From: a virus
IMG/VR virus record: IMGVR_UViG_3300029309_000027
Location: 1 to 61,638 of that record
Reading direction: 5' to 3' (one strand)
DNA length: 61,638 nt
How positions within the stretch are numbered: the first letter of the stretch is position 1; the number at the start of each line of letters is the position of its first letter. The translations under genes were made by a program, and so were the position numbers. The notes under the pieces were generated by a model. It did no database searches. It was not told the origin of the DNA and saw nothing but the letters and a program-made list of their open reading frames with translations. Shown here piece after piece: positions 1-61,638 of this stretch.

Positions 1-306
1 GGAGGGGATTGTACCGCTTTCCCTTTGTCCTGCTGAATGATTAGCAACACAAAAGAGGGTGACACAGCAGCGTAACTCACTGAGAATCAAGGACTTGGGA
101 TCGTGTTAGTATTGGAAAAAACGCTGAAAAATTGCAGAAATACAAATAGTAACACAAAGTCAGGCAAAGTCAAGTCGATTCGGCATCGCAATGCAAGGCG
201 CTATTGTATTATATAATCCCCATGGTAAATATTTCTCACCCCGATTTTTGATCGTGGACAATATAGACGAATTTCAGCTGTCTCTTTTTCTCCTCGTCTC
301 TAATTC
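1..306. repeat. Left copy of 306-bp terminal direct repeat
   Basis: Bases 1-306 match 61333-61638 except at five positions (62, 114, 122, 159 and 228 of the left copy). This marks terminal redundancy or closure of a circular/permuted genome of about 61.33 kb. It is AT-rich and contains no convincing gene. Five substitutions in 306 bases are unexpected for a plain assembly overlap, so sequencing error in one copy or strain mixing is possible. Confidence 0.9.
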
Positions 307-342
307 TTTCCCCAAACCCTGGTAGTTGGTCTATTTACAGGT

Positions 343-374
343 CTTGACATTGTAGATTTTTTGGTGTAACTTTG
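343..374 (+). promoter_or_regulatory. Bacteroidetes-type promoter candidate
   Basis: A TTG at 344-346 and TAACTTTG at 367-374 are separated by 20 bases. This fits the Bacteroidetes sigma consensus (TTTG or TTG, about 20 bases, TAnnTTTG). It points rightward toward the late block and would give a leader of about 160 bases containing the 483-499 inverted repeat. Confidence 0.5.
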
Positions 375-482
375 CCAAGACTCCTGTTAGACAAACAAAT
401 CGAGTTTAGAATATATAAATAAGTCTACTGGGTCAATTATTTTGGTGAATTAGGGGAGGCTGTGCCTTGTACTCCCGTCTAG

Positions 483-499
483 TTAAAGTGATACTTTAA
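483..499. promoter_or_regulatory. Operator-like perfect inverted repeat
   Basis: TTAAAGT and ACTTTAA are perfect inverted copies separated by GAT. The element lies between the promoter candidate at 343-374 and the first gene, where a repressor could bind. The dimeric MarR-like protein at 7506-7919 is a possible ligand, but that is inference only. Confidence 0.4.
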
Positions 500-526
500 G
501 TCCCACCCCCGTATTACAGCTTATTG

Positions 527-534
527 TATCTTTA
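527..534 (+). promoter_or_regulatory. Minus-7-like box directly before gene 540
   Basis: TATCTTTA differs from TAnnTTTG at the last base and ends five bases before the ATG at 540. The same close spacing occurs at four other late genes, so it may make a nearly leaderless mRNA. Confidence 0.4.
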
Positions 535-539
535 CTTCT

Positions 540-1829
540 ATGAGACTCAGGAAGATGCAAAACGGCGGGTACCCTGCCAACGTCAAGGAGCTCCTCGAGG
601 GGTTGGAATCCGACTTGAGGCCCAATACACTGGCCACTGTACCGCGAGATTTAGACATCGAGGCCAACAGACGCCGCCGTGTTGACGGTCCCAACGCAAT
701 TCCTATGCCTTATGGGCTGCAGGACTTCACCCCACCCCCTCCTGAGCGCCCGATCGGTGGGGATCAGGTCTTCTACACCCCAGAAGAACAGAGATTCCGC
801 GAATACTCTCGCCCTGGTGGGGGTAGAGACCAGATGAAAGAGCAGATGGGGGAGGTTGCCGCTGGATTCGTACCTGGTTTGGGGGATGCGATGGAGATTG
901 GGTACATCGGACGGGACGCTGCCGCAGGTGACTACGACGCAGCTGGCCTTGGTGCCCTGTTGATGCTCCTCCCTGGGGCTATGGGCAAGTATGGTGTTGA
1001 CGCTTATCAGAAATTGCGAGCTGCGCTGCCTGACCGAAAGCGAACTCAGGCAATTAACGACGTGCTCAAGAACTATATGACGCGCCTCACTCCGTTTCAG
1101 CGCGGATTGCGTGAGCAGGAGATGCAAAAGGGCAGGCAGACTGTGTCGAGGTTTATCGATGAGACAAACGACAGCCAGACTAGGTTGAACAGAGCGCGTA
1201 CCGCAAAGCCTCTTACCGCGTACAATAATATGCCAGCGGATCTCGTCTCTGACAGTCGAATCCTAGATGAAAGCATCCCGTTGGCCCAGCGGAAGCAGAT
1301 GATCTATGAACGGGCATCCATGCAGCCTGACTATCCCATGCTGAAAGAGCAGCTAGATGAGATGAGCGATGCCGACTTTATGGAAATGATTGAGGCAACC
1401 AGACGTGGAGAGGACGCACAAGAGATGCTTCTTGGTGAATACAGGAATTTCACTGGGATCCCTGAAGACGTTCTGTCTTTGGCAGCATCACGTCGAGGGG
1501 GCATGCCGCTGGACGAGTATGTGCGCAGGCTTGCAGGCAATCCAGACCCCTCTCTCCCGATCTCCCCAGAGGAGCAGCGTCAGTTCCTGAGATTTCTAGA
1601 CGAAAAAGGAGCTGATGATTTGGATACAGATCTGCTTATGCAGGTCATGAAATACCAAGAGAAGAATGCAGGTAAACTTCCAAGCGAGGAGATCATCAAG
1701 AACCTGGAGAGCATCTTGCGCAGGCAACGTCTTGGTGTGGCCCCATACCAGCTTGAATTCAATTCTAGAAACGCACCACTGCTGAACGAGAAGGGCGGTA
1801 AGATCCCCTACAAGATCATCAAGAGATGA
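540..1829 (+). CDS. Polyvalent-type virion/ejected protein with GG-K tags
   Basis: I do not recognise a specific function for this 429-residue protein. The N-terminus carries RKMQNGGY followed by VKELLEGLE, which matches the start of the next protein (YQEGGK then VKDLLSYLEG). Residues about 104-142 contain a glycine-rich hydrophobic stretch of the type GFVPGLGDAMEIG, seen in large polyvalent phage proteins. The rest is charged and helical. The C-terminus ends in KGGKIPYKIIKR, again resembling the end of the next protein. The next gene overlaps by four bases, suggesting coupled translation. I infer a virion protein delivered with the DNA or packaged in the head. Confidence 0.75.
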   Translation: MRLRKMQNGGYPANVKELLEGLESDLRPNTLATVPRDLDIEANRRRRVDGPNAIPMPYGLQDFTPPPPERPIGGDQVFYTPEEQRFREYSRPGGGRDQMKEQMGEVAAGFVPGLGDAMEIGYIGRDAAAGDYDAAGLGALLMLLPGAMGKYGVDAYQKLRAALPDRKRTQAINDVLKNYMTRLTPFQRGLREQEMQKGRQTVSRFIDETNDSQTRLNRARTAKPLTAYNNMPADLVSDSRILDESIPLAQRKQMIYERASMQPDYPMLKEQLDEMSDADFMEMIEATRRGEDAQEMLLGEYRNFTGIPEDVLSLAASRRGGMPLDEYVRRLAGNPDPSLPISPEEQRQFLRFLDEKGADDLDTDLLMQVMKYQEKNAGKLPSEEIIKNLESILRRQRLGVAPYQLEFNSRNAPLLNEKGGKIPYKIIKR

Positions 1830-4800
1830 AGAACAGAAAGAAAAAGGCCCCTGGTGCCTACCTCAAGAAAAAAAAAGTAAAGAAGTATCAAGAGGGGGGT
1901 AAGGAGCCTGGGGTAAAAGACCTATTGAGTTACCTCGAGGGTTTTGACCCTAATAGGCGCATGCAAGTCCCTACTTCTGATGCCTTCGATATCCCAGTAG
2001 CTCAAGTCAATCTCCCTGCTGCTGAAGTGGTGACAGAGGGGACAGAGACCACTGTAAACCGCATGCTGCCTGAGCGCCTGGCCAAAACCGAAGGGGACCT
2101 GGCGGCGATCTACAAGGAACTTGGTAGTGAGGGGGTCGATAAGTACCTGGATATGACCCAAGGGGTAGTGGATGCACAGAACAGGGCGTATGAGCTCATT
2201 GAGCCTTTCTTGTACCTGACCCCGATGGGGACCCCAGCAATGCTTAACCATATTGTCAATAACCTAGAGGATTACAACCCACAGGATCCTGAGGGGGCGC
2301 TGAACCTGGCTGGTGCTCTCGCTACGTTTGGTAGAGGCAAAGCCCCACAGCCTGTTACTATTGCAGAGCGTTTTGCCATGCAGGGGCTGAAGGATAAGGT
2401 GACAGAGAAGTTCAGGCAGATCTTCCCGCGTAAACCTGAGATTGTCCCTGGTACTGGTCGCCCTCAGGGCGCCCCGTCACAATCTGGTATGTTCAGCGCA
2501 ATGGAAGAGGCAGCTACAGAAGCAGAGTTTGCAAGAACACTAGCTCTCCCAGGGTCGCAAACTCCAGCAGCAAGAATTTCCCCCCTGGCAGAACAGACTT
2601 TCCGTAGGGATGATGCATCAGGTCTAGCAGCCTTGACACGCTTAATATCTGACCCAAAAACAAAGTTTGAAGACCTGCCCCGCCTGGCCCAATCTGCGAT
2701 CACGGGGCGGCATGCTTCGTATGATGATAACAAACCTGGCTATCAAATCATTCGCAATGCTTTGTTGGCCAGGGGGTATGTCAATCCCGATCGTGATTCT
2801 GCTCCAGGCTATACTCTCTTTCAAAACAGAAGTGCTGGTAGTCTAGAACCTTCAAGCTTTACTCTTCTGGAGGACACGAGAACCTGGCGGCAAACAAAAC
2901 AGGGTAATACCCTAGGCGAGATGGGGTCGTACAACCCTTGGTCGGTCAATCCATTTGTGGGATCAAATAAAGCGCTGGCAAAAAATATCCAGCAGATCCC
3001 CCTTCTGATAGGAGATAAGTTCTTGAACAAGGTTCGTAAGCAGAAAGGCACTGGACTTTTGGAAATCGAATCCCTCAAAGAGCAGCTCAATGCAAAAGGG
3101 GTAAAAGAAAAAGACAGGGCGTTGATTTTAGACCTCGTTGACAATCTCACTGAGCATGATATGTTACCTCAAGAGGGCTATATCGACCCAAGTCAGCTCA
3201 GGGGATATATCGCCGCGTACTACACGGACAACAGAACTACGGGTCAATTCTTTGACCCTGAAGATTTTCTAGATGAAGATGGTCGTCGTCTCTTCGAGGA
3301 TGGACAACTTGGAATCGATCAAGCCGATAATTACTTGAACTTCAAGTACTCTGGTTACGGGATGAAAAACCTGGGGTATAAGACAGTACCTGTTGATGGA
3401 GTAGACGTCCGAAACAATTTCTTTGACCCCGCAGGCAACCCCTTCCAGATCCAGATCTACGGTGTAGCGGCAGAAAATCCTACGTTAGCACCAAGCTATG
3501 CTACGGGATACCTGTATGAAAGTCAAGAGGGACACATGGGTCATGTGAGAGAAATCTTGGTCACACCAAAAGATGGGGGGGCCAAGAGGCACTACATTGT
3601 TGAGATACAGTCTAACGCCCTGCAGAAAAACAAGCTACCAGAAAATCTGCAGTATATTGAACCCAGGGCCATTCACGCATCGGCTAGACCAGAGCTAGAT
3701 GGGAAAATGAAATTCCTCAACCTATCTACTGGCCTGGATGCGGAAGCTGTTTTTGGTGATCCCAATCCGTTGAACAGTGCCTTGTGGGCCACCACGGATC
3801 CCTACAGCAAGTTTCGACAGCACGGCAGGATCGATAACATACCTGAAATGGTAGAGGATATGCCACATGCATACGACCCTAAATACTGGGATGGGGTTGT
3901 GGAGTATCACAACAACCTGCTCCGAAAGATCGGAGATACTAATGATTTCGGATCCAGTGGGTATGCAGGGCGGCGACTGCTAGAGCAGGGTACTAAGCAA
4001 ACCAGAGAGTTTGCTGCAGATGAACTTCGACAGAATCTTCGAGACATGGTCGATCGGCAAAAACGTGACGCCATAGACAAGGGCTTTGTTACGTACCTGC
4101 CTAAGACGGTACAGGGGACAAACTTCACCGAAGCGGAGATAGAGAACCACCCGTTGGTAGAAGACTTGAGGGTAAGCCGTGAGGGGATTTATACTGTTTA
4201 CCTGCCTGATGGGATCGTGTATGTGACTAAGAAGTATAGAGGGGGCGAGGATGTTTCATCAATCATCACGGGAGACCTAAGCGAAATCACAAGAGTGCTG
4301 ATGAACGATCATTGGGGCCGTTTTTCGGATAAAATGTATTTTGCTCGTCAGGTACAATTCTATGGGTATATCCCTGTCACGTACAGGGATGTATTAGGTA
4401 CAAATATTACGATGTTCCCAGACCAGGTCATGGCGCCTCTGGAGGATCAGTGGAAAATGGCTAATCTGGCCACGCGCAATGCATCTTTGGACCTTCAAGA
4501 ATATGTTACTGAGCAGGGTCAAAATGCCAGTCGTCTGCAGCAGTATCTGGAAATGAACGACTTGAACCCCCCTGGCACGTTTACTGACGCTCGGCTTCAG
4601 GATTCATTTGATCAGGAGGCTGAGTTCTACAACATGCAGAGCAAGTTGAGGGCGCTCTATGAGGAGGTAAACATCGATCAACTAGAAAAGTGGGATAGAC
4701 GTCCGAAAGTCCCGAAAAACAATCCTGAGCAAAAAAACCTACTGAAAAACAAGACTCAGTTCATGTTGACCGAGTACTTGACGGACCTAATCGGTACATA

Positions 4801-5554
4801 CGCTCAGGGTGGGAGTGACGCGAGGATTTTTGTCCCAACCCCAGAAACCGCAGCATCGGTTCAGGGCTTCTATATGACAACTGCTTATAATTTGGCCAGT
4901 GCCCGAGCGAGAGTAGCCGAATATGAGAGGTTGTATAAGGAAGCTGAGGAAGGGCTGCGAGAGCTTCGTCAGAAGTATGGTATCAAAGCATTAGAACCGC
5001 GTTTCATTCAGCTTACAAGTTCATATAGTGACCCTATATCTCATGACTTTGGTTATGATGATTGGATCAAGAAGCAGTACCCTAGATTAACGCGTCAGGA
5101 TCAGCCTAGTAAAGGTTATGTACGTGATGCTTTGCCTAAGGATATGCTTGGAATCGATCGCCGTAACTATCACGAATTGATAAAAGACCTTGAAGAATAT
5201 AGTACTGAAAGTCGTAGAGTACAAAGTGAAATGGATAGGATTGCAGACCTTGAGAAAACTCTAGAGGAGCAGAAGAAATCTGGGGTGAAGCACCACTATG
5301 CTATGAATCCAGACGGCGGTATGAGCCAGGGGTCAGCTGATAAGATTCACTTTACGGTAAAAGCGTATGCGGATTTGCCTAAGGTCCTCAAGGATATGGG
5401 TATTACGTACAAGGAGCATACCGACGACCTGGGTAACACATGGCTAGAGTTGGATTTGAGCGCAGCCCAACGCATCGGTGCTGGTACATTCAAGGCTTAC
5501 CAACGAGGTGGCAAAGTGATAAAGAAATCACCATTCAAACTGATCAAAAAATGA
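1826..5554 (+). CDS. Large polyvalent-type protein (1242 aa)
   Basis: The protein starts with a very basic stretch and a GG-K motif (KKYQEGGKEPG) and ends with a related tag (YQRGGKVIKKSPFKLIKK). Residues about 570-600 contain GHMGHVRE, then HYIVEIQSN, resembling the GHVR...EIQSD signature of polyvalent phage proteins. The C-terminal segment around 1190-1225 (ITYKEH, NTWLELDLS, then a GG motif) also resembles the terminal part of such proteins, which are commonly injected or head-packaged. A coiled coil is likely near residues 1110-1155. No catalytic site is evident. It overlaps its neighbours on both sides by four bases, so the group is probably one translation unit. Confidence 0.8.
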   Translation: MKNRKKKAPGAYLKKKKVKKYQEGGKEPGVKDLLSYLEGFDPNRRMQVPTSDAFDIPVAQVNLPAAEVVTEGTETTVNRMLPERLAKTEGDLAAIYKELGSEGVDKYLDMTQGVVDAQNRAYELIEPFLYLTPMGTPAMLNHIVNNLEDYNPQDPEGALNLAGALATFGRGKAPQPVTIAERFAMQGLKDKVTEKFRQIFPRKPEIVPGTGRPQGAPSQSGMFSAMEEAATEAEFARTLALPGSQTPAARISPLAEQTFRRDDASGLAALTRLISDPKTKFEDLPRLAQSAITGRHASYDDNKPGYQIIRNALLARGYVNPDRDSAPGYTLFQNRSAGSLEPSSFTLLEDTRTWRQTKQGNTLGEMGSYNPWSVNPFVGSNKALAKNIQQIPLLIGDKFLNKVRKQKGTGLLEIESLKEQLNAKGVKEKDRALILDLVDNLTEHDMLPQEGYIDPSQLRGYIAAYYTDNRTTGQFFDPEDFLDEDGRRLFEDGQLGIDQADNYLNFKYSGYGMKNLGYKTVPVDGVDVRNNFFDPAGNPFQIQIYGVAAENPTLAPSYATGYLYESQEGHMGHVREILVTPKDGGAKRHYIVEIQSNALQKNKLPENLQYIEPRAIHASARPELDGKMKFLNLSTGLDAEAVFGDPNPLNSALWATTDPYSKFRQHGRIDNIPEMVEDMPHAYDPKYWDGVVEYHNNLLRKIGDTNDFGSSGYAGRRLLEQGTKQTREFAADELRQNLRDMVDRQKRDAIDKGFVTYLPKTVQGTNFTEAEIENHPLVEDLRVSREGIYTVYLPDGIVYVTKKYRGGEDVSSIITGDLSEITRVLMNDHWGRFSDKMYFARQVQFYGYIPVTYRDVLGTNITMFPDQVMAPLEDQWKMANLATRNASLDLQEYVTEQGQNASRLQQYLEMNDLNPPGTFTDARLQDSFDQEAEFYNMQSKLRALYEEVNIDQLEKWDRRPKVPKNNPEQKNLLKNKTQFMLTEYLTDLIGTYAQGGSDARIFVPTPETAASVQGFYMTTAYNLASARARVAEYERLYKEAEEGLRELRQKYGIKALEPRFIQLTSSYSDPISHDFGYDDWIKKQYPRLTRQDQPSKGYVRDALPKDMLGIDRRNYHELIKDLEEYSTESRRVQSEMDRIADLEKTLEEQKKSGVKHHYAMNPDGGMSQGSADKIHFTVKAYADLPKVLKDMGITYKEHTDDLGNTWLELDLSAAQRIGAGTFKAYQRGGKVIKKSPFKLIKK

Positions 5555-5685
5555 GAGAAGAAGAGTGGGATACCCCCACGTTCCTAGACAAGAAGAAGCT
5601 TCAGGAGACAGAAGAGAAACTGGAGTCAGGGGAGATCACCTGCAACATCGACTCCCCAGAGGACTGCGAATCCTGCTCTGGCTAA
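5551..5685 (+). CDS. Small acidic Cys-containing protein (44 aa)
   Basis: The ATG overlaps the stop codon of the preceding 1242-residue gene in an ATGA arrangement, which supports this start. The product is acidic and ends with three cysteines in its last 14 residues (TCNIDSPEDCESCSG), so a metal or disulfide site is possible. No family is recognised. It is followed directly by the promoter box at 5692-5699. Confidence 0.6.
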   Translation: MREEEWDTPTFLDKKKLQETEEKLESGEITCNIDSPEDCESCSG

Positions 5686-5691
5686 TCATCT

Positions 5692-5699
5692 TATATTTG
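5692..5699 (+). promoter_or_regulatory. TATATTTG minus-7 box, leaderless spacing
   Basis: This is a perfect TAnnTTTG box ending four bases before the ATG at 5704. In Bacteroidetes the start of transcription lies a few bases after this box, so the mRNA would begin at or next to the start codon. No clear minus-33 element is seen at the expected distance. Confidence 0.65.
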
Positions 5700-5703
5700 T
5701 AAT

Positions 5704-6156
5704 ATGTCAACACTATCAGTTTCTATCGCTGAGAAGCTTAACCTGAACGGTAAGGACCGTGGCAGTGTTATCACAAAAGACATCTCCAGTATCACTGAGA
5801 CCTTCCACCGCATTATGGATGTGAAGACCTCAGGGACGCAGACGATCTTAGAGATGGATGCCACAGAGGGGAACTCAGCTGGTGGTAAACTCTTCAGCGA
5901 CAACGTCAAGTACTTGCGTATCACTAATTTGGACGGGACAAACTTTGTTGCCCTCACAGTGCAGAACGATGGTACTGAAGAGTACATGGTGAAGTTGGAG
6001 GCTGGCCAGAGCTACGTCCTTTTTAACAGTAGCCTTGACGCCAACGCGGCGGGAGACAATAGCGCAGCGGCAGGCAATCTGACCGCAATCGATAACGTAT
6101 TGGCCAGAGCGAATAGCGCTTCTTGCCAGGTAGAAGTTTTTGCAGCATTAGAATGA
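5704..6156 (+). CDS. Small beta-rich virion protein (150 aa)
   Basis: The 150-residue product has Thr, Ser and Ala-rich strands with YLRITNLDGTNFVALTV followed by LEAGQSYVLF. The same order (YI.I.N, then hydrophobic strand, then AG....P) occurs in the proteins at 19320-19715 and 19715-20122, so I place the three in one loose family of small structural proteins, perhaps capsid or tail decoration. It has its own promoter box four bases upstream and its stop overlaps the next start (ATGA). Function is inferred only from this resemblance and location. Confidence 0.65.
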   Translation: MSTLSVSIAEKLNLNGKDRGSVITKDISSITETFHRIMDVKTSGTQTILEMDATEGNSAGGKLFSDNVKYLRITNLDGTNFVALTVQNDGTEEYMVKLEAGQSYVLFNSSLDANAAGDNSAAAGNLTAIDNVLARANSASCQVEVFAALE

Positions 6157-6803
6157 GATTAAAAAGAAAAAATATGTACATGGGTGGGGGTAAGACCCCG
6201 ATGTACATGGGTGGTGGCATGATGTATGGTGACGGCGGCATGATGTACGGTGACGGCGGCATGATGTACGACGAGGGAGGCAAGCTCAAGATGGTCGAGA
6301 AGGACGGCAAGAAAGTCCCGTTCTTCCTGGCGGAGGAGGGAATGAAGTATGGTAACGGTGGCATGCAGCCTGATGAAGATCGTATGACTATGCCCCCCAG
6401 AGCCATGGGTCGGGATCGCTTTGCGACAGATCAATACTTTGCAGAGAAAGGAATGGAAGCCGCTTTGCGACAGGACATGCGCAAAGAAAACCGAATGGCA
6501 AATCGTGAGGGTCGTAGAACAGGGTACTTCCCCGCTCGCCCTAGCGATACCGAGTTTCTTTTAAAGCGTTTGGAGAATCCAGAGACCACAAGGGACGCCA
6601 TGGTAAATAAGGGTTTCCGTAACGAAAGCGCCCGTATGCTGGCCAGAAATGCTTTGCTTGCTGCTCTTGGTCTCGGTGTCAGCGAATACACCAAAACCCC
6701 TAAGACCGTTCAGGGCCCCCTCGGACCTGGTGGTCAGCCTGTCCCTGTAGACTTGAACACGCTGCAGCGCATTGGAATGATGTTGGGTCTCGGTCCGTAT
6801 TAA
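6153..6803 (+). CDS. GG-repeat basic virion protein (216 aa)
   Basis: I chose the ATG at 6153 because it overlaps the previous stop. The first 70 residues are built of short repeats: YMGGGK, PMYMGGG, then MMYGDGG twice, MMYDEGGK, and later MKYGNGGM. These match the GG-K tag found on other late proteins of this phage. The middle is charged (many Arg, Glu, Met), and the C-terminal 60 residues contain a hydrophobic helix (ARNALLAALGLGV) and a Pro/Gly-rich stretch. Such Tyr-x-Gly-Gly repeat proteins are common in uncultured marine phages, but their role is unknown. Confidence 0.7.
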   Translation: MRLKRKNMYMGGGKTPMYMGGGMMYGDGGMMYGDGGMMYDEGGKLKMVEKDGKKVPFFLAEEGMKYGNGGMQPDEDRMTMPPRAMGRDRFATDQYFAEKGMEAALRQDMRKENRMANREGRRTGYFPARPSDTEFLLKRLENPETTRDAMVNKGFRNESARMLARNALLAALGLGVSEYTKTPKTVQGPLGPGGQPVPVDLNTLQRIGMMLGLGPY

Positions 6804-6866
6804 TGCCGAACAAGCATTACTTCAATCCCAGGCTGAAGAGGTATGACAAAATAAAATCAGGGAAGC

Positions 6867-7343
6867 GTGAAGCTAGAGGTAGTAAGGTTCAGTTCAGAGA
6901 TGGACTCCACAAACGGAGCGCTCTTCGACATAACAGACGACACTCGCCGCTTTCTGTGTTACACACTAGAAGACGAGCATCGTGATGAAAAAGTGGCTGG
7001 GGAAACCAGAATACCTGCTGGAGAGTATAGTGTTACTCTTAGAAGAATTGGTGGGTTTCATGATCGATATGCTAGTCGCTTTAGGACGATACACAAAGGC
7101 ATGTTGTGGGTCCGTGATGTACCTGGTTTTGAATACATTCTCATTCATTGCGGTAATACTGATGAGAATACTTCTGGGTGTTTGCTTGTGGGTGATACAC
7201 AGGAAAACAATCAGATCAAGAAGGGTGGGTTCATAGGACACAGTACCAGAGCATACTTCCGAGTTTACCCTTACATCGCTTCTGCTATTGAGCGAAAGGA
7301 AGAAGTTACTATCTTGTACTCTGATTTCGATACACCTAGATAA
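6867..7343 (+). CDS. DUF5675-like protein, probable lysis-associated enzyme
   Basis: The start is a GTG at 6867, since an in-frame stop lies at 6852. Residues about 90-108 read ILIHCGNTDENTSGCLLVG, the hallmark of the DUF5675 family, which has conserved His and Cys residues and is usually found beside phage lysis genes. Some members have been compared with L,D-transpeptidase-like folds, so a peptidoglycan-directed activity is possible but unproven. The small membrane protein that follows three bases later supports a lysis context. The length of 158 residues is usual for the family. Confidence 0.75.
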   Translation: MKLEVVRFSSEMDSTNGALFDITDDTRRFLCYTLEDEHRDEKVAGETRIPAGEYSVTLRRIGGFHDRYASRFRTIHKGMLWVRDVPGFEYILIHCGNTDENTSGCLLVGDTQENNQIKKGGFIGHSTRAYFRVYPYIASAIERKEEVTILYSDFDTPR

Positions 7344-7345
7344 CT

Positions 7346-7516
7346 ATGCTGGATTTTATCATTGAAAACTGGGGTGAGCTGGTCATTGGACTCCTCGCTT
7401 TCGCCAAGGTTGTTGTGAACCTGACTCCAACGGAGACCGATAACAAGATTTTCGGCTGGCTCGATAGTATGATTAACATGATCATCGAGGACCGCAGAAA
7501 AACCCCTACGAGCTGA
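7346..7516 (+). CDS. Small one-helix membrane protein, holin-like (56 aa)
   Basis: The product has one membrane segment (about residues 12-27, LVIGLLAFAKVVVNL) followed by LTPTETDNKIFGWLD and a basic tail ending RRKTP. This layout, immediately after a DUF5675 gene, suggests a small holin or membrane anchor. It starts two bases after the preceding stop. Its last 11 bases overlap the end of the minus-strand gene 7506-7919. Confidence 0.6.
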   Translation: MLDFIIENWGELVIGLLAFAKVVVNLTPTETDNKIFGWLDSMINMIIEDRRKTPTS

Positions 7517-7919
7517 GGCTCCTGTAGAACCTCTGTACCATTAGCCTTCCCTTTTGAGTTAAGGCGTATCTAACCCTGTAGTTGTATTTAGTCTCCTCCC
7601 TGAAGAGGTGGTCCTCTCTGGTTTGAGACGGGGTTAGTCTATCGAAGTACTTATGGATGTAACCTTCTTTCATCAGAGGGTATACTATCCTATCCCCTAG
7701 TTTTTTCTTGTGCATCCCGTATTCTTTTGATGCATACTTGAGGGTCCAGAATTCTAGGTCATATGCCCAGAGCAGGAAGAATACTTCCTTTTGGTATAAT
7801 TCATACTTGTCTTGAGTTTCCAGCAAGCTGGACCTCAGTGACTTGAGGTGGTTGTTATTTAAGTATCTTTGAGGTAGACGGGAACTTTCCCGAAACATCT
7901 TATTTATAGACCGCTTCAT
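7506..7919 (-). CDS. MarR-like winged-helix regulator
   Basis: This is the only minus-strand gene in the late block. From the ATG at 7919 the product has 137 residues. Its centre reads DLEFWTLKYASKEYGMHKKKL, then GYIHKYF and, after a charged wing, YALTQKGRLMVQRFY, which fits a winged-helix MarR-type domain with a recognition helix, beta wing and C-terminal helix. It would bind DNA, most likely as a dimer. Its start codon overlaps, on the opposite strand, the start codon of the 7918-8247 gene, so transcription of the two could be mutually exclusive. An internal Met seven residues later is an alternative start. Confidence 0.7.
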   Translation of the reverse strand: MKRSINKMFRESSRLPQRYLNNNHLKSLRSSLLETQDKYELYQKEVFFLLWAYDLEFWTLKYASKEYGMHKKKLGDRIVYPLMKEGYIHKYFDRLTPSQTREDHLFREETKYNYRVRYALTQKGRLMVQRFYRSLSS

Positions 7920-8247
7920 GTCTGAATTATCTAAGCAGGACCAATTTCTCCTTGAGATCCAAAAGGTACATCGTATCGTAGATATGCTAGTCGATAAGTA
8001 TGAGATGAGGGGTGAGGTGGTCAACATCATGCTTACTGGGATGATCTCTACAGACGAGTTTGATGAGCCTGTTTTAAAGGCTGTGTTTAGTATGGATGTG
8101 GAGAGTGAAGATGTTCTGGATGAGACATTTGACTTCTTGAGATTCTCTTATTTCTTCCCTGGTCCAGAAGACGAAGAGTGGGAGTCTGAAAATTGGTATA
8201 AAGATTTACTTGACAGTTTGGGTGGTATTGACCCATCTTTAAACTGA
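7918..8247 (+). CDS. Acidic hypothetical protein (109 aa)
   Basis: No family is recognised. The N-terminal half is helical (KQDQFLLEIQKVHRIVDMLV), while the second half is strongly acidic with aromatic residues (PGPEDEEWESENWYKD). The ATG at 7918 shares the CATG tetranucleotide with the start of the divergent MarR-like gene. The stop overlaps the next ATG by one base (TGATG). Confidence 0.6.
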   Translation: MSELSKQDQFLLEIQKVHRIVDMLVDKYEMRGEVVNIMLTGMISTDEFDEPVLKAVFSMDVESEDVLDETFDFLRFSYFFPGPEDEEWESENWYKDLLDSLGGIDPSLN

Positions 8248-8483
8248 TGAATGGACTTGTAAGAAAAATTATTATAGGGCGAGACCCGAAAAACGCCATG
8301 GCATATTATGTAGGTATGCGAGCTGGCTCTGGAGAAGTTTGTGCGATCGTACCTGATGATGAGCATCTTGATCGGTATGGTAAGATGAGATACCTGGTTT
8401 ATCAGGAGACAGACGGCACTCAAGCGCTATGGAAGGCGGTTGAAGACATGCCCTGTATAGTAGAGTTTGACTGTAACTTTTGA
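8247..8483 (+). CDS. Hypothetical protein (78 aa)
   Basis: A 78-residue soluble protein of mixed alpha/beta character containing KNAMAYYVG, EVCAIVPDDEHL and YLVYQETDG. It is translationally coupled to the previous gene by a one-base overlap and lies three bases before the GroES-like gene. Function is unknown. Confidence 0.6.
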   Translation: MNGLVRKIIIGRDPKNAMAYYVGMRAGSGEVCAIVPDDEHLDRYGKMRYLVYQETDGTQALWKAVEDMPCIVEFDCNF

Positions 8484-8485
8484 CC

Positions 8486-9061
8486 ATGAATCTTCTTTAT
8501 TACTTCGTCGTGAGGTTGCCCAAGCGACTCAACGACGAAATCAAGATGGGGGATCAAGAGATCTTCTTGGAGACCAAGTTTAACGAGTTTGAGCACAGGA
8601 TACATGAAGGGGAGGTGGTCCACACCCCCTTGAAATTTGACACCCCTGTAAAACCAGGGGACACCCTGTACTTCCACCACTTAGTAGTAATCAATGGGGG
8701 TATGCCCTTTGCTGACTACAAGGACCACTACGTGGTGAGCTTCGATCCAGATGTAGCGATCAACAGTCATGCTTATGCTTACACCCCACAAGGGACTAAG
8801 GACATCCTGCCCTTAGATGGATGGAGCATATTAGAGCCCACCTTTGAGGAGGGGGTTGAGGAGTCTATGTTCGATGTGGTTGAGTTTGAAAAGAAACCCA
8901 GGACTACTGGTATTGTTTCGTCTCCAAGTCAGGATCTTGAGCGTCTAGGCGTTGAGGTGGGAGATACTGTTGGGTTCAAAAAAAATATGGACTACACGTT
9001 CCAAGCCTTTGGAAAGGACTTTTTCCGTACCAGGACAGAAGACTTGCTGTATGTCCTCTAA
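8486..9061 (+). CDS. Tandem GroES-like co-chaperonin
   Basis: The 191-residue protein appears to contain two GroES-like domains. The first has EGEVVHTP (41-48) and VKPGDTLYF (55-63). The second has TGIVSSP (141-147), VEVGDTVGF (156-164) and a terminal RTRTEDLLYVL, matching the GroES order GEVLAVG, VKVGDIVIF and ESDILAIV. GroES proteins cap GroEL, and phage versions such as T4 gp31 help fold the capsid protein. The acidic insert around 118-135 could carry the mobile loop or a substitute. The location just upstream of terminase and portal fits a role in head assembly. The fold is inferred from motifs and should be modelled. Confidence 0.65.
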   Translation: MNLLYYFVVRLPKRLNDEIKMGDQEIFLETKFNEFEHRIHEGEVVHTPLKFDTPVKPGDTLYFHHLVVINGGMPFADYKDHYVVSFDPDVAINSHAYAYTPQGTKDILPLDGWSILEPTFEEGVEESMFDVVEFEKKPRTTGIVSSPSQDLERLGVEVGDTVGFKKNMDYTFQAFGKDFFRTRTEDLLYVL

Positions 9062-9341
9062 GAAGTTTACGACTTTGGATGCTGCCAAGCGTCTGATGAA
9101 GAGCATGGAGGTGGCTATAGATAACATGATTGAGGAGATCAAAAAACCTGTAGACTCTGAGATCAATGGTAGTGCTAGAAAAGCTGAACTACAGTCCATT
9201 AAGCAGACAGCGATAGATTGTAAAGAGTTGCTTGTTGAAAGACAGAAGCTAGAGCAGATGATGAAAGATCTTACATTGGGTGGGCACGTCTCCGAGGGTA
9301 AGGATTACACTGGGGGGTTTGCCGAAAAATTCTCGAAATGA
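9051..9341 (+). CDS. Helical protein before terminase; possible small terminase (96 aa)
   Basis: The start at 9051 overlaps the GroES-like gene by 11 bases. The product is nearly all alpha-helical and charged, with heptad-like stretches (LVERQKLEQMMKDL). Its size, helical content and position two genes before the large terminase would suit a small terminase subunit, but no helix-turn-helix is clear, so this is a weak proposal. Its stop overlaps the next start (ATGA). Confidence 0.55.
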   Translation: MSSKKFTTLDAAKRLMKSMEVAIDNMIEEIKKPVDSEINGSARKAELQSIKQTAIDCKELLVERQKLEQMMKDLTLGGHVSEGKDYTGGFAEKFSK

Positions 9342-9643
9342 AAGTAGAAGACACTCTCCCGCACGACGCCCTCATGATCGCTTTAGAGGACAACGAATGC
9401 CTTTTGGCTGACGGGTTTGACTCGGCCCTTATTGGCATCACGGAGGGGCCAAACCCAGTTGCAGTTTACGACATCAACAGAATGATCGAGCACCTCTTTA
9501 AGAAGGAGGGTATGACTCCAGAAGACGCTCGAGAGTATTTAGAGTTTAATGTTATCGGTGCTTATGTTGGGGAGAAGACCCCGCTGTACATTGATTTAGA
9601 TTTTGGTAGGGCGTGTGACATAGGCCACCCAGATGAGTTCTGA
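9338..9643 (+). CDS. Conserved phage protein of unknown function (101 aa)
   Basis: The sequence contains ALIGITEG, PVAVYD, then EDAREYLEFNVIGAYVGEKTP. I recall this pattern (ALIG...VYD...A.EYLEFN...AYVG..TP) from many unrelated phages, where its function is not known. It lies between a helical protein and the large terminase and overlaps the preceding stop by four bases. Confidence 0.7.
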   Translation: MKVEDTLPHDALMIALEDNECLLADGFDSALIGITEGPNPVAVYDINRMIEHLFKKEGMTPEDAREYLEFNVIGAYVGEKTPLYIDLDFGRACDIGHPDEF

Positions 9644-9651
9644 GTTTTGTT

Positions 9652-11769
9652 ATGCTGACAGAAGTAAAAGGCTATGAAGAAAAAGCTGTGGGCATTTGCC
9701 CCAACGGTACGCTGGGCGACCACATCGAAATCGGTGGGGTTCTCATTGTCCTTCCCAAGGCCCCTAAAGTCAGAGACATCCTCTTCCACGATCTTGCCGT
9801 TGAGGATCAGCGATGGAGGAGAACTGATCTACCAAAAGAGATATCGCGTATACGCTCTATGGATGAGTGGGCGGAAATGCCGAGGGAATTTAGAGAAAAG
9901 TTTCGTCCATATATCGAAGAAGAGTTTCGGCGTAGGCGTGAAGGGGTTTGGTTTTATAATCGAGGTGATGCTACATACATCACTGGTCGGCACTATATGA
10001 TGCTGCAGTGGTCAGTGCTCGACGTGGGGGCGCCGTACTACCTTGAATTTCAAAGAGATATATTCTTACATTTGGCTGCGTGTGAGGCAGACCCTCGTTG
10101 TATTGGACAGCTATATACTAAGTGCCGTAGATCAGGATACACTAACATATGTTCTTCTGTCATCGTTGACGAGGCTACCCAGGTAAAAGACAAGCTCCTG
10201 GGGATACAGAGTAAGACGGGTAAAGACGCACAAGAGAACATCTTTATGAAGAAGGTGGTCGCTATGTTTCGTAAGTACCCCTTCTTCTTTAAGCCCATCC
10301 AAGACGGCACCACCAACCCGCGTATGGAGCTTGCTTTCCGTGAGCCATCTAAAAAGATTACGAAGAACAACAAGACGGCCACAGTTGGGGACGCCTTGAA
10401 TACAGTGATTAACTGGAAGAATACGACTAACAACGCCTACGACGGGGAGAAGCTGCACTTATTGTATTTAGATGAGGCAGGGAAATGGGAAAAACCCACA
10501 GATATAAGAGAGGCTTGGAGGATTCAGAGGACCTGTTTGATAGTGGGTCGGAAGGTGGTCGGAAAGGCTATGGTCGGAAGCACCGTAAACCCCATGGGAA
10601 AAGGGGGAAGAGAGTACAAGGACCTCTGGGCGGATTCGAATCCTGGGGAGAGGAACAAGAATGGTAGGACCAGGTCTGGTCTATACAGGTTGTTCATCCC
10701 TGCATACGATTCCTTAGAGGGGTTCTTTGATCAGTACGGTAAATCTGTTGTAGAAGACCCTGAGGATATGGTGATGGGGATTGATGGGGAGATGATCCAC
10801 ATGGGTGCTAAGACGTTTCTAAAAAACGAGCGAGACAGCTTGCGCCACGATGCTTCTGAGTTAAACGAAACAGTTCGTCAGTTTCCCTTTACAGAAGACG
10901 AAGCGTTCAGAGATAGCATTGAGTCCACCCTATTTAATATCGGCCACATCTACGAGCAGGTGGAGCACAACGACTCTCTGTACCCCAACCCAATAGTATC
11001 TGGACAATTCTCTTGGAAGGGTGGGGTAGAAGACAGTGAGGTCGTCTTTACCCCAGACCCCAATGGCAGATTCAAGGTGGCGTGGATGCCGCCCCCAGCA
11101 CTTCGGAACGTCAAGAGTTATGAGAAAAGCAAAAGAGTACCACCTCACGTACACCTTGGTTGTGGCGGGGTGGATAGCTACGATCTCGACGCTACTGTGG
11201 ATGGGAGAGGATCCAAAGGTGCGCTCCATTTGTACAACAAGTTCAATATGGAGGTGCCTGCTAATATGTTTGTTCTTGAGTACGCTGCCCGTCCGCCGCT
11301 GGCTTCGATATTTTATGAAGATGTGCTTATGGCGGCGGTCTTCTACGGGTACCCCATCTTAATCGAGAACAACAAGTATGGTATCGCCAGGTACTTTGAG
11401 CAGCGTGGTTACGATGGCTATCTCATGGATCGCCCAAAACACTTGCTGTCTGGTAGTGGTGCGGTCAAAGTAAAAACCAAGGGGATCCCATCTAATTCTT
11501 TAGATGTGATTCAGTCCCATGCTCAGGCTATCGAGGCTTACATACATGAACACGTCGGCATCAACAGAGACACTGGCGAGATGGGGAAGATGTATTTCAA
11601 CGCTACTATGGAGGACTGGATTGGTTATGACATCAACAATAGAACTAAGTTTGACTTGACAATTAGTTCTGGTCTTGCATTATTAGCTTCACAAAAAGTA
11701 AAACCCACTGCCCCCCCTACAGACTTTAGCGAAAGACGCTTTTTTAGGCGATATAAAGTCAGGGGCTAA
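9652..11769 (+). CDS. terL: Terminase large subunit
   Basis: This 705-residue protein is the DNA-packaging motor. The ATPase part contains a degenerate P-loop-like CRRSGYT near residue 156, where the usual lysine is absent, and a clear Walker B segment LHLLYLDEA near 266-274. The C-terminal RNase H-like nuclease half begins with GVDSYD near 506, which supplies the first catalytic aspartate, and ends in a short basic tail. Length and order match large terminases of Bacteroidetes podoviruses and crAss-like phages. The portal gene follows after a promoter box. Confidence 0.92.
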   Translation: MLTEVKGYEEKAVGICPNGTLGDHIEIGGVLIVLPKAPKVRDILFHDLAVEDQRWRRTDLPKEISRIRSMDEWAEMPREFREKFRPYIEEEFRRRREGVWFYNRGDATYITGRHYMMLQWSVLDVGAPYYLEFQRDIFLHLAACEADPRCIGQLYTKCRRSGYTNICSSVIVDEATQVKDKLLGIQSKTGKDAQENIFMKKVVAMFRKYPFFFKPIQDGTTNPRMELAFREPSKKITKNNKTATVGDALNTVINWKNTTNNAYDGEKLHLLYLDEAGKWEKPTDIREAWRIQRTCLIVGRKVVGKAMVGSTVNPMGKGGREYKDLWADSNPGERNKNGRTRSGLYRLFIPAYDSLEGFFDQYGKSVVEDPEDMVMGIDGEMIHMGAKTFLKNERDSLRHDASELNETVRQFPFTEDEAFRDSIESTLFNIGHIYEQVEHNDSLYPNPIVSGQFSWKGGVEDSEVVFTPDPNGRFKVAWMPPPALRNVKSYEKSKRVPPHVHLGCGGVDSYDLDATVDGRGSKGALHLYNKFNMEVPANMFVLEYAARPPLASIFYEDVLMAAVFYGYPILIENNKYGIARYFEQRGYDGYLMDRPKHLLSGSGAVKVKTKGIPSNSLDVIQSHAQAIEAYIHEHVGINRDTGEMGKMYFNATMEDWIGYDINNRTKFDLTISSGLALLASQKVKPTAPPTDFSERRFFRRYKVRG

Positions 11770-11775
11770 CTTTAT

Positions 11776-11783
11776 TATATTTG
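11776..11783 (+). promoter_or_regulatory. TATATTTG minus-7 box before portal
   Basis: A perfect TAnnTTTG box lies 21 bases before the portal ATG at 11805. It would give a short leader of roughly 15 bases that is A/C-rich with no Shine-Dalgarno sequence. Confidence 0.65.
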
Positions 11784-11804
11784 TGGGTAATAACTACACC
11801 CCAC

Positions 11805-14228
11805 ATGTACAACACGAAGCCAGGTGATCCAGGCGGATTCCCAGATCCGCTCGTGTCGCAAGAGGAGAAGTTACAGAAGAGCTACGGGCTAAAGTACGCC
11901 AAGGCTATTGAAGGGCAATGGGGTAATACTCAAGATAATACAAGTACATACGGGGGGAGAAAGAATGTATTTGCGCGTAACAGGGATTACGCAAATGGCA
12001 CGCAGGACACAGCCATATACAAGCAACTCCTGAACACTAACAACCCAAACAATGGGGATGGTAGTTTGATGAACTTGGATTACACCCCTGTCCCAGTCCT
12101 ACCTAAGTTCGTCAGGGTGGTGGTCAACAAGATCCTGTCTCGCAACATGCATCCCAACGTGGAGGCTATTGACCCTTTGTCTTCTAGTGAAAAAGACAAG
12201 GAGAAGAACATGATGAAGAACAAGGTCCAGGCCAGACCACAGATGATGGCTTTGGAGGAGAAGATGGGTTCTCCAGTTCTTGATACCCCAGCAGAACAGA
12301 TACCAGAGACTCTTGAGGAGGCGGAGATCTTGATGGACACTAACCTCAAGACTGACGCTGAGATTGCCGCGCAGATTGCTACTGACACTACGTTGCAGTG
12401 GAATAACTTTGAAGACAACACCTACCGCAGATGCATCAATGACTTGGCGTCTCTAGGTATGGCTGTTGTCAAGCGAAGCAATGATCCGAACTACGGTATC
12501 AATCTAGAATACGTTGACCCCATCCACTTCATTCACAGCTATACAGAGGACCCAAACTTTGAGGACATCACTTACGCTGGACACGTCAGAGAGATTACTC
12601 TGGATGAGTTGAAGCGGATTGCTGGGGACTCTTTGACCGATCAGGATATGAAGAAGCTGGCTAAAAAAGCCAGGCGCTCTACATCCAATAAGTATCCTAA
12701 CCACCCATATGCCAGTGGGGGCTTGCAGAAAGAGAACTTCAGTAACTACGTCATCGAGGTCTTGGACTTCGAGTTTATTTCTGTTGACTGCATGTACTTC
12801 GAAGAGAAGGAGAACCAGTATGGTAACACCAACTTCTTCTACGAGGGTTTCGAATACAAAGAGAGGAAGGGCAGTGTGTACGATCGCACCCCTCACAAGA
12901 TGGAGGTCGAGGTCGTTTATTGCGGCACCTACATCCTAGGTACCGACCACCTCATTAAGTACGGGCTTCAGACTAACGTACCGAAGAACATCCATGACAT
13001 CTCTAGAGCTCGGATGTCTTACTCTGTGGCCGCCACAAACATGGTGGCAAACATGCCCAAGTCCATGGTCGATGGGTGCGTGGGGTTTGCGGACATGCTG
13101 CAGCTGACGCACTTGAAGATTCAGCAGGCGATTGCAAAAGCCAAGCCCGATGGCCTGGTCATTGACATCGAGGGGTTGGAGAACGTGCAGCTCGGGAAGG
13201 GAGGAGAGCTCCAGCCTTTGGATCTTCACGACATCTACGAGCAGACTGGTGTCTTCTACTATCGCAGTAAAAACCCTGAGGGCGGCTTCCAGAACCCGCC
13301 AGTTCGAGAGATCGGCAATAGTATCCGAAACATCAATGAGTTGATCGGACTGTACAATCACTACCTGCGTATGATCCGAGACACCACTGGGATCAACGAG
13401 GCTGTGGATGCGTCTACCCCTAAGAGCGATGCGCTGGTCGGGGTCCAGCAGCAAGCCATTGCGGCCAGTAACAACGCCACGTATGACATCACCAATGCGT
13501 CCATGGTGTTGTTCAAGGCGGTTTGCCAGGACGTGGTAAAGTGCCTCCAGATCCTGCCGACAGAAACCATTATCCATAAGGCTTACAGGAGCGCAATTGG
13601 AGAGAGCAATATGTCTGTCTTGCAGACTTTTTCTGACCTCCCTATGTACAACTTTGGTGTCCATGTGATGAAAGACATGGAAGATAAAGACAAGGCATAC
13701 TTGGAGCAAAACATTCAGATGTCTTTGAATCAAAAAGAAATCGACCTAGAGGATGCTATTGCGATTCGCAACCTAAAAGACATCAACCAGGCGGAGAGGC
13801 TTTTGATTCTCAGGAGACGTAAGCGTATGGATAAAGTTCAGCAGCAACAGATGCAGATGCAGCAAATGCAGTCTCAGCAAGCACAGCAGGCCGAACAGAT
13901 TAAGGCTCAATCAAGAGCTCAAGAGATTCAGCTTAAAGCTCAGACAGAAGCTCAGTTGATTCAGGCTCAGGCTATGGCGGATGTTGAGGTCGCTAAGATC
14001 AAGCATCAGATGGAGATGGAGATAACGCAACTTAAAATGCAAGTCAAGGGCCAGGGTGTTGACATTGAGTTCCAGAACAGAAAGTCCATAGAGACCCAGA
14101 AAGACAATAGAAAAGACGACAGAGTAAAGCAGCAGGCTGTGGAGCAGAGCAAGCTCATCTCTCAAAGACAGGGAAAGCGGGCGGAGCTAGAGGAGGAGCC
14201 TAAGATTGACCTTTCACAAATCATTTGA
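11805..14228 (+). CDS. Portal protein
   Basis: I chose the ATG at 11805 (MYNTKPGDPGG) rather than an upstream TTG that falls within the promoter box. The 807-residue protein has the composition and position of a podovirus portal: a variable N-terminus, a mixed alpha/beta wing (VVKRSNDPNYGINLEYVDP), a stem/crown region with QAIAASNNATYDITNAS, and a long Gln-rich coiled coil from about 675 to 780. The size resembles portals of T7-like and crAss-like phages. It forms the dodecameric DNA channel at the capsid vertex and docks the terminase encoded upstream. Confidence 0.88.
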   Translation: MYNTKPGDPGGFPDPLVSQEEKLQKSYGLKYAKAIEGQWGNTQDNTSTYGGRKNVFARNRDYANGTQDTAIYKQLLNTNNPNNGDGSLMNLDYTPVPVLPKFVRVVVNKILSRNMHPNVEAIDPLSSSEKDKEKNMMKNKVQARPQMMALEEKMGSPVLDTPAEQIPETLEEAEILMDTNLKTDAEIAAQIATDTTLQWNNFEDNTYRRCINDLASLGMAVVKRSNDPNYGINLEYVDPIHFIHSYTEDPNFEDITYAGHVREITLDELKRIAGDSLTDQDMKKLAKKARRSTSNKYPNHPYASGGLQKENFSNYVIEVLDFEFISVDCMYFEEKENQYGNTNFFYEGFEYKERKGSVYDRTPHKMEVEVVYCGTYILGTDHLIKYGLQTNVPKNIHDISRARMSYSVAATNMVANMPKSMVDGCVGFADMLQLTHLKIQQAIAKAKPDGLVIDIEGLENVQLGKGGELQPLDLHDIYEQTGVFYYRSKNPEGGFQNPPVREIGNSIRNINELIGLYNHYLRMIRDTTGINEAVDASTPKSDALVGVQQQAIAASNNATYDITNASMVLFKAVCQDVVKCLQILPTETIIHKAYRSAIGESNMSVLQTFSDLPMYNFGVHVMKDMEDKDKAYLEQNIQMSLNQKEIDLEDAIAIRNLKDINQAERLLILRRRKRMDKVQQQQMQMQQMQSQQAQQAEQIKAQSRAQEIQLKAQTEAQLIQAQAMADVEVAKIKHQMEMEITQLKMQVKGQGVDIEFQNRKSIETQKDNRKDDRVKQQAVEQSKLISQRQGKRAELEEEPKIDLSQII

Positions 14229-14229
14229 A

Positions 14230-14697
14230 ATGAGTAAAGTAAATCTAGACGTAGCAGAGAAACTAGACATCACCTGCAGACGTGGTGACACTTTCGAGTT
14301 GACTCTTACACTTAAGGATAGTTCAGGCACTGCGTTACCCTTGGTAACAGACGATTACAAATTTCTGATGCAGGTAAGAGCCAGTAAGCTTTTAGTGGCA
14401 AGAGCGCAGCGACGGACGCCAACTGGTGGTGGCGGTGAGGCCGACTCAGAGGATGAATATGGAGAGGATGGAATTGTAATTGGCAGCTCTGGTCAGGGCA
14501 AGCCAGGTAGGTGCAATTTCACTTTCAAAGATCTTGATAATAATGGTAATGTCACTGTGTTTTTGTCTGCCGCTGACATGAGAAAGGTTCCTTCAGGACG
14601 TTATAAATACGACATCCAGTTTCTAAAAGGAGATACCCACAAAACTCTCCTTGAGGGTAGATTCACTGTAAACGAGGATGTCTCAAAGAGTCTGTAA
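14230..14697 (+). CDS. Ig-like/BppU-N-like virion protein
   Basis: Residues about 11-45 read [19 protein letters not shown] then LMQVRAS, resembling the N-terminal domain of baseplate/fibre proteins (BppU-N type) that anchors receptor-binding proteins. A Gly/Asp/Glu-rich loop (about 67-90) interrupts the beta sandwich. The C-terminal half has [10 protein letters not shown] and LLEGRFTV strands. It sits two bases after the portal stop and overlaps the fibre gene start (TAATG), so a fibre-anchoring role is likely. Confidence 0.65.
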
Positions 14698-16361
14698 TGT
14701 CAACTCAAGTAACAGTAACAGGGGGGACTAGAGTAACAGTATCAGTACCATCCACTGGATCCGTTTCAGTAATTAGCACTGGTGTAAAGGGGGAGACTGG
14801 GGCCACAGGAGCAACAGGTCCCGCAGGTCCCGCAGGCGCTACGGGCGCTACGGGCGCTACGGGCGCAACAGGTCCAACAGGCGCAACAGGCCCTCAGGGA
14901 CCACAAGGTCCTGCGGGTTCAGATGGTGCCGACGGTGCTGATGGTGGCACAAACATCGTAGTGGATACCTCCCCGCAGCTTGGCGGGGACCTAGATGTAA
15001 ATGGTAATGACATTGTCAGCACTTCCAACGGGGACATTGATATCAAGCCCAATGGAGACGGGAAGGTCAATATAGATAGCTCTAGTTCATCGAGTGGGGT
15101 CAAAATATCAGATGGTCACGTCGAACTAAGAAGTGGCACTGGTAGCCCCGCCAAGATTGACTTTTACTGCGAAAGTGCTGCGGCCCACAAGGTCACAGTT
15201 CAGGCTCCCGCACACGCTAGTTTTTCAGGGGATGTGCAGTTCACCCTCCCAACATCTAACGGCAGTAGCGGTCAGGTATTGAAGACAGATGGGTCTGGAA
15301 ACCTGTCGTATGTAAATCAAACGTCTGACACTCAGCTTACCACCGAGGAAGTCCAAGACATAGCTGGTGGAATGTTCACTGGCAACACCGAAAGTGGTAT
15401 CACTGCGACCTATCAAGACGCGGACGGCACCATCGACTTAGAAGTGGGTGGCCTGACGGTGGCGCAGGGTGGAACAGGCGCCACTTCGTTTGCTGACAAG
15501 TCAGTGTTGATTACGCAGGACAGCGGGACCGATACAGTATCTGCTGCGGCCATGTCCACTAACGGTCAGCTTTTGATTGGGGGGACTAGCGGACCTGCTG
15601 TAGCCACCCTGACGGCTGGTAGCAACGTCACGATTACCAATGCTGACGGAGCCATTACTATTGCTGCCTCAGGTGGTGGTGGTGGTGGTGGCGGTGACAT
15701 CGAGGGTGTTACCGCAGGGGATGGGCTCTCTGGTGGTGGCACCACGGGCACTGTGACTTTGAATGTGGGGGCTGCTCAGACGACAATTACTTCGATCATC
15801 AACAGCAGCCTGACGAAGATTGGTACGGCTACCGATCAAGAGTATATAGACTTCAGCACCGCTGATGAGGTCAACACTAAGATCAATGATACAGAGCGTC
15901 TCAGCGTAACAAACACGGGCGTTGACGTTACTGGTGAGCTCACATCAACAAAGAATGTCTTTGCTAAAACCTCAAACACGGACTTCAGTGTTCAAGGGGA
16001 TATTGTAAAGATTGGGACTGGTAGCACAACTCAAGGCGAATTGTGCTACTACAAATCTGACGGGACTTGGGCTGCAGCCGATGCAGACGCTGCTGCAACT
16101 TCTGGTGGGTGTCTTCTTGCTATCGCGCTCGGCACAGACCCAGATGTTGACGGCATGCTTTTGCGCGGAATGTTCACTAGAGACCACCAAGACGCAAGCC
16201 TGGCTGATGAGCTGTATGTCTCTACTACGGCAGGGGATATTACTGGCACCCCGCCGTCTGGTAACGGTGATGTCGTCCGTGTGGTGGGGTACTGCCTAGA
16301 CAGCACGAATGGTCAGATTTGGTTCAACCCATCAAATGACTTCATTGTCCTGTCAGTATAA
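14697..16361 (+). CDS. Tail fibre with collagen-like segment
   Basis: After a short beta N-terminus, residues about 32-80 form a Gly-X-Y collagen-like region with repeated GAT, GPA and GPQ triplets. This is followed by fibre-type repeats, including [18 protein letters not shown] and [16 protein letters not shown], a poly-glycine stretch near 322-330, and a C-terminal beta domain. Collagen-like phage fibres are trimeric. The AQGGTGAT repeat is typical of fibre shafts. It very likely contributes to receptor recognition together with the next gene, which it overlaps by one base. Confidence 0.88.
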
Positions 16362-17671
16362 TGCCAGACATAGCATCATTTAACGGAATCGACGTGGGTA
16401 ATATAGCATCAATAAACGGTCAGACAATTGCCTCGGGAGGAGGGGCTTATAACCCTGTAACTGATAGCGGAACATACACTGAGACGCTCCCCACTTCTGG
16501 GCTGCTAAAGTTTGGTGGGTTCAGGCAGAGTAATGACTCCAGCAGCAACGGCTTCAAATACAATTATGGGGCTGAACCAGTGACAAATCTATCGAGCGAT
16601 AAAGACGCCCAATACGTTAGAGTTGCTGAGTCAAAAAGCGACTTTGTAAAAATTAGCTATGGCAGGTATTCCGCTTTCGCGATCACCGCGTCAGGACAGC
16701 TTTGGGAGATTGGTCAACAATCGAGTTATACGGAAGGGACAGCATCAGACAGTTGGCAGCAAGTCACAGGTGTCGGAGACTCTGATACTGGATGGACAGC
16801 GGTATCTTCTAGTTATCTAGGGGCTTTGGGTATTAACAGCGGCAAGATGTATTACATCGGGGGGAACAGTTATGGGGAGTCGGGAATGGGCAGCACCTCC
16901 ACGAGCTATGGAACTTGGACTCAAGTTGGGTCTGATTCTGACTGGCAAGATGTTAAGAGGGGGAGGTACTACTCTATGGCGACGAAGAGCAGTAGCAATG
17001 TTTTATATGTAGCGGGTAGAAACAGTAAGTACGCGACTGGACTTGACACTACTAGCGGGAACACCACTAGTTGGACTGCTATCAATAGTGACAACTTTAC
17101 CAACACCAACGTAACTTTCTTTACCGTGAATGCAGACGGTGGGTTCTTGATAAGAGGTGGTGAGGTGTACGCTTGGGGGGATGAGGACAGCAACGAAAGG
17201 TTCGGCCTTAACTCCTCGTCAGACTTGACTAAGCCGACCCAAACTGGAAATGTCGGGGGTAGCCTACAAAGCGATTGGGCTCAGGGCTGTCTTGCAAACA
17301 ATGCGATGCTTCTGATCAATACTTCGGGGGAGCTGTATCACGCAGGAGAGGGTACAGCTCGTAGAGGTGACGGCTCCAACACCGACAACAAGGCTGGCAA
17401 CTTTGTTCAAATAGGTAGCGATACAAACTGGGTTAGAGTGGAGGCGGACCCAACTGGTCAAACAACCAATGACTATGGTATGTCTGCACAAAAAGGAAAC
17501 AGGTTGTTCTTCTGGGGGTACAATCAATACTCAGGTGTTATCGACGGGACTTTGAGCAACACTTTTACTGCCACAGAGATTTTTGATCAAGACCTTGCGT
17601 CAGGTGACTACTGGGTTCCATTCTTAAACTATGGAGGCAGCACAAGATATGGGATTGTTGGAATCTACTAA
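16361..17671 (+). CDS. RCC1-like beta-propeller fibre/receptor-binding protein
   Basis: The start (ASFNGIDVGNIASINGQ) is a motif repeated within itself, perhaps an attachment peptide. From about residue 85 the protein has six or seven repeats containing motifs such as ALGINSGKMYYIGGN, NVLYVAGRN, GGEVYAWGDE, SGELYHAGEG and NRLFFWGYNQYSG. These are RCC1-type propeller blades. Such domains occur in phage tail tips as binding modules. The gene is coupled to the collagen-like fibre by a one-base overlap, so it is probably the distal receptor-binding unit. Confidence 0.85.
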   Translation: MPDIASFNGIDVGNIASINGQTIASGGGAYNPVTDSGTYTETLPTSGLLKFGGFRQSNDSSSNGFKYNYGAEPVTNLSSDKDAQYVRVAESKSDFVKISYGRYSAFAITASGQLWEIGQQSSYTEGTASDSWQQVTGVGDSDTGWTAVSSSYLGALGINSGKMYYIGGNSYGESGMGSTSTSYGTWTQVGSDSDWQDVKRGRYYSMATKSSSNVLYVAGRNSKYATGLDTTSGNTTSWTAINSDNFTNTNVTFFTVNADGGFLIRGGEVYAWGDEDSNERFGLNSSSDLTKPTQTGNVGGSLQSDWAQGCLANNAMLLINTSGELYHAGEGTARRGDGSNTDNKAGNFVQIGSDTNWVRVEADPTGQTTNDYGMSAQKGNRLFFWGYNQYSGVIDGTLSNTFTATEIFDQDLASGDYWVPFLNYGGSTRYGIVGIY

Positions 17672-17673
17672 TC

Positions 17674-17928
17674 ATGGCTACATATTCAGTTATAATTACG
17701 TCTGAACAAGACCTCACAGAGCAGTGGCTAGACTCTAACGTGCCTCACATGAGCTTTACCTACAATGAGGTTGAGCTGGAAGAGTGTGTCGACAATCGAG
17801 ACGGCACGTATACAGCTACATACGAGAGCATGGTGTTGCCCTCAGAGAGGACTTACACATATGTCCACCCAGTCAATGGGGAAACCACTTACACTCTTTC
17901 GGCAGGCGAATATGGCGTGAAGCCATAG
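17674..17928 (+). CDS. Small beta protein after fibre gene (84 aa)
   Basis: The product has alternating strands (YSVIITSEQ, DGTYTATYES, RTYTYVHPVNG, TYTLSAGEYG) and no membrane segment. It starts two bases after the RCC1-like gene, suggesting a fibre-associated cap or chaperone. No family is recognised. Confidence 0.6.
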   Translation: MATYSVIITSEQDLTEQWLDSNVPHMSFTYNEVELEECVDNRDGTYTATYESMVLPSERTYTYVHPVNGETTYTLSAGEYGVKP

Positions 17929-17932
17929 TATT

Positions 17933-17940
17933 TATATTTG
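17933..17940 (+). promoter_or_regulatory. TATATTTG minus-7 box, leaderless spacing
   Basis: A perfect box ends four bases before the ATG at 17945, again predicting a leaderless or nearly leaderless transcript for the cluster of very small basic proteins. Confidence 0.65.
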
Positions 17941-17944
17941 CAAC

Positions 17945-18223
17945 ATGGCCGCGTCTTCTACATCTAATAGAGTAAAAAACTTACTTAAGAAGCATGGCCT
18001 ATCTGGTGTAAACAAGGCCAAGAGAACACCTAAGCACCCGAAGAAATCGCACATCGTATTAGCGAAGGAGGGGAACAAGGTGAAGCTCATTCGTTTTGGT
18101 GAGCAGGGGGCAAAAACAAACCAGAGCGCGAAACAAAGAAAGGCGTTTAAAGATCGCCATAGAAAAAATATTAACAGGGGTAAAATGTCTGCTGCCTGGT
18201 GGGCAAACAAAGTAAAGTGGTGA
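17945..18223 (+). CDS. Conserved small basic phage protein (92 aa)
   Basis: The product is very basic and contains VKLIRFGEQG, then QRKAFKDRHRKN and KMSAAWWANKVKW at the end. I recall this order (IRFG...RRKSF.ARH...K..A.YWA.K.W) from many phages and large viruses, where it is annotated only as a domain of unknown function. It may be a head- or DNA-associated virion protein. It has its own promoter box and its stop overlaps the next start. Confidence 0.75.
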   Translation: MAASSTSNRVKNLLKKHGLSGVNKAKRTPKHPKKSHIVLAKEGNKVKLIRFGEQGAKTNQSAKQRKAFKDRHRKNINRGKMSAAWWANKVKW

Positions 18224-18426
18224 TGGATCTAACGCAGTTTGAATTACTTAGTATTGCTGGGGCTTTAATAGGAATGTGGTTGAAGTTTCAATCGGAATTC
18301 ACTACGCTAAAGTCTAGGGTCAAAGTTCTTGAAATGGACAACGGTGAGTTTAAGAGTAAGATCGACACGTTGCTTACAGAAATTCAAGAGATTAAGATGC
18401 TCCTCGCAAAAAACCAAGTACAGTAA
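18223..18426 (+). CDS. Small membrane-anchored coiled-coil protein (67 aa)
   Basis: I chose the ATG at 18223, which overlaps the previous stop as TGATG. Residues 5-20 (FELLSIAGALIGMWL) form a probable membrane helix and the rest (LKSRVKVLEMDNGEF to ILLAKN-like end) is a coiled coil. Such membrane-plus-coil proteins are often lysis or entry accessories. No family is assigned. Confidence 0.6.
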   Translation: MDLTQFELLSIAGALIGMWLKFQSEFTTLKSRVKVLEMDNGEFKSKIDTLLTEIQEIKMLLAKNQVQ

Positions 18427-18428
18427 TT

Positions 18429-18677
18429 ATGCCACAAGGAAAAGGAACATACGGGAATCAAGTAGGTCGTCCGCCTAAGAAGATGAAGGTCTTGAAGAAA
18501 GGTGGGAAGATTCCAAAACTTACGATCCTAAACAAGACAGTTATGGTTGATCCTCCAAAAGGTTTTCATTGGATGGAGGAGCAGGGCCGTTACTACTTGA
18601 TGAAGGGGGATTACAAGCCACACCCAGGAGCTGTTAAGCAAGCCAAGTTTAAGCAGGCGAACCACCCAAAAGGATAA
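18429..18677 (+). CDS. Basic GG-K protein (82 aa)
   Basis: The N-terminus MPQGKGTYGNQVGRPPKK is a pattern I recall from other marine phages. A GG-K tag (LKKGGKIPKLTILNK) follows at about 22-36. The second half has PKGFHWMEEQGRYYLMKGDYKPHPGAVKQ. It is probably a virion protein of unknown role, in a run of four basic genes joined by one- to four-base overlaps. Confidence 0.65.
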   Translation: MPQGKGTYGNQVGRPPKKMKVLKKGGKIPKLTILNKTVMVDPPKGFHWMEEQGRYYLMKGDYKPHPGAVKQAKFKQANHPKG

Positions 18678-18868
18678 TGGCTAAAAAGTTCAACCCCAAG
18701 TACACAAAGGGTAGCTCGAATGTAGCGGAGCGCAAGAAGCTGATGAGTCAGATTGCCGCCATCTACGAGAAGCATAGAGGGACTAAGGGTAAAAGAAAAA
18801 AGAAAGGGTTTCCGCCAGCGGTTGCAGCGAGGCTAAAACAACTCATGAAAAGAAGAGACAAGCTATGA
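18677..18868 (+). CDS. Very basic small protein (63 aa)
   Basis: About one third of residues are Lys or Arg, with a central helix (ERKKLMSQIAAIYEKHRG) and a C-terminal helix (AARLKQLMKRRDKL). It could bind DNA or an acidic virion partner. The start overlaps the previous stop (TAATG) and the stop overlaps the next start (ATGA). Confidence 0.6.
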   Translation: MAKKFNPKYTKGSSNVAERKKLMSQIAAIYEKHRGTKGKRKKKGFPPAVAARLKQLMKRRDKL

Positions 18869-19059
18869 AGATGAAAAAGAAAGACACCCCCAAGTACATG
18901 AAGGGTGGTGAGATCAAGAAGATGCCAGGTGGCGGCAAGATGCCCATGTACATGTACGGGGGTAAGGTCTATGCACAGGGTGGTAAGATGTTAGAGGAGA
19001 TGGCTAAAGACCCTAAGATGATGGCACAGATGAAAAGCATTGTGGGCAAATCAAAATGA
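18865..19059 (+). CDS. GG-K repeat peptide (64 aa)
   Basis: Four GG motifs follow one another: YMKGGEIKK, MPGGGKMP, MYGGKVY and AQGGKMLEEM, with Met, Tyr and Lys between them. The C-terminal 25 residues form an amphipathic helix. The repeats match those of the 216-residue protein at 6153-6803 and the tags of both polyvalent proteins. The role is unknown. Confidence 0.65.
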   Translation: MKMKKKDTPKYMKGGEIKKMPGGGKMPMYMYGGKVYAQGGKMLEEMAKDPKMMAQMKSIVGKSK

Positions 19060-19289
19060 GGGTCTACAAAAAAGGGGGGAAGACCAAGAAGAAAGGTGGG
19101 GGAATGGCAGGTCTGTCTGCCGCTCAAAAAGAAGTGTATCGCAGAGGATTGGCTGCATACATGAGTTCTGGTAATAGACCCAAAGTCTCTCAGCACGCCT
19201 GGGCTATGGCGAGAGTGAAGTCTGATTTTGGCAGAAAAGAAGCGGCTAAGATTGCGGCTAAAGCCAAGAAAAAAGGGAAGAAGAAATAA
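19056..19289 (+). CDS. Basic virion-type protein with AW-AR-KS motif (77 aa)
   Basis: It starts with a GG-K tag (RVYKKGGKTKKKGGG) and continues with QKEVYRRGLAAYMSSGNRP, SQHAWAMARVKSDFG and a Lys/Ala-rich tail. The AAY.SSG.RP...AWA.ARV.S pattern is conserved in small proteins of phages and large algal viruses, probably virion-associated. It overlaps the preceding gene by four bases. Confidence 0.7.
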   Translation: MRVYKKGGKTKKKGGGMAGLSAAQKEVYRRGLAAYMSSGNRPKVSQHAWAMARVKSDFGRKEAAKIAAKAKKKGKKK

Positions 19290-19292
19290 CAT

Positions 19293-19300
19293 TATATTTG
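19293..19300 (+). promoter_or_regulatory. TATATTTG minus-7 box
   Basis: A perfect box lies 19 bases before the ATG at 19320 and directly follows the stop of the basic-protein run. The short leader is A-rich (GTAAATACTAACAGTA). It would drive the capsid gene cluster. Confidence 0.65.
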
Positions 19301-19319
19301 TAGGTAAATACTAACAGTA

Positions 19320-19715
19320 ATGCCTACGACTACTGCCTCGATTACTCTATCCAGCTCGGACTTGACTGGGGACGCTCTGTCCCTGAGTACGACTTCGACG
19401 CTGACTAAGGCTGGCACGACTACTGGACTGGATCAAACTACTGGTGTGGGTCGTAAGACGACTACCTCCGTCTCTCAGTACACTCTTGTTGACAAAGCAG
19501 ATTATGCTGATGACAAAGCTCACAAGGTTTACATTAAAAATTGTAGCACCACTGCAACGGAGAACGCTATAGTCACTGTTGAATCTCAGCTCCTTGGTCG
19601 CCTCTACGCAGGTGATTGGTGCTTGCTCCCTTACAACGGGGACCAGGACATTAAGATCACCCCCAGCGTCAGCACTGCCTTCACGATTGAGTTCCTCGTT
19701 ATCTACGAAGCCTGA
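19320..19715 (+). CDS. Small beta-rich structural protein (131 aa)
   Basis: The N-terminal 45 residues are rich in Thr and Ser (STTSTLTKAGTTTG). The C-terminal half has HKVYIKNCSTT, NAIVTVESQ, LYAGDWCLLPYNG and IKITPS, ending in FTIEFLVIYEA. It resembles the next protein and the one at 5704-6156 in strand order. A head decoration or tail role near the capsid cluster is likely but unproven. Confidence 0.65.
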   Translation: MPTTTASITLSSSDLTGDALSLSTTSTLTKAGTTTGLDQTTGVGRKTTTSVSQYTLVDKADYADDKAHKVYIKNCSTTATENAIVTVESQLLGRLYAGDWCLLPYNGDQDIKITPSVSTAFTIEFLVIYEA

Positions 19716-20122
19716 TGGCATCGGTTAGAGCTAATCTTACGCTAGCCAGTCCAGGGGTGATGAGCTCACCTCTGAACCTGAACGTATCCAGCGCTTTCAC
19801 AGCAGACTCTGGTAGTCTGATCCGTGGTAAGGTGTTGGGGGTGGCTGCTGGTAGTGACGCCACTGTCATCTACAAGCCTAGCGATAAGCTCGATCGGGCA
19901 TACATCTACATCAGCAACCTGGATCAGGAGCGAGAGCATTTCATCTTCGTGTATGCTGATACTTCTTCTGACGACCCAGTTGTCATGAAGATTGCTGGTG
20001 GGGAGTTCGCCTTCTTCCCTGCCAAAAACGACATCAGCCTCAAGGCCTACGGCACTGAGGTAGACCAGATCATTGAATATGGAGTGTTCGGACTGGATAG
20101 CTCCGCAGTAAGACTTAGCTAA
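19715..20122 (+). CDS. Small beta-rich structural protein (135 aa)
   Basis: This product has LDRAYIYISNLDQEREHFIFVYADTS-type strands, then MKIAGGEFAFFPAKNDISLKAYG and IIEYGVFGL. The order mirrors the preceding 131-residue protein (YI.N, V.V, AG....P, I.I, IEF.V), suggesting an old duplication. It overlaps neighbours by one base on each side. Confidence 0.65.
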   Translation: MASVRANLTLASPGVMSSPLNLNVSSAFTADSGSLIRGKVLGVAAGSDATVIYKPSDKLDRAYIYISNLDQEREHFIFVYADTSSDDPVVMKIAGGEFAFFPAKNDISLKAYGTEVDQIIEYGVFGLDSSAVRLS

Positions 20123-20652
20123 TGCCGTTCACTGTATCTACTATCGCCCCCACTGTGTCTGACAACGCCCATGATCCAGGCGACGTGATGTTCAACCTCA
20201 CTGAGGTGAAACTTCCCGCTAGGGCTTGTAAGCTGATTAGCTGTTTTGCAGAGGTGGAAAATGGTGGTGGAGAAACAGACACCAAGATTGGCATTCTCTT
20301 CTTCAAGAAAAACACAACAGCAGCCTTAGGTGATTTGAACGCTACGGCAGACATTTCCGCTGCCAACTTCCTGGCCAACGAATACATAGGGCAGGCGTTT
20401 ATCGGATTGCACAACGGGAATAGCGAGCTGCAGTTGACGGTGGGGAGTACTGGTTTGTACTACCCCATGGCTGCGTTTGCAGACTCTGCCGCATCAGGTG
20501 CTGATGGCGAGCACTTCAGCGTTTTTGAACCGATGGTATTGCAAGGCGATGCAGGGAGTTCAGTGGTATATGCTGGCGGAGTCATTCACGACGGTGCGCC
20601 AGATTTTGATGGGACGGCAAACGTCAAGATTCACTTTCATTTTGAGTACTGA
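20122..20652 (+). CDS. Structural paralogue A (176 aa)
   Basis: It forms a clear tandem paralogue pair with the next gene. Shared segments include the MPF start, ARACKLI, KIGILFFKKNT, FLANEYIGQAF, FEPMVLQG, GGVIHDGAPDF and the end VKIHFHFEY. The sequence is beta-rich with no cysteine-based site. The location between small structural proteins and the scaffold gene suggests a capsid decoration or portal-vertex protein. Confidence 0.7.
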   Translation: MPFTVSTIAPTVSDNAHDPGDVMFNLTEVKLPARACKLISCFAEVENGGGETDTKIGILFFKKNTTAALGDLNATADISAANFLANEYIGQAFIGLHNGNSELQLTVGSTGLYYPMAAFADSAASGADGEHFSVFEPMVLQGDAGSSVVYAGGVIHDGAPDFDGTANVKIHFHFEY

Positions 20653-20655
20653 GTC

Positions 20656-21210
20656 ATGCCGTTCGACATCATTACCATCAACCCAGTGACTACGGCTGCT
20701 GCGTATGCAGCGGACGACGTGGCTTTTGACTTGACTAAAGTTGATCTGCCTTCGCGTGCGTGCAAGTTGATAAAGGTAGAAATGGAAGTCTCGGGCGGAA
20801 CGGAGGCAAACGACTGTAAAATCGGGATTCTTTTTTTCAGGAAGAATACTAACGCTTTTGGGACCGCCAATGGCGCTGTGTCAATTAGCGCTTCTGAGTT
20901 TACGGCTAACGAGTACATCGGTCAGACTTTCGTGGGGTTCAACGACAACTTGAATTCTAGTGATGGGGCTGGGTCTGAAACGTTACTCCCCAATGTCATC
21001 GACAACGTCGCGTTTTACTACGCTTGCCAGTGGTCCACAGATACGTCAGCCACAGGGCAAGACGGCGAAAGCAAAAGCCTCTTTGAGCCAATGGTGCTGG
21101 AGGGCACGGCAGGAAACACGGAAGTGTATGCTGCTGGCTTAATTCATGATGGCACCCCAACGTTTGGGGGTACTGATAAAGTTAAAATTCATTTTCACGT
21201 AGAGTATTAA
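20656..21210 (+). CDS. Structural paralogue B (184 aa)
   Basis: This is the tandem paralogue of the preceding protein, sharing SRACKLIKVE, KIGILFFRKNT, FTANEYIGQTFVGF, FEPMVLEG, AGLIHDGTPTF and VKIHFHVEY. It differs by an insertion near residues 95-125 that may sit in an exposed loop. Two copies could form a heteromer or decorate two sites on the virion. Confidence 0.7.
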   Translation: MPFDIITINPVTTAAAYAADDVAFDLTKVDLPSRACKLIKVEMEVSGGTEANDCKIGILFFRKNTNAFGTANGAVSISASEFTANEYIGQTFVGFNDNLNSSDGAGSETLLPNVIDNVAFYYACQWSTDTSATGQDGESKSLFEPMVLEGTAGNTEVYAAGLIHDGTPTFGGTDKVKIHFHVEY

Positions 21211-21214
21211 TACA

Positions 21215-22393
21215 ATGGAACAAGAAGCACAAGTACAAGAGCCTGCCGTCGAGCAGGCTCCCGCACAAGAAGCGGTAACGGAGACTGTACAGGAAGCCCC
21301 TGTACAAGAGACTCAACCTGAAGCCCCTGTACAGGAGGCGCCAGCACCTGAGAACCCACCTCCGTTTGAGATCTTTGACAGCCCGCAAGATCTTGCGGCC
21401 AGCATGCAGCGAGACGCTGCCCAGGCTGCGCCAGTCGAGCAGGTTGTAGAGCAGGAGCAAAGCGCTCCACAGCCTGAGTACGTCCCACAGGAGGATCGTC
21501 AGATCCAACCTGAGCCGTACCAGCAACAGCGGTATTCGCAACAGGATGTTGAGGGTGCTGTACTGGGTTTCCTGAGCGAGAGGCTAGGGAGACAGTTCAG
21601 TTCTTTGGACGAGCTTGCACAACCGCAGTACGATCAGACGCTTGCGCCGATCGCCAAATTTGTACAGGATACTGGGAGACGCCCAGAGGATTGGTTCCGT
21701 TATCAGTCGCTCAATACGTCCGAGATGGACGATATGACTGCCGTGCGGATCCACACTGCTTCTGAGCATCCTAACCTGACTGGCGAAGAGCTCAATCTAC
21801 TGGTCAATAGGAAGTATAGCGTGTCGTCGGAGGGTTCCGAAGACGATAAGCGAATGGCCCAACTTCAGTTGAAGATGGATGCAGCGAAGGCACGGGAGAC
21901 CATTGAGTCTTTCCGTTCTAGTTACATGACTCCAAAAGAGGTCGAGACCCCCGTCGAAGACGAGCAACCGCTTGTCGATGAGCGCTGGGTGTCTGAGATG
22001 TCTTACAACGTAGACGCTATGGAAGGTGTTGAGTTTGATCTGGGTGGCGAAAAGTCATTCACGTTTGGACTTGACGACCAGTACAAGCAAGAGCTCAAGT
22101 ACAAGAATGCCAACCTGGAGAACTTCTTCGACCCCTACGTCAATGAGGCGGGGGAATGGGACTACGACCTTTTGTCGTCTCACCGTGTCGTAATCGATAA
22201 CATCGATAAAATCGTTCAGTCTGCCTATCGGCAGGGTATGAGCGAGGGACAGCGCGGAGTGGTGAATACGGCTGCTAACGTCCAGGCCAAACCAACAGAC
22301 GACGTGTCTGGACAGCAAAACTCAAATCCGCTTGGCGAACAAGTCAGGCAGATCCTTAACAACAACAGGTCCACTTTGACCTTCAACATCTAA
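21215..22393 (+). CDS. Probable scaffolding protein
   Basis: The 392-residue protein is acidic and starts with about 75 residues of Gln/Glu/Pro/Ala-rich low complexity (repeats of VQE-A-P). The middle and C-terminal parts are helical and charged, with a conserved-looking FDPYVNEAGEWDYDLLSSH segment at about 304-324. It lies immediately upstream of the major capsid gene, the usual location of scaffold genes. I infer that it guides prohead assembly. A protease domain is not evident. Confidence 0.7.
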   Translation: MEQEAQVQEPAVEQAPAQEAVTETVQEAPVQETQPEAPVQEAPAPENPPPFEIFDSPQDLAASMQRDAAQAAPVEQVVEQEQSAPQPEYVPQEDRQIQPEPYQQQRYSQQDVEGAVLGFLSERLGRQFSSLDELAQPQYDQTLAPIAKFVQDTGRRPEDWFRYQSLNTSEMDDMTAVRIHTASEHPNLTGEELNLLVNRKYSVSSEGSEDDKRMAQLQLKMDAAKARETIESFRSSYMTPKEVETPVEDEQPLVDERWVSEMSYNVDAMEGVEFDLGGEKSFTFGLDDQYKQELKYKNANLENFFDPYVNEAGEWDYDLLSSHRVVIDNIDKIVQSAYRQGMSEGQRGVVNTAANVQAKPTDDVSGQQNSNPLGEQVRQILNNNRSTLTFNI

Positions 22394-22409
22394 GTAAAAA
22401 AAAGAAACC

Positions 22410-23825
22410 ATGGCAACTATTGCTGGCGCCATCACTGATGGCCAATCAACCCAAGCTCAGGCGGCACTCGAATTCCGAGCGAACCCTGAAACCTACACCA
22501 CGCTCAACGACCTGATCAAGACGACGAAGGACTTCGTCATGCCTGATCTGGTTGAGACGTTTGGTAACCAAGGCATCACGGGCTTCCTTGAGCTCACTGG
22601 TGCAGTTAAAAGCGGCGGAACCTCCGACCAGATCGACTGGTACGAGGTGGGGCGCCGCCACAGAGTCCTGAACTACACGTCGGGTAACACCTCCGATACG
22701 GGTGCTGGCGTGAGTGTGACCTGCACGGACACTGAAATCGTCAACAACGTTCAGCTCAACGACGTGCTCATGGAAGTCGATACGGGCTCCCGCTTTATCG
22801 TTCAGTCTGGTGGTTTCGGTACGGGCTCTGCTGTGTCTCCTGTGATCCTCGTCACGCTTGACGGTGGCACGTTCGGGTCGACAGACATTGATGTCAGTAC
22901 TAACGGTAGCTTCATCAAGCTGGGCAACATGTACGCTCAAGGTTCTGAGCAGCCTGGTGCCTACAACGAAACTGACGTTCACAAGCGGAGCAACCCGTTC
23001 ATGATTGTCAAGGGTCGTCACGAAGTCAACGGTTCTCAAGCCACGAACATCGGCTGGGTTAACCTCGGTGGCGGTGAGTACCGCTGGTTTATGTACGCAG
23101 AGCAAGAGGCTCGTAAGCGTTTCGAGGACCAGCGTGAAATGATGCTCCTCTTCGGAGAGCAATACATCACTTCTGGGGGTGGCACGAATCTCACGGAAGA
23201 CCTGGCTGGATCTGACGGTTACTTTACGCAAGTAGAGAACTTCGGCATCAACATCACTGGTGCTAACGGCAACCCAATCGACAGCTTCGCAGAGATCGAC
23301 GATATCATCCTCGAGCTCGATAAGGTCGGTGCTCCTGCCGAGTACGCTATGTACTTGAACAGAAAGCAAGACTTGGCTATCGACGACATGCTCGCTTCTG
23401 GTATCGCTACCTCTGTTACGGCTGGTCTGCCTGGTCAGTTTGGTGCTTTCCAAAATCAGCCTGATATTGCCGTCCAGCTCGGATTCAAGAGCTTCACGCG
23501 TGGTGGTTACACCTTCCACAAGCACGACTGGAAGCTGCTGAACGATCCGACTTTGCTCGGTGCCAGCACGGTGTACCAGGGGGCAATGGTCCCGCTGGCC
23601 AACGTGGCTGACCCGCGCACGGGTAACACGGCTCCGTCCCTGGCTATGTACTACAAGGAGGCCAACGGCTACAGCCGTGAGATGGAGCACTGGGTGACTG
23701 GTGGTGGCGTCCTCGGACACAACAACAACGGCGACGCTGGTAAAGACCAAGCGGTCTTCCACTACCGCTCTGAGTGCAACTTGATTGTCCGCGCTGCTAA
23801 CCAGCACGTAGTCATCAAGGGCTAA
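22410..23825 (+). CDS. Major capsid protein
   Basis: The 471-residue product follows the scaffold gene and is followed by a strong hairpin. Its length and composition fit an HK97-fold capsid protein: a helical N-terminal arm (LEFRANPETYTTLNDLIKTT), then a mixed alpha/beta body with GGGEYRWFMYAEQEARKRFEDQREMMLLFGEQY as a spine-like helix region, and a C-terminal strand ending LIVRAANQHVVIKG. Codons are strongly biased to C-ending forms compared with neighbours, as expected for the most abundant virion protein; this bias also opens a long false frame on the other strand. Confidence 0.85.
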   Translation: MATIAGAITDGQSTQAQAALEFRANPETYTTLNDLIKTTKDFVMPDLVETFGNQGITGFLELTGAVKSGGTSDQIDWYEVGRRHRVLNYTSGNTSDTGAGVSVTCTDTEIVNNVQLNDVLMEVDTGSRFIVQSGGFGTGSAVSPVILVTLDGGTFGSTDIDVSTNGSFIKLGNMYAQGSEQPGAYNETDVHKRSNPFMIVKGRHEVNGSQATNIGWVNLGGGEYRWFMYAEQEARKRFEDQREMMLLFGEQYITSGGGTNLTEDLAGSDGYFTQVENFGINITGANGNPIDSFAEIDDIILELDKVGAPAEYAMYLNRKQDLAIDDMLASGIATSVTAGLPGQFGAFQNQPDIAVQLGFKSFTRGGYTFHKHDWKLLNDPTLLGASTVYQGAMVPLANVADPRTGNTAPSLAMYYKEANGYSREMEHWVTGGGVLGHNNNGDAGKDQAVFHYRSECNLIVRAANQHVVIKG

Positions 23826-23835
23826 TAACCTGAAG

Positions 23836-23867
23836 TGAGAGAGAGGGCCCTTCGGGGTTCTCTCTCA
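23836..23867 (+). terminator. Hairpin after the capsid gene
   Basis: TGAGAGAGA pairs with TCTCTCTCA, continued by GCCC with GGGT around a TTCG tetraloop. There is no following T run, so it may be a partial terminator or a 3' stabilising and processing element that sets capsid mRNA levels apart from downstream genes. Confidence 0.6.
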
Positions 23868-23888
23868 ACCTTCACAATCCATAATATT

Positions 23889-24374
23889 ATGATTAAAACA
23901 TATCCTGGAGGAGCCCAGATCGTTGCAAAGAAACTCGTTACTGATGAAGCTCTCGTAAGCGCTGGTAGCAGCGTCATTATGGGCATCAATCAGCCCGCCA
24001 ATAGTTTTGTCGAGAAGATTTACTTGAGAGTCTTGGAGGCTCCCTTGATTAGTTCTGGCAACATTATGCTAGAGGTTGGAACTGAAAGTGATGATCCAGA
24101 TGACTTTGTCACTGACGCTAGTGGGTCAGACAATATTCTCGATGGGGGAACTACCCTACCCGTTAATACTGTCTTTGATTTGACTAGCGCTACTGGAACT
24201 TCCACATTCCCGAGTCCTGACTTTGCTACTGGCGACGCGAGTGCTGAAACAGACACCGCACCTAACACCTGCATCACAGAGGACAGAGGATTGTTTTTGA
24301 AGTTTACTACTTCGACTGCAGTCACTACCCCTGGCAAGTTTGAAATTACATTCGTTTTTAGAGTTTTTGAATAA
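23889..24374 (+). CDS. Capsid-associated beta protein (161 aa)
   Basis: The ATG at 23889 starts MIKTYPGGAQIVAKKLV. The product is beta-rich with FVEKIYLRVLEAPLISSGNIMLEVG, many Thr/Asp residues and an ending GKFEITFVFRVFE. No family is recognised. Its position just after the capsid gene and its composition suggest a head decoration protein. The stop overlaps the next start (TAATG). Confidence 0.6.
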   Translation: MIKTYPGGAQIVAKKLVTDEALVSAGSSVIMGINQPANSFVEKIYLRVLEAPLISSGNIMLEVGTESDDPDDFVTDASGSDNILDGGTTLPVNTVFDLTSATGTSTFPSPDFATGDASAETDTAPNTCITEDRGLFLKFTTSTAVTTPGKFEITFVFRVFE

Positions 24375-24847
24375 TGGCTGAAGTAACGCAACTCCCAAGT
24401 GTTGTCTGCGCCAACTTGCAGACTGCCAACCGACACGACGACTTCTTTGATATCGTTGTAGAGGCTGGCGACTTCACGGCTGTGGCTGGCAAGGAGTACG
24501 GGCTGAACAAGGCAGCAGGCATTGCTGTCACGCTCCCCGCTTCTACGCCTGGTGCCCGCATCAGCTTCTTCAACGTTGCTGATGTCACGTCGAACGCCCA
24601 CGTCATCACGGCTGCTACTGGAGATCTGCTCAAGGGCTACGCCTTTATCCGCGATGAGGCCGATGGCGCCGCTAACGACTTCAAGCACTTTGCACCTGAC
24701 GGGAGTGATGACTTGATCATCACCCTCAACGGTAGCACGAAAGGTGGTCTGATTGGCGACCGCATCGAGCTTATCGGCACCCCTGGTGGCTGGAACGTGC
24801 GCTGCATCCTGAGCGGTGCAGGTACGCTTGAAACTCCGTTCAGCTGA
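24374..24847 (+). CDS. Probable head decoration protein (157 aa)
   Basis: The sequence has a repetitive beta pattern: DFFDIVVEAGDFTAVAGKEY, AGIAVTLPAS, RISFFNVADV, HVITAATGDLL, LIITLNGST, DRIELIGTPGGWNVRCI. This VTLPA...I.F.N..... and W.V pattern resembles small trimeric decoration or fibre-head domains. It is followed by a strong terminator at 24866-24897, closing the capsid subcluster. Confidence 0.6.
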   Translation: MAEVTQLPSVVCANLQTANRHDDFFDIVVEAGDFTAVAGKEYGLNKAAGIAVTLPASTPGARISFFNVADVTSNAHVITAATGDLLKGYAFIRDEADGAANDFKHFAPDGSDDLIITLNGSTKGGLIGDRIELIGTPGGWNVRCILSGAGTLETPFS

Positions 24848-24865
24848 TAGCACATCTGATACACG

Positions 24866-24897
24866 AAAAGGGCCCCCTAGTGGGGCCTTTTTTATTT
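24866..24897 (+). terminator. Rho-independent terminator
   Basis: GGCCCC and GGGGCC form a six-bp stem around CTAGT, flanked by AAAA on the left and a T run on the right. This is a classical terminator and it ends the capsid transcription unit. Confidence 0.85.
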
Positions 24898-24911
24898 CGT
24901 ATTTTTGATTG

Positions 24912-26192
24912 ATGGCAAGCGATAAGTACTTCCTGTTCAGGACTGGGGATATCACTGAGTTCAGTGAGGTCTTCACAGACACTGGTGAAAACCTTTCTTT
25001 ACTGTCTATCAGCACAGACCAGGTAGCGTACATCACTGGTAAGCAAGGGAGCGTAGTGGTCGTGTTCAACAACGCTGGCCTGTACGACAGTTTCCAGGGG
25101 ACAAGCCGAGAGGCGTTGACTAAAACTCGTATGGAGATATCGTGTGATATTGGAGAGGAGTTTAAATTAGTTCGCAGGATCACAGACTTCATCACCAACC
25201 CCTCTCCTGTACGCAGGGTTTTGGAGTTCGATGCTGTCACTTCTAGCAGCAGCTTCAAGGAATCTAAACCATCCACGCTGAAGCCTTTGCTACCTAAGTT
25301 CCCTGTCGTTATGGCTACACAGGAAATCAGCGATGACCCTGCATCAATTGACCTGACGCAGACGACCACCACCACCATTGCGGACATCACGTTCCCTGCC
25401 CCGTCTTTGATGCCGATCATCGACTACAACGAAACTGGGTTGGCTGGACTTGGTGTGGGTGACCAAGTGGGGGCGACCAACACTTGGGCCAACGCTGGTA
25501 CTGGAGGCACTACATTCGACATCACAAACGATACAGGAATTCCAGACGTACAAAGGGACAACGGGATTATGGGGGGCAGTGACCTTGCTGTACAGTTTAC
25601 CAGCTCTGAAACTTTGCACTTGGCTAATACTTTGGAAATAAAGGATAGCTACACTGCATACATGGTAGTGGGGACAACAGGACCATACGGTGCGTTTGGT
25701 GGCAGCATCTTCGCTCACTCTACTGATGGCACATATATTGGTTTTGGATCATCAGTAGTGTTTTCTAGCCCCAACACTGATGAGTTTCACGTAAGCCATG
25801 CTGTAGGAACCTTATATAGGCGTGCTTTTGTAAACACAAATAACACTGAGTTTGATACGCAACAGTATAAAATACCCGACCCATTGCTAGACAATGACGA
25901 TGTAAACACATCTACCTTTGAGGGACAGCAGACTTACGTGTTTGTTTTGCGTAGAGATAAAGAGAACAACCTTTACCTACACAACCACTTGGGGAGTATA
26001 GTAGGGTTTATACCTAAAAATTTAGAGGTAGGAAACTTCCGAACTAACGGACCGCTTACTATCAACCGCATAGGTGGCGATGCATTTCGCCACAATATAG
26101 CCCGTGTGGGAGTTATACCTAGTGATATTGGAGGGGCAGCTGCAAAGAAGTTGGCGATAGACTTACACGAAAAATACCAATTCTCTGTTTGA
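24912..26192 (+). CDS. LamG/concanavalin-like virion protein
   Basis: I chose the ATG at 24912 over an adjacent TTG. The first 100 or so residues form a compact alpha/beta domain (YFLFRTGDITEFSEV). From about residue 150 onward the sequence has the pattern of a LamG/concanavalin-like sandwich: AVQFTSSETLHLANTLEIK, YTAYMVVGTTG, GSIFAHSTDGTYIGFG, TYVFVLRRDKENNLYLHN and a final RVGVIPSDIGGAAAKKLAIDL. Such domains bind carbohydrates or act as adhesion modules on tails. It sits alone between a terminator and a promoter box. Confidence 0.65.
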   Translation: MASDKYFLFRTGDITEFSEVFTDTGENLSLLSISTDQVAYITGKQGSVVVVFNNAGLYDSFQGTSREALTKTRMEISCDIGEEFKLVRRITDFITNPSPVRRVLEFDAVTSSSSFKESKPSTLKPLLPKFPVVMATQEISDDPASIDLTQTTTTTIADITFPAPSLMPIIDYNETGLAGLGVGDQVGATNTWANAGTGGTTFDITNDTGIPDVQRDNGIMGGSDLAVQFTSSETLHLANTLEIKDSYTAYMVVGTTGPYGAFGGSIFAHSTDGTYIGFGSSVVFSSPNTDEFHVSHAVGTLYRRAFVNTNNTEFDTQQYKIPDPLLDNDDVNTSTFEGQQTYVFVLRRDKENNLYLHNHLGSIVGFIPKNLEVGNFRTNGPLTINRIGGDAFRHNIARVGVIPSDIGGAAAKKLAIDLHEKYQFSV

Positions 26193-26193
26193 T

Positions 26194-26201
26194 TATATTT
26201 G
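26194..26201 (+). promoter_or_regulatory. TATATTTG minus-7 box
   Basis: A perfect box lies 17 bases before the ATG at 26219, in the gap after the LamG-like gene. The leader is AT-rich. Confidence 0.65.
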
Positions 26202-26218
26202 TAGCAAATTCAATTTAA

Positions 26219-27052
26219 ATGAGTGAAGCTACAACACAGCGACGTCCAGGTCGCCCTAAGAAATCTGTCTCCCCTGAGGCAAAAGAGGCTACTAAGCCTA
26301 CCCCAAAAAAGAACATCGTCCGCCGCAAAGAGGAGGTCATCAGCCACGCCGAGTTTGAGATCCCGAAGAACGCTGGAGTCGTGACTCTTCTGCCTCAGAA
26401 GGGTGTCACCATTTACGACGAGGAGAACGACACGGTGCGAGAGATCCGCTACTGCCCTAACGAACCCAGTATCTACACAGATGAGCAAGGGGACAAGGCC
26501 AAGCGTGAGGCCGTGGTCTTTCGCGATGGCCGCATCTTCGTCCCAAAGAATAAGCCTCAGCTCCGCAAGTTTCTGGAGTTGCATCCAGACAACATGGACA
26601 ACGGCGGACGGCTGTTCCGAAAAGTAGATAAGAAGGCCGATGCAGAAAAGGAGCTGCATCGCGAGTTTCTCCAAACTGATGCTATCACTATGGTGAGAGA
26701 CAAAGCTATTGAAGAGCTTCTCCCTATCGCCATTTACTTCGGGTATAACATCAACGCTTCGACTAGCGACATCAGGTTCAACCTGCTTCAGAAAGCCAAG
26801 AAGCACCCGCAGGAGTTTATCGAAGCTTTCGACAGCCCACAGGTGCAAGTGAGATCGGTGGTGCAACAGGCCAAAGAATACCAGTTCATTGCTGCCAAGG
26901 ACAGCGGTGTATACTGGTTCGATAGCAACCAGCTGATTGTGTCTGTACCAGCAGGCATGGATCCGCTCGACGTTATGACTCGATTCTGTATGACCGAGAA
27001 AGGAGCTGCAGTGCTGAGTAACCTGGAGGAGAAGCTACAGAAGCTAGCGTAA
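26219..27052 (+). CDS. AT-hook-tailed virion protein
   Basis: Residues 8-14 (RRPGRPK) form an AT-hook-like minor-groove binding motif, followed by a Lys/Pro-rich linker. The core has EIRYCPNEPSIYTDEQ, then AVVFRDGRIFVPKNKPQLRKFLELHPDN, a pattern recurring in marine phage proteins of unknown function. The C-terminal half is helical with HPQEFIEAFDSPQVQVRSVVQQA. It might link packaged DNA to the head or act as a head-completion protein. It is bounded by its own promoter and a terminator, so it is probably made in a distinct amount. Confidence 0.65.
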   Translation: MSEATTQRRPGRPKKSVSPEAKEATKPTPKKNIVRRKEEVISHAEFEIPKNAGVVTLLPQKGVTIYDEENDTVREIRYCPNEPSIYTDEQGDKAKREAVVFRDGRIFVPKNKPQLRKFLELHPDNMDNGGRLFRKVDKKADAEKELHREFLQTDAITMVRDKAIEELLPIAIYFGYNINASTSDIRFNLLQKAKKHPQEFIEAFDSPQVQVRSVVQQAKEYQFIAAKDSGVYWFDSNQLIVSVPAGMDPLDVMTRFCMTEKGAAVLSNLEEKLQKLA

Positions 27053-27070
27053 CCCTCTGGTATACAGATG

Positions 27071-27100
27071 AGAAGGCCGCCTTGTGCGGCCTTTTCTTGT
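27071..27100 (+). terminator. Rho-independent terminator
   Basis: AAGGCCGC and GCGGCCTT form an eight-bp stem with loop CTTGT followed by TTCTTGTT. It terminates the AT-hook gene and directly abuts the next promoter box. Confidence 0.85.
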
Positions 27101-27108
27101 TATATTTG
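27101..27108 (+). promoter_or_regulatory. TATATTTG minus-7 box, leaderless spacing
   Basis: A perfect box begins on the base after the terminator T run and ends five bases before the ATG at 27114. A TTG in the terminator loop (27082-27084) is 16 bases upstream and could act as the minus-33 element. Confidence 0.65.
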
Positions 27109-27113
27109 TAGCT

Positions 27114-27935
27114 ATGGTCAGCATTGTTAGGGTATACAACATTGTTAGGGACATAGCGAACAAAGATCAGAAGGGATTTATCTCCCCTAACGTGTTCAAC
27201 TCGTTCGCTAGAGTGGCCCAGCAGAACATCTTCAATGAGATGTTCAATGAGATGAAGTTGGCTACAGCTTTGCGTCGCTCTGGCCGTGATGCTGGCCGAG
27301 ACAAGTCGGCCTACAAAATGGTGGAGGAGGACCTGTCAACTTATATCATCAACTTAGTTGTTGAGGACGAAGATGCGTTACAAACCGCTGAGGACGGAAC
27401 CAATCCTGACGGGGCTTTTGTTTTTCGTAGGCCCAGGGATTTTGCTCGCATCATCAGCATGACCGTCACTGACACCAACACTTCGATGGAGTTGATCAGT
27501 GACAGTGAGAAAGTAAACCGCATCCTAAACAGCAATCTCTCTGCACCTACTCAAGAGTTCCCTGTTGCCCTCGAGATGAACGAAGTCTTCGAGGTCTTCC
27601 CTGACACCATTGATGCTGTGTCATTGAGGTACTACAGACAGCCTGGGGGTAGAGCAGAGGCGAATGTTACTGTAGGTGAGTTTGTGGCAGGTGCTTTTGT
27701 GACGACAGATTATGTGCAAGGAGATCTCATCCCTAACAGTCAGCCGACTTTTGTTGCTGACACTGTAAATGACGACACGGGCTTTATCGTCCCCAACTTG
27801 AATCAGAGTAGAGGATTTGACTTGCCAGCTCACTACATACAAGAAGTGGTGATGGAAATCCTTCAGCTGATCGGAGTCAGGCTTAGAGATCAACTCCTGC
27901 AGCAATACGGACTTCTTGAAACCCAAGCTGAATAA
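27114..27935 (+). CDS. Head-tail connector/neck protein (273 aa)
   Basis: I chose the ATG at 27114, since further upstream starts lie within the terminator. The N-terminal 80 residues are helical (SFARVAQQNIFNEMFNEMKLATALRR). They are followed by a beta region with FVFRRPRDFARIISMTV, PTQEFPVALEMNEVFEVFP and VSLRYYRQPGG, and a C-terminal helix (HYIQEVVMEILQLIGVRLRDQLL). The architecture and location immediately before another connector-like gene suggest an adaptor or ring protein below the portal. Confidence 0.65.
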   Translation: MVSIVRVYNIVRDIANKDQKGFISPNVFNSFARVAQQNIFNEMFNEMKLATALRRSGRDAGRDKSAYKMVEEDLSTYIINLVVEDEDALQTAEDGTNPDGAFVFRRPRDFARIISMTVTDTNTSMELISDSEKVNRILNSNLSAPTQEFPVALEMNEVFEVFPDTIDAVSLRYYRQPGGRAEANVTVGEFVAGAFVTTDYVQGDLIPNSQPTFVADTVNDDTGFIVPNLNQSRGFDLPAHYIQEVVMEILQLIGVRLRDQLLQQYGLLETQAE

Positions 27936-28798
27936 TGGCAAACATCAACCCAGCTGATGGCACAATGAACCACGTCAGTCTCCGCCAGGTGATTGACGAT
28001 TTCATTATTACCATGGACAGCGATGACTACATCAGTAACGTCAACGACGCTGCAATTAGAAACATCGCGCTCAGAGGCATTAGAGAGTTTGGTTTTGACG
28101 TTACGTCTCGAATCCGATCCCTGAAGCGAACAATAAACTCTAACAGCACTGTAACCCTACCTGACGACTATGTCGATCTCACCAAAATTGGTGTGGTGGT
28201 TGACGGGATTGTCTATGTGTTGGGGGAGAACAAGAACATCAATATCTCTCAGAAGATTGAGGATGCTGATAGTGATGGAGACGTAGGGACGGATCAGTTC
28301 GACGACGGTGTTTTGGACATTGTTGCCAATCGAATCCAGGATAGAACTGACGACACCACAGATACCTCTGGGGGAGGGGATAGCGACAACGACTACGACT
28401 TCTATGTATTCCAGAACTACCTGTATCAAGGCGGGCTGGGCAGATTGTATGGGGCTGGAGGTGGACATATGCGGGGTAACTACCGCATCAACCTCGATCA
28501 GAACCGCATTGAGTTAGATACAGATATTGACACGACTGAGGTGGTGATCGAGTATGTCGCCGACGAAGCCAGGTCTACTTACCCTGTCATCCACACCTAC
28601 GCAGAAGAGGCTCTGAGGTGTTACATGTACTACAAGCTCTGCGAAAGGAAGTCTACAGTTCCTGCTGGCGAGAAGGCTCGAGCCAGACAGGAGTATTACA
28701 ACGAGCGTAGAAAGGCTAAGGCGCGTATGAACAACTTCACCAAGCACGAAGCCTTGAAGACCATTAGACAGAACTTCAGACAGTCGCCCAAGTACTGA
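27935..28798 (+). CDS. Tail adaptor/ring-like protein (287 aa)
   Basis: Residues about 45-95 read IRNIALRGIREFGFDVTSRI then TVTLPDDYVDLTKIGVVVDG, the pattern of adaptor proteins in T7-like (gp11-like) and crAss-like podoviruses. The C-terminal part (HTYAEEALRCYMYYKLCERK and a Lys/Arg-rich helix) is also typical of these. It probably forms a ring between portal and nozzle. One-base overlaps on both sides place it in one unit with the giant tail gene. Confidence 0.7.
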   Translation: MANINPADGTMNHVSLRQVIDDFIITMDSDDYISNVNDAAIRNIALRGIREFGFDVTSRIRSLKRTINSNSTVTLPDDYVDLTKIGVVVDGIVYVLGENKNINISQKIEDADSDGDVGTDQFDDGVLDIVANRIQDRTDDTTDTSGGGDSDNDYDFYVFQNYLYQGGLGRLYGAGGGHMRGNYRINLDQNRIELDTDIDTTEVVIEYVADEARSTYPVIHTYAEEALRCYMYYKLCERKSTVPAGEKARARQEYYNERRKAKARMNNFTKHEALKTIRQNFRQSPKY

Positions 28799-31700
28799 TG
28801 ATTGACAAGCTATTCCCGAGAGTACTGAACTCTTCCAAAGACAATAGACTGAGGCAGAGAACGGAGATGAATGACGCCCTGAACGTGGTGGCGACAGACG
28901 ATTTCAACGAAATACAAGATCAAAACGACGGGGGTAATAGCGGGGTTCTGAAGCCAGCCAAAGGCAATGTAGCTCAACCGATCAAGACGTTTGAGTTGGA
29001 TTCCATTTTCCCAACAGACCCCCAAACAGCTAGACGTGTTATCGGCCAGGTCAGCGACCCAAGGGCTGGGGTGGTGTACATGTTCGTCTTTTCGGAGAGG
29101 GCCACGGAGATGGGGGTGTATGCTTACGATGCATACGGGTTTTTCCCTGGGAATGACGAATCCTACCGTCCAATTTACACGACCAGTGAGTTTCAGTTTA
29201 GCTCCACAGGCAGGGTGAAGGGTGACGTGGTACACATCACAGGTCCCAACGATACCTTCCGCCCTATCCTCTACTTTACTGACGATGAAAACGAGCCAAG
29301 AAAACTAGACGTATTGCGTTGCGTAGACTCTTTGTCGTACAACCCTGACGGATCCTTTGGGTATGTTCAGAACAGTGTGGATGACAAGGACTTTATTACG
29401 GCCTGCCCCAAGGCCCCGATGCACCCCATTCAGTTCTCTTGGGATCCCGCCCCAGACGCTACTAGACCTACAAGTAACTTCAGGCGAATCCCTGGGATGC
29501 AGTTTGCTTTTCAGTGTGTCTACACCTCTGGTGATGTGTCGGCCCTGAGTACGTACTCTGACATCGCGGTCCCCCCACAATACGTGCAGCAAGGTTACAG
29601 CACTACGCAACTCAACCTGCCAAGCTACCTAGAGCTTGTCATACCGTCCAATGTACTTGGGGTATTCAACTTCACCCAGGAGGTAGAGAGAGTCAGGATC
29701 CTAGTTCGGCAGGGTAATATCGGGGGGTGGTACGAAATCGACGAGGTTGACGTAGCTGCAGACCCCGAACTGCCTGTCGTATACAATTTCTATAACGACA
29801 GAGTTCTCAAGGGGTTGACCGAAGAGGAGCAGAACAGAGACTTCGAAGCCCTCCCTAAGATCGCACAAGCTGTAGCTGTGGTGGAGAACAGACTGATGTA
29901 CGGTAACTACGTGGAGGGTTTTGATGAAGAGCCTTTTTCTGCTACTGTAGATGTCAACTATGTCGATAGACCGCAAGAGTTCATCAACGTCAATATCCAG
30001 GCCACACCAGTGGTAGTACCGCTTGGATTGAGCAACAACGACTTGAATGGAGACCAGACGCGACTACAGCAGCGGGTGGCTGGGGTGGCGCTTAATCTCA
30101 CTGAGGTTCCCAATAACTTACCCGTCAACAGCCTGATTACCGCTATTATCAGCTTTGATTTTGGTGGTAGCGTTGAGGTATACGATGCGACCAAATCTTT
30201 TCATGCCTCAGCCAGTATCGCTGACAACAGGGCTGCTACCAACGCTCAGTGCTTCGATACTGACAACAGCTACTTTACAGGAAACTTTTTTTCAGCTGGC
30301 GATGTGGTCGCTAGCGACAAACCTGTGCCTCTTGTAAGCTGTTCCCCAGGTGTCTCTGAGGGATTGCGTTGGCGATCTACAGCAGAGGCCGTTGATCTAG
30401 GGGCTACTCTTAATTCTGATTGTCGTGTCGGTGTGTCTGGCGTAGCGCCGCTGAGATTTAGGGGGCCAGACGGTGTAAATGAGCAGCTCACTTTCTCAGT
30501 GACTTTGAGGTCTACTCAAACAGTCAATGATGCTCAAAACGTAGTGCGCACAGCTTTGCTAAACGCCCTTGGGTTTGCGGAAGCCATAGGGCCTTTCGAG
30601 ATCATAGATATTTCTGACACGGCGTCATACAGTTTCAACCTGAACCTGAAAGACCCGACAGACAACTCCCTGTACAACGAGGCCATTGAAAACGGGACGC
30701 CAGATTCAGAGGACATTTTATCCCTGGGTAAGTTGACTCTGGGTACGCAAAACCAAAACCAAAGTCTTACCAACTCCATCGTTAGGAGCCCATCGCCTGA
30801 GTACGGTATTATACCAGCCCAGAACGCAGCCCACAGAGACGTCGCCAAACTGATCACTATGGTCGATCGGGATGACAACAACCCCGATAATCTCGTTGAC
30901 TCTTTCTTTAACAATCGAGGCCCCAGGGGTTGGGTGGTGGTAAACCAAGCCACCTTGAGTTTCAAGCTAAGGCCCCAGCGCGGTGTTTTTGAAGATGAGT
31001 TGGGGTCTTTGGTTTTTACTCTGGAATTGTCTGACGTTTCCAACGCAGATATCAGAACCTGCATCCCAGTATTGGACTCTCTAAGCTCTAAGTTTGGTGC
31101 TGACTATGGTGGAGGAGGGAGCATTTCGCAACCAGGTAGGTTTAAAGGCTGGAGGGTGTTCAGCGGTCAATACCTAAAAGAGAACAGTATTTTTGATTTG
31201 GGTACCGCAGACCCTAAGGATCTATCTGCGGTCTTTGCTGACCTCAGCTTAGGTGACAATCAGCCACTAGCCCTCTCTCAAAGAGCTTGCTATGCAGGGT
31301 ACATGGAAACCGTGGACACCCAAAACAATGCGAACCCCTCTATAATACCTGGGGGCAACCTGTACGTCACCAACCAGCAGAGACGTATTACGGATGGGGT
31401 ACCAGACAATGAGCCTTTTTCGGACGTTATTGGTGGGAGCCTTGTAGATGGTGAGATCCACCCTGCAATTTTCCAAGGTAGGTTCCGCGACGACATCGAA
31501 GAGGTCGGCGGTAACGGCACCCGATCGGGTTTTGTTTTTGGTGAAAACGTAAGCGGGTATACATCCCCAGAGATTGGTTGCTACGGAACCATGGCAACCC
31601 TGTTTAACTATGGGTTGTGGGGGACACAGTGGAACAGAGGTGAGCTTAGTGATAACGCAGCTTTCATTCTCGACGGTGAGGAGCCACTGAGTGGGCAGGT

Positions 31701-34700
31701 AAGTTTGTTCAATACTTTTGAACGTCTCGGCGGTGAGCTCTTGTTCAACGAGGGGGTGGGCAACATTAATACTTCCCCTTTCGGCGACACCCCAGTATAT
31801 CAGTTGACCGCCACCGATGTAAACGGTCCACAGCCAGAAACTGCCGCTGATGTTTTCATCAGTCAGCAGGAACTGACCTCTACGTTTAGGTCATTTAAGA
31901 CAAACGCTACTCACGCCCTAGGTGTGGTGTATTACGATGAACGTGGTAGACCAGGTAATGTCAACCCAATCGACCCAGTGTTTGTGGCTGGGTACTCTCC
32001 AGAGGAAAGAAACGGGGTTGGGGTTCAAGGTCGAGTGGAAATGGAGGTGACGATCAATAGCGACCCGCCTGAGTGGGCTCACTTCTATCAACTCGTGTAT
32101 GGGGGGAGTAGCACGGTCCAGAGCTTTATCCAGTATTCTGCTGGTGGGGCTTTTATTGCAACTAGTGGGGAGCAAGAGCAGGTCAGCAACATCTACGTCT
32201 CTCTCAACTACTTGCAGAACCACCCCACAGTGTCATACGCTGAGGCTTTTGGTGCCGTCCACCCTGACGGGACGAGTGATCTGTATGTGTTTACCCCTGG
32301 GGATTACCTTCGAGTAATCTCTTACTTTACCGATCCGATCACCCAAGAGTTCCCTCAGAACATGGTGTTCGAGATTGCTGGTCAAGTCACTCTAGGCAAT
32401 GACCCAGAGACCAACCCATTGTACGAGGGGTTAGATGGCGGTGGAGATGTCCCAGACAACCTACAAGGGCAGTTCCTGATCTTAAAAAACAACCAGTCCG
32501 CCACAGGTTTTGACTTCAACTCAGTGGCTGCTGCTGGTAATTTCCAACAGGCCACAACATCTCATTTTTGGAACAACAGATGCATCTTCGAGATCATCAC
32601 TCCAAGAAGGCAGGCAGACACAGAAGACCAAGTGTACAGAGAAACCTCGCAGGTGTATAATGTGGGGAGGGCGACAGCGCAGAACATCTACCATCAGGTC
32701 CCAGTAATCAACTTCGTAAACGGCGATGTGTGGTGGAGGGCTGTCCCAGTTAACACAAACGAGTTCACAGCCTCAGGCTTTGAGAACTTAATATCTGCGT
32801 CAGACGATGTTGACAACGACTTCATCAACAGGCCCAGGTTCCGCAATGTGTACTTGGAAACAAGAACTTTCAATGACACCTTCCCTGCTGCGGACGTCAA
32901 TGGCTTTGGTAAAATCAAGGTATACCGTGCTGATTCTGCTGAAGTGCGTAGGTTCTCTAGCGTCACGTTCAGTGACGAGAACAGGTACAGCGTACCTCGC
33001 ATCAGGTTTACGACCTTCAACCCCTCGTTAGCACCGTTCAAGGATTTGCCTAATGAACACGGTGCTATCAATGCGTTGCTGAACTATTCAGACTCCCTGT
33101 TCGTGGTCCAAGAAGACAAAGCTTCTATGGTCCCTGTAAACAGGCAAATTATTAGTGATGCCCTGGGCTCAAATACGCTGATCGCCACGGCCAAAGTTTT
33201 GGGGGATCAGAAGCTACTCCCTGGTCACGCAGGAGCGGACAATAACAGAGAAAGCGTAATCAAGGTTGACGACACAGTTTACTTCGCTCACAAGGGCAGG
33301 AACGAAGTGTATAGATACCTACCTGGAAAGGGCATCCAGGTCATCTCTGAGGCAGGCCTAAACGCCTACTTCGTTGACGCTTTTGAGGACATTGGGTTTG
33401 GTCCTCTAGCTCGCGTGGTGAGCGGCTACGATAGCTTAAAAGATGAGTACATCATCACTATCATGCTCGCCCAACCTCTTGTTGATCCAGCTATCAACGA
33501 GTATCGACAGCCAAACGTAAGCCAATTCGGTACAGCCGATGACGATGGTGCAGTCAACCCAGGCGGCACTGACGATGGTGTGGTAGACATTGACTTCAAT
33601 GGGGTCTATGAAGAGGCTATTACAGAGGAAATAGACAATATTATAGATATAGCAGGGACGGCGCCTGACGGCGTGGCCCCTACTGATGGGTTCCCACCCC
33701 CCAATGGAGGTGGAGTCAATGGTTCAGACTCTGGTATCCTGGACGTAGCGCTAGAAAACAAAGACAAGATCATAGAGGCTCTTGGTGGAGGGGTGTCTGG
33801 CTTCCCCAACCCGACCGACTCCACTGCCTACCCGATAATTGGGTCACCTACAGTTGACGCAGTTAACTCTATCTTCAATATTGGGGTCAATGTCGGTGCT
33901 GTGCTACCTACTGGGGTGATGAGCACTCTAGGTGATTTTAATATACTAAATGGCACCTTCGATTCTGCTTCAGGTGTTGCTACGTTTAGCGTGCCATTTG
34001 CAGAGGTATTTGCGGCAGGGGGTAACCCACAAGTTTACGCAGGTCAGCAATTGGGTAGGACGCCTACCGTAGCAATTACAGAGACTAACTACACCACATA
34101 CCTAGACGCAAATGAACAGCTAGTAGGAAATCTTTCTTTGATTGAGGCCTTATCTGTGCGCAGGTTCTATCTAGAGGATAAGGTTAAGCGAGTTATCGCT
34201 GGTGTCAAAAATGACAACGAGCAAAATATCGTAGATGCAGTGGCTTCTATGAAGAACGATCTTGATGCTATCACGGACAACTTGATCGAACTTGACTTAA
34301 ACAATGACCCGAACTTTGCGGTCTTGATCGACAGCATGAACGACGGTTACGATGCGCTGTCTGACCACGTCAACTTTGTGTTGGGGGCAGGAAATCCCTA
34401 CTTCATTACCCTGCAAAGTGGGGAGCAGCTGCCTGTGGTTGGATTCGGCAACTTTTCTGAAAGTGATTACCCGCTTACTGCAGTGGAGTTCAATGCATTG
34501 CAACAGATAAACACGCTTGTAGACGCTATAGCAGCCCCTGTCAACGCCTTGTCATCTAGCGGGATTGACATCAGCTCTACTTTGCAAAACTTGCTGAATG
34601 AAAACGCTTCTTTAAGAGGTAACGTAGACGTCCTGGCTGACCAGGTGCAGGCTTTAAGTGATGCCCCATCAAACTTTGGGGTGGGCAACTTTATCCCAGG

Positions 34701-35979
34701 GGTCAACTCTAATCAGCTCGAGAGTGTCACTATTAACAACCTGTCTGGGGATGGGGTTTTAAGTTTCAATGACGTCGTAAGGGACTTTGACCCCCTGCTT
34801 CAATTCCTAATTGATAATAATGCAGTAGTAGAGACGATTATTGACGAGGTCATAGTAGAGGTGGGTACACCCTTGACCAATGAACTAGCGGCTAGGCTGG
34901 TCATAGAGGTCATAGCTAACCTTGCCGAGCAACAAGGGTTTACCGATAGAGGTGATGCTACATCCCCCTCAGTCCAGAACCAAGCGTTTAATATGTCCAC
35001 CTTGAGGAATCTAGCAAACGAGACTTCTGCAGAAAACGCAATGCTAAGTTACCTTGCTGTCTTAGACCCCGCCAACATAACGGGAGGGGCTGGCGTTACT
35101 ATTCAAGATCTTCTTGGCGCCCTTGCGGAGTTTAACGAGCCAAGTGCAAGTGGGATCGGGGTAGTCAATTCCTTTCAGCCTTCTCAACCCTTCCAGTTTA
35201 CTGGAGAGGCAGTATTTATTCACCTTAATAACTACGTCAGTGCAACTTACCCTTTAGATGTGCTTATAGAATCTGCAGACCAGTTGTCTAGAGATTTTTT
35301 TGAGGATATACAAGCGCCCCAGGGTGAACAATACCCCTTGTTTTATATTTATGCAAGGGCCATACTTAAAAACTTACTTGAGGGTCGATTCGTAAACCCA
35401 ACCCTCCCAACAATATTTGATCCCGAGACGTTTACTGGTGGTCCCAGCTTTATGACTCCATACCCACCTAATCCAGACGACGATGTAGAAGATCTGAGTG
35501 CGTATTATGCAGGGTTTCTCGCTACGTTCGTTGACCCGAACGTACCCCCAGTAGAATTTGGGTGGGAAGACCCTCGCTTATCGAATGCAGGCACACTTGG
35601 TTCAACTCTAACAGTGGGGGAGATTAGCTACAACGGGCTTCCTGATGACATCCCCGCAATGCAGCGGTGGTTTAGCGCGGGAGGAGGGGTTTTTCGAGGA
35701 GTTTACAACACAGTAAGGCAGTTTTTTATAGAGGCGATACAAGAAGGCGCGACTACGCCCTCTTTTACTACGCCGCGATATGTAAACCCAGGAACAACAG
35801 CAAGAGTAGTAGAAAAAATAGCGCAAGTAAGAAGTGCATCATTAACTCAATACTTTAACAGCTTGGCTGCCCCTTCCCCGCTATCAAGGTTTGGAAACTC
35901 TCTTGACGCTGTTGCTATAACGCCAGAACAAAGAGACCAGGCTTTGGCAGATGCAGTTAATTATATAAACAACAGCTGA
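28798..35979 (+). CDS. Giant tail nozzle/muzzle-like protein (2393 aa)
   Basis: The N-terminus resembles tail tubular/stabilisation proteins of crAss-like and T7-like podoviruses, including a recognisable PILYFTDDENEPRKLDVL segment at about 156-174 and a following IQFSWDPAPD region. Residues up to about 1570 are beta-rich with multiple propeller- or sandwich-like units. A Gly/Asp-rich hinge (about 1575-1660) precedes an alpha-helical C-terminal 700 residues with many ALA/ASN and coil-like stretches. No lysozyme motif is seen. It is far longer than T7 gp12 (about 800 residues), so extra domains may provide host-specific or stabilising functions. Confidence 0.8.
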   Translation: MIDKLFPRVLNSSKDNRLRQRTEMNDALNVVATDDFNEIQDQNDGGNSGVLKPAKGNVAQPIKTFELDSIFPTDPQTARRVIGQVSDPRAGVVYMFVFSERATEMGVYAYDAYGFFPGNDESYRPIYTTSEFQFSSTGRVKGDVVHITGPNDTFRPILYFTDDENEPRKLDVLRCVDSLSYNPDGSFGYVQNSVDDKDFITACPKAPMHPIQFSWDPAPDATRPTSNFRRIPGMQFAFQCVYTSGDVSALSTYSDIAVPPQYVQQGYSTTQLNLPSYLELVIPSNVLGVFNFTQEVERVRILVRQGNIGGWYEIDEVDVAADPELPVVYNFYNDRVLKGLTEEEQNRDFEALPKIAQAVAVVENRLMYGNYVEGFDEEPFSATVDVNYVDRPQEFINVNIQATPVVVPLGLSNNDLNGDQTRLQQRVAGVALNLTEVPNNLPVNSLITAIISFDFGGSVEVYDATKSFHASASIADNRAATNAQCFDTDNSYFTGNFFSAGDVVASDKPVPLVSCSPGVSEGLRWRSTAEAVDLGATLNSDCRVGVSGVAPLRFRGPDGVNEQLTFSVTLRSTQTVNDAQNVVRTALLNALGFAEAIGPFEIIDISDTASYSFNLNLKDPTDNSLYNEAIENGTPDSEDILSLGKLTLGTQNQNQSLTNSIVRSPSPEYGIIPAQNAAHRDVAKLITMVDRDDNNPDNLVDSFFNNRGPRGWVVVNQATLSFKLRPQRGVFEDELGSLVFTLELSDVSNADIRTCIPVLDSLSSKFGADYGGGGSISQPGRFKGWRVFSGQYLKENSIFDLGTADPKDLSAVFADLSLGDNQPLALSQRACYAGYMETVDTQNNANPSIIPGGNLYVTNQQRRITDGVPDNEPFSDVIGGSLVDGEIHPAIFQGRFRDDIEEVGGNGTRSGFVFGENVSGYTSPEIGCYGTMATLFNYGLWGTQWNRGELSDNAAFILDGEEPLSGQVSLFNTFERLGGELLFNEGVGNINTSPFGDTPVYQLTATDVNGPQPETAADVFISQQELTSTFRSFKTNATHALGVVYYDERGRPGNVNPIDPVFVAGYSPEERNGVGVQGRVEMEVTINSDPPEWAHFYQLVYGGSSTVQSFIQYSAGGAFIATSGEQEQVSNIYVSLNYLQNHPTVSYAEAFGAVHPDGTSDLYVFTPGDYLRVISYFTDPITQEFPQNMVFEIAGQVTLGNDPETNPLYEGLDGGGDVPDNLQGQFLILKNNQSATGFDFNSVAAAGNFQQATTSHFWNNRCIFEIITPRRQADTEDQVYRETSQVYNVGRATAQNIYHQVPVINFVNGDVWWRAVPVNTNEFTASGFENLISASDDVDNDFINRPRFRNVYLETRTFNDTFPAADVNGFGKIKVYRADSAEVRRFSSVTFSDENRYSVPRIRFTTFNPSLAPFKDLPNEHGAINALLNYSDSLFVVQEDKASMVPVNRQIISDALGSNTLIATAKVLGDQKLLPGHAGADNNRESVIKVDDTVYFAHKGRNEVYRYLPGKGIQVISEAGLNAYFVDAFEDIGFGPLARVVSGYDSLKDEYIITIMLAQPLVDPAINEYRQPNVSQFGTADDDGAVNPGGTDDGVVDIDFNGVYEEAITEEIDNIIDIAGTAPDGVAPTDGFPPPNGGGVNGSDSGILDVALENKDKIIEALGGGVSGFPNPTDSTAYPIIGSPTVDAVNSIFNIGVNVGAVLPTGVMSTLGDFNILNGTFDSASGVATFSVPFAEVFAAGGNPQVYAGQQLGRTPTVAITETNYTTYLDANEQLVGNLSLIEALSVRRFYLEDKVKRVIAGVKNDNEQNIVDAVASMKNDLDAITDNLIELDLNNDPNFAVLIDSMNDGYDALSDHVNFVLGAGNPYFITLQSGEQLPVVGFGNFSESDYPLTAVEFNALQQINTLVDAIAAPVNALSSSGIDISSTLQNLLNENASLRGNVDVLADQVQALSDAPSNFGVGNFIPGVNSNQLESVTINNLSGDGVLSFNDVVRDFDPLLQFLIDNNAVVETIIDEVIVEVGTPLTNELAARLVIEVIANLAEQQGFTDRGDATSPSVQNQAFNMSTLRNLANETSAENAMLSYLAVLDPANITGGAGVTIQDLLGALAEFNEPSASGIGVVNSFQPSQPFQFTGEAVFIHLNNYVSATYPLDVLIESADQLSRDFFEDIQAPQGEQYPLFYIYARAILKNLLEGRFVNPTLPTIFDPETFTGGPSFMTPYPPNPDDDVEDLSAYYAGFLATFVDPNVPPVEFGWEDPRLSNAGTLGSTLTVGEISYNGLPDDIPAMQRWFSAGGGVFRGVYNTVRQFFIEAIQEGATTPSFTTPRYVNPGTTARVVEKIAQVRSASLTQYFNSLAAPSPLSRFGNSLDAVAITPEQRDQALADAVNYINNS

Positions 35980-36938
35980 TGGCTACAGAAAAAACCGTGG
36001 CGTGGAGCCACAAGGGTGGATATTGGAAAACCAGGTACAGTTTCGCTAGCTATTGCTATGCTTTCATTGACAGGATCTTTTTGTCTTTCAATACTTTCTT
36101 TACCAACGCGCCTGTATGGAGGCACGACGACGACACAGTAACTAGAACTAGCTTCTATGGGAACGTCGGGGGGAGCGCCATTTCTGTCACGTTTAATGAA
36201 AACGTGAGTAGCAATAAGATCTACAAGGCGCTGTCTCTAGAGTCCACAAACAACGTCAATGGTATAACTGCCCTTACCATCAACAACAGTACTGTTGCTG
36301 ACCAGACAAAAAACATTACCGCTACGGTCCTTGAGGAGAAAGGTGGGATCATGTACGGGGGCGTCGGGTTTGACAACCGCCTTACAGGGGCTAACGTCAA
36401 GGCTGTAGGCAGTGTCTCAAACATGATTGGGGCGGCAGGGATAACTACCGTTTTTATTGATTTTATTGACGGGGGGAACAGCTACAACTTAACAGTAGAT
36501 AGCTCTACGAGGTACTTCTTTATGAATGTCGGTGAGGACGGGGTGTCAACATTCTTTGCCACTGATCTTGCCACCCCTATTGCGGTGCCAGATGAGTTCA
36601 ATACGACCTTTACGCCTTTTACTTTGGTAACAGAAGGGGAAGCTGAAGCAATCGGAGTAAACTACATGAACCTTGCTGGGGGCGTAGCTGTAATGCCTAC
36701 TACTGGTAATACTTACTTATATTCTGCTACCCCAGGGGAAACAAACGGGGAGGGGGCTCGAGGTCAGACAGCAGACGCAGTGATTACACTGGGGTCAAAT
36801 GAGTATGAGCTTTTTGCTGTTAACTTAGAATACGAGGAGACGGACTACGATCACAGAGACGAACGCTTTGCAAGGCGCAGCCAGAGCGGCACACAGCGCA
36901 ACAGGCAGGGTAGGCAGAGACAGAGGAGAAGGAGATAA
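35979..36938 (+). CDS. Tail-associated protein with Arg-rich tail (319 aa)
   Basis: The N-terminus reads WSHKGGYWKTRYSFASYCYAF, a Trp/Tyr-rich signature resembling tail stabilisation proteins of Bacteroidetes podoviruses. The body is beta-rich. The last 35 residues are strikingly rich in Arg and Gln (RNRQGRQRQRRRR at the end), which could contact DNA or an acidic partner. It begins within the stop of the giant tail gene. Its end is followed by tandem promoter boxes. Confidence 0.65.
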   Translation: MATEKTVAWSHKGGYWKTRYSFASYCYAFIDRIFLSFNTFFTNAPVWRHDDDTVTRTSFYGNVGGSAISVTFNENVSSNKIYKALSLESTNNVNGITALTINNSTVADQTKNITATVLEEKGGIMYGGVGFDNRLTGANVKAVGSVSNMIGAAGITTVFIDFIDGGNSYNLTVDSSTRYFFMNVGEDGVSTFFATDLATPIAVPDEFNTTFTPFTLVTEGEAEAIGVNYMNLAGGVAVMPTTGNTYLYSATPGETNGEGARGQTADAVITLGSNEYELFAVNLEYEETDYDHRDERFARRSQSGTQRNRQGRQRQRRRR

Positions 36939-36951
36939 TTTTGTAATTTTG
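36936..36951 (+). promoter_or_regulatory. Tandem TAATTTTG minus-7 boxes
   Basis: TAATTTTG occurs twice back to back (36936-36943 and 36944-36951), both matching TAnnTTTG. The second ends seven bases before the ATG at 36959. The first overlaps the stop codon of the preceding gene. Confidence 0.6.
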
Positions 36952-36958
36952 CATTAGA

Positions 36959-38098
36959 ATGTGGCAACTTATACCATTCGCGGTAGGACAAGCTGTAGCC
37001 TATGACCAGACTCGCAAGCTCGGCAAGGCTGGGGAGGAGCTGGCTATGGGGGCGGAGGCCGACATGGACCTGAGCCTGCAGAGGCTCGGTAATATCGCAG
37101 AGAACGTAGGTTTAAGCGACCAGAGCTACAAGCTCAGAGACACTTACTTCCAAGTGGCAGAAGAGCTGTCCAGGGCTGGGGTGGCAGACGCCGACGAGCT
37201 AGCACAATCTATTGTTGCTGGTATCGGGGACAGCAGAGAAGAGCTCGCTGCCCTGAGTAAGATCGGGGACCTAGCCAAAGGCAAGAGAGACGCCCGCATG
37301 GAGGGGGCTTTGATGAAGCTGCAAGGTGAGGCAGGGTTGACAAAGCGTGCGGAAGAGCTCGAGGACACCAAGCGTGGTCTGGAGTTCAACATCGCAGACA
37401 CCAGGGAGATGGATATGGCTCGGATCAACACTGGTCTAGACGCTAAGTTCGGTGCTCAGGCAGCTATTGCAGAGCAGGCTGCTGCTGCAGGCAACACGAT
37501 CAGCAGTTCTCTGATCGCGGCCTCTGGCACACCTGACCAACGCGCTGCAGCTAGAACACAGAGGCAGGCAAACAGGGCTTCGCAACGTCAATTTGAGGAC
37601 GCTATTAACCCTGCTGCTGCAGACCAGCGCCCTGGCATGTTTATAAACCCACCCACAGAGGGGCGCACTGCCATTGAGGGTCTACAACCAGGCGAACAGG
37701 TAGATCTTGGTAGGGCATTGGAACAAAACAGATCGGAGAGAGGCTTCTTTCTACCTGAGGATGACAACTATAACTTCTTTCCCGAAGAGGGCAGGGACTA
37801 CGTTGACTTTCCTAATCAATCTGGATTAGCCATTGGTCAGTTTTATCGTAACGAGCAGGGCGGATACATCGGAGAGCAGGGGGGTGTGACTGAAGGGGAG
37901 TTCAGCCATGACACCAACAAGAAAGCTGTGATCGATGAGGAGTCTGGTGAGAAAGAGGGGGAGCTGACTGGGGGTGAGGTTGTCTTCAACCCTGAGCAGA
38001 CAGATAACATCGAGGGTCTAGTAGAGAATCGCGATGCTGAGGGCTTGCTGAAGTACATGACGATGCTGTTCTCCTTGCCGCAATTCCAAGAAGCGTGA
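36959..38098 (+). CDS. Internal virion/ejection protein 1 (379 aa)
   Basis: The N-terminus (MWQLIPFAVGQAVAYDQ) is hydrophobic, followed by a long helical region with Ala-rich coils to about residue 185, like small T7-type core proteins. The C-terminal part contains EFSHDTNKKAVIDEESGEKEG-type sequence then LTGGEVVFNPEQ. This ...TGGE.V.NP.Q motif recurs in internal proteins of Bacteroidetes and marine phages. It probably forms part of the ejected core with the next two genes. Its stop overlaps the next GTG start. Confidence 0.7.
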   Translation: MWQLIPFAVGQAVAYDQTRKLGKAGEELAMGAEADMDLSLQRLGNIAENVGLSDQSYKLRDTYFQVAEELSRAGVADADELAQSIVAGIGDSREELAALSKIGDLAKGKRDARMEGALMKLQGEAGLTKRAEELEDTKRGLEFNIADTREMDMARINTGLDAKFGAQAAIAEQAAAAGNTISSSLIAASGTPDQRAAARTQRQANRASQRQFEDAINPAAADQRPGMFINPPTEGRTAIEGLQPGEQVDLGRALEQNRSERGFFLPEDDNYNFFPEEGRDYVDFPNQSGLAIGQFYRNEQGGYIGEQGGVTEGEFSHDTNKKAVIDEESGEKEGELTGGEVVFNPEQTDNIEGLVENRDAEGLLKYMTMLFSLPQFQEA

Positions 38099-39861
38099 GA
38101 TACACAGGCAAAATCCCAATCCCAGACCTGACTCAGGGGATGGAGATGATCCCCCAGGCGATCCTGGCGCGTAACAAGCAAGCGCAAGCAAATAGAAAGC
38201 TGCAGGCTGAAGGCATCAAGGCTGCCAACGAGCAGTACGCTAAGGCTCTTGGTGAGGTCGGGGGTATCAGCCAGAACATCCACCCCTTCTTCGTACCGTA
38301 TGTGCAAGAGGCCTATGACCACTTCCGCAACGTAGAGGTACCACAGATCCTGGCTGGTAACCCAGCCACTGCGCAGGCAGAGATAAAGAGGAGGTTCGAG
38401 AACTTCAGCAACTCCGTAGACAAGTACCTGACCAACCCAGATATGATGTCTTCTATGGCTCAGTACGCTGACTACATGGAGGGGCCAGGCAACACGCTCT
38501 TTGATGCGACGCAAAAGAACCTGGCGGCAGACCGCAGGTTGAACCCATCTCTAGAGGAGTTCAACAGAAAAAGGAACTACCAGATGAAGGGGCTGATGAG
38601 TGGTGCGCACAACGTGTACAATCCAGACGGCAGCTTCTCGGTCATGGGGTTGGAGACAGACCCCAACACTGGTCTACCCAAAGCCGATATGGAGATCGAC
38701 GGGAGAACAGCCACGCACTTTAATGACAAGAACTGGTTTACACCAGGAACAGTGCGCATGGCCCCCAGAGACTACATGGAAATTGCTAAAGACGTTCACG
38801 CTCACTACTCTGGCCGTGAACAACCTTACGATTGGGGGAGGATCAGCTCGGACCTGATGGGTCACTGGCAAACCCCTATGAGTTTCGCGACTGTGAACAG
38901 AGAAAGCGAGGCCTATGAGTTTAGGGTGGCAGCTGCAGAGCAGGCTATCCCCAAGATGAGGGATCAAAACAACCCCCTTTATGCGCCAAGTGCAGCGGCT
39001 ATGGATGACCAGGTGCTGATGGATATGTTTTCCCTGGACCCAGAGGTTATTAAGGATTACCCTGTGCTAGCTGGCGTAGTCCAGAATGCCTTGACTAGTG
39101 AGTGGAACAACGAGTTCAGACCGCTAGTGGAGTATCTGGCAACAGGGAGTGGCGGCAGCGGCCCACGCCTTGAGGACCTGCTGAATGGGGCGGCACCATT
39201 CACTATGAACATCCAGGAGTTTAACCCTGGTGACATCCCCCTTCTCCCTAACATCCCAACCGCTTTGGCTAATGCTGACGACCCAGAGCAAGTTCTGCGG
39301 AGCACAGAGGAGTATGACGACTTGAACGTACAGTTGCGCTCGGTCAACTTGCGTAGCACGAACGACTTCCCGAACGTGACCGCCAACATGTTCAACGCTT
39401 CTTACTATGACGATGTCAAGTTCCTGAGAGAAAGCGCCATCATTACGCAGGATTCAAACACTGGAGCGTGGGTGGCTCAGGACCCCGCGATGATCACACC
39501 AGGGGTTGTCGAGCTTTTGACTAAGGCCAACCAGCAGTATGAGTCGGTCGTCATCCACAGTATTGCATTCACCGAGGACCCGAACAAGTACGTTGTGATC
39601 GCCGAGGACAACAGAGTTGTGGTGGTGGACAAGAACAACTTGAACTTCGCTACTCAGGATCTGCATACATCCATCAGACAGTCCCTGTCTATGAACAACA
39701 CTGAGGTCCAGAACCCGATCGAAGAACTGCGCAGAAGAGTGCTCATTGCACATCCCTTTGATTCAGGCAGTAGCGTCCAGTCATATCAGAATTGGAAGAA
39801 CAGTCAGCCTGCTGGTGCAAGCACGACCTATGAGGACTATCTCCAAGCAATAGGACAATAA
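38095..39861 (+). CDS. Internal virion/ejection protein 2 (588 aa)
   Basis: Translation appears to start at a GTG overlapping the previous stop. The sequence is largely helical with GMEMIPQAILARNKQAQANRK near the start, and conserved-looking segments such as HPFFVPYVQEAYDHFRN and YNPDGSFSVMGLETDP. Its size and its place between two other internal proteins fit the middle component of a T7-like ejection apparatus. No enzymatic motif is evident. Confidence 0.65.
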   Translation: MRYTGKIPIPDLTQGMEMIPQAILARNKQAQANRKLQAEGIKAANEQYAKALGEVGGISQNIHPFFVPYVQEAYDHFRNVEVPQILAGNPATAQAEIKRRFENFSNSVDKYLTNPDMMSSMAQYADYMEGPGNTLFDATQKNLAADRRLNPSLEEFNRKRNYQMKGLMSGAHNVYNPDGSFSVMGLETDPNTGLPKADMEIDGRTATHFNDKNWFTPGTVRMAPRDYMEIAKDVHAHYSGREQPYDWGRISSDLMGHWQTPMSFATVNRESEAYEFRVAAAEQAIPKMRDQNNPLYAPSAAAMDDQVLMDMFSLDPEVIKDYPVLAGVVQNALTSEWNNEFRPLVEYLATGSGGSGPRLEDLLNGAAPFTMNIQEFNPGDIPLLPNIPTALANADDPEQVLRSTEEYDDLNVQLRSVNLRSTNDFPNVTANMFNASYYDDVKFLRESAIITQDSNTGAWVAQDPAMITPGVVELLTKANQQYESVVIHSIAFTEDPNKYVVIAEDNRVVVVDKNNLNFATQDLHTSIRQSLSMNNTEVQNPIEELRRRVLIAHPFDSGSSVQSYQNWKNSQPAGASTTYEDYLQAIGQ

Positions 39862-42800
39862 TGGACGAGAAAGAACTAGAGCTGCTGTTAACGCTGCTCC
39901 CTACAGGACATTTCAACAACACAGATGAGCTCCGCTCCCTGATCGAAAGCGAAGGGTTGGGGGCTATCTATGCCGCAGACACAGCACGAGAGAACTCTGT
40001 GTTGAAGGAGCAGTTTGGTAGTGAGGCTGGATTGGTTGGGGCTTTCCCCTCACTGGCTCCGTTCAGCCCTGTAAAAAAAAAAGATACAGAGACACCGCTC
40101 GCACCTTCCGCCTCAGCTTTGGATGGGAACCAAACTTCTGTGGTGTCACCGCAACTATCGGTGGAAGAACAGTTCGGATTGGGATCTTCCGATCCTAGCG
40201 ACACCTATGAAGACCTTGTCCTCCAGGACATGGGGGTGCAGCCAAAGCAGCAAAAGTTTCAAGGGCTGACATATGAGCTGAAGGACGGGAACGTATCTCT
40301 GCGCTCTGCTCGCAGACCGAATCTGAGGGATTCTCGGGTCGGGGCAGACCTGAACATTCCGAATGAGATGCTGCTCAACAGGATGCAGCAGCAAGGTTTC
40401 TTGACTACAGCAAAACTTCTCGAACCCTACAGGGATCAACTTCCTGATGAGCTCAGTGACGTCATGAGAGGCATGGCAACTTACGAGGTCCCCACATACG
40501 ATGCGATGCAACAGATAACTGATGTTATTGCAGCAGACCCTGAGTTGTCAGCTGAAATCTTCGGAGTGCAGGTGAACCCTATGCAAGGGGGGTCATATCA
40601 GCCTGGCATGCAGACCTTCACTATGGCAAGTGATGAGGATATGACAGAGCAGCGCAAGAGCATGATTGCCCCTATCCTCGAGCGCAATCTCTACGATGCT
40701 ATGGCTGGGGATATCGTAGGTAGCCTGCCACCAGAGCACCAAGACAACCCAGAGTCCCTGCACACGATCGAAGACAACATCTTCAAGAAGACTGGGATGC
40801 TCATGGACCTGACTGGTGACGGCAGGATCCAGACACAGCCACTGTTGAAGTTCGAAGGGTTTGAGTTTGCTCAAGGCACAGGGTCTTCTCAAGATGGATA
40901 TGGCGCGTTCGGGTTCCCCACCCCCAAGTTCTCAGGCTACCTAGTGGACCTGGCAGGGGCAGCATCTGTAGACCTGTACAACGCTATTGCCCAGTTCTAT
41001 GATGGGGATAAGCACGTCATCGAGCGCCGACAATACGCCGAGAAACTGCGCACGGATGCCATGCAGTTTACTCGGGACTTCAGCGATGACGACTTCGGTA
41101 ACCAACTGAACAGAACTTTCGGGACGATGGCTGAGGGCGCCCCGTTCTTTGCGGCCACACTGCCACTGCAGATCTACACCATGGGGCGGTTGTCAGCACT
41201 GAATGCATCGACCTCTTCGATCATTGCTCTGACCGCAGCAGAGAGCACTGGTTTGCTGTACATGCAGGAACTGGCCAGGCTCAAGGGTGACCCTGAGTTC
41301 AACATCTATAAGAAAGATGGGGTCGAGTACACGTATGAAGAGATGATGGTGGCCACGGGCGGAGACCCAGAAAAAGCTCTGCAGTACACAGAGGAGGTAG
41401 ACATCGCAGCCAAGTACGGATACCTCGGCAGCATAGCCGCCACTAACTTTGCTATCGACGGGGTCAGCTCTGCTTTCTTTATGAACGCGCTACGTGGTAT
41501 GCCAACCCATACTATGGCGGGTCCGCAGATGACCAAGTGGTGGCAGAACTATGCTGCCAACCTTGGGTATGCGGTGCCTGTCGGAGCGGCCACCTCTAGT
41601 ATTGGGGCTATGCAGATGTACGTGGCTCGAGCCGAGGCCACAGGCAGAGAGATAAGTTGGAGCGAGGTTCAGAACCACGGGTTACAGGCTCTGACTACAG
41701 GGGCAGTTATGGGCTTTACCATGACCACTCTGGGCACAGTAGGGAGTAGACTGCAAAGCACTGCCCTGGCCAAAGACAGGTTTGGTCGTGGCATGCAGAA
41801 CATGAACTATCTGCGGCAACAAGAGCAGATCCTGAAGCGCATGCAGGCAGCGACCGATCCCGAAAAGGTTGCAGAGTATGGGAAGCAGTACTTAGAACTG
41901 ACCAATCGCAACTTGGCGAGGCAGCTGACAGACATCGAGTTCTACAGACGCATGTCTGTTGAGGATCGCAATGAGTTGCTGGCCTTGCAAGACGGGATGA
42001 ACGAGGCCAGAAGGAAGATGCTGATGTTTTCTGACGAGGAGGATCCGCTGCACATCCAGGCTAAGAAAGACCTGGAGCAGTTGACTAAGCAGCGGGACAA
42101 CCTGGAGTCTCTGTATGAAGCCATGGATCAGCCCGTCAGATATGATGACGATGGGAACTTGGTGGAGAGAGATCCGTTTGCTGAGGGACCAGACATCCCA
42201 GATCAAATCAGGATCTTCGCCAACGCCGAGGCTCAAGGTGGCATGAGCACGAAGCCTGGCTATGGCCCCAACACCCCTCGCATGGTGCCGATCAAGCCGA
42301 TCCGTATCAACGGATTGATGTTCAACAAAGAGGGCAAGTTGTCACGTTATGGGTATCGAAAGCAAGAGCAAAGCGACGAGGCGTTTTACGAGTCATTTGT
42401 TGACCGATACGAGGGCATCGTTAATCTGCAGCGCTCGATTCAAGAGCGCGAGGGGTTGGGGTTGCGAGTGCGTTTGGACCAAGATGTGGATGGCTTCCTC
42501 CAAAGACTGGAGTCCATACAGCAGGCTGCTGTAGAGGGCAGCAAGCCGATCATTTCAGGGAAGGGTGGCGTTGTCGACATCATCCGTGGTGGACGAGGCA
42601 CTGCCATAGGCAAGACCGTGGACAAACTGACTGGTCAGCGGACCACGGCCAAGGTCCTGCAAGAAAACATTGAGGGGATTGCCCCTTTGATGCCTAAGGA
42701 TAAGGACGGCAACACCATCCCTATCAATCCCTTGAGCGTATTCGAGCAGTACCGCTATGCTGTTCATGCTCCTGAGCGGAACCAGCACATCTACAACAAG

Positions 42801-45464
42801 AACCAGACGGAGTACAAGAAACTCAACGGCAAGGATGTTCTGACTGCGGCTGAAGCCTCACGCATGCGGGAGCTGGAAAGGTTTATGGACAGCAAGCGCG
42901 GTAGCGGAATGAGTGACGAGCAGGCACAGCAGTTCATAGACGCCTTGCCCGACGAGTTGCTCACTAGGTTTGATGAAGCGAACGCCAAACTCAATGAGAT
43001 GATTCTGGATACTCAGAACGCACTCTTGAAGTACGGAATGATCGATCAAGAAACCTACAACGGTCTCAAATCTAACTTCAAAAACTACACACCGCTGTAC
43101 GGTAGAGCCATCTTGGACAACATCATCAAGCCTGATGGTACGATTGTCGTGGCTGACAACGCGTACTCCAAGGTGCCAGGATCTACGTACCTCGACAACA
43201 AGTTCCTGAGAGAGGCCCAAGGTAGAAGCGAACAGACTGGTGACGTAGTATCCAAGATCCTCATGCAGAACGTCGAGGCTCACGTCTTGGGGAACAGGAA
43301 TGTAGCTATGACCAGGCTGCACAACTTGATGCTGGATAACCCTGACCCCAGGTACCGCATCATGGACACGGGTCTACAAGACTCACCCAACACACAGGTC
43401 GTCTACATCAACGGACAGAAGAAGTATTTGGAGTTCTTCAATGCTGATGGGACTCCCAACCTGACGGTCCTGAGAGGATTGAAATCGCAAGGTGATCAGC
43501 TCGGATTGGCCAGGACTGCGATGAATGATCTCCTCACAACTACTTCGCAGCTACGCAAGATCCACGTCAACTACAACCCTTTCTTCGGACCTTATGCTTT
43601 CTTTAGGGACAAGCAATCCGCCATATCCAACGCCCTTTTTGAGAGTGAAGCACAGTATGGGTTTGCCCTGCGAGATCAGGACGGCATGCCTGTGAGCTCC
43701 TCTGAGTTTATGGCCATGGTCAACAACCCCATGCGTGACTTCAAGGCAATCGCCCTGGTCGCAGCCAGTGAGTCTGGGTTGTACAAGAGATTTACTGGAA
43801 AGGAGATCGAGCGTGTACAGTTGTTCAGGGAGCACGGCGGTCCCACAGGAATGACGCAGATGGAGAGCCTGAAAACCTTGGCCAGACAATTGAACGAAGC
43901 TACTGACGACAAGGCCAGATTGACCCTGACCAACAGCTGGGTCAAGAAGTATGCGTTCGACTTCATCATGGGTTTCAATACTGTGTTAGAGAACGCAGTG
44001 AGGTTCAATGCTTTCGATGCCGCCATGGATCTCGGTATTCACCCAGAGAGAGCAGCTAACATAGCCAAGAACGTCAGCGTCAACTTTAACAGGAAGGGGC
44101 TTGACACTCAGGTGGCTCAAGCAGCCAAGTACTTTTTCAACCCAGCTATGCAGGGTACCGACCAGGTGATTGGTAGATACTTTGGAGAGCGCGGTAAGGC
44201 AGCCAGCGTGGATGAGTATGGTAATCCCAGAAGCTGGTTCTCTGAGCAGGGGCCACGCTTCAAGTCCATGGGGGCTTTTGCTGCGTTGGGTAGCTTGATC
44301 ACGATGTACAACTTGGCCGTGTCTGGTGAGGATCCCACTGGTATCGATGCATACGACCTTATCAAAGACTGGGAGCTCTACAGCAGGATGACTGTTCTTG
44401 ATCCAGATAATCCACAAGGCAAGAGGTACAACATCAGCCTAGCATATGGTCATGGCTACCCGTATGCCCTAGGAGTGATGGGGACAGAGATGGCCATGAA
44501 TCGCAGAGGCTATGTGTCTGCAGCAGCTTACTTGGCCGAGGCCACACAGCACCACCTCGCGCCAATCTACATCTCTGGACCTGCTGAGGGTGCTGCTGAA
44601 GAAGGTCGCAACGTGCTTCAATCCCCAGCAGACTACGCCATGAGTCTCACCGTGCCTACCCAGTTCCTACCATACTTGGGTGTCTATGCCAACAGAGATC
44701 TTTTGACTGGCAGAGAAGTTTATCGTGACGCCCCAGGTAAACCAGACTCAGAGCAGAGCTTCCGAGCCCCATGGATTGTGCAGGAGTGGGCCAAGGGGGT
44801 CAATGAATGGGCTGGTGGTAGCGAGCACCTATCTGGTGACTTCCTAGGCATAGACATGGACTTCAATCCAGACCCCACCTGGTACATGCTAGAGTCCTAC
44901 CTCGGTGGTAACCTCAGATTCATTGAGCAGACGGCAGAATACAAGAGGAAACTGGAGTTGGAGAACTTCGATCCCAACAGTATCGATGGGTTCATCACGG
45001 TCAGAGACCTCCCATTCATCAATAGGTTCGTCACTGAGACCCCACGAACAGAAATCATCAATAGGTTCTATGACTACCAGGATCGGATGGGTCAGTTTGA
45101 GAATGAGTTCCGTGACAAACTCGATGTCGGCAAGCACATCGGAAAGAACCAGGTGTACAGAGAGCGCAAGATGAAAGAGGAAGAGGAAGGCAGCGAAGAG
45201 TTCAGATACTTGGCATACCTATCTACTCGCAGTTACGCACAGGCTATCAGAAAAGCCAACGGCTCTGAAGGCATTGGACTAGTCAGAGAGCTTATGGAGA
45301 AAAGATCCGACCTGATAAGAAAAGAAGGTTTGACTGAGGAGAATATGGAGGAGTACTACGACCTCAACCTCAAGATCAATAAGATCCGAGATACACAAAT
45401 TGGCCTGATGGCCATGTTCCTCAAGTACGCATACATCGTTTCACCACCCCGTGTCAAAGAATAA
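39861..45464 (+). CDS. Giant internal virion/ejection protein (1867 aa)
   Basis: This is the largest core protein and the likely equivalent of T7 gp16. A Pro/Ser-rich linker near 70-105 precedes mixed helical domains. Hydrophobic Ala/Gly/Thr-rich helices near 415-475 and 550-640 could insert into membranes. Residues about 1230-1440 match the large polyvalent protein-associated (LPD38-like) pattern: NPFFGPYAFFRDKQSAISNAL, VLENAVRFNAF, and VSVNFNRKG followed by KYFFNPAMQG. This module is shared by ejected proteins of many podoviruses. No clear lysozyme motif was found. It overlaps the holin gene by 14 bases. Confidence 0.8.
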   Translation: MDEKELELLLTLLPTGHFNNTDELRSLIESEGLGAIYAADTARENSVLKEQFGSEAGLVGAFPSLAPFSPVKKKDTETPLAPSASALDGNQTSVVSPQLSVEEQFGLGSSDPSDTYEDLVLQDMGVQPKQQKFQGLTYELKDGNVSLRSARRPNLRDSRVGADLNIPNEMLLNRMQQQGFLTTAKLLEPYRDQLPDELSDVMRGMATYEVPTYDAMQQITDVIAADPELSAEIFGVQVNPMQGGSYQPGMQTFTMASDEDMTEQRKSMIAPILERNLYDAMAGDIVGSLPPEHQDNPESLHTIEDNIFKKTGMLMDLTGDGRIQTQPLLKFEGFEFAQGTGSSQDGYGAFGFPTPKFSGYLVDLAGAASVDLYNAIAQFYDGDKHVIERRQYAEKLRTDAMQFTRDFSDDDFGNQLNRTFGTMAEGAPFFAATLPLQIYTMGRLSALNASTSSIIALTAAESTGLLYMQELARLKGDPEFNIYKKDGVEYTYEEMMVATGGDPEKALQYTEEVDIAAKYGYLGSIAATNFAIDGVSSAFFMNALRGMPTHTMAGPQMTKWWQNYAANLGYAVPVGAATSSIGAMQMYVARAEATGREISWSEVQNHGLQALTTGAVMGFTMTTLGTVGSRLQSTALAKDRFGRGMQNMNYLRQQEQILKRMQAATDPEKVAEYGKQYLELTNRNLARQLTDIEFYRRMSVEDRNELLALQDGMNEARRKMLMFSDEEDPLHIQAKKDLEQLTKQRDNLESLYEAMDQPVRYDDDGNLVERDPFAEGPDIPDQIRIFANAEAQGGMSTKPGYGPNTPRMVPIKPIRINGLMFNKEGKLSRYGYRKQEQSDEAFYESFVDRYEGIVNLQRSIQEREGLGLRVRLDQDVDGFLQRLESIQQAAVEGSKPIISGKGGVVDIIRGGRGTAIGKTVDKLTGQRTTAKVLQENIEGIAPLMPKDKDGNTIPINPLSVFEQYRYAVHAPERNQHIYNKNQTEYKKLNGKDVLTAAEASRMRELERFMDSKRGSGMSDEQAQQFIDALPDELLTRFDEANAKLNEMILDTQNALLKYGMIDQETYNGLKSNFKNYTPLYGRAILDNIIKPDGTIVVADNAYSKVPGSTYLDNKFLREAQGRSEQTGDVVSKILMQNVEAHVLGNRNVAMTRLHNLMLDNPDPRYRIMDTGLQDSPNTQVVYINGQKKYLEFFNADGTPNLTVLRGLKSQGDQLGLARTAMNDLLTTTSQLRKIHVNYNPFFGPYAFFRDKQSAISNALFESEAQYGFALRDQDGMPVSSSEFMAMVNNPMRDFKAIALVAASESGLYKRFTGKEIERVQLFREHGGPTGMTQMESLKTLARQLNEATDDKARLTLTNSWVKKYAFDFIMGFNTVLENAVRFNAFDAAMDLGIHPERAANIAKNVSVNFNRKGLDTQVAQAAKYFFNPAMQGTDQVIGRYFGERGKAASVDEYGNPRSWFSEQGPRFKSMGAFAALGSLITMYNLAVSGEDPTGIDAYDLIKDWELYSRMTVLDPDNPQGKRYNISLAYGHGYPYALGVMGTEMAMNRRGYVSAAAYLAEATQHHLAPIYISGPAEGAAEEGRNVLQSPADYAMSLTVPTQFLPYLGVYANRDLLTGREVYRDAPGKPDSEQSFRAPWIVQEWAKGVNEWAGGSEHLSGDFLGIDMDFNPDPTWYMLESYLGGNLRFIEQTAEYKRKLELENFDPNSIDGFITVRDLPFINRFVTETPRTEIINRFYDYQDRMGQFENEFRDKLDVGKHIGKNQVYRERKMKEEEEGSEEFRYLAYLSTRSYAQAIRKANGSEGIGLVRELMEKRSDLIRKEGLTEENMEEYYDLNLKINKIRDTQIGLMAMFLKYAYIVSPPRVKE

Positions 45465-45882
45465 ACTACGCGATACCAAGGTAGGGGCATGGCTCAGAGA
45501 CAAGGCCCCCTCCGTACTCGCGGTGGTGGGTGACGCCCTGCCCGATCGGGGGGTGCTGGGCGTGGTGAAGAACCTGGTGGACAAAGACCCCACCCTGGAC
45601 AGCGATAGCTTTCAAGCTGTGATGGATGCTGAGATACAAGCCCAGGAGCAAGTGACCAGGAGGTGGGAGGCAGATGCCCAGACAGATGTAAAGCTGGCTC
45701 AGTACATCAGGCCTATTACCTTGGTGGCACTCACTCTGTTCTATATGATAGTCACGGTGTGGGATGGAGTGGACCCACAGTTCATGCCCCCAGAAAACTA
45801 TATCAACCTGCTGGAGGTCTTGATGCTCACGGTATTCGGAGCCTACTTCGCAGGGAGGACGATTGAAAAAATCAAACGCTAA
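45451..45882 (+). CDS. Holin of the 3TM type
   Basis: The 143-residue protein starts at a GTG inside the end of the giant core gene. After an amphipathic N-terminal region comes IQAQEQVTRRWEADAQTD, a pattern typical of the GTA/phage holin 3TM family. Two membrane helices follow at about 92-106 (ITLVALTLFYMIVTV) and 122-136 (LEVLMLTVFGAYFAG). It should form inner-membrane lesions that release the endolysin. It lies at the extreme end of the late block, far from the DUF5675 gene at 6867. Confidence 0.75.
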   Translation: MSKNKLRDTKVGAWLRDKAPSVLAVVGDALPDRGVLGVVKNLVDKDPTLDSDSFQAVMDAEIQAQEQVTRRWEADAQTDVKLAQYIRPITLVALTLFYMIVTVWDGVDPQFMPPENYINLLEVLMLTVFGAYFAGRTIEKIKR

Positions 45883-45887
45883 GGGCC

Positions 45888-45956
45888 ATGCCGCCTAGCA
45901 GGAAAAGGAAAATGAGAATAAAAGTCATGCAGCAAAGGTACTTAACGTTCCCTTAA
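45888..45956 (+). CDS. Possible 22-residue basic peptide
   Basis: An ATG five bases after the holin stop opens MPPSRKRKMRIKVMQQRY and ends after 22 codons before the terminator hairpin. It is basic and would be co-transcribed with the holin. It may be chance, and no homologue is recognised. Confidence 0.25.
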   Translation: MPPSRKRKMRIKVMQQRYLTFP

Positions 45957-45964
45957 CATGCAAG

Positions 45965-45993
45965 AAGGGAGGACGCCGTTGCGCCTCTCCCTT
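45965..45993. terminator. Hairpin between convergent late and early blocks
   Basis: AAGGGAG pairs with CTCCCTT, with an inner CGC/GCG stem and CGTT loop. It lies where the rightward late block and leftward early block meet, so a bidirectional terminator is expected. T runs are weak on both sides. Confidence 0.5.
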
Positions 45994-46057
45994 ACCTACC
46001 AAATCAAAAAAAACGCTTGTCAATAGCTGACTGCTGTGGCTAATCTAAACCAACTTT

Positions 46058-46561
46058 TTAGATGTAGCAAATTTCTTTTGTCTCAGGATGCTCGTAGTAT
46101 CTTGAGTATGGGAGGATTCTGTAGCTGTTCAGTTCCTGGAGGTCCTGCAAGGCAAGCTTTGTGATCAGGTCCATCCTATCTTTTCTACGATAGCAGCGCT
46201 TGTACGCTTCTTCCTTGGTGACTAGAGAGGTGAAGTCTACATTGTCGCGACAATAGTCTACGAGCTCTGATCTATCTACGACAACGAACCCAGTGACCTC
46301 AGGCATATCAAAGGCGATGGTGGTTGCCTCACCAAACAGCCATCCCTTGTGGCCATTAACATTCTTCATCTCCACCCAGATCTCATCTGGCATGTTGTTC
46401 CCCTTCACGTCCACCCCCTGGTCGTCGTGCCAATAGTCAACGTGCATATACATGTCTTCTTCTTTGGAAGACTTGCGTGCATCTGGACAGGCGCGTTTGT
46501 ATCTTTTTTCAACAGCGGTACCTTGCTGCCAAGAGCGTATTTTTTTATACCCCTTCTTCAC
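46058..46561 (-). CDS. PD-(D/E)XK-like nuclease/conserved phage protein (167 aa)
   Basis: The core reads HVDYWHDDQGVDVKGNN (40-56) then EIWVEMKNVNGHKGWLFGEA (60-79). The acidic/lysine pairs D51-x-K53 and E64-x-K66 resemble a PD-(D/E)XK nuclease site, and I recall similar proteins in T4-like and marine phages. It is the last gene of the early block and overlaps the upstream 70-residue gene by 17 bases. A DNA-processing role late in replication is inferred. Confidence 0.6.
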   Translation of the reverse strand: MKKGYKKIRSWQQGTAVEKRYKRACPDARKSSKEEDMYMHVDYWHDDQGVDVKGNNMPDEIWVEMKNVNGHKGWLFGEATTIAFDMPEVTGFVVVDRSELVDYCRDNVDFTSLVTKEEAYKRCYRRKDRMDLITKLALQDLQELNSYRILPYSRYYEHPETKEICYI

Positions 46562-46757
46562 CTTGTTCTCGGCAAGCTTCGCGGATCAGATCTACTTCGA
46601 TCAGAACCCACCGCTTGTACTTGTTTACAATGTCCAGCACCCGCTGCATCTCTGCGTGAGCCTCACCTGTATCGGAATGCAGTTCCTCGTACAACGTAGA
46701 TGTTGCTCTGTGCATGCGTTCACAGGCACCCAGGTATGTCTCACTCAGACTGGGCAT
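46545..46757 (-). CDS. Helical hypothetical protein (70 aa)
   Basis: It is a short charged helical protein (ETYLGACERMHRATSTLYEEL, EAHAEMQRVLDIVNKYKRW). It overlaps both neighbours, which encode candidate nucleases, so it may be an accessory subunit. No family is recognised. Confidence 0.55.
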   Translation of the reverse strand: MPSLSETYLGACERMHRATSTLYEELHSDTGEAHAEMQRVLDIVNKYKRWVLIEVDLIREACREQGEEGV

Positions 46758-47193
46758 ATACTGTTTCTTTTATATCAGAAATCACCTGATCAATTTGCGA
46801 TTTATTTTTTGCAATATAAACAGCACAGTCTATGTTATTATCAACAAGATGCTTAAGGAAAAGTTTCCATCGCATCGGAAAGTCATGGTGTGAATGGAGA
46901 TACCCTTTGGTCTCTATGATCCACTTCCCATCTTTAGACACAAAGTCAGGGGTGTACCTGATGGGTAGCTGAACAGAGTTGCTCCGATCGGACAATTGCT
47001 TCCGCTTCGCTGTCATCTTGAGGTACCTGTTGGGGTAACGGAACTTGTCCATCAACAGGAACTCTTTCCCCTCGTACTCAAAGTCTAAACCAGCTTGCTT
47101 CAGCTGATCATTGCAATACTTTTCGATACCGCTTTTGAACTTACCTAGGTTCTTCTTACGGCTCGGACGCCTCGCTGCTCTCTTCTTCTTCAT
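46741..47193 (-). CDS. T7 endonuclease I-like resolvase (150 aa)
   Basis: A basic N-terminus is followed by E23 in FKSGIEKYCNDQL, D83 in RYTPDFVS, and E94-x-K96 in KWIIETKGYL. This E...PD...ExK order matches the catalytic residues of T7 endonuclease I and related PD-(D/E)XK Holliday-junction resolvases. It would cut branched DNA before packaging. It overlaps the primase-helicase gene by 38 bases. Confidence 0.75.
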   Translation of the reverse strand: MKKKRAARRPSRKKNLGKFKSGIEKYCNDQLKQAGLDFEYEGKEFLLMDKFRYPNRYLKMTAKRKQLSDRSNSVQLPIRYTPDFVSKDGKWIIETKGYLHSHHDFPMRWKLFLKHLVDNNIDCAVYIAKNKSQIDQVISDIKETVYAQSE

Positions 47194-49039
47194 GCCCTGA
47201 CAAGGTACTTAAAAACTCCTTGTTAGGTTGAATGGTAAAAGAAATACGATCGAACATTTCTGCTTGCTTACCCTGCTCAGGAAAGTCCATGTTGGGGACC
47301 AGGATTTTGTTTGTCCCCCACTCTTTGAACCCCGTGCGTGACAGGTTCATAGTCATGCGGTATGGGTTCTCGATACTGGTAGGTTGACCTCCAGTTTCAG
47401 TCTCACGTACCTTTCGGACGTGTATCTCGGTCATACCCCTGGTGTGCGGGTCAGGAGCCTGTACTTTTCTGTGTATTGTCACAAAGCAGTCCGCCCTATT
47501 GACAAACTTACCACCCCCCTCAGTGTCCTCTGCATACGGGGCTTCGGGTAGCCCGTCTGCACCCTTGCGCCTTTGGGCCTCAGTTACGGCGTGCATGTTC
47601 AACCACACCGCTATATTGTGTGTGTTGCTGAAGGTCAAGAAGGCCGTGGCCGCCTCGTAGTGATAGTCGTGGGTGTTCTGCATCTCTGACCGCCGTAAGT
47701 CCAAGCGCAAGGAGTTGTAGGGGTCGATAAACACAGCATCGACCTTGTGGTGATGCACGACCTTCTCCATGAACATAATCATATCCATGTAACTGTACAC
47801 CTTGTGGTTGCCGATAATAAAGAAGTGATCGGTGACCCATTTGTAAGCAGTCTTGCGTTCGTTGTAAGTCATGTTGCCAACCTGCTTGTCGGCAATCATT
47901 TGCATCAGCGTCATCTTAATTGAAGCCGTGCGATTTTCTGCTGAGTACAGCATCCACTTCCATTCATGCCGAGCGGCAGCATTGACCATCAAGTACAGCG
48001 CAGTGGTTGTTTTTCCTACGTTGCTGTGGCCATTCAGTATGACTAACTCCTTCTTGTACTTAAAGTACTGGTCGAGCACTTGACTGCCCGTATCTAATCC
48101 CTGGGGGATGCGACCTAAACTGTAGTCGTCAATCCACTGAAAGTCTTCTTCGTGACTGGCCAGGAACGACATGTCCCCATCTTCAACACGCATGCGGCGA
48201 AGAGCCTCCTCTTCCCCCTGCATGATCTCTCTAATCGGGCGCGTCTTGCCATGCTCGATACCCTTCTGTATCGTCTCCCTGGCACCAGACTCACTCTCTA
48301 TATCGCGCTTTAAAATCTCTTTGAGCAGCACTCGATAGCACTCCTCCTCCTCCATCCTGCCAGCCGCGATGTACCCGCCGCACAATGTTGCCGCCTTGAT
48401 CAGGACGTTGTGCTTCTCCCCATCCACAGCACTGCGCACCATGCGCACTGCTATTTGTAGTTTCTCGTAGTCTGTGTGTATGACACTCGGGCCCTCGGGT
48501 TCTGCAGTCAGGGCTTCCTCAGAAACAAACTTCCCAAAGGTCCTGTACTTCGTCTTGATGATGATGTCAGGGTCATATGATTCGAAGCAAGCACGGCTCT
48601 CATTTATGCCGCTCTCGTCCAACTCCAACCCATACCTCTCATCAAAGTATCGAATGAGGGCGCGGAAGTGATCACGGTGGCGCTCAGGACTGGTCACCTT
48701 AACCAAGGCCTTGACCCCTGTGCCTGACGGGGACATCCAACAGCTTTGGATGTAATCGTCTGTGGCTAATGCTTTTTTGGTCGCCTCGACTTCGACATAA
48801 TCAAAGTCAAGAACAATGTATGCGCTGTGTTCTTCTATGTCAGAGTCGGACCTAGATGAAAACTCCCCACTGAACAATACAGCGGGGAGCCTCAGCTTTT
48901 GATCTTTATCGCCCTGACGTAGCGCCTCAACTTTTGTACGAGATCTCCCTTCCTTGATGCGTTGAAGAGCCCTCCCAAGACTTATCTTTTGAGGGTTGTT
49001 CTTGCTGAAGATGGTCTCGAAGATGGTTACGTTTTTCAT
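47156..49039 (-). CDS. BT4734-like primase/DnaB-type helicase fusion
   Basis: From the ATG at 49039 the protein has 627 residues. The N-terminal 190 residues (FETIFSKNNPQKISLGRALQ, then AYIVLDFDYV and MSPSGTGVKALVKV) match the BT4734/VirE N-terminal, archaeo-eukaryotic primase-like type common in Bacteroidetes elements. The C-terminal half is a RecA-fold helicase with Walker A GHSNVGKTT near 336 and Walker B AVFIDPYN near 435. It should prime and unwind DNA at the fork. The start lies inside the upstream Nmad1-like gene, giving an unusual 113-base overlap; another in-frame start lies 24 bases further upstream. Confidence 0.85.
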   Translation of the reverse strand: MKNVTIFETIFSKNNPQKISLGRALQRIKEGRSRTKVEALRQGDKDQKLRLPAVLFSGEFSSRSDSDIEEHSAYIVLDFDYVEVEATKKALATDDYIQSCWMSPSGTGVKALVKVTSPERHRDHFRALIRYFDERYGLELDESGINESRACFESYDPDIIIKTKYRTFGKFVSEEALTAEPEGPSVIHTDYEKLQIAVRMVRSAVDGEKHNVLIKAATLCGGYIAAGRMEEEECYRVLLKEILKRDIESESGARETIQKGIEHGKTRPIREIMQGEEEALRRMRVEDGDMSFLASHEEDFQWIDDYSLGRIPQGLDTGSQVLDQYFKYKKELVILNGHSNVGKTTTALYLMVNAAARHEWKWMLYSAENRTASIKMTLMQMIADKQVGNMTYNERKTAYKWVTDHFFIIGNHKVYSYMDMIMFMEKVVHHHKVDAVFIDPYNSLRLDLRRSEMQNTHDYHYEAATAFLTFSNTHNIAVWLNMHAVTEAQRRKGADGLPEAPYAEDTEGGGKFVNRADCFVTIHRKVQAPDPHTRGMTEIHVRKVRETETGGQPTSIENPYRMTMNLSRTGFKEWGTNKILVPNMDFPEQGKQAEMFDRISFTIQPNKEFLSTLSGHEEEESSEASEP

Positions 49040-49289
49040 CTCGGGCAATAATGAGGAGGACAAGATAACCGACTAAGTCGAGTAGGGTATCCTCCGTTCG
49101 ATCGTCCAAGCCCACGTTTGCAATACGCTTCAACTTGTCGTCGATACGGTTTCGTATCCCATACTCAGCGTTAGCCTGAGAGAAGATGTTGAGCGGTGAC
49201 AAAGCGCTGTCACCGTAAGCATCATTCTTCTCAAGAAGCAACTCCCTGATTTGATTACAGGCCGCTGATATCTGGTCTCTTCTTGTCAT
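48927..49289 (-). CDS. Nmad1/DUF1599-like protein
   Basis: Residues 21-30 (KNDAYGDSAL), IFSQANAEYGIRNRIDDKLKR (35-55) and EDTLLDLVGYLVLLIIA (66-82) match the nucleotide-modification-associated domain 1 family, also called DUF1599. Members are alpha-helical, related to MazG-type folds, and often phage-encoded, but their exact substrate is not established. The last 38 residues are encoded in DNA that also encodes the start of the primase-helicase in another frame. Confidence 0.75.
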   Translation of the reverse strand: MTRRDQISAACNQIRELLLEKNDAYGDSALSPLNIFSQANAEYGIRNRIDDKLKRIANVGLDDRTEDTLLDLVGYLVLLIIARDEKRNHLRDHLQQEQPSKDKSWEGSSTHQGREISYKS

Positions 49290-49521
49290 CCTTATTGTTT
49301 TCTCTACCTAACACGATGGTATCAAGGATCTCTACAACCTCCAGTGGTTGGTGCTTGGCCTTGCTCTTCTTGTACAGTTTCCTGTGAAGGCGGTTTCTCG
49401 TGTGTTCGCTGTCAGACAAGATGTCCTCGGCTCGCACAGTCTTTACAATGGCCCACTCCTCACTGAAGGCGTCACGTCCGTGACGCTTGTACTTGACCTT
49501 GATGTCGTGGTAGTAGATCAA
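49255..49521 (-). CDS. Basic hypothetical protein (88 aa)
   Basis: A basic alpha/beta protein with YYHDIKVKYKRHGRDAFSEEW and HTRNRLHRKLYKKSKAKHQPL. It overlaps the Nmad1-like gene by 35 bases and directly follows the SSB-tailed gene. It may bind nucleic acid, but no family is recognised. Confidence 0.55.
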   Translation of the reverse strand: MIYYHDIKVKYKRHGRDAFSEEWAIVKTVRAEDILSDSEHTRNRLHRKLYKKSKAKHQPLEVVEILDTIVLGRENNKDDKKRPDISGL

Positions 49522-49839
49522 TTAGAAAGGTAAGTCGTCACTAAGTGTGGCGGCAGCCGCCACTGTGGAGGCCTGTTGCTTCTTGGCTCTCGCCTCCTGA
49601 GCACCCTCACTGTTTGGGTCATAGACCCTGCAGCATGCCTTACCTGCCTTACTCATAAAGAGTGTGAGGTATACGTTCCCACCACCACGGTCCGTGGTCT
49701 TGGTAACATACTTCTCAAGCATATCCTTGAGTTCATGGTCCTTCAACTTCACTCTCCAGCTACGGATTTCTCCGTTGTCATTCATTGAAGGCTCGTCTGT
49801 CCAGCCGACGAGAACGCTATCTTGTTTAAGTTCGCTCAT
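49522..49839 (-). CDS. SSB-tailed single-strand DNA binding protein candidate
   Basis: I chose the ATG at 49839 (MSELKQDSVLVGW). The N-terminal 75 residues are beta-rich (IRSWRVKLKDHELK, GGNVYLTLFMSKAGKACCRVY), consistent with a small OB-fold. A Gln/Ala-rich linker leads to the last residues LSDDLPF, which closely match the acidic SSB tail (DDDIPF) that recruits repair and replication proteins. Its place beside the Sak and exonuclease genes fits a single-strand DNA binding role. The fold is inferred. Confidence 0.7.
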   Translation of the reverse strand: MSELKQDSVLVGWTDEPSMNDNGEIRSWRVKLKDHELKDMLEKYVTKTTDRGGGNVYLTLFMSKAGKACCRVYDPNSEGAQEARAKKQQASTVAAAATLSDDLPF

Positions 49840-49893
49840 GGCTACAAAAAATATAAGGATCCCAATATAAAGACCATGCCCCAATAGATGAAC

Positions 49894-50679
49894 TCAAACA
49901 ATGAATCTCGCGAACCCATCTTGTTCACTTTCGTCTGTTGATAACCACTCCTTGATGTTTTCAAGGGCCTCGGCGAACTTCATCTCTCCATCAAACAGGG
50001 TCTTCTCACTGCAGGTTACCAAGCCAGGGTAGTACGGATCGTTCTTCTCCTGGACTAACCAGTAGAACTCCTTCTTCCCTGTGACTAGGGTGTAGATGTA
50101 CGCCTGGATATCATAGCAGAAGCTTCGAACATCGTACTTGAACTTGTCCATTGATCGGGAAGACTTGCTGTCCAGGACGAAGTCCACATGCAAGTAATCA
50201 ATAAATCCTTTGAGTGGGACTCCATCTACATCTTCATTAAACATGACCTGTGGTTGACCGCCAGACAGGACGCTGTCAAGCAGTCCTTCTTGGTCAAGCC
50301 TTTCGATCATCTGTTGCGCTTTCGCGTAGTCCTCTTGTGGGACTGGAGTCAACCCTTCCTGAACCACAGTGTCCTTTAGCTTCTCGATCAAGCTTTTGAA
50401 CTCCTTGGTGGACTTCGGACGAGACGACATCTTAGTGGCGTTACTACACTCTTTCAGAATGTAGTCCTCATCAATGACGGCATACGTCTTTTCAAACTCT
50501 GATGGAGTCAGAAGTAGACAGTCGTAGAGAGAACCGAAGTACAGGGCCTCGCTCTCCTTCCTTGTCTCCCCACGCATGTACATGTCGAAGTATCGCATGT
50601 CACCCAGGGCGTGCTTGAGTGAAGAGTACGACAGGTGCTCCTTACCGTACCTCTCCTTAAGTTGATCTCGCATACTCAT
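49894..50679 (-). CDS. RecE/YqaJ-type exonuclease (PD-(D/E)XK)
   Basis: The sequence has HLSYSSLKHA near 15-24 and EALYFGSLYDCLLLTPSEF near 44-62, typical of the DUF3799/RecE C-terminal exonuclease group. GFIDYLHVDFVLDSKSS (158-174) supplies D161 and the D170-x-K172 pair, followed by YDIQAYIYT. It should resect duplex DNA ends to make single strands for the annealing protein encoded just upstream, with which it overlaps by four bases. Together they form a lambda Red-like pair. Confidence 0.82.
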   Translation of the reverse strand: MSMRDQLKERYGKEHLSYSSLKHALGDMRYFDMYMRGETRKESEALYFGSLYDCLLLTPSEFEKTYAVIDEDYILKECSNATKMSSRPKSTKEFKSLIEKLKDTVVQEGLTPVPQEDYAKAQQMIERLDQEGLLDSVLSGGQPQVMFNEDVDGVPLKGFIDYLHVDFVLDSKSSRSMDKFKYDVRSFCYDIQAYIYTLVTGKKEFYWLVQEKNDPYYPGLVTCSEKTLFDGEMKFAEALENIKEWLSTDESEQDGFARFIV

Positions 50680-51284
50680 CGCACAAACTTCAAGAGTCCT
50701 GCCTGCTGTGCATCGGACAGCTGGTCACCGTACTTTTTAACGATAGCATCATAAGACTTGCGCTTGTCTTTCGCACCCTTGATGTGGTGGACAGCTTTCT
50801 CCATGATGTCCTCGACAAGGGCCTCCTGCTTTTGTGGTGCCGCCTTCTTGACAGCAGACTTCTTAGCAGGGGCCTTCTTCTCCTCCTCAGACGGCACATC
50901 CTCACCCGTCCAAAGAGACAGGCCTAGACCGTGCAGTGCTATCGCCTTGGCAGTAGCCCTTTGGATCGTCTTGTTGACATCCGTGCTAGTCATCTTGTCT
51001 ACAGACACAGCGTTGTTTCGGAAGTCCATCACTGGGAGCATGTCGATATGCTCGACACCCTTGACGGTCACCCCTACTTTAACGTAGGCGGTACGCCCGT
51101 CGGTAAAGAAGTTCAGGCCCGTAGCAGGGTCTTCATACACCTTCCTGGTTGAGTCAGGATATTTCTGCATGAGCAGGTGCCAGGCGTTGGCCCATGACAG
51201 GTAGTCGAGTTGACCCTTGCGCTCGACCTTGGGTCGAACGTCGATTGAACTGAGGATCGCGTAGGTTGGTTTTGCGTTAGGCAT
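50676..51284 (-). CDS. Sak-type (DUF1071) single-strand annealing protein
   Basis: Residues about 22-40 (KGQLDYLSWANAWHLLMQK) and 103-127 (NKTIQRATAKAIALHGLGLSLWTGED) are hallmarks of the DUF1071/Sak recombinases, members of the Rad52/Erf-like annealing group. A Lys/Ala-rich linker (about 130-152) connects to a helical C-terminus. The protein would coat resected single strands and promote annealing. The exonuclease gene overlaps its end and the DnaA-like gene precedes it by two bases. Confidence 0.85.
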   Translation of the reverse strand: MPNAKPTYAILSSIDVRPKVERKGQLDYLSWANAWHLLMQKYPDSTRKVYEDPATGLNFFTDGRTAYVKVGVTVKGVEHIDMLPVMDFRNNAVSVDKMTSTDVNKTIQRATAKAIALHGLGLSLWTGEDVPSEEEKKAPAKKSAVKKAAPQKQEALVEDIMEKAVHHIKGAKDKRKSYDAIVKKYGDQLSDAQQAGLLKFVR

Positions 51285-51286
51285 TA

Positions 51287-51901
51287 TTAAAATTGAATTG
51301 AATTGTAAAGGGGCGAAACCAAACCACGGCCTGCGCCTTGTGCTCTGATCCTCGCCATTGCGTTCATAAAATCGTCTTGGTTTAGTTCTGCGAGATACTC
51401 ATCCCAAACTTTAAAGACCTCTGTAATTAACTCTTTTGCGGCGATCATGTGCTGCATGTCTACCTCTCTCTGCTTTCTATCGCTGAGTTGAAGCGGCTTG
51501 ACATCTGGTATGCGAGCCCTCAAGTCTTTGTACGCAAGCTCAAACTTGTGGCTGTACACGGGGTCCGTCTCTCTCAGCTGATCACACCTCTTCATGGCAT
51601 TGATCACTGTGCTATGGTCCCTGCCTATCATCGACCCGATGGACGACAACGAGGTCTTAGGGCAGGCCATTCTACACAGGTAAAACACAGCATGCCTGGC
51701 ATCCATGACGTTAACGTTTCTATCCCTGCTTACTATTCGCTCCTCATCCACATCAAAGTGGTAAGACACCACACTCAACACCGTGTCGAACAGGGTCTGG
51801 GTCATTCCAACTTTTACTTTAAACTCTGTGGCCATGGCATTGATTTGATAGCGCCTTGCGTTAACTCGCAGTGCTAGTTTTTCTCTTTCCTTTTTGTTCA
51901 T
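51287..51901 (-). CDS. DnaA domain IV-like origin-binding protein
   Basis: Residues about 40-110 match the C-terminal DNA-binding domain of DnaA: FDVDEERIVSRDRNV, DARHAVFYLCRMACPKTSL, SSIGSMIGRDHSTVINAMKR. The last segment is the DnaA signature GRDHSTV. No AAA+ ATPase module is present, and the C-terminal 90 residues are an unrelated helical region. It could mark the phage origin and recruit the primase-helicase or host replisome, or compete with host DnaA. It is coupled to the preceding gene by a four-base overlap. Confidence 0.85.
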   Translation of the reverse strand: MNKKEREKLALRVNARRYQINAMATEFKVKVGMTQTLFDTVLSVVSYHFDVDEERIVSRDRNVNVMDARHAVFYLCRMACPKTSLSSIGSMIGRDHSTVINAMKRCDQLRETDPVYSHKFELAYKDLRARIPDVKPLQLSDRKQREVDMQHMIAAKELITEVFKVWDEYLAELNQDDFMNAMARIRAQGAGRGLVSPLYNSIQF

Positions 51902-52266
51902 CTTGGTATAAAAATCATGCGACCATACGTCATGAGTCGCTGGTACTCCTTGTTGTCGATGTCCTCATTGTTTGAGTTGCACCAGTGCGGTGCTTTGCGA
52001 GGGTTGTATAAACAGAACCCGTTCACATCAGGGAGGCCATCAAACAAGCGGGGTTGAACCTCTATGCGCTCACACTCCACCCAAGCACAGACCGTCTTGT
52101 TCTCTCCTGAACGTATGCGATCTGCTGTCTTACGATGGTTGCGAAGCTTGGCCCCGTACATATCGAGGTGTACGTCTTCAGGGTCGTAGTACTCTACCTC
52201 TTTGCCGTCCCTGACTTGCCAACGCTGGTAGTTTGGGCCCTTGGCAAGGTGAAATCTAACTCTCAT
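51898..52266 (-). CDS. Conserved phage protein of unknown function (122 aa)
   Basis: The start MRVRFHLAKGPNYQRWQVR is followed by EYYDPEDVHLDMYGAKLRNHRKTADRIRSG and VCAWVECERIEV. I recall this RF.L..G..Y..WQ... pattern from other phage early regions. The function is unknown. It overlaps the DnaA-like gene by four bases and the upstream 58-residue gene by four bases. Confidence 0.65.
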   Translation of the reverse strand: MRVRFHLAKGPNYQRWQVRDGKEVEYYDPEDVHLDMYGAKLRNHRKTADRIRSGENKTVCAWVECERIEVQPRLFDGLPDVNGFCLYNPRKAPHWCNSNNEDIDNKEYQRLMTYGRMIFIPR

Positions 52267-52439
52267 TTCTTCTTCTTTTCTGCTCTCTTCTTCGCTCGTC
52301 TTGAAAAGCGAGAGTCTGACTTCACAAACCACTCCTGGCGTGATGTGACCCCGACAGTCTTTACTCTTTTCACACTGTGCTCCTTCTCGAAGCGCATGTT
52401 GTCCTGGCTGTCGGAGATATCATTGATTTTATGTCCCAT
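52263..52439 (-). CDS. Small basic protein (58 aa)
   Basis: The ATG at 52439 begins MGHKINDISDSQDN. The product contains SRQEWFVKSDSRFSRRAKKRAEKKKK, giving a highly basic tail. Its stop overlaps the next start (ATGA), which supports it as a true gene. It may bind nucleic acid. Confidence 0.55.
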   Translation of the reverse strand: MGHKINDISDSQDNMRFEKEHSVKRVKTVGVTSRQEWFVKSDSRFSRRAKKRAEKKKK

Positions 52440-52443
52440 GTTT

Positions 52444-52662
52444 TCAGATGTCGAGGGTGTCGTTCTTCTTCCACTCCTGTCTCTCAGGGTGGAGCTGGTC
52501 CAGTATCTTCTGATACCTGCGACTGTACTTCTCGGCCACTGACTTGTCTACGGGGTCAGTGCTGAGTCTCTCGAGCGATGTCTGAAGGTCGAAGATGAGG
52601 TCTTGCATCTTCTCTATCCCCTTCCACTGGGCCATGTTTAGTTCTACTGTGTCTTTACCCAT
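52444..52662 (-). CDS. Helical hypothetical protein (72 aa)
   Basis: I chose the ATG at 52662 because a promoter candidate lies 18 bases upstream. The product is helical (AQWKGIEKMQDLIFDLQTSLERL). It appears to be the first gene of the replication-recombination transcript. Function unknown. Confidence 0.6.
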   Translation of the reverse strand: MGKDTVELNMAQWKGIEKMQDLIFDLQTSLERLSTDPVDKSVAEKYSRRYQKILDQLHPERQEWKKNDTLDI

Positions 52663-52679
52663 GATGAATTCAATTGCGG

Positions 52680-52711
52680 CAAATATGAACTTTGTTAACC
52701 GACCGTGCAAA
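52680..52711 (-). promoter_or_regulatory. Minus-strand promoter for the replication genes
   Basis: On the minus strand TTTG (52711-52708) is followed after 20 bases by CATATTTG (52687-52680), one base off TAnnTTTG. The box ends 17 bases before the ATG at 52662. It would separately drive the DnaA-Sak-exonuclease-primase set. Confidence 0.6.
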
Positions 52712-53026
52712 TTAATTTTCACTTGTTGGTGGGGTGGGGATAAACTTGTCGGCGAGGTGGACGATCTGATCATGGATCTTCTGCTTACCCCCCTTGATGC
52801 CGAAGTATTGCTTCACCTGACGGATCTGCCATCCACGGTGCGGCTTTATACCTTTCATGTACATGCGCATGTCACGTCGTGTGATGAGCAGGTTATACAC
52901 GCACTGCTTGACGTCAACTCCGTTGATGTTGATCGTCCTTGCATCGGGGTCATTGATCTCTTGCCAGAACGGGGCGCTGGCATCAGCCTTCATATCGCCT
53001 GGGCTTGGTTTCTTTTTGTGACTCAT
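52712..53026 (-). CDS. Hypothetical DNA-binding-like protein (104 aa)
   Basis: The start MSHKKKPSPGD was chosen over an upstream Met. The C-terminal half (NLLITRRDMRMYMKGIKPHRGWQIRQVKQYFGI) resembles a helix-turn-helix-like basic region, followed by GGKQKIHDQIVHL. Function is unknown. It overlaps the upstream gene by 44 bases. Confidence 0.55.
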   Translation of the reverse strand: MSHKKKPSPGDMKADASAPFWQEINDPDARTININGVDVKQCVYNLLITRRDMRMYMKGIKPHRGWQIRQVKQYFGIKGGKQKIHDQIVHLADKFIPTPPTSEN

Positions 53027-53174
53027 TGTCTTGGATGTATATCTTGAGTTTTGCATTGTAGTTATCTACGGCTGCTGACAGCAAGACCGCTAACATTCGG
53101 TTGTCGGGGTCGTCCTTCAGCTCTTCCGTTAGCTGCTCTATCCGCCCCCACAGTTCATCGAGGTGTTGCTTCAT
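52983..53174 (-). CDS. Small helical protein (63 aa)
   Basis: It begins MKQHLDELWGRIEQLTEELKDD and is helical throughout, with a basic end. It overlaps genes on both sides by 20-44 bases, as is usual in this early block. No family is recognised. Confidence 0.5.
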   Translation of the reverse strand: MKQHLDELWGRIEQLTEELKDDPDNRMLAVLLSAAVDNYNAKLKIYIQDNESQKETKPRRYEG

Positions 53175-53394
53175 GGGGTTTCTGTTCTTTTTCGAGGTTA
53201 GCGGCGCTCACCCAAACGTTGACGTTTCCAGTCTCGTCCCTCAGTTCCTCTAAGGTGGAGGCTAGGTTGCGGCAAACACGCGCCCTTAGTGGATCCATCT
53301 TCGGGTTGTGCCAATCACTGATGAGGCTGTCGATGATGTCGTCTACGATACCCTTGTGTGTACTTATGTAGTCTGCTTCTGTGTACTTCTCCAT
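53155..53394 (-). CDS. Hypothetical protein (79 aa)
   Basis: The ATG at 53394 (MEKYTEADYISTHKG) was preferred. The product is helical and ends with NVNVWVSAANLEKEQKP. No family is recognised. It is part of the overlapping early run. Confidence 0.5.
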   Translation of the reverse strand: MEKYTEADYISTHKGIVDDIIDSLISDWHNPKMDPLRARVCRNLASTLEELRDETGNVNVWVSAANLEKEQKPHEATPR

Positions 53395-53396
53395 GC

Positions 53397-53663
53397 TTAT
53401 TTGGTCTGCGGGGGTTTGGTCGCGCCTGGCCACTCGTCACCTGCCACCCCCCACGATCGGGAGAGCGGGACGCCTCGGTCACGATCGTGATCGTTCAGTG
53501 CGTCGGCTATCTTCTGCGCCTCGTTCAAGGTGTATCGCTTTGCCTCCTCCAACGTGGGGCTAGTGCCGACACCCTCGTCGGTGTAGTACAAGGTGTTCAT
53601 GTCACGTCCGTTGTTCTGAAAGACAACGTACTTCTGTCTTGGGGGGAGTTTTGTTTTACTCAT
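53397..53663 (-). CDS. Hypothetical protein (88 aa)
   Basis: A small alpha/beta protein with KYVVFQNNGRDMNTLYYTDEG, then LEEAKRYTLNEAQKIADALN. The layout of two strands then helices resembles small inhibitor-like proteins of phage early regions, but nothing specific is recognised. Confidence 0.5.
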   Translation of the reverse strand: MSKTKLPPRQKYVVFQNNGRDMNTLYYTDEGVGTSPTLEEAKRYTLNEAQKIADALNDHDRDRGVPLSRSWGVAGDEWPGATKPPQTK

Positions 53664-53669
53664 ATGGTT

Positions 53670-53909
53670 TTATCTAATGGTGTATCCTCCGTGTTCTACA
53701 GCAGTGCAGTGAATCGCTCCGCCGTCATTGCCCTCGTCATCCCGCATGGGGACCAGGAAGGTTTTGTCATCAAGAAGCATGACCACTGGCCTGTTGTACC
53801 AGCCCCAATCATCTGCTTCTTTCTTTGTCATGTAGCGCACCTCAACGATCTTGCGACCCTTGAGTGCGGCACGCATCTTCTCTGCGTGCTCTTTGTCTGT
53901 TCTATTCAT
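53670..53909 (-). CDS. Hypothetical protein ending in GGYTI motif (79 aa)
   Basis: The ATG at 53909 overlaps the upstream stop by four bases. The product has GRKIVEVRYMTKKEADDWGWYNRPVV-type sequence, common in phage early proteins (VRYMT..E...WGW..RP), and ends AVEHGGYTIR. The terminal motif is shared with the 86-residue protein at 59771-60031. Confidence 0.6.
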   Translation of the reverse strand: MNRTDKEHAEKMRAALKGRKIVEVRYMTKKEADDWGWYNRPVVMLLDDKTFLVPMRDDEGNDGGAIHCTAVEHGGYTIR

Positions 53910-54418
53910 AGTTCTTCTGCTGTTCCGTAAGCAATCGCCTTCACCCACGTACCTACTGGTGCGATGGGGTACACGGTGTACTTCCAAGTGTATTTATGTT
54001 CATCTTCTTTCTTGAGGGTCATCCTGTATGTGGTCCCGTCGATCTCGATCTGTCGCTCGGCCTGCATATCCCACGCCTCGTCCTCAGTGAGGTCGATGTC
54101 CTCATGGCCTTCGAGTTTACCCTCCAGCCTGAGCCACGTCACGTCCCTCTCATAGTACTCCTCACCTGAGATGTCACCGAGCCCTGGCATCTTGTCGAGC
54201 GGGTGCTTGGTGATGTGGTAGTAGATGCGGTTGACGTAGTGCCAACCCATAGCGAAAGAGATGCCACCACCCGTATCTAATGCGGTGATGACACGGTTCT
54301 CCTCGGCTGCTTTCTTGACCTCTTCGTACTCCTCCCCGAAGGTCTCCCACTGGTCACCCTGTGTAGGGTTCACATGGTTGGGGATGAGTTCGATCTTGTC
54401 GAATTGTTCTTCAGTCAT
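53906..54418 (-). CDS. Conserved hypothetical protein (170 aa)
   Basis: It contains GDQWETFGEEYEEVKKAAEENRVITALD and GISFAMGWHYVNRIYYHIT, which I recall from other Bacteroidetes and marine phages without known function. The C-terminal half has alternating strands (YRMTLKKEDEHKYTWKYTV). The stop overlaps the next start by four bases. Confidence 0.6.
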   Translation of the reverse strand: MTEEQFDKIELIPNHVNPTQGDQWETFGEEYEEVKKAAEENRVITALDTGGGISFAMGWHYVNRIYYHITKHPLDKMPGLGDISGEEYYERDVTWLRLEGKLEGHEDIDLTEDEAWDMQAERQIEIDGTTYRMTLKKEDEHKYTWKYTVYPIAPVGTWVKAIAYGTAEEL

Positions 54419-54633
54419 CGTGATTTTTTGAGTTCATCTATTGGGGCTGCGTGTGATTCCCAAAATTGAATTTCTTCGTCGTGGATTCGGAAGCTCGTCG
54501 CCACGCCAAGGCCTTCGTTCCACACCTCGTCCAACCACACGCCGTGGTCGTCAGGCGCTCCCTGTACATGTGAGGCTTGGAATCCCTCTTCTTGCAGGGC
54601 CTTGACTGCCCGCTCGCATTGTTCTTGTGTCAT
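54415..54633 (-). CDS. Hypothetical protein (72 aa)
   Basis: A small acidic protein (CERAVKALQEEGFQASHVQG, then GVWLDEVWNEGLG). Its ATG is preceded by the leader AACACAAGAACAC, which recurs at 55662 and 56420. Function unknown. Confidence 0.55.
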   Translation of the reverse strand: MTQEQCERAVKALQEEGFQASHVQGAPDDHGVWLDEVWNEGLGVATSFRIHDEEIQFWESHAAPIDELKKSR

Positions 54634-54644
54634 GTGTTCTTGTG

Positions 54645-54959
54645 TTAGATGTTGTGGATGCCACCCATCTCTTCGATGTATTCCTCCATGACCTCTCGGT
54701 CATCGATGTCTCGCCAGTGAATCTTGCGGTCGTCATACATCGGGTGGGCGTGACCTTCCAGCCACCGCTCGAGTACCCACTCCACGAACTTTGGGTAGCT
54801 ATGAGTGACGAAACTCCATTGGTCTTCACCTGCGAGGCCCGTGCCGTGGTTCTCGGTGACAGCCCACCATCCAATCAGCCCCCGCATACTGCCGATGTTC
54901 TCAACGGCTTCGATGTCTCTCTGTACTGTCTCCAGTACGCGCTTGTCAAAATGCTTCAT
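54645..54959 (-). CDS. Hypothetical protein (104 aa)
   Basis: The sequence is rich in Trp and acidic residues: SMRGLIGWWAVTENHG, SYPKFVEWVLERWLEGH, DDREVMEEYIEEMGG. It is probably soluble. No family is recognised. Confidence 0.5.
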   Translation of the reverse strand: MKHFDKRVLETVQRDIEAVENIGSMRGLIGWWAVTENHGTGLAGEDQWSFVTHSYPKFVEWVLERWLEGHAHPMYDDRKIHWRDIDDREVMEEYIEEMGGIHNI

Positions 54960-54963
54960 AGCT

Positions 54964-55104
54964 TCATTTTTCGTGTGCGTGATACCATAGCTTTCGGGTC
55001 ACCACGGGGACTACCCATATGGTGTCAGTGACAGGGTCTTTGTACTCCAGCCAATCGCCCTCATCCTTGAGGAATACAAGGCGCTTTTGAATTTCTTCAT
55101 TCAT
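54964..55104 (-). CDS. Hypothetical protein (46 aa)
   Basis: The ATG at 55104 begins MNEEIQKRLVFLKDEGDWLEY and the product ends VTRKLWYHAHEK. It overlaps the upstream gene's stop by eight bases (ATGAATGA) and ends four bases before the next start. The tight packing supports it as a real small gene. Confidence 0.5.
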   Translation of the reverse strand: MNEEIQKRLVFLKDEGDWLEYKDPVTDTIWVVPVVTRKLWYHAHEK

Positions 55105-55291
55105 GATTGTTTATGATATCGTCGGGTCCATCAAAGATTGCTTTATCGACTTCCTCTAACGGAGTGTTGTCAAGTCGGTCCAGCCTGTCCTGAAGCGCGT
55201 CACGCAGGTCAGAGTAGGTCAGGTCAGAAGCATCTTGCTTCTCGTGTTGCGCCTCGAAGGCGATGGTGAATACGGAGATGTACTTCTTCAT
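55097..55291 (-). CDS. Hypothetical protein (64 aa)
   Basis: A small protein with MKKYISVFTIAFEAQHEKQ then an acidic helical region (SDLRDALQDRLDRLDNTPLEE). The first strand plus acidic helix suggests a compact alpha/beta fold. No family is recognised. Confidence 0.5.
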   Translation of the reverse strand: MKKYISVFTIAFEAQHEKQDASDLTYSDLRDALQDRLDRLDNTPLEEVDKAIFDGPDDIINNHE

Positions 55292-55294
55292 GTT

Positions 55295-55495
55295 TCAGTA
55301 ATCAGGTGATTCGTGTATGATAAATTCTTCGATGCACTCGTACTCGCTTTTGGTTTCGACGTTGTACTTGGATTCAAGAAACTCTTTGTATATCTCGGAT
55401 GCTAGCCCCCACTTGGTGTCGAGAGCTTGGTCAACTAAGGAGTCGTCACGACATTCCAACAGGTGGAGCGTAACGTATATGTAGTACGGGTTCAT
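55295..55495 (-). CDS. Hypothetical protein (66 aa)
   Basis: I chose the ATG at 55495 (MNPYYIYVTLHLLECRDD) because it overlaps the upstream stop in an ATGA arrangement. The C-terminus is acidic (EYECIEEFIIHESPDY). Function unknown. Confidence 0.5.
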   Translation of the reverse strand: MNPYYIYVTLHLLECRDDSLVDQALDTKWGLASEIYKEFLESKYNVETKSEYECIEEFIIHESPDY

Positions 55496-55662
55496 GCTTG
55501 CTCGTTTTTCCATTGGTCAGCGCGAAAGGCGGTTTCCGCTTTTGAGATTTCGACGTAGACCTCGAAGCCTACGTGAACGTATACCGACCCGTCTTTTTCG
55601 TATGCGTCCACATCAATAGACTCGAAGTGCTTGAGGCAATCCTTTATTACAATCTTGTTCAT
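55492..55662 (-). CDS. Hypothetical protein (56 aa)
   Basis: The ATG at 55662 opens MNKIVIKDCLKHFESIDVDA and the product contains SVYVHVGFEVYVEISKAETAF, two strands and a helix. The start is preceded by the leader AAACACAGAACAC. Its stop overlaps the next start by four bases. The tRNA-like gene ends 15 bases upstream. Confidence 0.55.
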   Translation of the reverse strand: MNKIVIKDCLKHFESIDVDAYEKDGSVYVHVGFEVYVEISKAETAFRADQWKNEQA

Positions 55663-55677
55663 GTGTTCTGTGTTTGT

Positions 55678-55770
55678 GATGCGGGAGGGAATCGAACCCT
55701 CCAGTGTAATCTGTCACTTGGGCATTCGCGTTACCCGACTGGAACCATACACTTTCCGCCACTTCGCATC
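55678..55770 (-). tRNA. Atypical class II tRNA-like gene
   Basis: On the minus strand GATGCGA pairs with CCGCATC (six of seven positions) as an acceptor stem. A T arm GAGGG-TTCGATT-CCCTC is perfect. A 17-base arm GGGTA-ACGCGAA-TGCCC could be the anticodon arm, with anticodon GCG but C instead of U before it. A long variable arm (AGTG/CACT) is present. The D region is about eight bases too long, although GGAA/TTCC could pair. It may be a degenerate or unusual tRNA; the anticodon is uncertain. Confidence 0.5.
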
Positions 55771-55775
55771 ATGTA

Positions 55776-55966
55776 GTAGGCGCTTGGCTCTTCGGCGGCC
55801 TACCGTGTGAGTAACTCTCAAGACATTACCTGTCGGGAAACCCGATATAATGTGAGAGTATAAACCTTGCCCCTGTCGAACCCAGTCGGGGTATTTCTCA
55901 CGCCGCTCATCCGTGGAGTGTCAGCTCCCGATGAGTGTTGCACTTCTGTCTGACACATATGCAACA
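55776..55966 (-). ncRNA. Strongly structured non-coding RNA candidate
   Basis: Five hairpins stand in a row with no gene between: GTAGGC/GCCTAC (55776-55781 with 55798-55803), a long three-step hairpin (CTCTCA, CATTA and TCGGG with their partners, 55815-55858), CCCC/GGGG plus CTG/CAG (55870-55891), CTCATC with inner GGAG (55906-55935), and TGTTGCA/TGCAACA (55936-55966). An alternative seven-bp pairing (GTGTCAG 55918-55924 with CTGACAC 55950-55956) would replace the last two, as in a switch. It lies directly before the tRNA-like gene on the transcript. Confidence 0.55.
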
Positions 55967-55973
55967 GGTGTGT

Positions 55974-56420
55974 TTATCTTCTTCTCTTCCTGCGAACCTC
56001 CCCTGTGATAGGATGCGTGTTGCAATCCGATGCTCTCAGCCCTCGGTCATTAGCCCCTCTCTTCTTCTTCCGCTTGGCTCCCACGGGTGCAGGGGTGTCG
56101 AGCACTAGCTTGATCCCGCCTGGCAGGTGGGAGCGGAACTGCTTCATCTCCTCCTTAGTGGCTCCCCACTTCCCCACCCCTGTCATCAGCAGTTCCTGAA
56201 TGTCCTCCGAGTGTATGTGCGCTCGGAAGTAGGACGCCGCTCGACGGAGGGTCATCGCAGGTCCTCTCACCTTGTCCATCTCCTCATGCGTCATCGTGTT
56301 CCTCCACTCTGAACGAGGGCCGTGAACCCTGACGCAGAATTCCATCTCCTGCCTCGCTCTGTCTTCCAACACCTCGGCCATGTGCATGTCGAGGTGTACG
56401 GTTCGTGTGTACATATTCAT
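55974..56420 (-). CDS. Basic hypothetical protein (148 aa)
   Basis: The N-terminal part is helical (HLDMHMAEVLEDRARQEMEF), the middle has RGPAMTLRRAASYFRAHIH, and the C-terminus is very basic (GAKRKKKRGANDRGLR and RRKRRR at the end). It may bind nucleic acid, perhaps the adjacent RNAs. It starts 15 bases after the tRNA-Arg and uses the AACACGAGAACA leader. Confidence 0.55.
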   Translation of the reverse strand: MNMYTRTVHLDMHMAEVLEDRARQEMEFCVRVHGPRSEWRNTMTHEEMDKVRGPAMTLRRAASYFRAHIHSEDIQELLMTGVGKWGATKEEMKQFRSHLPGGIKLVLDTPAPVGAKRKKKRGANDRGLRASDCNTHPITGEVRRKRRR

Positions 56421-56435
56421 TTGTTCTCGTGTTTG

Positions 56436-56508
56436 TGCCCGTGGCAGGAATCGAACCTGCGACCGACTGCTTAGAAGGCAGTTGCTCTATCCCCTGAGCT
56501 ACACGGGC
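56436..56508 (-). tRNA. tRNA-Arg (UCU)
   Basis: This 73-base gene folds into a normal cloverleaf: acceptor GCCCGTG/CACGGGC, D arm beginning TAGCTCAGGGG, anticodon arm ACTGC-CTTCTAA-GCAGT with anticodon TCT, and T arm CGCAGG-TTCGAAT-CCTG. The discriminator is A and CCA is not encoded. It reads AGA codons, which the phage genes use frequently. Confidence 0.93.
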
Positions 56509-56628
56509 GAACGGGGGGAGTCCCTAAACCCTCCCCCCTGGCATACTTCGAGGGACCAATCTCACGCTATGCTAAACGCTACAATGTGGGTTGCCCACAA
56601 GTTTAGTTGTGGGGTCCCCCCAACTGTC
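56509..56628 (-). other. Structured spacer upstream of tRNA-Arg
   Basis: No gene is seen in these 120 bases. They contain a perfect eight-bp hairpin (GGGGGGAG 56513-56520 with CTCCCCCC 56531-56538) and further G/C-rich inverted repeats such as GTGGG-CAA-CCCAC on the minus strand. They could process the tRNA 5' end or attenuate transcription. Confidence 0.5.
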
Positions 56629-57108
56629 CTACAAATCGGACTCTTTAGTTGGGTCAAGGAGGTACTCACGTCCGCCAGTAATGCGGTATATACGTTGGTC
56701 TGTCTGCGCTTTCTTGTGAATCTCTCGGATGTCCGACTCAATACGGGCAACACGAACGAGATAACCTGTGAAATGATCGCTGTGTGGAGCCACCCTATGG
56801 ATCTGAACCCCATAGCTACTTGGGTCCACGTTGAACTCAGTAGCGAGAGCCTGACCACGCAGAATTAGTTCGTGCCACGCCTCAAACCCACCCGCCAAGT
56901 TCAACCGTTCGGTGCGTGTACCTCGTTCGAAGAAGAAGTATCCGTATGACACAGGGTTGAGGAAGACATCGCACGAGACAATGTCTTGTCCGAAGGCAAG
57001 GCATCTACCACCAGACTCAGCAAAAACCCTAGTCGTTGCGTTGCAGTGAAGCAGCTTCGGGGTGTAGTCTTGGAAGGCAACGCCTTCGTCAGGTATGTGT
57101 TCACTCAT
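56629..57108 (-). CDS. Hypothetical protein (159 aa)
   Basis: The sequence includes VAFQDYTPKLLHCNATTRVF, SCDVFLNPVSYGYFFFERG and RLNLAGGFEAWHELILRGQAL, with a helical C-terminus. It is mixed alpha/beta and soluble. No family is recognised. It overlaps the upstream gene by eight bases. Confidence 0.55.
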   Translation of the reverse strand: MSEHIPDEGVAFQDYTPKLLHCNATTRVFAESGGRCLAFGQDIVSCDVFLNPVSYGYFFFERGTRTERLNLAGGFEAWHELILRGQALATEFNVDPSSYGVQIHRVAPHSDHFTGYLVRVARIESDIREIHKKAQTDQRIYRITGGREYLLDPTKESDL

Positions 57109-57280
57109 CTTCTTCAGGGAAAAAATAGGGTTTCACCTTGTCCATAAATCTTGCGCATCGACGCAGGTCTTCGCTGACAGGTGTGCCAGTCATACGCTTG
57201 GTGTCCAACTCTGCACGAAGAGACTCGTATGCTTCGTCAAAGTCAGACCCTGCAATTTTCTTGGAATTATGTTTAGCCAT
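57101..57280 (-). CDS. Small charged protein (59 aa)
   Basis: I chose the ATG at 57280 (MAKHNSKKIAGSDFDEAYE). The product is helical and charged, ending KVKPYFFPEEDE. It overlaps neighbours by eight bases on both sides. No family is recognised. Confidence 0.55.
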   Translation of the reverse strand: MAKHNSKKIAGSDFDEAYESLRAELDTKRMTGTPVSEDLRRCARFMDKVKPYFFPEEDE

Positions 57281-57656
57281 AGTGTGTGCCGATTGCTTGT
57301 TCAACTGTCAAGTTGTGTAGGGTTCTCGAAGGGCGGACTTCCCATTGGTCTACATCCTCCGTGAGGCGAACGCACTGACCATCTCGCGTGTATGCCACGG
57401 GGTGGCCGCTTTCGTCTACGTCGTCATAAGGGAAGGTGGTGTAACAATAATCGTCCTCCCACTCATGGAGCACCCATTCATCACTTGCAGGTGCACCTGA
57501 CATGGTCACCCAATCGCCTTCGAACCTCTCTCGGAGTCGTTGTAGTAGCGCCTCTTCACTGGCATACACCTCAGTGTCGAACGCGAGGTAGCCCGTTATG
57601 AACCCCTTGCCCGTAACACTGCACTTGCGGGGGAATATTTCAATGTACTGATTCAT
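57273..57656 (-). CDS. Conserved CSVTG-motif protein (127 aa)
   Basis: Near the N-terminus is RKCSVTGKGFITGYLAFD, resembling a CxVTGxGMxxGY motif I recall in small proteins of Bacteroidetes phages and elements. The remainder is acidic with Trp and Tyr (WVLHEWEDDYCYTTFPYDD). The cysteines might bind metal. Function unknown. Confidence 0.6.
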   Translation of the reverse strand: MNQYIEIFPRKCSVTGKGFITGYLAFDTEVYASEEALLQRLRERFEGDWVTMSGAPASDEWVLHEWEDDYCYTTFPYDDVDESGHPVAYTRDGQCVRLTEDVDQWEVRPSRTLHNLTVEQAIGTHYG

Positions 57657-57991
57657 TGCTTCGATCTTTCTTCTAAGAGTTCTCTGTAGTGCATGATTGC
57701 CTCTTGGATGTTACCGACCAAGGTGCGCACCGTGGACGAGGGGATGTACACCCCGTCCTCTGACGCGAGGTCTGCAATCTCCTGTGCGTCTTCATCGATG
57801 CTCTCAAGCAACTTATTGACGTCTTGCTGATGCAACAGGGGTTGCTCCATTTGCTCTAGCCTACTTCTATAGTATGCTGCTTTGGAAACGAGCTTGGGGT
57901 CGGACCTCCATCCGATGGTCATCTCGATATCTGATAGCCTCTTCTTGAAGTACTCGTCCTTCGGGAGGCGGGGGGGTTTAGTTCTACTCAT
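57653..57991 (-). CDS. Hypothetical helical protein (112 aa)
   Basis: The ATG at 57991 begins MSRTKPPRLPKDEYFKKRL. The protein is helical with SKAAYYRSRLEQMEQPLLHQQ and EAIMHYRELLEERSKQ. It is coupled to both neighbours by short overlaps. No family is recognised. Confidence 0.55.
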   Translation of the reverse strand: MSRTKPPRLPKDEYFKKRLSDIEMTIGWRSDPKLVSKAAYYRSRLEQMEQPLLHQQDVNKLLESIDEDAQEIADLASEDGVYIPSSTVRTLVGNIQEAIMHYRELLEERSKQ

Positions 57992-58229
57992 GTTGATTAG
58001 GGAGATTGAATTTGACTGCGATGTTGATTTTGATGTGGTCTGCAATGGTTTGCATTAAGTGGTCATTGTCCTTGAACGTAGCCACCAAAATGGCTTCAAG
58101 GTCTTCACGTTTGTAGCTTTCGAGGATGTTCATTTCTTGCATCTCTGCGACCACGTCTTCGACACCCCACTTCATTTCGGGGCCAACGTAAATTCCCTGT
58201 TCGCTTATGTATTCTTGCTTCTTTATCAT
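57984..58229 (-). CDS. Hypothetical protein (81 aa)
   Basis: The ATG at 58229 overlaps the upstream stop by four bases. The product is acidic and helical (VEDVVAEMQEMNILESYKRE, LMQTIADHIKINIAVKF). No family is recognised. Confidence 0.55.
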   Translation of the reverse strand: MIKKQEYISEQGIYVGPEMKWGVEDVVAEMQEMNILESYKREDLEAILVATFKDNDHLMQTIADHIKINIAVKFNLPNQHE

Positions 58230-58828
58230 GTCCCCCAGTTTTTTTTGATAGTGACCCAGATGATGGCTTGCAATTCGTAACCCTTGAAGCCCCTGCGTCT
58301 GGCAAGCTGTGCCGTGAGCCGCTCGATTCTGCGGTACTGCATAGAGGTCGGGGACTCCTGCACCTGCACCCGCTTGCGGGACGAGGTTAGGCAAGCCCGC
58401 ATATGCCACTTGTCCACCGTGACGTGGTCCGCGCTGTTCTCCCCAACGTTCATAGCGAATGCGTAGGTCTTTGGAGACTTACGTAAAATCGACTCGTCAC
58501 CCCTAGCAATGGCGAAAGCTTTTCGCTTGTTAGCATCATAGGTGCAAACCTTCACGTCATCGGGTCCGAGTCCATCGCGGACAGCTTGCAACACCGTGTA
58601 GGCGTCGATCTTGTTCCGCTCCCACTTATTGTTCGGGGAGAGGGCGGAGATAACCCCCGCCGCTACTTTGCGCGATACGTTGAACTCAACGGACAGATAC
58701 CTTGCATAGTCCATCGCGTCTCGATACCAACTTAGCCCCGCTTCGATGTCGTCGGGGGTTGCCATAGATAGCCACCCTCGCAGGTTACGAAGGATGGTGG
58801 CGTCTTTTGTGGCGGTCGGTGTTTTCAT
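58226..58828 (-). CDS. HhH-glycosylase-like phage protein (DUF7178-like)
   Basis: From the ATG at 58828 the protein has 200 residues. AAGVISALSPNNKWERN (56-72) is the signature of a phage/plasmid family that I associate with DUF7178. HVTVDKWHMRACL (135-147) resembles the VDxHxxR segment of helix-hairpin-helix DNA glycosylases. It may act on modified or damaged bases, or be a non-catalytic relative, since the usual catalytic Asp/Lys cannot be fixed by eye. It overlaps both neighbours by four bases. Confidence 0.6.
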   Translation of the reverse strand: MKTPTATKDATILRNLRGWLSMATPDDIEAGLSWYRDAMDYARYLSVEFNVSRKVAAGVISALSPNNKWERNKIDAYTVLQAVRDGLGPDDVKVCTYDANKRKAFAIARGDESILRKSPKTYAFAMNVGENSADHVTVDKWHMRACLTSSRKRVQVQESPTSMQYRRIERLTAQLARRRGFKGYELQAIIWVTIKKNWGT

Positions 58829-59022
58829 AGTCCGAGCTGTTTGTTGAGGTAAGTAATCATCCTGTCTTTGCTGAGTTGATGAGCAGTCCAGCAGTAGTAT
58901 CCAACCTCGCAACTCCGTGGACCCAACCACGGGAGTTTGGGGGCAGTCTCGTATTGGTGGTGGCTGATGTCCCTCAGCGCCTGTTTGCGGGCTTTGGTCA
59001 TCCCGCCTCTCCAGTTACTCAT
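58825..59022 (-). CDS. Small basic protein (65 aa)
   Basis: The product has MTKARKQALRDISHHQYETA and WLGPRSCEVGYYCWTAHQLS with two nearby cysteines. It overlaps the upstream gene by eight bases and the downstream gene by four. No family is recognised. Confidence 0.5.
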   Translation of the reverse strand: MSNWRGGMTKARKQALRDISHHQYETAPKLPWLGPRSCEVGYYCWTAHQLSKDRMITYLNKQLGL

Positions 59023-59203
59023 TTGAATTGTCTTGGGTGCATAGTTCGTGAATTTGAATGTCGTCGTAGTGCAAGGACCAAAAATCTCTGCACCTGTTGG
59101 CTTCGTGCTCTGTGTAGCACAGCCCGAGTTCGAAGGTTTTTCCGCAGCTCAAGCTGCGCCCAGGGGCTACCCCTGTGACTCGGAAGCGTGGTGTCTTTGC
59201 CAT
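59015..59203 (-). CDS. Small Cys-containing protein (62 aa)
   Basis: Four cysteines are spread over the protein (LSCGKTFELGLCYTEHEANRC and ELC near the end), so metal binding is possible. It is the second of several overlapping small genes in this run. No family is recognised. Confidence 0.5.
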   Translation of the reverse strand: MAKTPRFRVTGVAPGRSLSCGKTFELGLCYTEHEANRCRDFWSLHYDDIQIHELCTQDNSNE

Positions 59204-59208
59204 TCGGG

Positions 59209-59445
59209 TTATTGAATTTCCCAGTCACATTCGCCTGTACTTGAGCAATCGGGGCATCGCTCAGTCCATGCGTTGGGGTCGGCGTAGTGTCCGTGTCGAA
59301 TCTCGCCTTCGCCATCGCAGGTCTCGCACACCTCTTCGATGTACTCGCAACGCTCCATGCATTCACAGCATATGCCGATGTCTTCCGCCCACCCCAACAA
59401 GGTGTCTTGTGGGGGGGCTTGACAGCAGTCGCTTACTTTACTCAT
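59209..59445 (-). CDS. Zinc-finger protein (78 aa)
   Basis: It is rich in cysteine pairs: DCCQAP, CCECMERCEY, CETCDGEGEI and CPDCSSTGECDW. The last two resemble DnaJ-type CxxCxGxG zinc repeats. It probably binds two zinc ions and a protein or nucleic-acid partner. Such small zinc-finger proteins often interfere with host processes. It overlaps the upstream gene by eight bases. Confidence 0.65.
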   Translation of the reverse strand: MSKVSDCCQAPPQDTLLGWAEDIGICCECMERCEYIEEVCETCDGEGEIRHGHYADPNAWTERCPDCSSTGECDWEIQ

Positions 59446-59740
59446 TGCGCAGTCGTATGGGGAACATCTCAGCCATCAGGGAGTCGAGTGGGCGTGAGTT
59501 CATCTCCTCGGTGCATAGCTTGAGCATACGCTTCAGTACCCAATACTTCTTGCGTTTCTTCTCTTGCTTGACCCTGTCGTCATTGTAGGTCTTCAACTCT
59601 GCGAGGACTTTGGCTCTGCCCTCGCGCAGTTGCTTCTGACTCATAGACTTGAACAGCGCACGGAAGTCGTCGTCGTTCAGGGTGGTGATGTCCTTTGAAC
59701 CTAGGACCTTGAGTTGTTCGGGGGTGTACTTCTTACTCAT
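59438..59740 (-). CDS. Hypothetical helical protein (100 aa)
   Basis: I chose the ATG at 59740 (MSKKYTPEQLKVLGSKDI). The protein is helical and basic (MSQKQLREGRAKVLAELKT, KQEKKRKKYWVLKRML). No family is recognised. Confidence 0.55.
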   Translation of the reverse strand: MSKKYTPEQLKVLGSKDITTLNDDDFRALFKSMSQKQLREGRAKVLAELKTYNDDRVKQEKKRKKYWVLKRMLKLCTEEMNSRPLDSLMAEMFPIRLRNE

Positions 59741-59770
59741 TTGATTCGGGAAAACCAATTGTTCTTCATC

Positions 59771-60031
59771 TTATCCGAGTTTGATGATGGTGTATCCGCC
59801 GCGCTCTTGGGTGTCCACACCTTTGTGCTTGGCCCATCGCTTGACTTTGTTCTTCATCACGTAGTCAGGCACTCGCTCCTTCTTGGGCTTGCGCTTGTGT
59901 CGCGTGCCGTTCCTGGCTTGCAGTTCTGCGATGCTGATGCGTCCGACACACTTGACTTTCGCGGCCTTGCTCATCTTGGGCAGGTCGAATGCTCCGCTTG
60001 ATGCGTAGCCTTGGTGGTCTCTGTCTCTCAT
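59771..60031 (-). CDS. Basic protein ending in GGYTI motif (86 aa)
   Basis: The ATG at 60031 overlaps the upstream stop by one base (TGATG). The product is strongly basic (NGTRHKRKPKKERVPDYV, KNKVKRWAKHKGV) and ends QERGGYTIIKLG. The end resembles EHGGYTIR of the 79-residue protein at 53670-53909. DNA or RNA binding is possible. Confidence 0.6.
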   Translation of the reverse strand: MRDRDHQGYASSGAFDLPKMSKAAKVKCVGRISIAELQARNGTRHKRKPKKERVPDYVMKNKVKRWAKHKGVDTQERGGYTIIKLG

Positions 60032-60447
60032 CACTTCTTGCGCTTGAACACCACGGGTGTGGCGAAGGTCTTGGTCAGGTCGAAGCTGTCGATCAGGACG
60101 GTGAATCCCGCATCGGTTGCGATCTTCTTGAGGGTGAGGCGGTAGTTCATCACCGCAGATGACGTGTATCGCTCAGTGTCCATGACGAGTTCGTCGTCGA
60201 AGTGGACGCGGATGGCGATGGGTTGTGTAGCGCGGAATGCGTACACAGGCCGCTTGCCATACTTGTCCTTGAACGCTTGAGCTTTGCCTTCCATCTCGCG
60301 AGCAAACTCTTGAATCTTGCGGCCAGTGGCATGCAGGATATCGCGCTCGTCGCGTGGGTTGACAATAGTCTGATGCGTGGAAGCATCTAGCACGTGTCCG
60401 TGCTTGTTGGTCTGTGACAAAGTCACGGTCATGCGAATTTTGGGCAT
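60031..60447 (-). CDS. First early protein (138 aa)
   Basis: This is the first gene of the leftward early block. It has beta strands (KIRMTVTLSQTNKHGH, VYAFRATQPIAIRVHFDDEL) and a helical centre. The C-terminal part ends FATPVVFKRKK. No family is recognised. As the first early gene it is a candidate host-takeover factor. Confidence 0.6.
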   Translation of the reverse strand: MPKIRMTVTLSQTNKHGHVLDASTHQTIVNPRDERDILHATGRKIQEFAREMEGKAQAFKDKYGKRPVYAFRATQPIAIRVHFDDELVMDTERYTSSAVMNYRLTLKKIATDAGFTVLIDSFDLTKTFATPVVFKRKK

Positions 60448-60485
60448 GATATAGGGGGGTATTAGGGTGACACGTCATTGTGTCG

Positions 60486-60562
60486 TGCGTAGCGTGGACT
60501 CGAACCGCGCCGCGTGTAGGCCGTATCAATAGGCTCCGCGTCCTGCATCCTGCAGGCTACGC
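60486..60562 (-). tRNA. Divergent tRNA-like element, possibly Ile(GAU)
   Basis: On the minus strand GCGTAGC pairs perfectly with GCTACGC and is followed by A. A T-arm-like CGCGG-TTCGAGT-CCACG has one mismatch and a perfect CCTGCA/TGCAGG hairpin stands in the D-arm place. The middle contains TTGATAC, which resembles an anticodon loop with GAT, but the anticodon stem is only three bp (GCC/GGC). It is 77 bases long. It may be a decayed tRNA or a mimic in the early leader. Confidence 0.4.
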
Positions 60563-60826
60563 GCCCTCATTGTTCCGTTCGTTGCAGGGGTCTGCGTATA
60601 GTCCGTGGGGTCGTGGCGTGGGCGTATGCGTCACGAAGTCGCCGCCCTGATTCGCTGCCCGTGGTGGACGTGGTGCATATAATTATGGCCGCTACTGCAG
60701 GGGCCGTGAAGCCCCACAGGTTCGGACCGCCTCCCATATGCAAGGGGTCAAATTATGGTACTTTGTCCCCCTGCCCACGTCAGACGGTGTAAGGGTCCAA
60801 CGTGGCCCCGTGGGGGGGTCCATGTA

Positions 60827-60834
60827 CAAACGTA
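60827..60834 (-). promoter_or_regulatory. Minus-strand TACGTTTG box
   Basis: TACGTTTG on the minus strand matches TAnnTTTG and is followed by TA, as in the second copy at 61198-61191. No TTG is seen at the usual distance upstream, so it is the weaker of the two. Confidence 0.4.
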
Positions 60835-61190
60835 GTCGGCAGGGTGGATATCCCCGTTTCCGTAGCGTATACGCCATCGTGCTGTTAATCCCTGACTCCA
60901 TTGGATATCCCATCCATAAAAGCCGACCTTCTTGGTGCATTAACCGCGCCCCGTTTCATCGTTCATACTTAAGGGGCGGCATTAAGGGTGTCGAATGTGG
61001 CCCCCATTGTGGGGGTCATACGTGCTTATTCCGTCTGTTTTATATCAAGTGTTGCCCGTTACGTTGTAGTTAGGGCTGCGCCCCGTTGGACGCCATTCGG
61101 GGGGCAAGATGGGGACACACTTCGAACGAAACGCATTTATTCGGCAGACGGCCTGATAATCGAACATAGGTGCTGAGAATCAGATAGTTA

Positions 61191-61220
61191 CAAACGTATA
61201 ATTTCGATGAACGGGATCAA
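61191..61220 (-). promoter_or_regulatory. Minus-strand early promoter
   Basis: On the minus strand TTG (61220-61218) is followed after 19 bases by TACGTTTG (61198-61191). This is a full match to the Bacteroidetes promoter pattern and points into the early block, whose first gene starts at 60447. The leader would be about 740 bases and include the hairpins and tRNA-like element. Confidence 0.6.
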
Positions 61221-61332
61221 GTGGCGGGAATGCATATTATATCGACAAGGGGCGGGATGTGTTGGTAATTGAATTACAAATAGAAAAGCATGCCACCAAT
61301 CAAGGGGGGCGGGTCATCAACAACCAAGAAGG

Positions 61333-61638
61333 GGAGGGGATTGTACCGCTTTCCCTTTGTCCTGCTGAATGATTAGCAACACAAAAGAGGGTGGCACAGC
61401 AGCGTAACTCACTGAGAATCAAGGACTTGGGATCGTGTTAGTATTAGAAAAAAAGCTGAAAAATTGCAGAAATACAAATAGTAACACAAAATCAGGCAAA
61501 GTCAAGTCGATTCGGCATCGCAATGCAAGGCGCTATTGTATTATATAATCCCCATGGTACATATTTCTCACCCCGATTTTTGATCGTGGACAATATAGAC
61601 GAATTTCAGCTGTCTCTTTTTCTCCTCGTCTCTAATTC
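61333..61638. repeat. Right copy of 306-bp terminal direct repeat
   Basis: This copy matches bases 1-306 except for five substitutions. It indicates the end of the unique genome unit. It contains no gene. Confidence 0.9.

What the first reader, a model, noticed from the sequence alone, without database searches (positions are those of the whole stretch)
6153..19289. A recurring basic GG-K tag on at least six late proteins
Seen directly: a Lys/Arg-x-(Tyr/Met)-x-GG-K type motif occurs at the N-terminus and C-terminus of the 429- and 1242-residue proteins (540-1829, 1826-5554), as tandem repeats in the 216-residue (6153-6803) and 64-residue (18865-19059) proteins, and once or twice in the 82- and 77-residue proteins. 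The two large proteins even end alike (GGKIPYKIIKR and GGKVIKKSPFKLIKK). Inference: this could be a sorting tag for packaging proteins into the capsid or a protease-processed signal. I know similar Tyr-x-Gly-Gly repeats from uncultured marine phages, where no role is established.
Basis: partly seen in the sequence, partly recalled or inferred. Interest (0 to 1): 0.72.

Follow-up and report, generated by a model that had tools for sequence, protein, structure and literature searches.

The report
Shared end tags on phage cargo proteins
In a group of uncultured marine phages that resemble crAssphage, many unrelated proteins made late in infection carry the same short positively charged address label at one or both ends; the label most likely sends them into the virus particle for delivery into the next host cell, but this has not been tested at the bench.

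Summary
The basic, aromatic-x-x-GG element is on six late window proteins and absent from early-strand ones. In 35 relatives it marks 69 of 360 late proteins upstream of the terminase gene (shuffled termini: mean 5.2, maximum 12) but 1 of 146 downstream. It behaves as a detachable end tag: N-terminal form about [KR]xx[KR]K[YFM]xxGG, C-terminal form about [YF]xxGG[KR][IVF][KR]..KK. It sits on dozens of proteins with no detectable mutual homology, and C-terminal tags stay conserved where the adjacent body falls to about 30% identity or less. The window phage is crassvirus-like (muzzle-protein match), and crassvirus virions store cargo proteins in head and tail. Tagged relatives include transglycosylase (SLT) proteins resembling internal virion proteins, beside a separate untagged endolysin-like gene. 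Best explanation: a cargo-packaging tag working like the T4 capsid-targeting sequence, but not a member of that family (both ends used, strongly basic, no recognisable maturation protease). Protease processing or a plain DNA-binding tail are less likely. No tagged isolate or proteome was found, so virion location is inferred. The tag itself is near certain; its function is probable.

The parts
540..1829 (+). 429-aa tagged late protein, candidate cargo; body without Pfam, PHROG or NCBIfam match
   Evidence: homolog L249 58% identical overall
540..575 (+). N-terminal tag MRLRKMQNGGYP (Met variant)
   Evidence: 9 of 12 identical in L249 homolog; aligns with N-tag of the 1242-aa protein
1782..1826 (+). 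C-terminal tag LNEKGGKIPYKIIKR
   Evidence: 13 of 15 identical in L249 homolog while residues 186-414 are 30% identical; same ending GGKIPYKIVKK on an otherwise unrelated 218-aa protein in L259
1826..5554 (+). 1242-aa tagged late protein, candidate cargo; C-terminal ~75-aa domain (YDRLPK..TDE.GNTW) shared with L005, L008, L058, L250
1826..1909 (+). N-terminal tag MKNRKKKAPGAYLKKKKVKKYQEGGKEP, net charge +10
   Evidence: first 25 residues 88% identical to the G011 homolog; most 25-residue windows from 226 to 1175 are 4-36% identical; charge
5486..5551 (+). C-terminal tag ending KAYQRGGKVIKKSPFKLIKK, net charge +8
   Evidence: last 25 residues 64% identical to the G011 homolog; same tag on L008 and L250 proteins
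6153..6803 (+). 216-aa protein with six tandem tag units at its N-terminus
   Evidence: homologs in L005, L006, L250, L251 keep a tag but vary in repeat number
6153..6371 (+). tandem tag repeats (YMGGGK..YMGGGMMYGDGG..YDEGGK..YGNGGM)
18429..18677 (+). 82-aa basic protein (pI 10.3), one tag KVLKKGGKIPKL after a GRPPKK leader
   Evidence: family 86 members with KYNKGGKLKV in the same place
18865..19059 (+). 64-aa basic protein (pI 10.0), three tag units
   Evidence: relatives in L010, L038, L079
19056..19289 (+). 77-aa DUF5824 protein with N-terminal tag MRVYKKGGKTKKKGGG
   Evidence: Pfam PF19141 4.5e-8; the matching pelagiphage HTVC111P gp59 (62% over 32 residues) has no tag
6867..7343 (+). untagged DUF5675 protein, candidate endolysin, next to a small holin-like ORF 7346-7516
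   Evidence: Pfam PF18925 6.9e-25; endolysin role inferred from position
9652..11769 (+). terminase large subunit, untagged
   Evidence: phrog_6681 6e-199
11781..14228 (+). portal protein, untagged
   Evidence: phrog_6547 8e-193
21215..22393 (+). probable scaffold (by position) with acidic N-terminus; possible partner of basic tags
   Evidence: net -21 in first 120 residues; also acidic in untagged isolates, so not discriminating
22410..23825 (+). major capsid protein candidate, untagged
   Evidence: phrog_13704 virion structural protein 2.5e-105; 52-68% identical in nine relatives
28798..35979 (+). crassvirus-type muzzle protein
   Evidence: Pfam crAss_MUZ 4.3e-11

Best explanation
The element is a detachable cargo tag. 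Late proteins that are to be loaded into the new particle (head, possibly the tail barrel) carry a flexible basic peptide, [KR]-rich + aromatic-x-x-Gly-Gly, at the N-terminus, the C-terminus or both. The peptide is bound by a shared component of the assembling particle, so that very different bodies (large variable proteins, peptidoglycan transglycosylases, small basic proteins) are co-packaged and delivered at the next infection. Shown here: the tag's reality, end location, late-gene restriction, detachability, and conservation above the adjacent body. Inferred: that tagged proteins are in the virion, that the tag is what puts them there, and what reads it (acidic scaffold, capsid inner face or portal are candidates).
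For: Restricted position: 69 of 360 late proteins upstream of TerL tagged, in 32 of 35 loci, against composition-preserving shuffles of 5.2 (max 12) proteins and 4.9 (max 11) loci; 1 of 146 downstream of TerL. Late versus early: 35/480 versus 2/254 proteins. Sequence-specific: the aromatic sits at -3 of N-terminal GG in 66 of 196 cases against 4 at -4 and 4 at -5; K/R peaks at -4 and -5; after C-terminal GG, K/R peaks at +2, +4, +6. Detachable: N-tags on 37 BLAST-separate families and C-tags on 12, by the regular expression used (some are false positives); DUF5824 exists with and without it. Conserved apart from the body. Cargo-type bodies: SLT transglycosylase proteins with an N-tag, L006:2506-3135 (pooled best 8.8e-10) and L251:170-2548 (6.5e-17; phrog_342 'internal virion protein with endolysin domain' 4.5e-13), while both loci also hold the untagged DUF5675 homolog. 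Turnover as for T4 internal proteins: tagged families occur in a median of 2 loci against 12 for untagged late ones. Virion type: crassvirus muzzle match; crAss001 virions store cargo in capsid and tail (PMC10172136). The C-terminal tag is modelled as unstructured (pLDDT 32-38, weak model).
Against: No virion proteome of a tagged phage was available; the isolates examined lack the tag and a tag consensus finds no phage record. The LPD38 polyvalent-type protein of the window (39861-45464), a likely cargo protein, is untagged, so the tag is not needed for all cargo. The crAss001 cargo genes inspected carry no such terminal tag. The obvious partner, the acidic scaffold, is equally acidic in untagged phages. 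Some tagged proteins are tiny and basic and could be simple DNA binders.
Confidence: 0.57

Rival explanations
1. The tags are generic basic, glycine-rich tails that bind DNA (or RNA) or promote condensates; proteins enter heads, if at all, by clinging to DNA. No dedicated reader exists.
For: Tags are +3 to +10 in net charge and several carriers are tiny proteins of pI 10-11; the 82-aa protein has a GRPPKK leader; the small cluster also holds a minor-head/DNA-pilot-like protein; the tag is modelled as disordered.
Against: Fixed spacing of the aromatic at -3 and K/R at -4/-5, and C-terminal endings conserved to the last residue on unrelated proteins, exceed what charge alone needs; shuffles that keep terminal composition do not reproduce them.
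Confidence: 0.2
2. The GG is a processing site: a phage or host protease cuts after GG (as adenain-type proteases do in other viruses) during maturation, and the flanking basic residues guide it.
For: GG-X cleavage sites are known in other virus groups (own knowledge); terminal location of the elements.
Against: No recognised protease domain in the late proteins scanned (one sub-threshold Peptidase_C8 match at E 0.01, score 15.8 against cut-off 27); conservation runs to the final residue after GG; tandem units with GGM, GGG and GGK are not a uniform site.
Confidence: 0.08
3. The tag directs proteins elsewhere: to the outside of the particle, the host membrane or a lysis complex.
For: The tagged block sits next to the putative endolysin and holin-like genes; SLT domains could act in lysis.
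Against: No signal peptides were noted by eye (no predictor was run); the DUF5675 gene is untagged and separate; a second tagged cluster lies before scaffold and capsid genes.
Confidence: 0.1
4. The N-terminal Lys-rich starts merely help translation initiation and the rest is drift.
For: Most tags follow a start codon within about 30 residues.
Against: The same element lies at C-termini, its spacing is fixed, and it survives while the neighbouring body diverges.
Confidence: 0.03

Closest known systems
T4 capsid targeting sequence (CTS) of internal proteins IPI, IPII, IPIII and Alt
   Same: Short end sequence shared by otherwise non-homologous, fast-evolving late proteins; Ip1-3 share no homology except the leader that packages them (PMC3012670, PMC12373910).
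   Different: T4 CTS is N-terminal, 10-20 residues, and cleaved by the gp21 prohead protease (PMC5694885); here both ends are used, the tag is strongly basic with aromatic-x-x-GG, and no prohead protease or conserved cleavage motif was found. No direct sequence comparison with T4 CTS was run.
crAss001 cargo proteins (gp45, gp46, RNA polymerase subunits)
   Same: The window phage has a crassvirus muzzle protein, and crassvirus virions hold cargo in capsid and tail (PMC10172136).
   Different: The crAss001 cargo genes inspected carry no terminal GG tag; no packaging tag is described in the passages read.
Polyvalent proteins of phages (injected multidomain proteins)
   Same: Large, variable late proteins thought to be packaged and injected (PMC5512222); the window has one LPD38 protein.
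   Different: The tagged 1242-aa and 429-aa proteins match no LPD or other Pfam model; no common packaging tag appears in the passages read.
Encapsulin cargo-loading peptides (own knowledge, not tested)
   Same: A short C-terminal peptide loads unrelated proteins into an HK97-fold shell.
   Different: Different setting, C-terminal only; no relationship tested.

Membership tests
T4-type capsid targeting sequence | Short sequence shared by otherwise unrelated late proteins | tested here: met
T4-type capsid targeting sequence | N-terminal only, 10-20 residues | tested here: not met
   C-terminal copies on about 20 families by inspection; N- and C-terminal on the same protein
T4-type capsid targeting sequence | Removed by a prohead protease at an LxE-type site | tested here: inconclusive
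   No prohead protease profile match among late proteins scanned; an LLE in the 429-aa protein is not kept in its L249 homolog; profiles can miss remote proteases
T4-type capsid targeting sequence | Carriers are inside the virion and injected | not testable with these tools
   No proteome of a tagged phage; isolates untagged
Crassvirus-type virion | Muzzle protein and related terminase | tested here: met
   crAss_MUZ 4.3e-11; terminase related to Cellulophaga and elemo phages and, weakly, gut crAss-like phages
Polyvalent (LPD) proteins | Recognisable LPD or effector domains in the tagged proteins | tested here: not met
   No curated match for 540-1829 or 1826-5554; untagged 39861-45464 does have LPD38
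Adenain-type GG-X processing system | A cognate cysteine protease encoded by the virus | tested here: inconclusive
   No curated match; only a sub-threshold Peptidase_C8 hit in 26219-27052, outside the tagged block

The most novel reading that the evidence does not exclude
A general address system for loading proteins into phage particles, built on a basic aromatic-x-x-GG peptide used at either or both ends, independent of a maturation protease, and spread across many uncultured environmental tailed phages (similar elements also outside the crAss-like group), so that the cargo and anti-defence repertoire of these phages can be read from sequence.
Probability: 0.4. Interest if true: 0.83.

Novelty: new variant of a known kind. 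Interest (0 to 1): 0.66.

Why it matters
If the tag is a packaging address, it turns a large set of unnamed late genes in uncultured marine phages into predicted injected proteins, just as the T4 leader let internal proteins be listed from genomes. It would make 'which proteins do crAss-like phages inject, and how are they chosen?' directly testable, and could serve as a way to load chosen reporter proteins into such particles in laboratory strains.

Tried and rejected
Virion proteomics by homology: the relatives phi38:1, phi19:3, elemo, Panino, Gundel and crAss001 lack convincing terminal tags and gave none; tblastn of the 1242-aa and 216-aa proteins, the 837-aa L129 protein and a tag consensus found no phage record. 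Acidic scaffold as a tag-specific partner: equally acidic in untagged phages. GG protease: no curated match. DNA scan for the PFKxIKK-stop ending with TAA returned only chance hits; the window's own copy ends in TGA. AlphaFold of the C-terminal two-thirds of the 1242-aa protein (mean pLDDT 39) and of its C-terminal domain (55) were too poor for fold searches, which were not run. Literature searches found no description of the tag (open-access subset only).
Full report
WHAT WAS CHECKED. The window is a 61,638-base IMG/VR virus record. In the 14,904 residues of late (+ strand) proteins, [KYM]x0-3GG[KM] occurs 34 times against a shuffle mean of 5.5 and maximum of 15; in 3,516 residues of early (- strand) proteins it occurs 0 times. 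Comparing the 429- and 1242-residue proteins directly, the two best alignments are the tag regions: residues 2-35 with 17-49 at the N-terminus (E 0.048) and the extreme C-termini (E 1.3); neither is significant alone, but nothing else aligns better.

WHOSE GENOME. The terminase is closest to a spring-water podovirus (MW202828, 50%), Flavobacterium elemo phages (41%) and Cellulophaga phages (35-36%), and more weakly to gut crAss-like phages. A crassvirus muzzle protein is present (PF25731, 4.3e-11). Eighty IMG/VR relatives were fetched by terminase and nine larger records read over most of their length.

THE ELEMENT IS A TERMINAL TAG. In the relatives, N-terminal GG is preceded by an aromatic at exactly -3 in 66 of 196 cases, against 4 at -4 and 4 at -5; Lys/Arg peaks at -4 and -5 (61, 56). 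After C-terminal GG, Lys/Arg peaks at +2, +4 and +6 (31, 30, 24). An N-tag expression hits 59 of 547 proteins in 37 BLAST-separate families, a C-tag 12 families, both 4; some hits are false positives (for example GroES-like family 22 and reverse-strand frames), so these counts are upper estimates. The test I rely on most: upstream of TerL, 69 of 360 late proteins in 32 of 35 loci are tagged, against 5.2 (max 12) proteins and 4.9 (max 11) loci when only the terminal residues are shuffled among themselves; downstream of TerL 1 of 146 is tagged (proteins of 80 residues or more, so the small basic cluster before the capsid gene is not counted there). Across ten genomes 35 of 480 late and 2 of 254 early proteins have a strict terminal tag (p = 3e-5). 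Terminase, capsid and tail proteins are untagged in nearly all genomes (a weak hit in one portal).

THE TAG IS DETACHABLE AND SELECTED. The closest homolog of the 429-residue protein (L249) keeps 9 of 12 N-tag and 13 of 15 C-tag residues, while residues 186-414 before the C-tag are 30% identical; residues 13-185 are also well conserved (83%), so the contrast is clear only at the C-terminus. The homolog of the 1242-residue protein in G011 is 88% identical over the first 25 residues and well conserved to about residue 225, falls to 4-36% per 25-residue window from 226 to 1175, and rises to 64% in the last 25. The ending GGKIPYKI[IV]K[KR] sits on the 429-residue protein and on a 218-residue protein in L259 that is otherwise not detectably related. 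Homologs of the 216-residue protein keep a tag but vary in repeat number. DUF5824 occurs with the tag here and without it in pelagiphage HTVC111P. Tagged families are found in a median of 2 loci, untagged late ones in 12 (p = 7e-7), a pattern of rapid turnover.

WHAT THE CARRIERS ARE. Most match nothing. Exceptions: an N-tagged SLT transglycosylase in the pooled scan of 50 tagged proteins (Pfam SLT 8.8e-10; phrog_342 'internal virion protein with endolysin domain' 6.2e-8), which I assign to L006:2506-3135 from its sequence and from the weak SLT match of its L005 homolog, because the pooled scan does not name the member; and N-tagged L251:170-2548 (SLT 6.5e-17; phrog_342 4.5e-13). Both loci also carry an untagged DUF5675 homolog and a holin-like ORF, so the SLT protein is probably not the endolysin. 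Outside this group, tagged L108 and L135 share a 45-residue N-terminal module with two PHROG head-and-packaging families and with phage 121Q gp51, annotated as a structural protein (the basis of that annotation was not checked).

MECHANISM. crAss001 virions store cargo proteins in capsid and tail (PMC10172136). In T4, internal proteins share only a short leader that packages them (PMC3012670, PMC12373910). The pattern here, one short end sequence on many unrelated late proteins of a variable locus, fits the same logic, and I judge a cargo-packaging tag most likely (0.57). Reader and virion location are unproven. The C-terminal tag is modelled as disordered (pLDDT 32-38), but the whole model is weak. 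An acidic scaffold would be a natural partner, yet it is equally acidic in untagged relatives.

ALTERNATIVES. A generic nucleic-acid-binding tail (0.2) explains the charge but not the fixed spacing or the conserved last residues. GG-X proteolysis (0.08) lacks a recognised enzyme and does not explain conservation after GG. Targeting elsewhere (0.1) and translation-start effects (0.03) are less likely. LPD38 in the untagged 39861-45464 protein shows that cargo, if that is what it is, need not be tagged.

NOVELTY. No description was found in the searched open-access papers, and no isolate record matches the tag consensus. The logic is known from T4; the sequence, use of both ends and apparent lack of a maturation protease differ. 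I class it as a new variant of a known kind.

Noticed in passing
window 36959-38098: 379-aa protein ends with GGYIGEQGG..EGEFSHDTNKKAV..ELTGGEVVFNPEQ, resembling the SH..GGI.I..GGEYIIKK element that follows GG tags in L127, L142, L148 and L151.
   Followed up: no
window 17945-18223: 92-aa basic protein matches phrog_220 'minor head protein and DNA pilot' (1.1e-5) next to the tagged small-protein cluster.
   Followed up: no
window 39861-45464: 1867-aa untagged protein with LPD38 (polyvalent protein domain), last large gene of the late block.
   Followed up: partly
L108:683-1369, L135:3532-3993, L208:1685-2476: A second N-terminal module (SKKQxxxMxAAxxNxxFAKKxGxP) is shared by unrelated proteins, including two PHROG virion structural families and phage 121Q gp51; it may be another head-targeting leader.
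   Followed up: partly
window 5565-5702: 45-aa ORF ending EEKLESGEITCNIDSPEDCESCSG, conserved between cargo-type genes in L006 and L250.
   Followed up: no
window 7506-8030: Minus-strand gene inside the late plus-strand block, conserved in the same place in L006, L250, L251 and L258.
   Followed up: no
window 8480-9061: 193-aa protein weakly matches Cpn10 (E 0.013); the gene near the terminase in Cellulophaga and elemo phages is annotated co-chaperonin GroES.
   Followed up: no
window 16361-17671 and 14697-16361: RCC1-like protein and collagen-repeat fibre between portal and the small tagged cluster.
   Followed up: no
L168, minus strand, first 94 residues: C-terminal fragment ending YNRGGAVYKKPLMNLKY weakly matches the profile of the 1242-aa C-terminal domain plus tag (E 0.007), directly before a terminase-like gene of another phage type.
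   Followed up: no

Follow-up and report, generated by a model that had tools for sequence, protein, structure and literature searches.

The window, which spans the 61,638 bases of virus record IMGVR_UViG_3300029309_000027, comes from a marine phage. The terminase is similar to those of phages of Flavobacterium and Cellulophaga and to that of a spring-water podovirus (at most 50% identity among the named phages listed), and closer terminase relatives are numerous among viral contigs; because of the similarity to Flavobacterium and Cellulophaga phages, the host probably belongs to the Bacteroidota. A structured element, read from the minus strand, sits between two small open reading frames (ORFs), and these ORFs, like the sole tRNA called in the window, lie on the same strand. 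The features are as follows.

56435-56508, minus strand: tRNA-Arg(TCT), called by ARAGORN and Rfam
55974-56420, minus strand: 148-aa ORF, ending directly before the structured element
55776-55971, minus strand: whole structured element, with homologs in L172, L196, L197, L194 (cut by the contig end) and L217 (first two hairpins only)
55936-55966, minus strand: hairpin 1, stem TGTTGCA/TGCAACA, with TGTCAG in its loop at 55950-55955
55919-55955, minus strand: proposed 6-bp kissing loop, TGTCAG (55950-55955) with CTGACA (55919-55924)
55906-55935, minus strand: hairpin 2, stems CTCATC/GATGAG and GGAG/CTCC, with the 6-nt loop CTGACA at 55919-55924
55807-55901, minus strand: junction closed by GTGAG/CTCAC, enclosing a CCCC/GGGG hairpin at 55870-55891
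55814-55859, minus strand: 46-nt insert hairpin, ACTCTC-ACATTA-TCGGG/CCCGA-TAATGT-GAGAGT, found in the window copy only among the four full-length members
55776-55803, minus strand: 3′ hairpin GTAGGC/GCCTAC, ending 5 nt before the tRNA-like element
55678-55770, minus strand: tRNA-like element, acceptor GATGCGA/CCGCATC and T-arm GAGGG-TTCGATT-CCCTC, with irregular arms between
55492-55662, minus strand: 56-aa ORF

The minus strand thus runs from the stop of the 148-aa ORF (55974) through the structured element and the tRNA-like element and, after 15 nt, into the ATG of the 56-aa ORF. A protein search with the 148-aa ORF found no relative; by eye, L172 has a similar ORF, which lies farther upstream there. 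PHROGs had no family for five of six neighboring window proteins and placed the sixth in families of unknown function. No sigma-70-like promoter was found at 55500-56700.

The preliminary description had reported five hairpins within 55776-55966, beside the tRNA genes and at a density unlikely to arise by chance. All five hairpins are present there, and the fold is better than that of shuffled sequences. Judging from the z-scores and ranks, the density is greater than chance would give on one strand and moderate on the second. With 200 dinucleotide shuffles as the control, the plus strand had a z-score of -4.69 with no shuffle as good, and it ranked 2nd among 218 combinations of 191-base stretch and strand (every third tile of the window plus the element's own stretch, 16 shuffles each), whereas the minus strand had a z-score of -2.34 with three shuffles as good and ranked 33rd. 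Stretches upstream of tRNAs are barely more folded than background (median z of -1.16, n = 23, versus -0.36 for 200 random stretches). The region 5′ of tRNA-Arg (56509-56640) is also hairpin-rich (its last 120 nt have a z of -2.33 against mononucleotide shuffles) and by eye looks like the tRNA-Met leader of L147.

As to the tRNA genes, tRNA-Arg(TCT) does lie nearby, but it is a single gene, and the nearer neighbor is a noncanonical tRNA-like element that begins five bases 3′ of the structured element. ARAGORN did not call this neighbor as a tRNA, and no Rfam RF00005 match to it was listed up to an E value of 5 (one overlapping lower clan match was left out). It scored 22.5 bits against the Rfam tRNA-Sec model, for which the gathering score is 47. 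By eye, it has C at position 33, in the loop ACGCGAA, where a canonical tRNA would have U33, along with normal arms.

Homologs of the structured element were found in five other viral contigs, three of them full length, one cut at a contig edge (L194), and one consisting of the first two hairpins alone (L217), giving six members with the window. L194, L196, and L197 came from a pattern search on the neighboring tRNA-like element and L172 was among the loci examined; two further patterns recovered the L172 record again (as L206) together with L217. Across 23 pairs in the six sequences, 97.8% of cells are paired and three pairs have changed on both sides. One of these is in hairpin 1 (C-G/A-U; 95.2% of cells paired), and the other two lie in hairpin 2, in its apical stem; two basal pairs of hairpin 2 have G-U variants in L197. 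In a shuffle control on the six members, the paired percentage was reached in 1 of 500 shuffles and the covariation score in none of 500.

Comparison of the members also bears on the two alternative folds that had been suggested. The GTGTCAG/CTGACAC pairing, taken before as one of two mutually exclusive folds, runs from loop to loop between two hairpins that are themselves conserved; it is invariant in all six members, six of its 7 bp being counted, and every base of the hairpin 2 loop takes part. It is better read, on this pattern of conservation, as a kissing loop than as a switch, and the contact in three dimensions would follow from that reading; covariation cannot prove the contact, because the kissing pairs never vary. 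The second alternative, TGAGA/TCTCA, needs the insert hairpin, which the other three full-length members lack. What is kept instead is GTGAG/CTCAC, invariant along with CCCC/GGGG in all four full-length members, while next to these junction stems AAAT/ATTT in L172 becomes AGGT/ATCT in L196 and L197. The stem of the 3′ hairpin is GTAGGT/ACCTAC in relatives. Hairpins 1 and 2 abut with no linker between them and could pair between molecules, so that assembly through kissing loops is possible.

A model built on the six members (R1) matched those members alone over 100 loci. In 50 records its next best match reached 12.3 bits; in 50 further terminase-related records, some shared with the first 50, it gave one unconvincing match of 13.6 bits; and in 10 named phages it gave a single match of 16.7 bits, antisense within a coding sequence. 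A BLAST search with the element as query returned only T-arm or chance matches among named phages. A pattern scan of genome contigs gave seven matches, none with CTGACA within 40 bases downstream, and the pattern GATGAGCGGCGTGAGA gave 20, by eye mostly in unrelated coding DNA; a generic kissing-hairpin search was uninformative, with 239 matches in reversed sequence. The search of Rfam that had been recommended (version 15; window and four homolog loci) found no family for the element. A resemblance of one segment to the start of tmRNA also failed to hold up: ARAGORN and the Rfam tmRNA models were negative, and the segment differs in L196 and L197. The exact 16-mer occurs in six other viral contigs, the printed flanks of which are unlike the window region.

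In the relatives, the elements placed like the window's tRNA-like neighbor are reduced to an acceptor, a short A(U/C)GGU linker, and a T-arm; they span 40 to 64 nt and have no anticodon arm. A model built from seven sequences (R2) led to a second set with the acceptors AGCGCA, AGCGTA, or GACACA, and the resulting model R3 defines the mini tRNA-like element by a 6-bp acceptor, a T-arm, AUGGU, and the lack of an anticodon arm. Across 15 copies, 14 of them distinct, both sides have changed in 8 of the 12 stem pairs, in 39 cells; none of 500 shuffles had as many such cells. The acceptor is paired in 100% of cells, with an A-C mismatch at acceptor position 7 in the GATGCG set, and A(U/C)GGU, which is like the GG of the D loop, is kept in 15 of 15. 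The encoded 3′ end varies among ACA, ACC, CAA, CCA, TCT, and GCA, so that CCA is just one of several. In most cases, a mini element is placed between the stop codon of one ORF and the start codon of another. By script, a mini element starts 9 to 19 nt after the stop of an ORF of at least 50 aa in 11 of 14 contexts and is followed within 40 nt by an ATG ORF in only 8 of 14, counts that may include spurious ORFs called over structured elements in L102 and L109. The window's own tRNA-like element scores 38 bits against R3 (E value of 2.1e-7 over the window, filters off) and has ATGGTT inside it, but it carries a 53-nt insert relative to the model.

Over 50 records, R3 gave 16 matches of at least 49 bits, spread across 11 of the records; almost all belong to the 15 rows on which it was trained and are hence not independent. 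On 34 mostly unrelated loci, its sole notable match was in the crAss-like phage cr114_1 (35.6 bits), where the mini element comes after a match to permuted tmRNA (RF04321, 50.9 bits) and before a coding sequence; the sister phage cr125_1 has one as well, making two crAss-like phages at 35.6 bits. Of eight other named phages, six had no match and two had weak ones (MW202828 and CcrSwift, 22 to 23 bits). A literature search, partial in coverage, found no paper on such mini tRNA-like elements in phages. By eye, MW202828.1 has at about 525-700 two tRNA-like elements absent from its annotation table, followed by a terminator-like hairpin; one of the two has a D-arm and a T-arm and no anticodon arm. 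The crAss-like phage L198 (NC_055897.1) carries, at 668-835 and 1124-1528, a RAGATH-9 RNA, a permuted tmRNA with a tRNA-His inside it, and one mini tRNA-like element, and its record annotates 1091-1533 as a single tmRNA.

Several other structured sequences were seen. Hammerhead-like ribozyme motifs occur near tRNA-like elements or between ORFs at L158 2089-2138 (24.9 bits against Rfam Hammerhead_1, gathering score 34), L154 ~261-350 (two motifs in tandem, by eye), and L123 ~1405-1457. A different conserved element, with GTGGT..ACCAC and an H-type pseudoknot apparently formed by GGGTG/CACCC and GCGCAC/GTGCGC, precedes a mini tRNA-like element or tRNA-Arg in L102 (2081-2181), L103, L109, and L110. 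A recurrent element, TTGGTTGATTGAAGTTTGACCA..GGGGG..CCCCC (L114 990-1290, L122 5090-5330, L158 3490, L148 4255, L123 3250, and L117 1-260), precedes a tRNA-like element with the acceptor AAGGGAG/CTCCCTT. L147 (~3475-3612) and L152 (1600-1735) have related structured stretches that end in a T-arm; in L147, the acceptor AGCGATA/TATCGCT encloses ~100 nt in a tmRNA-like layout with no evident tag. At L110 ~11200-11290, the start of a tRNA-Arg is joined to the 3′ half of a different tRNA, with a four-tRNA cluster following; this junction arose either from recombination within a tRNA gene or from a chimeric assembly. Finally, a tRNA-like sequence 93 to 97% conserved over ~63 bases (L122 ~14978-15041, L105, L036, L040, L056, L059, L062, L065, and L074) lies near a terminase gene in most of those loci.

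Each of the five members whose 3′ flank can be seen has a tRNA or tRNA-like element immediately 3′ of the structured element and on the same strand; L194 is cut there. Sequence comparison establishes homologs, covarying hairpins, a fixed place 5′ of tRNAs or tRNA-like elements, and covariation in the mini elements. The reading that fits best, to which we give about an even chance, is that of a structured phage RNA with its 3′ end set by RNase P at the tRNA-like element. The element would be a phage-encoded noncoding RNA of ~150 to 195 nt, transcribed together with its neighbors from the minus strand and folded into two adjacent hairpins with kissing loops, a junction, and a 3′ hairpin. Cotranscribed with the downstream tRNA or tRNA-like element, it would be released when RNase P cuts 5′ of the latter (in the window, at 55771/55770). 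If another tRNA or tRNA-like element is present upstream, its 3′ processing, presumably by RNase Z, would set the 5′ end of the RNA; L196 has a tRNA-like element on each side of the structured element. The tRNA-like element would then serve as a processing mark and not as a decoding tRNA, and the processed product would be stable, most likely a putative trans-acting RNA made early in infection. Counting against this reading are the small number of homologs (six, one incomplete and one short), the invariance of the kissing pairs, the better z-score of the plus strand in all four full-length members, the tRNA-strand folds of L196 and L197, which do not surpass shuffles, the variable encoded 3′ end of the mini elements, and the A-C mismatch at acceptor position 7.

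The main rival casts the element as a 5′ leader that acts in cis on the tRNA or tRNA-like transcript, either shielding it or controlling tRNA maturation, with no separate life after cleavage. The constant place on the same strand, the last hairpin ending 5 nt before the window's tRNA-like element, and the other structured leaders in comparable places all suit a leader, and of the regulatory roles first proposed, which comprised a regulatory RNA, a riboswitch-like element, and a tRNA-processing leader, the last is closest to the conserved, tRNA-linked, structured RNA-like element found here. However, the fold is richer than a leader requires, and in L217 the two hairpins stand by themselves between tRNA-Met and tRNA-Arg. 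We regard a leader without further function as unlikely, if still the most serious competitor.

A mobile or decaying fragment of a tRNA island, kept by phage exchange and with little function, would account for the patchy spread. Relatives with terminases 87 to 89% identical (G003, G005, and G081) carry a different element, by eye with an apparent H-type pseudoknot, beside a tRNA-like element or tRNA-Arg, whereas the present element is found in relatives with 70 to 74% terminase identity and in a phage whose terminase can scarcely be recognized as similar; in the record of L196, no terminase was seen. On this distribution, the module seems to move together with tRNAs. The irregular tRNA-like element of the window, with its C33, would also suit decay. 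The compensatory changes in the hairpins and in the mini elements argue instead for selection on pairing, leaving a fragment of little function fairly improbable.

More doubtful again is that the hairpins act in DNA, for example in recombination or replication. They form on both strands, and the more stable fold is that of the plus strand, the z-score of which is somewhat better than that of the tRNA strand in all four full-length members; nested folding of the tRNA strand of L196 and L197 was no better than that of shuffles (z of -0.15 and 1.33). However, the G-U pairs on the tRNA strand (one in L196 and three in L197) would be A-C mismatches on the opposite strand, and together with the constant orientation to tRNAs they speak for the tRNA strand as the probable RNA strand. 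A riboswitch or other two-state regulatory RNA is very improbable: competing pairings are present in the window's sequence, but the second alternative is not conserved, no Rfam family matches, and no constant gene follows, the downstream neighbor being a tRNA-like element or differing tRNAs.

A released structured RNA has partial counterparts among known systems. By habit, the nearest kind is GOLLD and ROOL, described as ornate, structured, phage-encoded RNAs whose function is unknown, which have kissing loops and frequently lie near tRNA islands (PMC12286853); the present element, at 150 to 196 nt, differs from the many GOLLD RNAs given there as longer than 800 nt, and the GOLLD and ROOL covariance models of Rfam matched neither the window nor four homolog loci. 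The mini elements share the shape of the acceptor/T-arm model substrates of RNase P, in which an acceptor stem is stacked on a T-stem with T-loop and the anticodon arm is lacking (PMC11143913); they differ from the substrates described there in being natural, phage-encoded, and conserved in A(U/C)GGU, and their cleavage is presumed by analogy. Mitochondrial tRNA punctuation, as described in PMC8601606, likewise separates the genes of a polycistronic transcript by marks with the shape of a tRNA; here the setting is a phage, the elements are reduced, and the processing is putative. The permuted tmRNA of crAss-like phages (RF04321) ends near the mini element of cr114_1, whereas the window element has no tmRNA match. 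The tRNA cluster of phage T4 includes RNAs C and D, which are stable, adjoin tRNAs, and have no clear role, and which the present element may resemble in these respects.

The presence of tRNAs in phages is usually put down to codon usage or to evasion of host tRNA damage. Elements reduced to the acceptor/T-arm half and the elbow contact have no means of decoding and so point to another use of the tRNA shape, which may be the marking of cut sites in phage transcripts for host enzymes. A broader and tentative proposal, which we hold with less confidence than the release of the structured RNA itself, is that anticodon-less mini-tRNAs of 40 to 64 nt serve as punctuation at which phages of this marine clade, along with certain crAss-like phages, cut their transcripts, and that the spaces so bounded hold exchangeable structured RNAs; the present element could assemble through its kissing loops, and related places hold pseudoknots and hammerhead-like ribozymes. 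The reduced form explains why standard tRNA finders miss the mini elements, and, with the structured element, the phage RNAs known to adjoin tRNAs gain a small new family. If the proposal is true, such punctuation would be a cheap route by which phages release structured RNAs and set mRNA ends.
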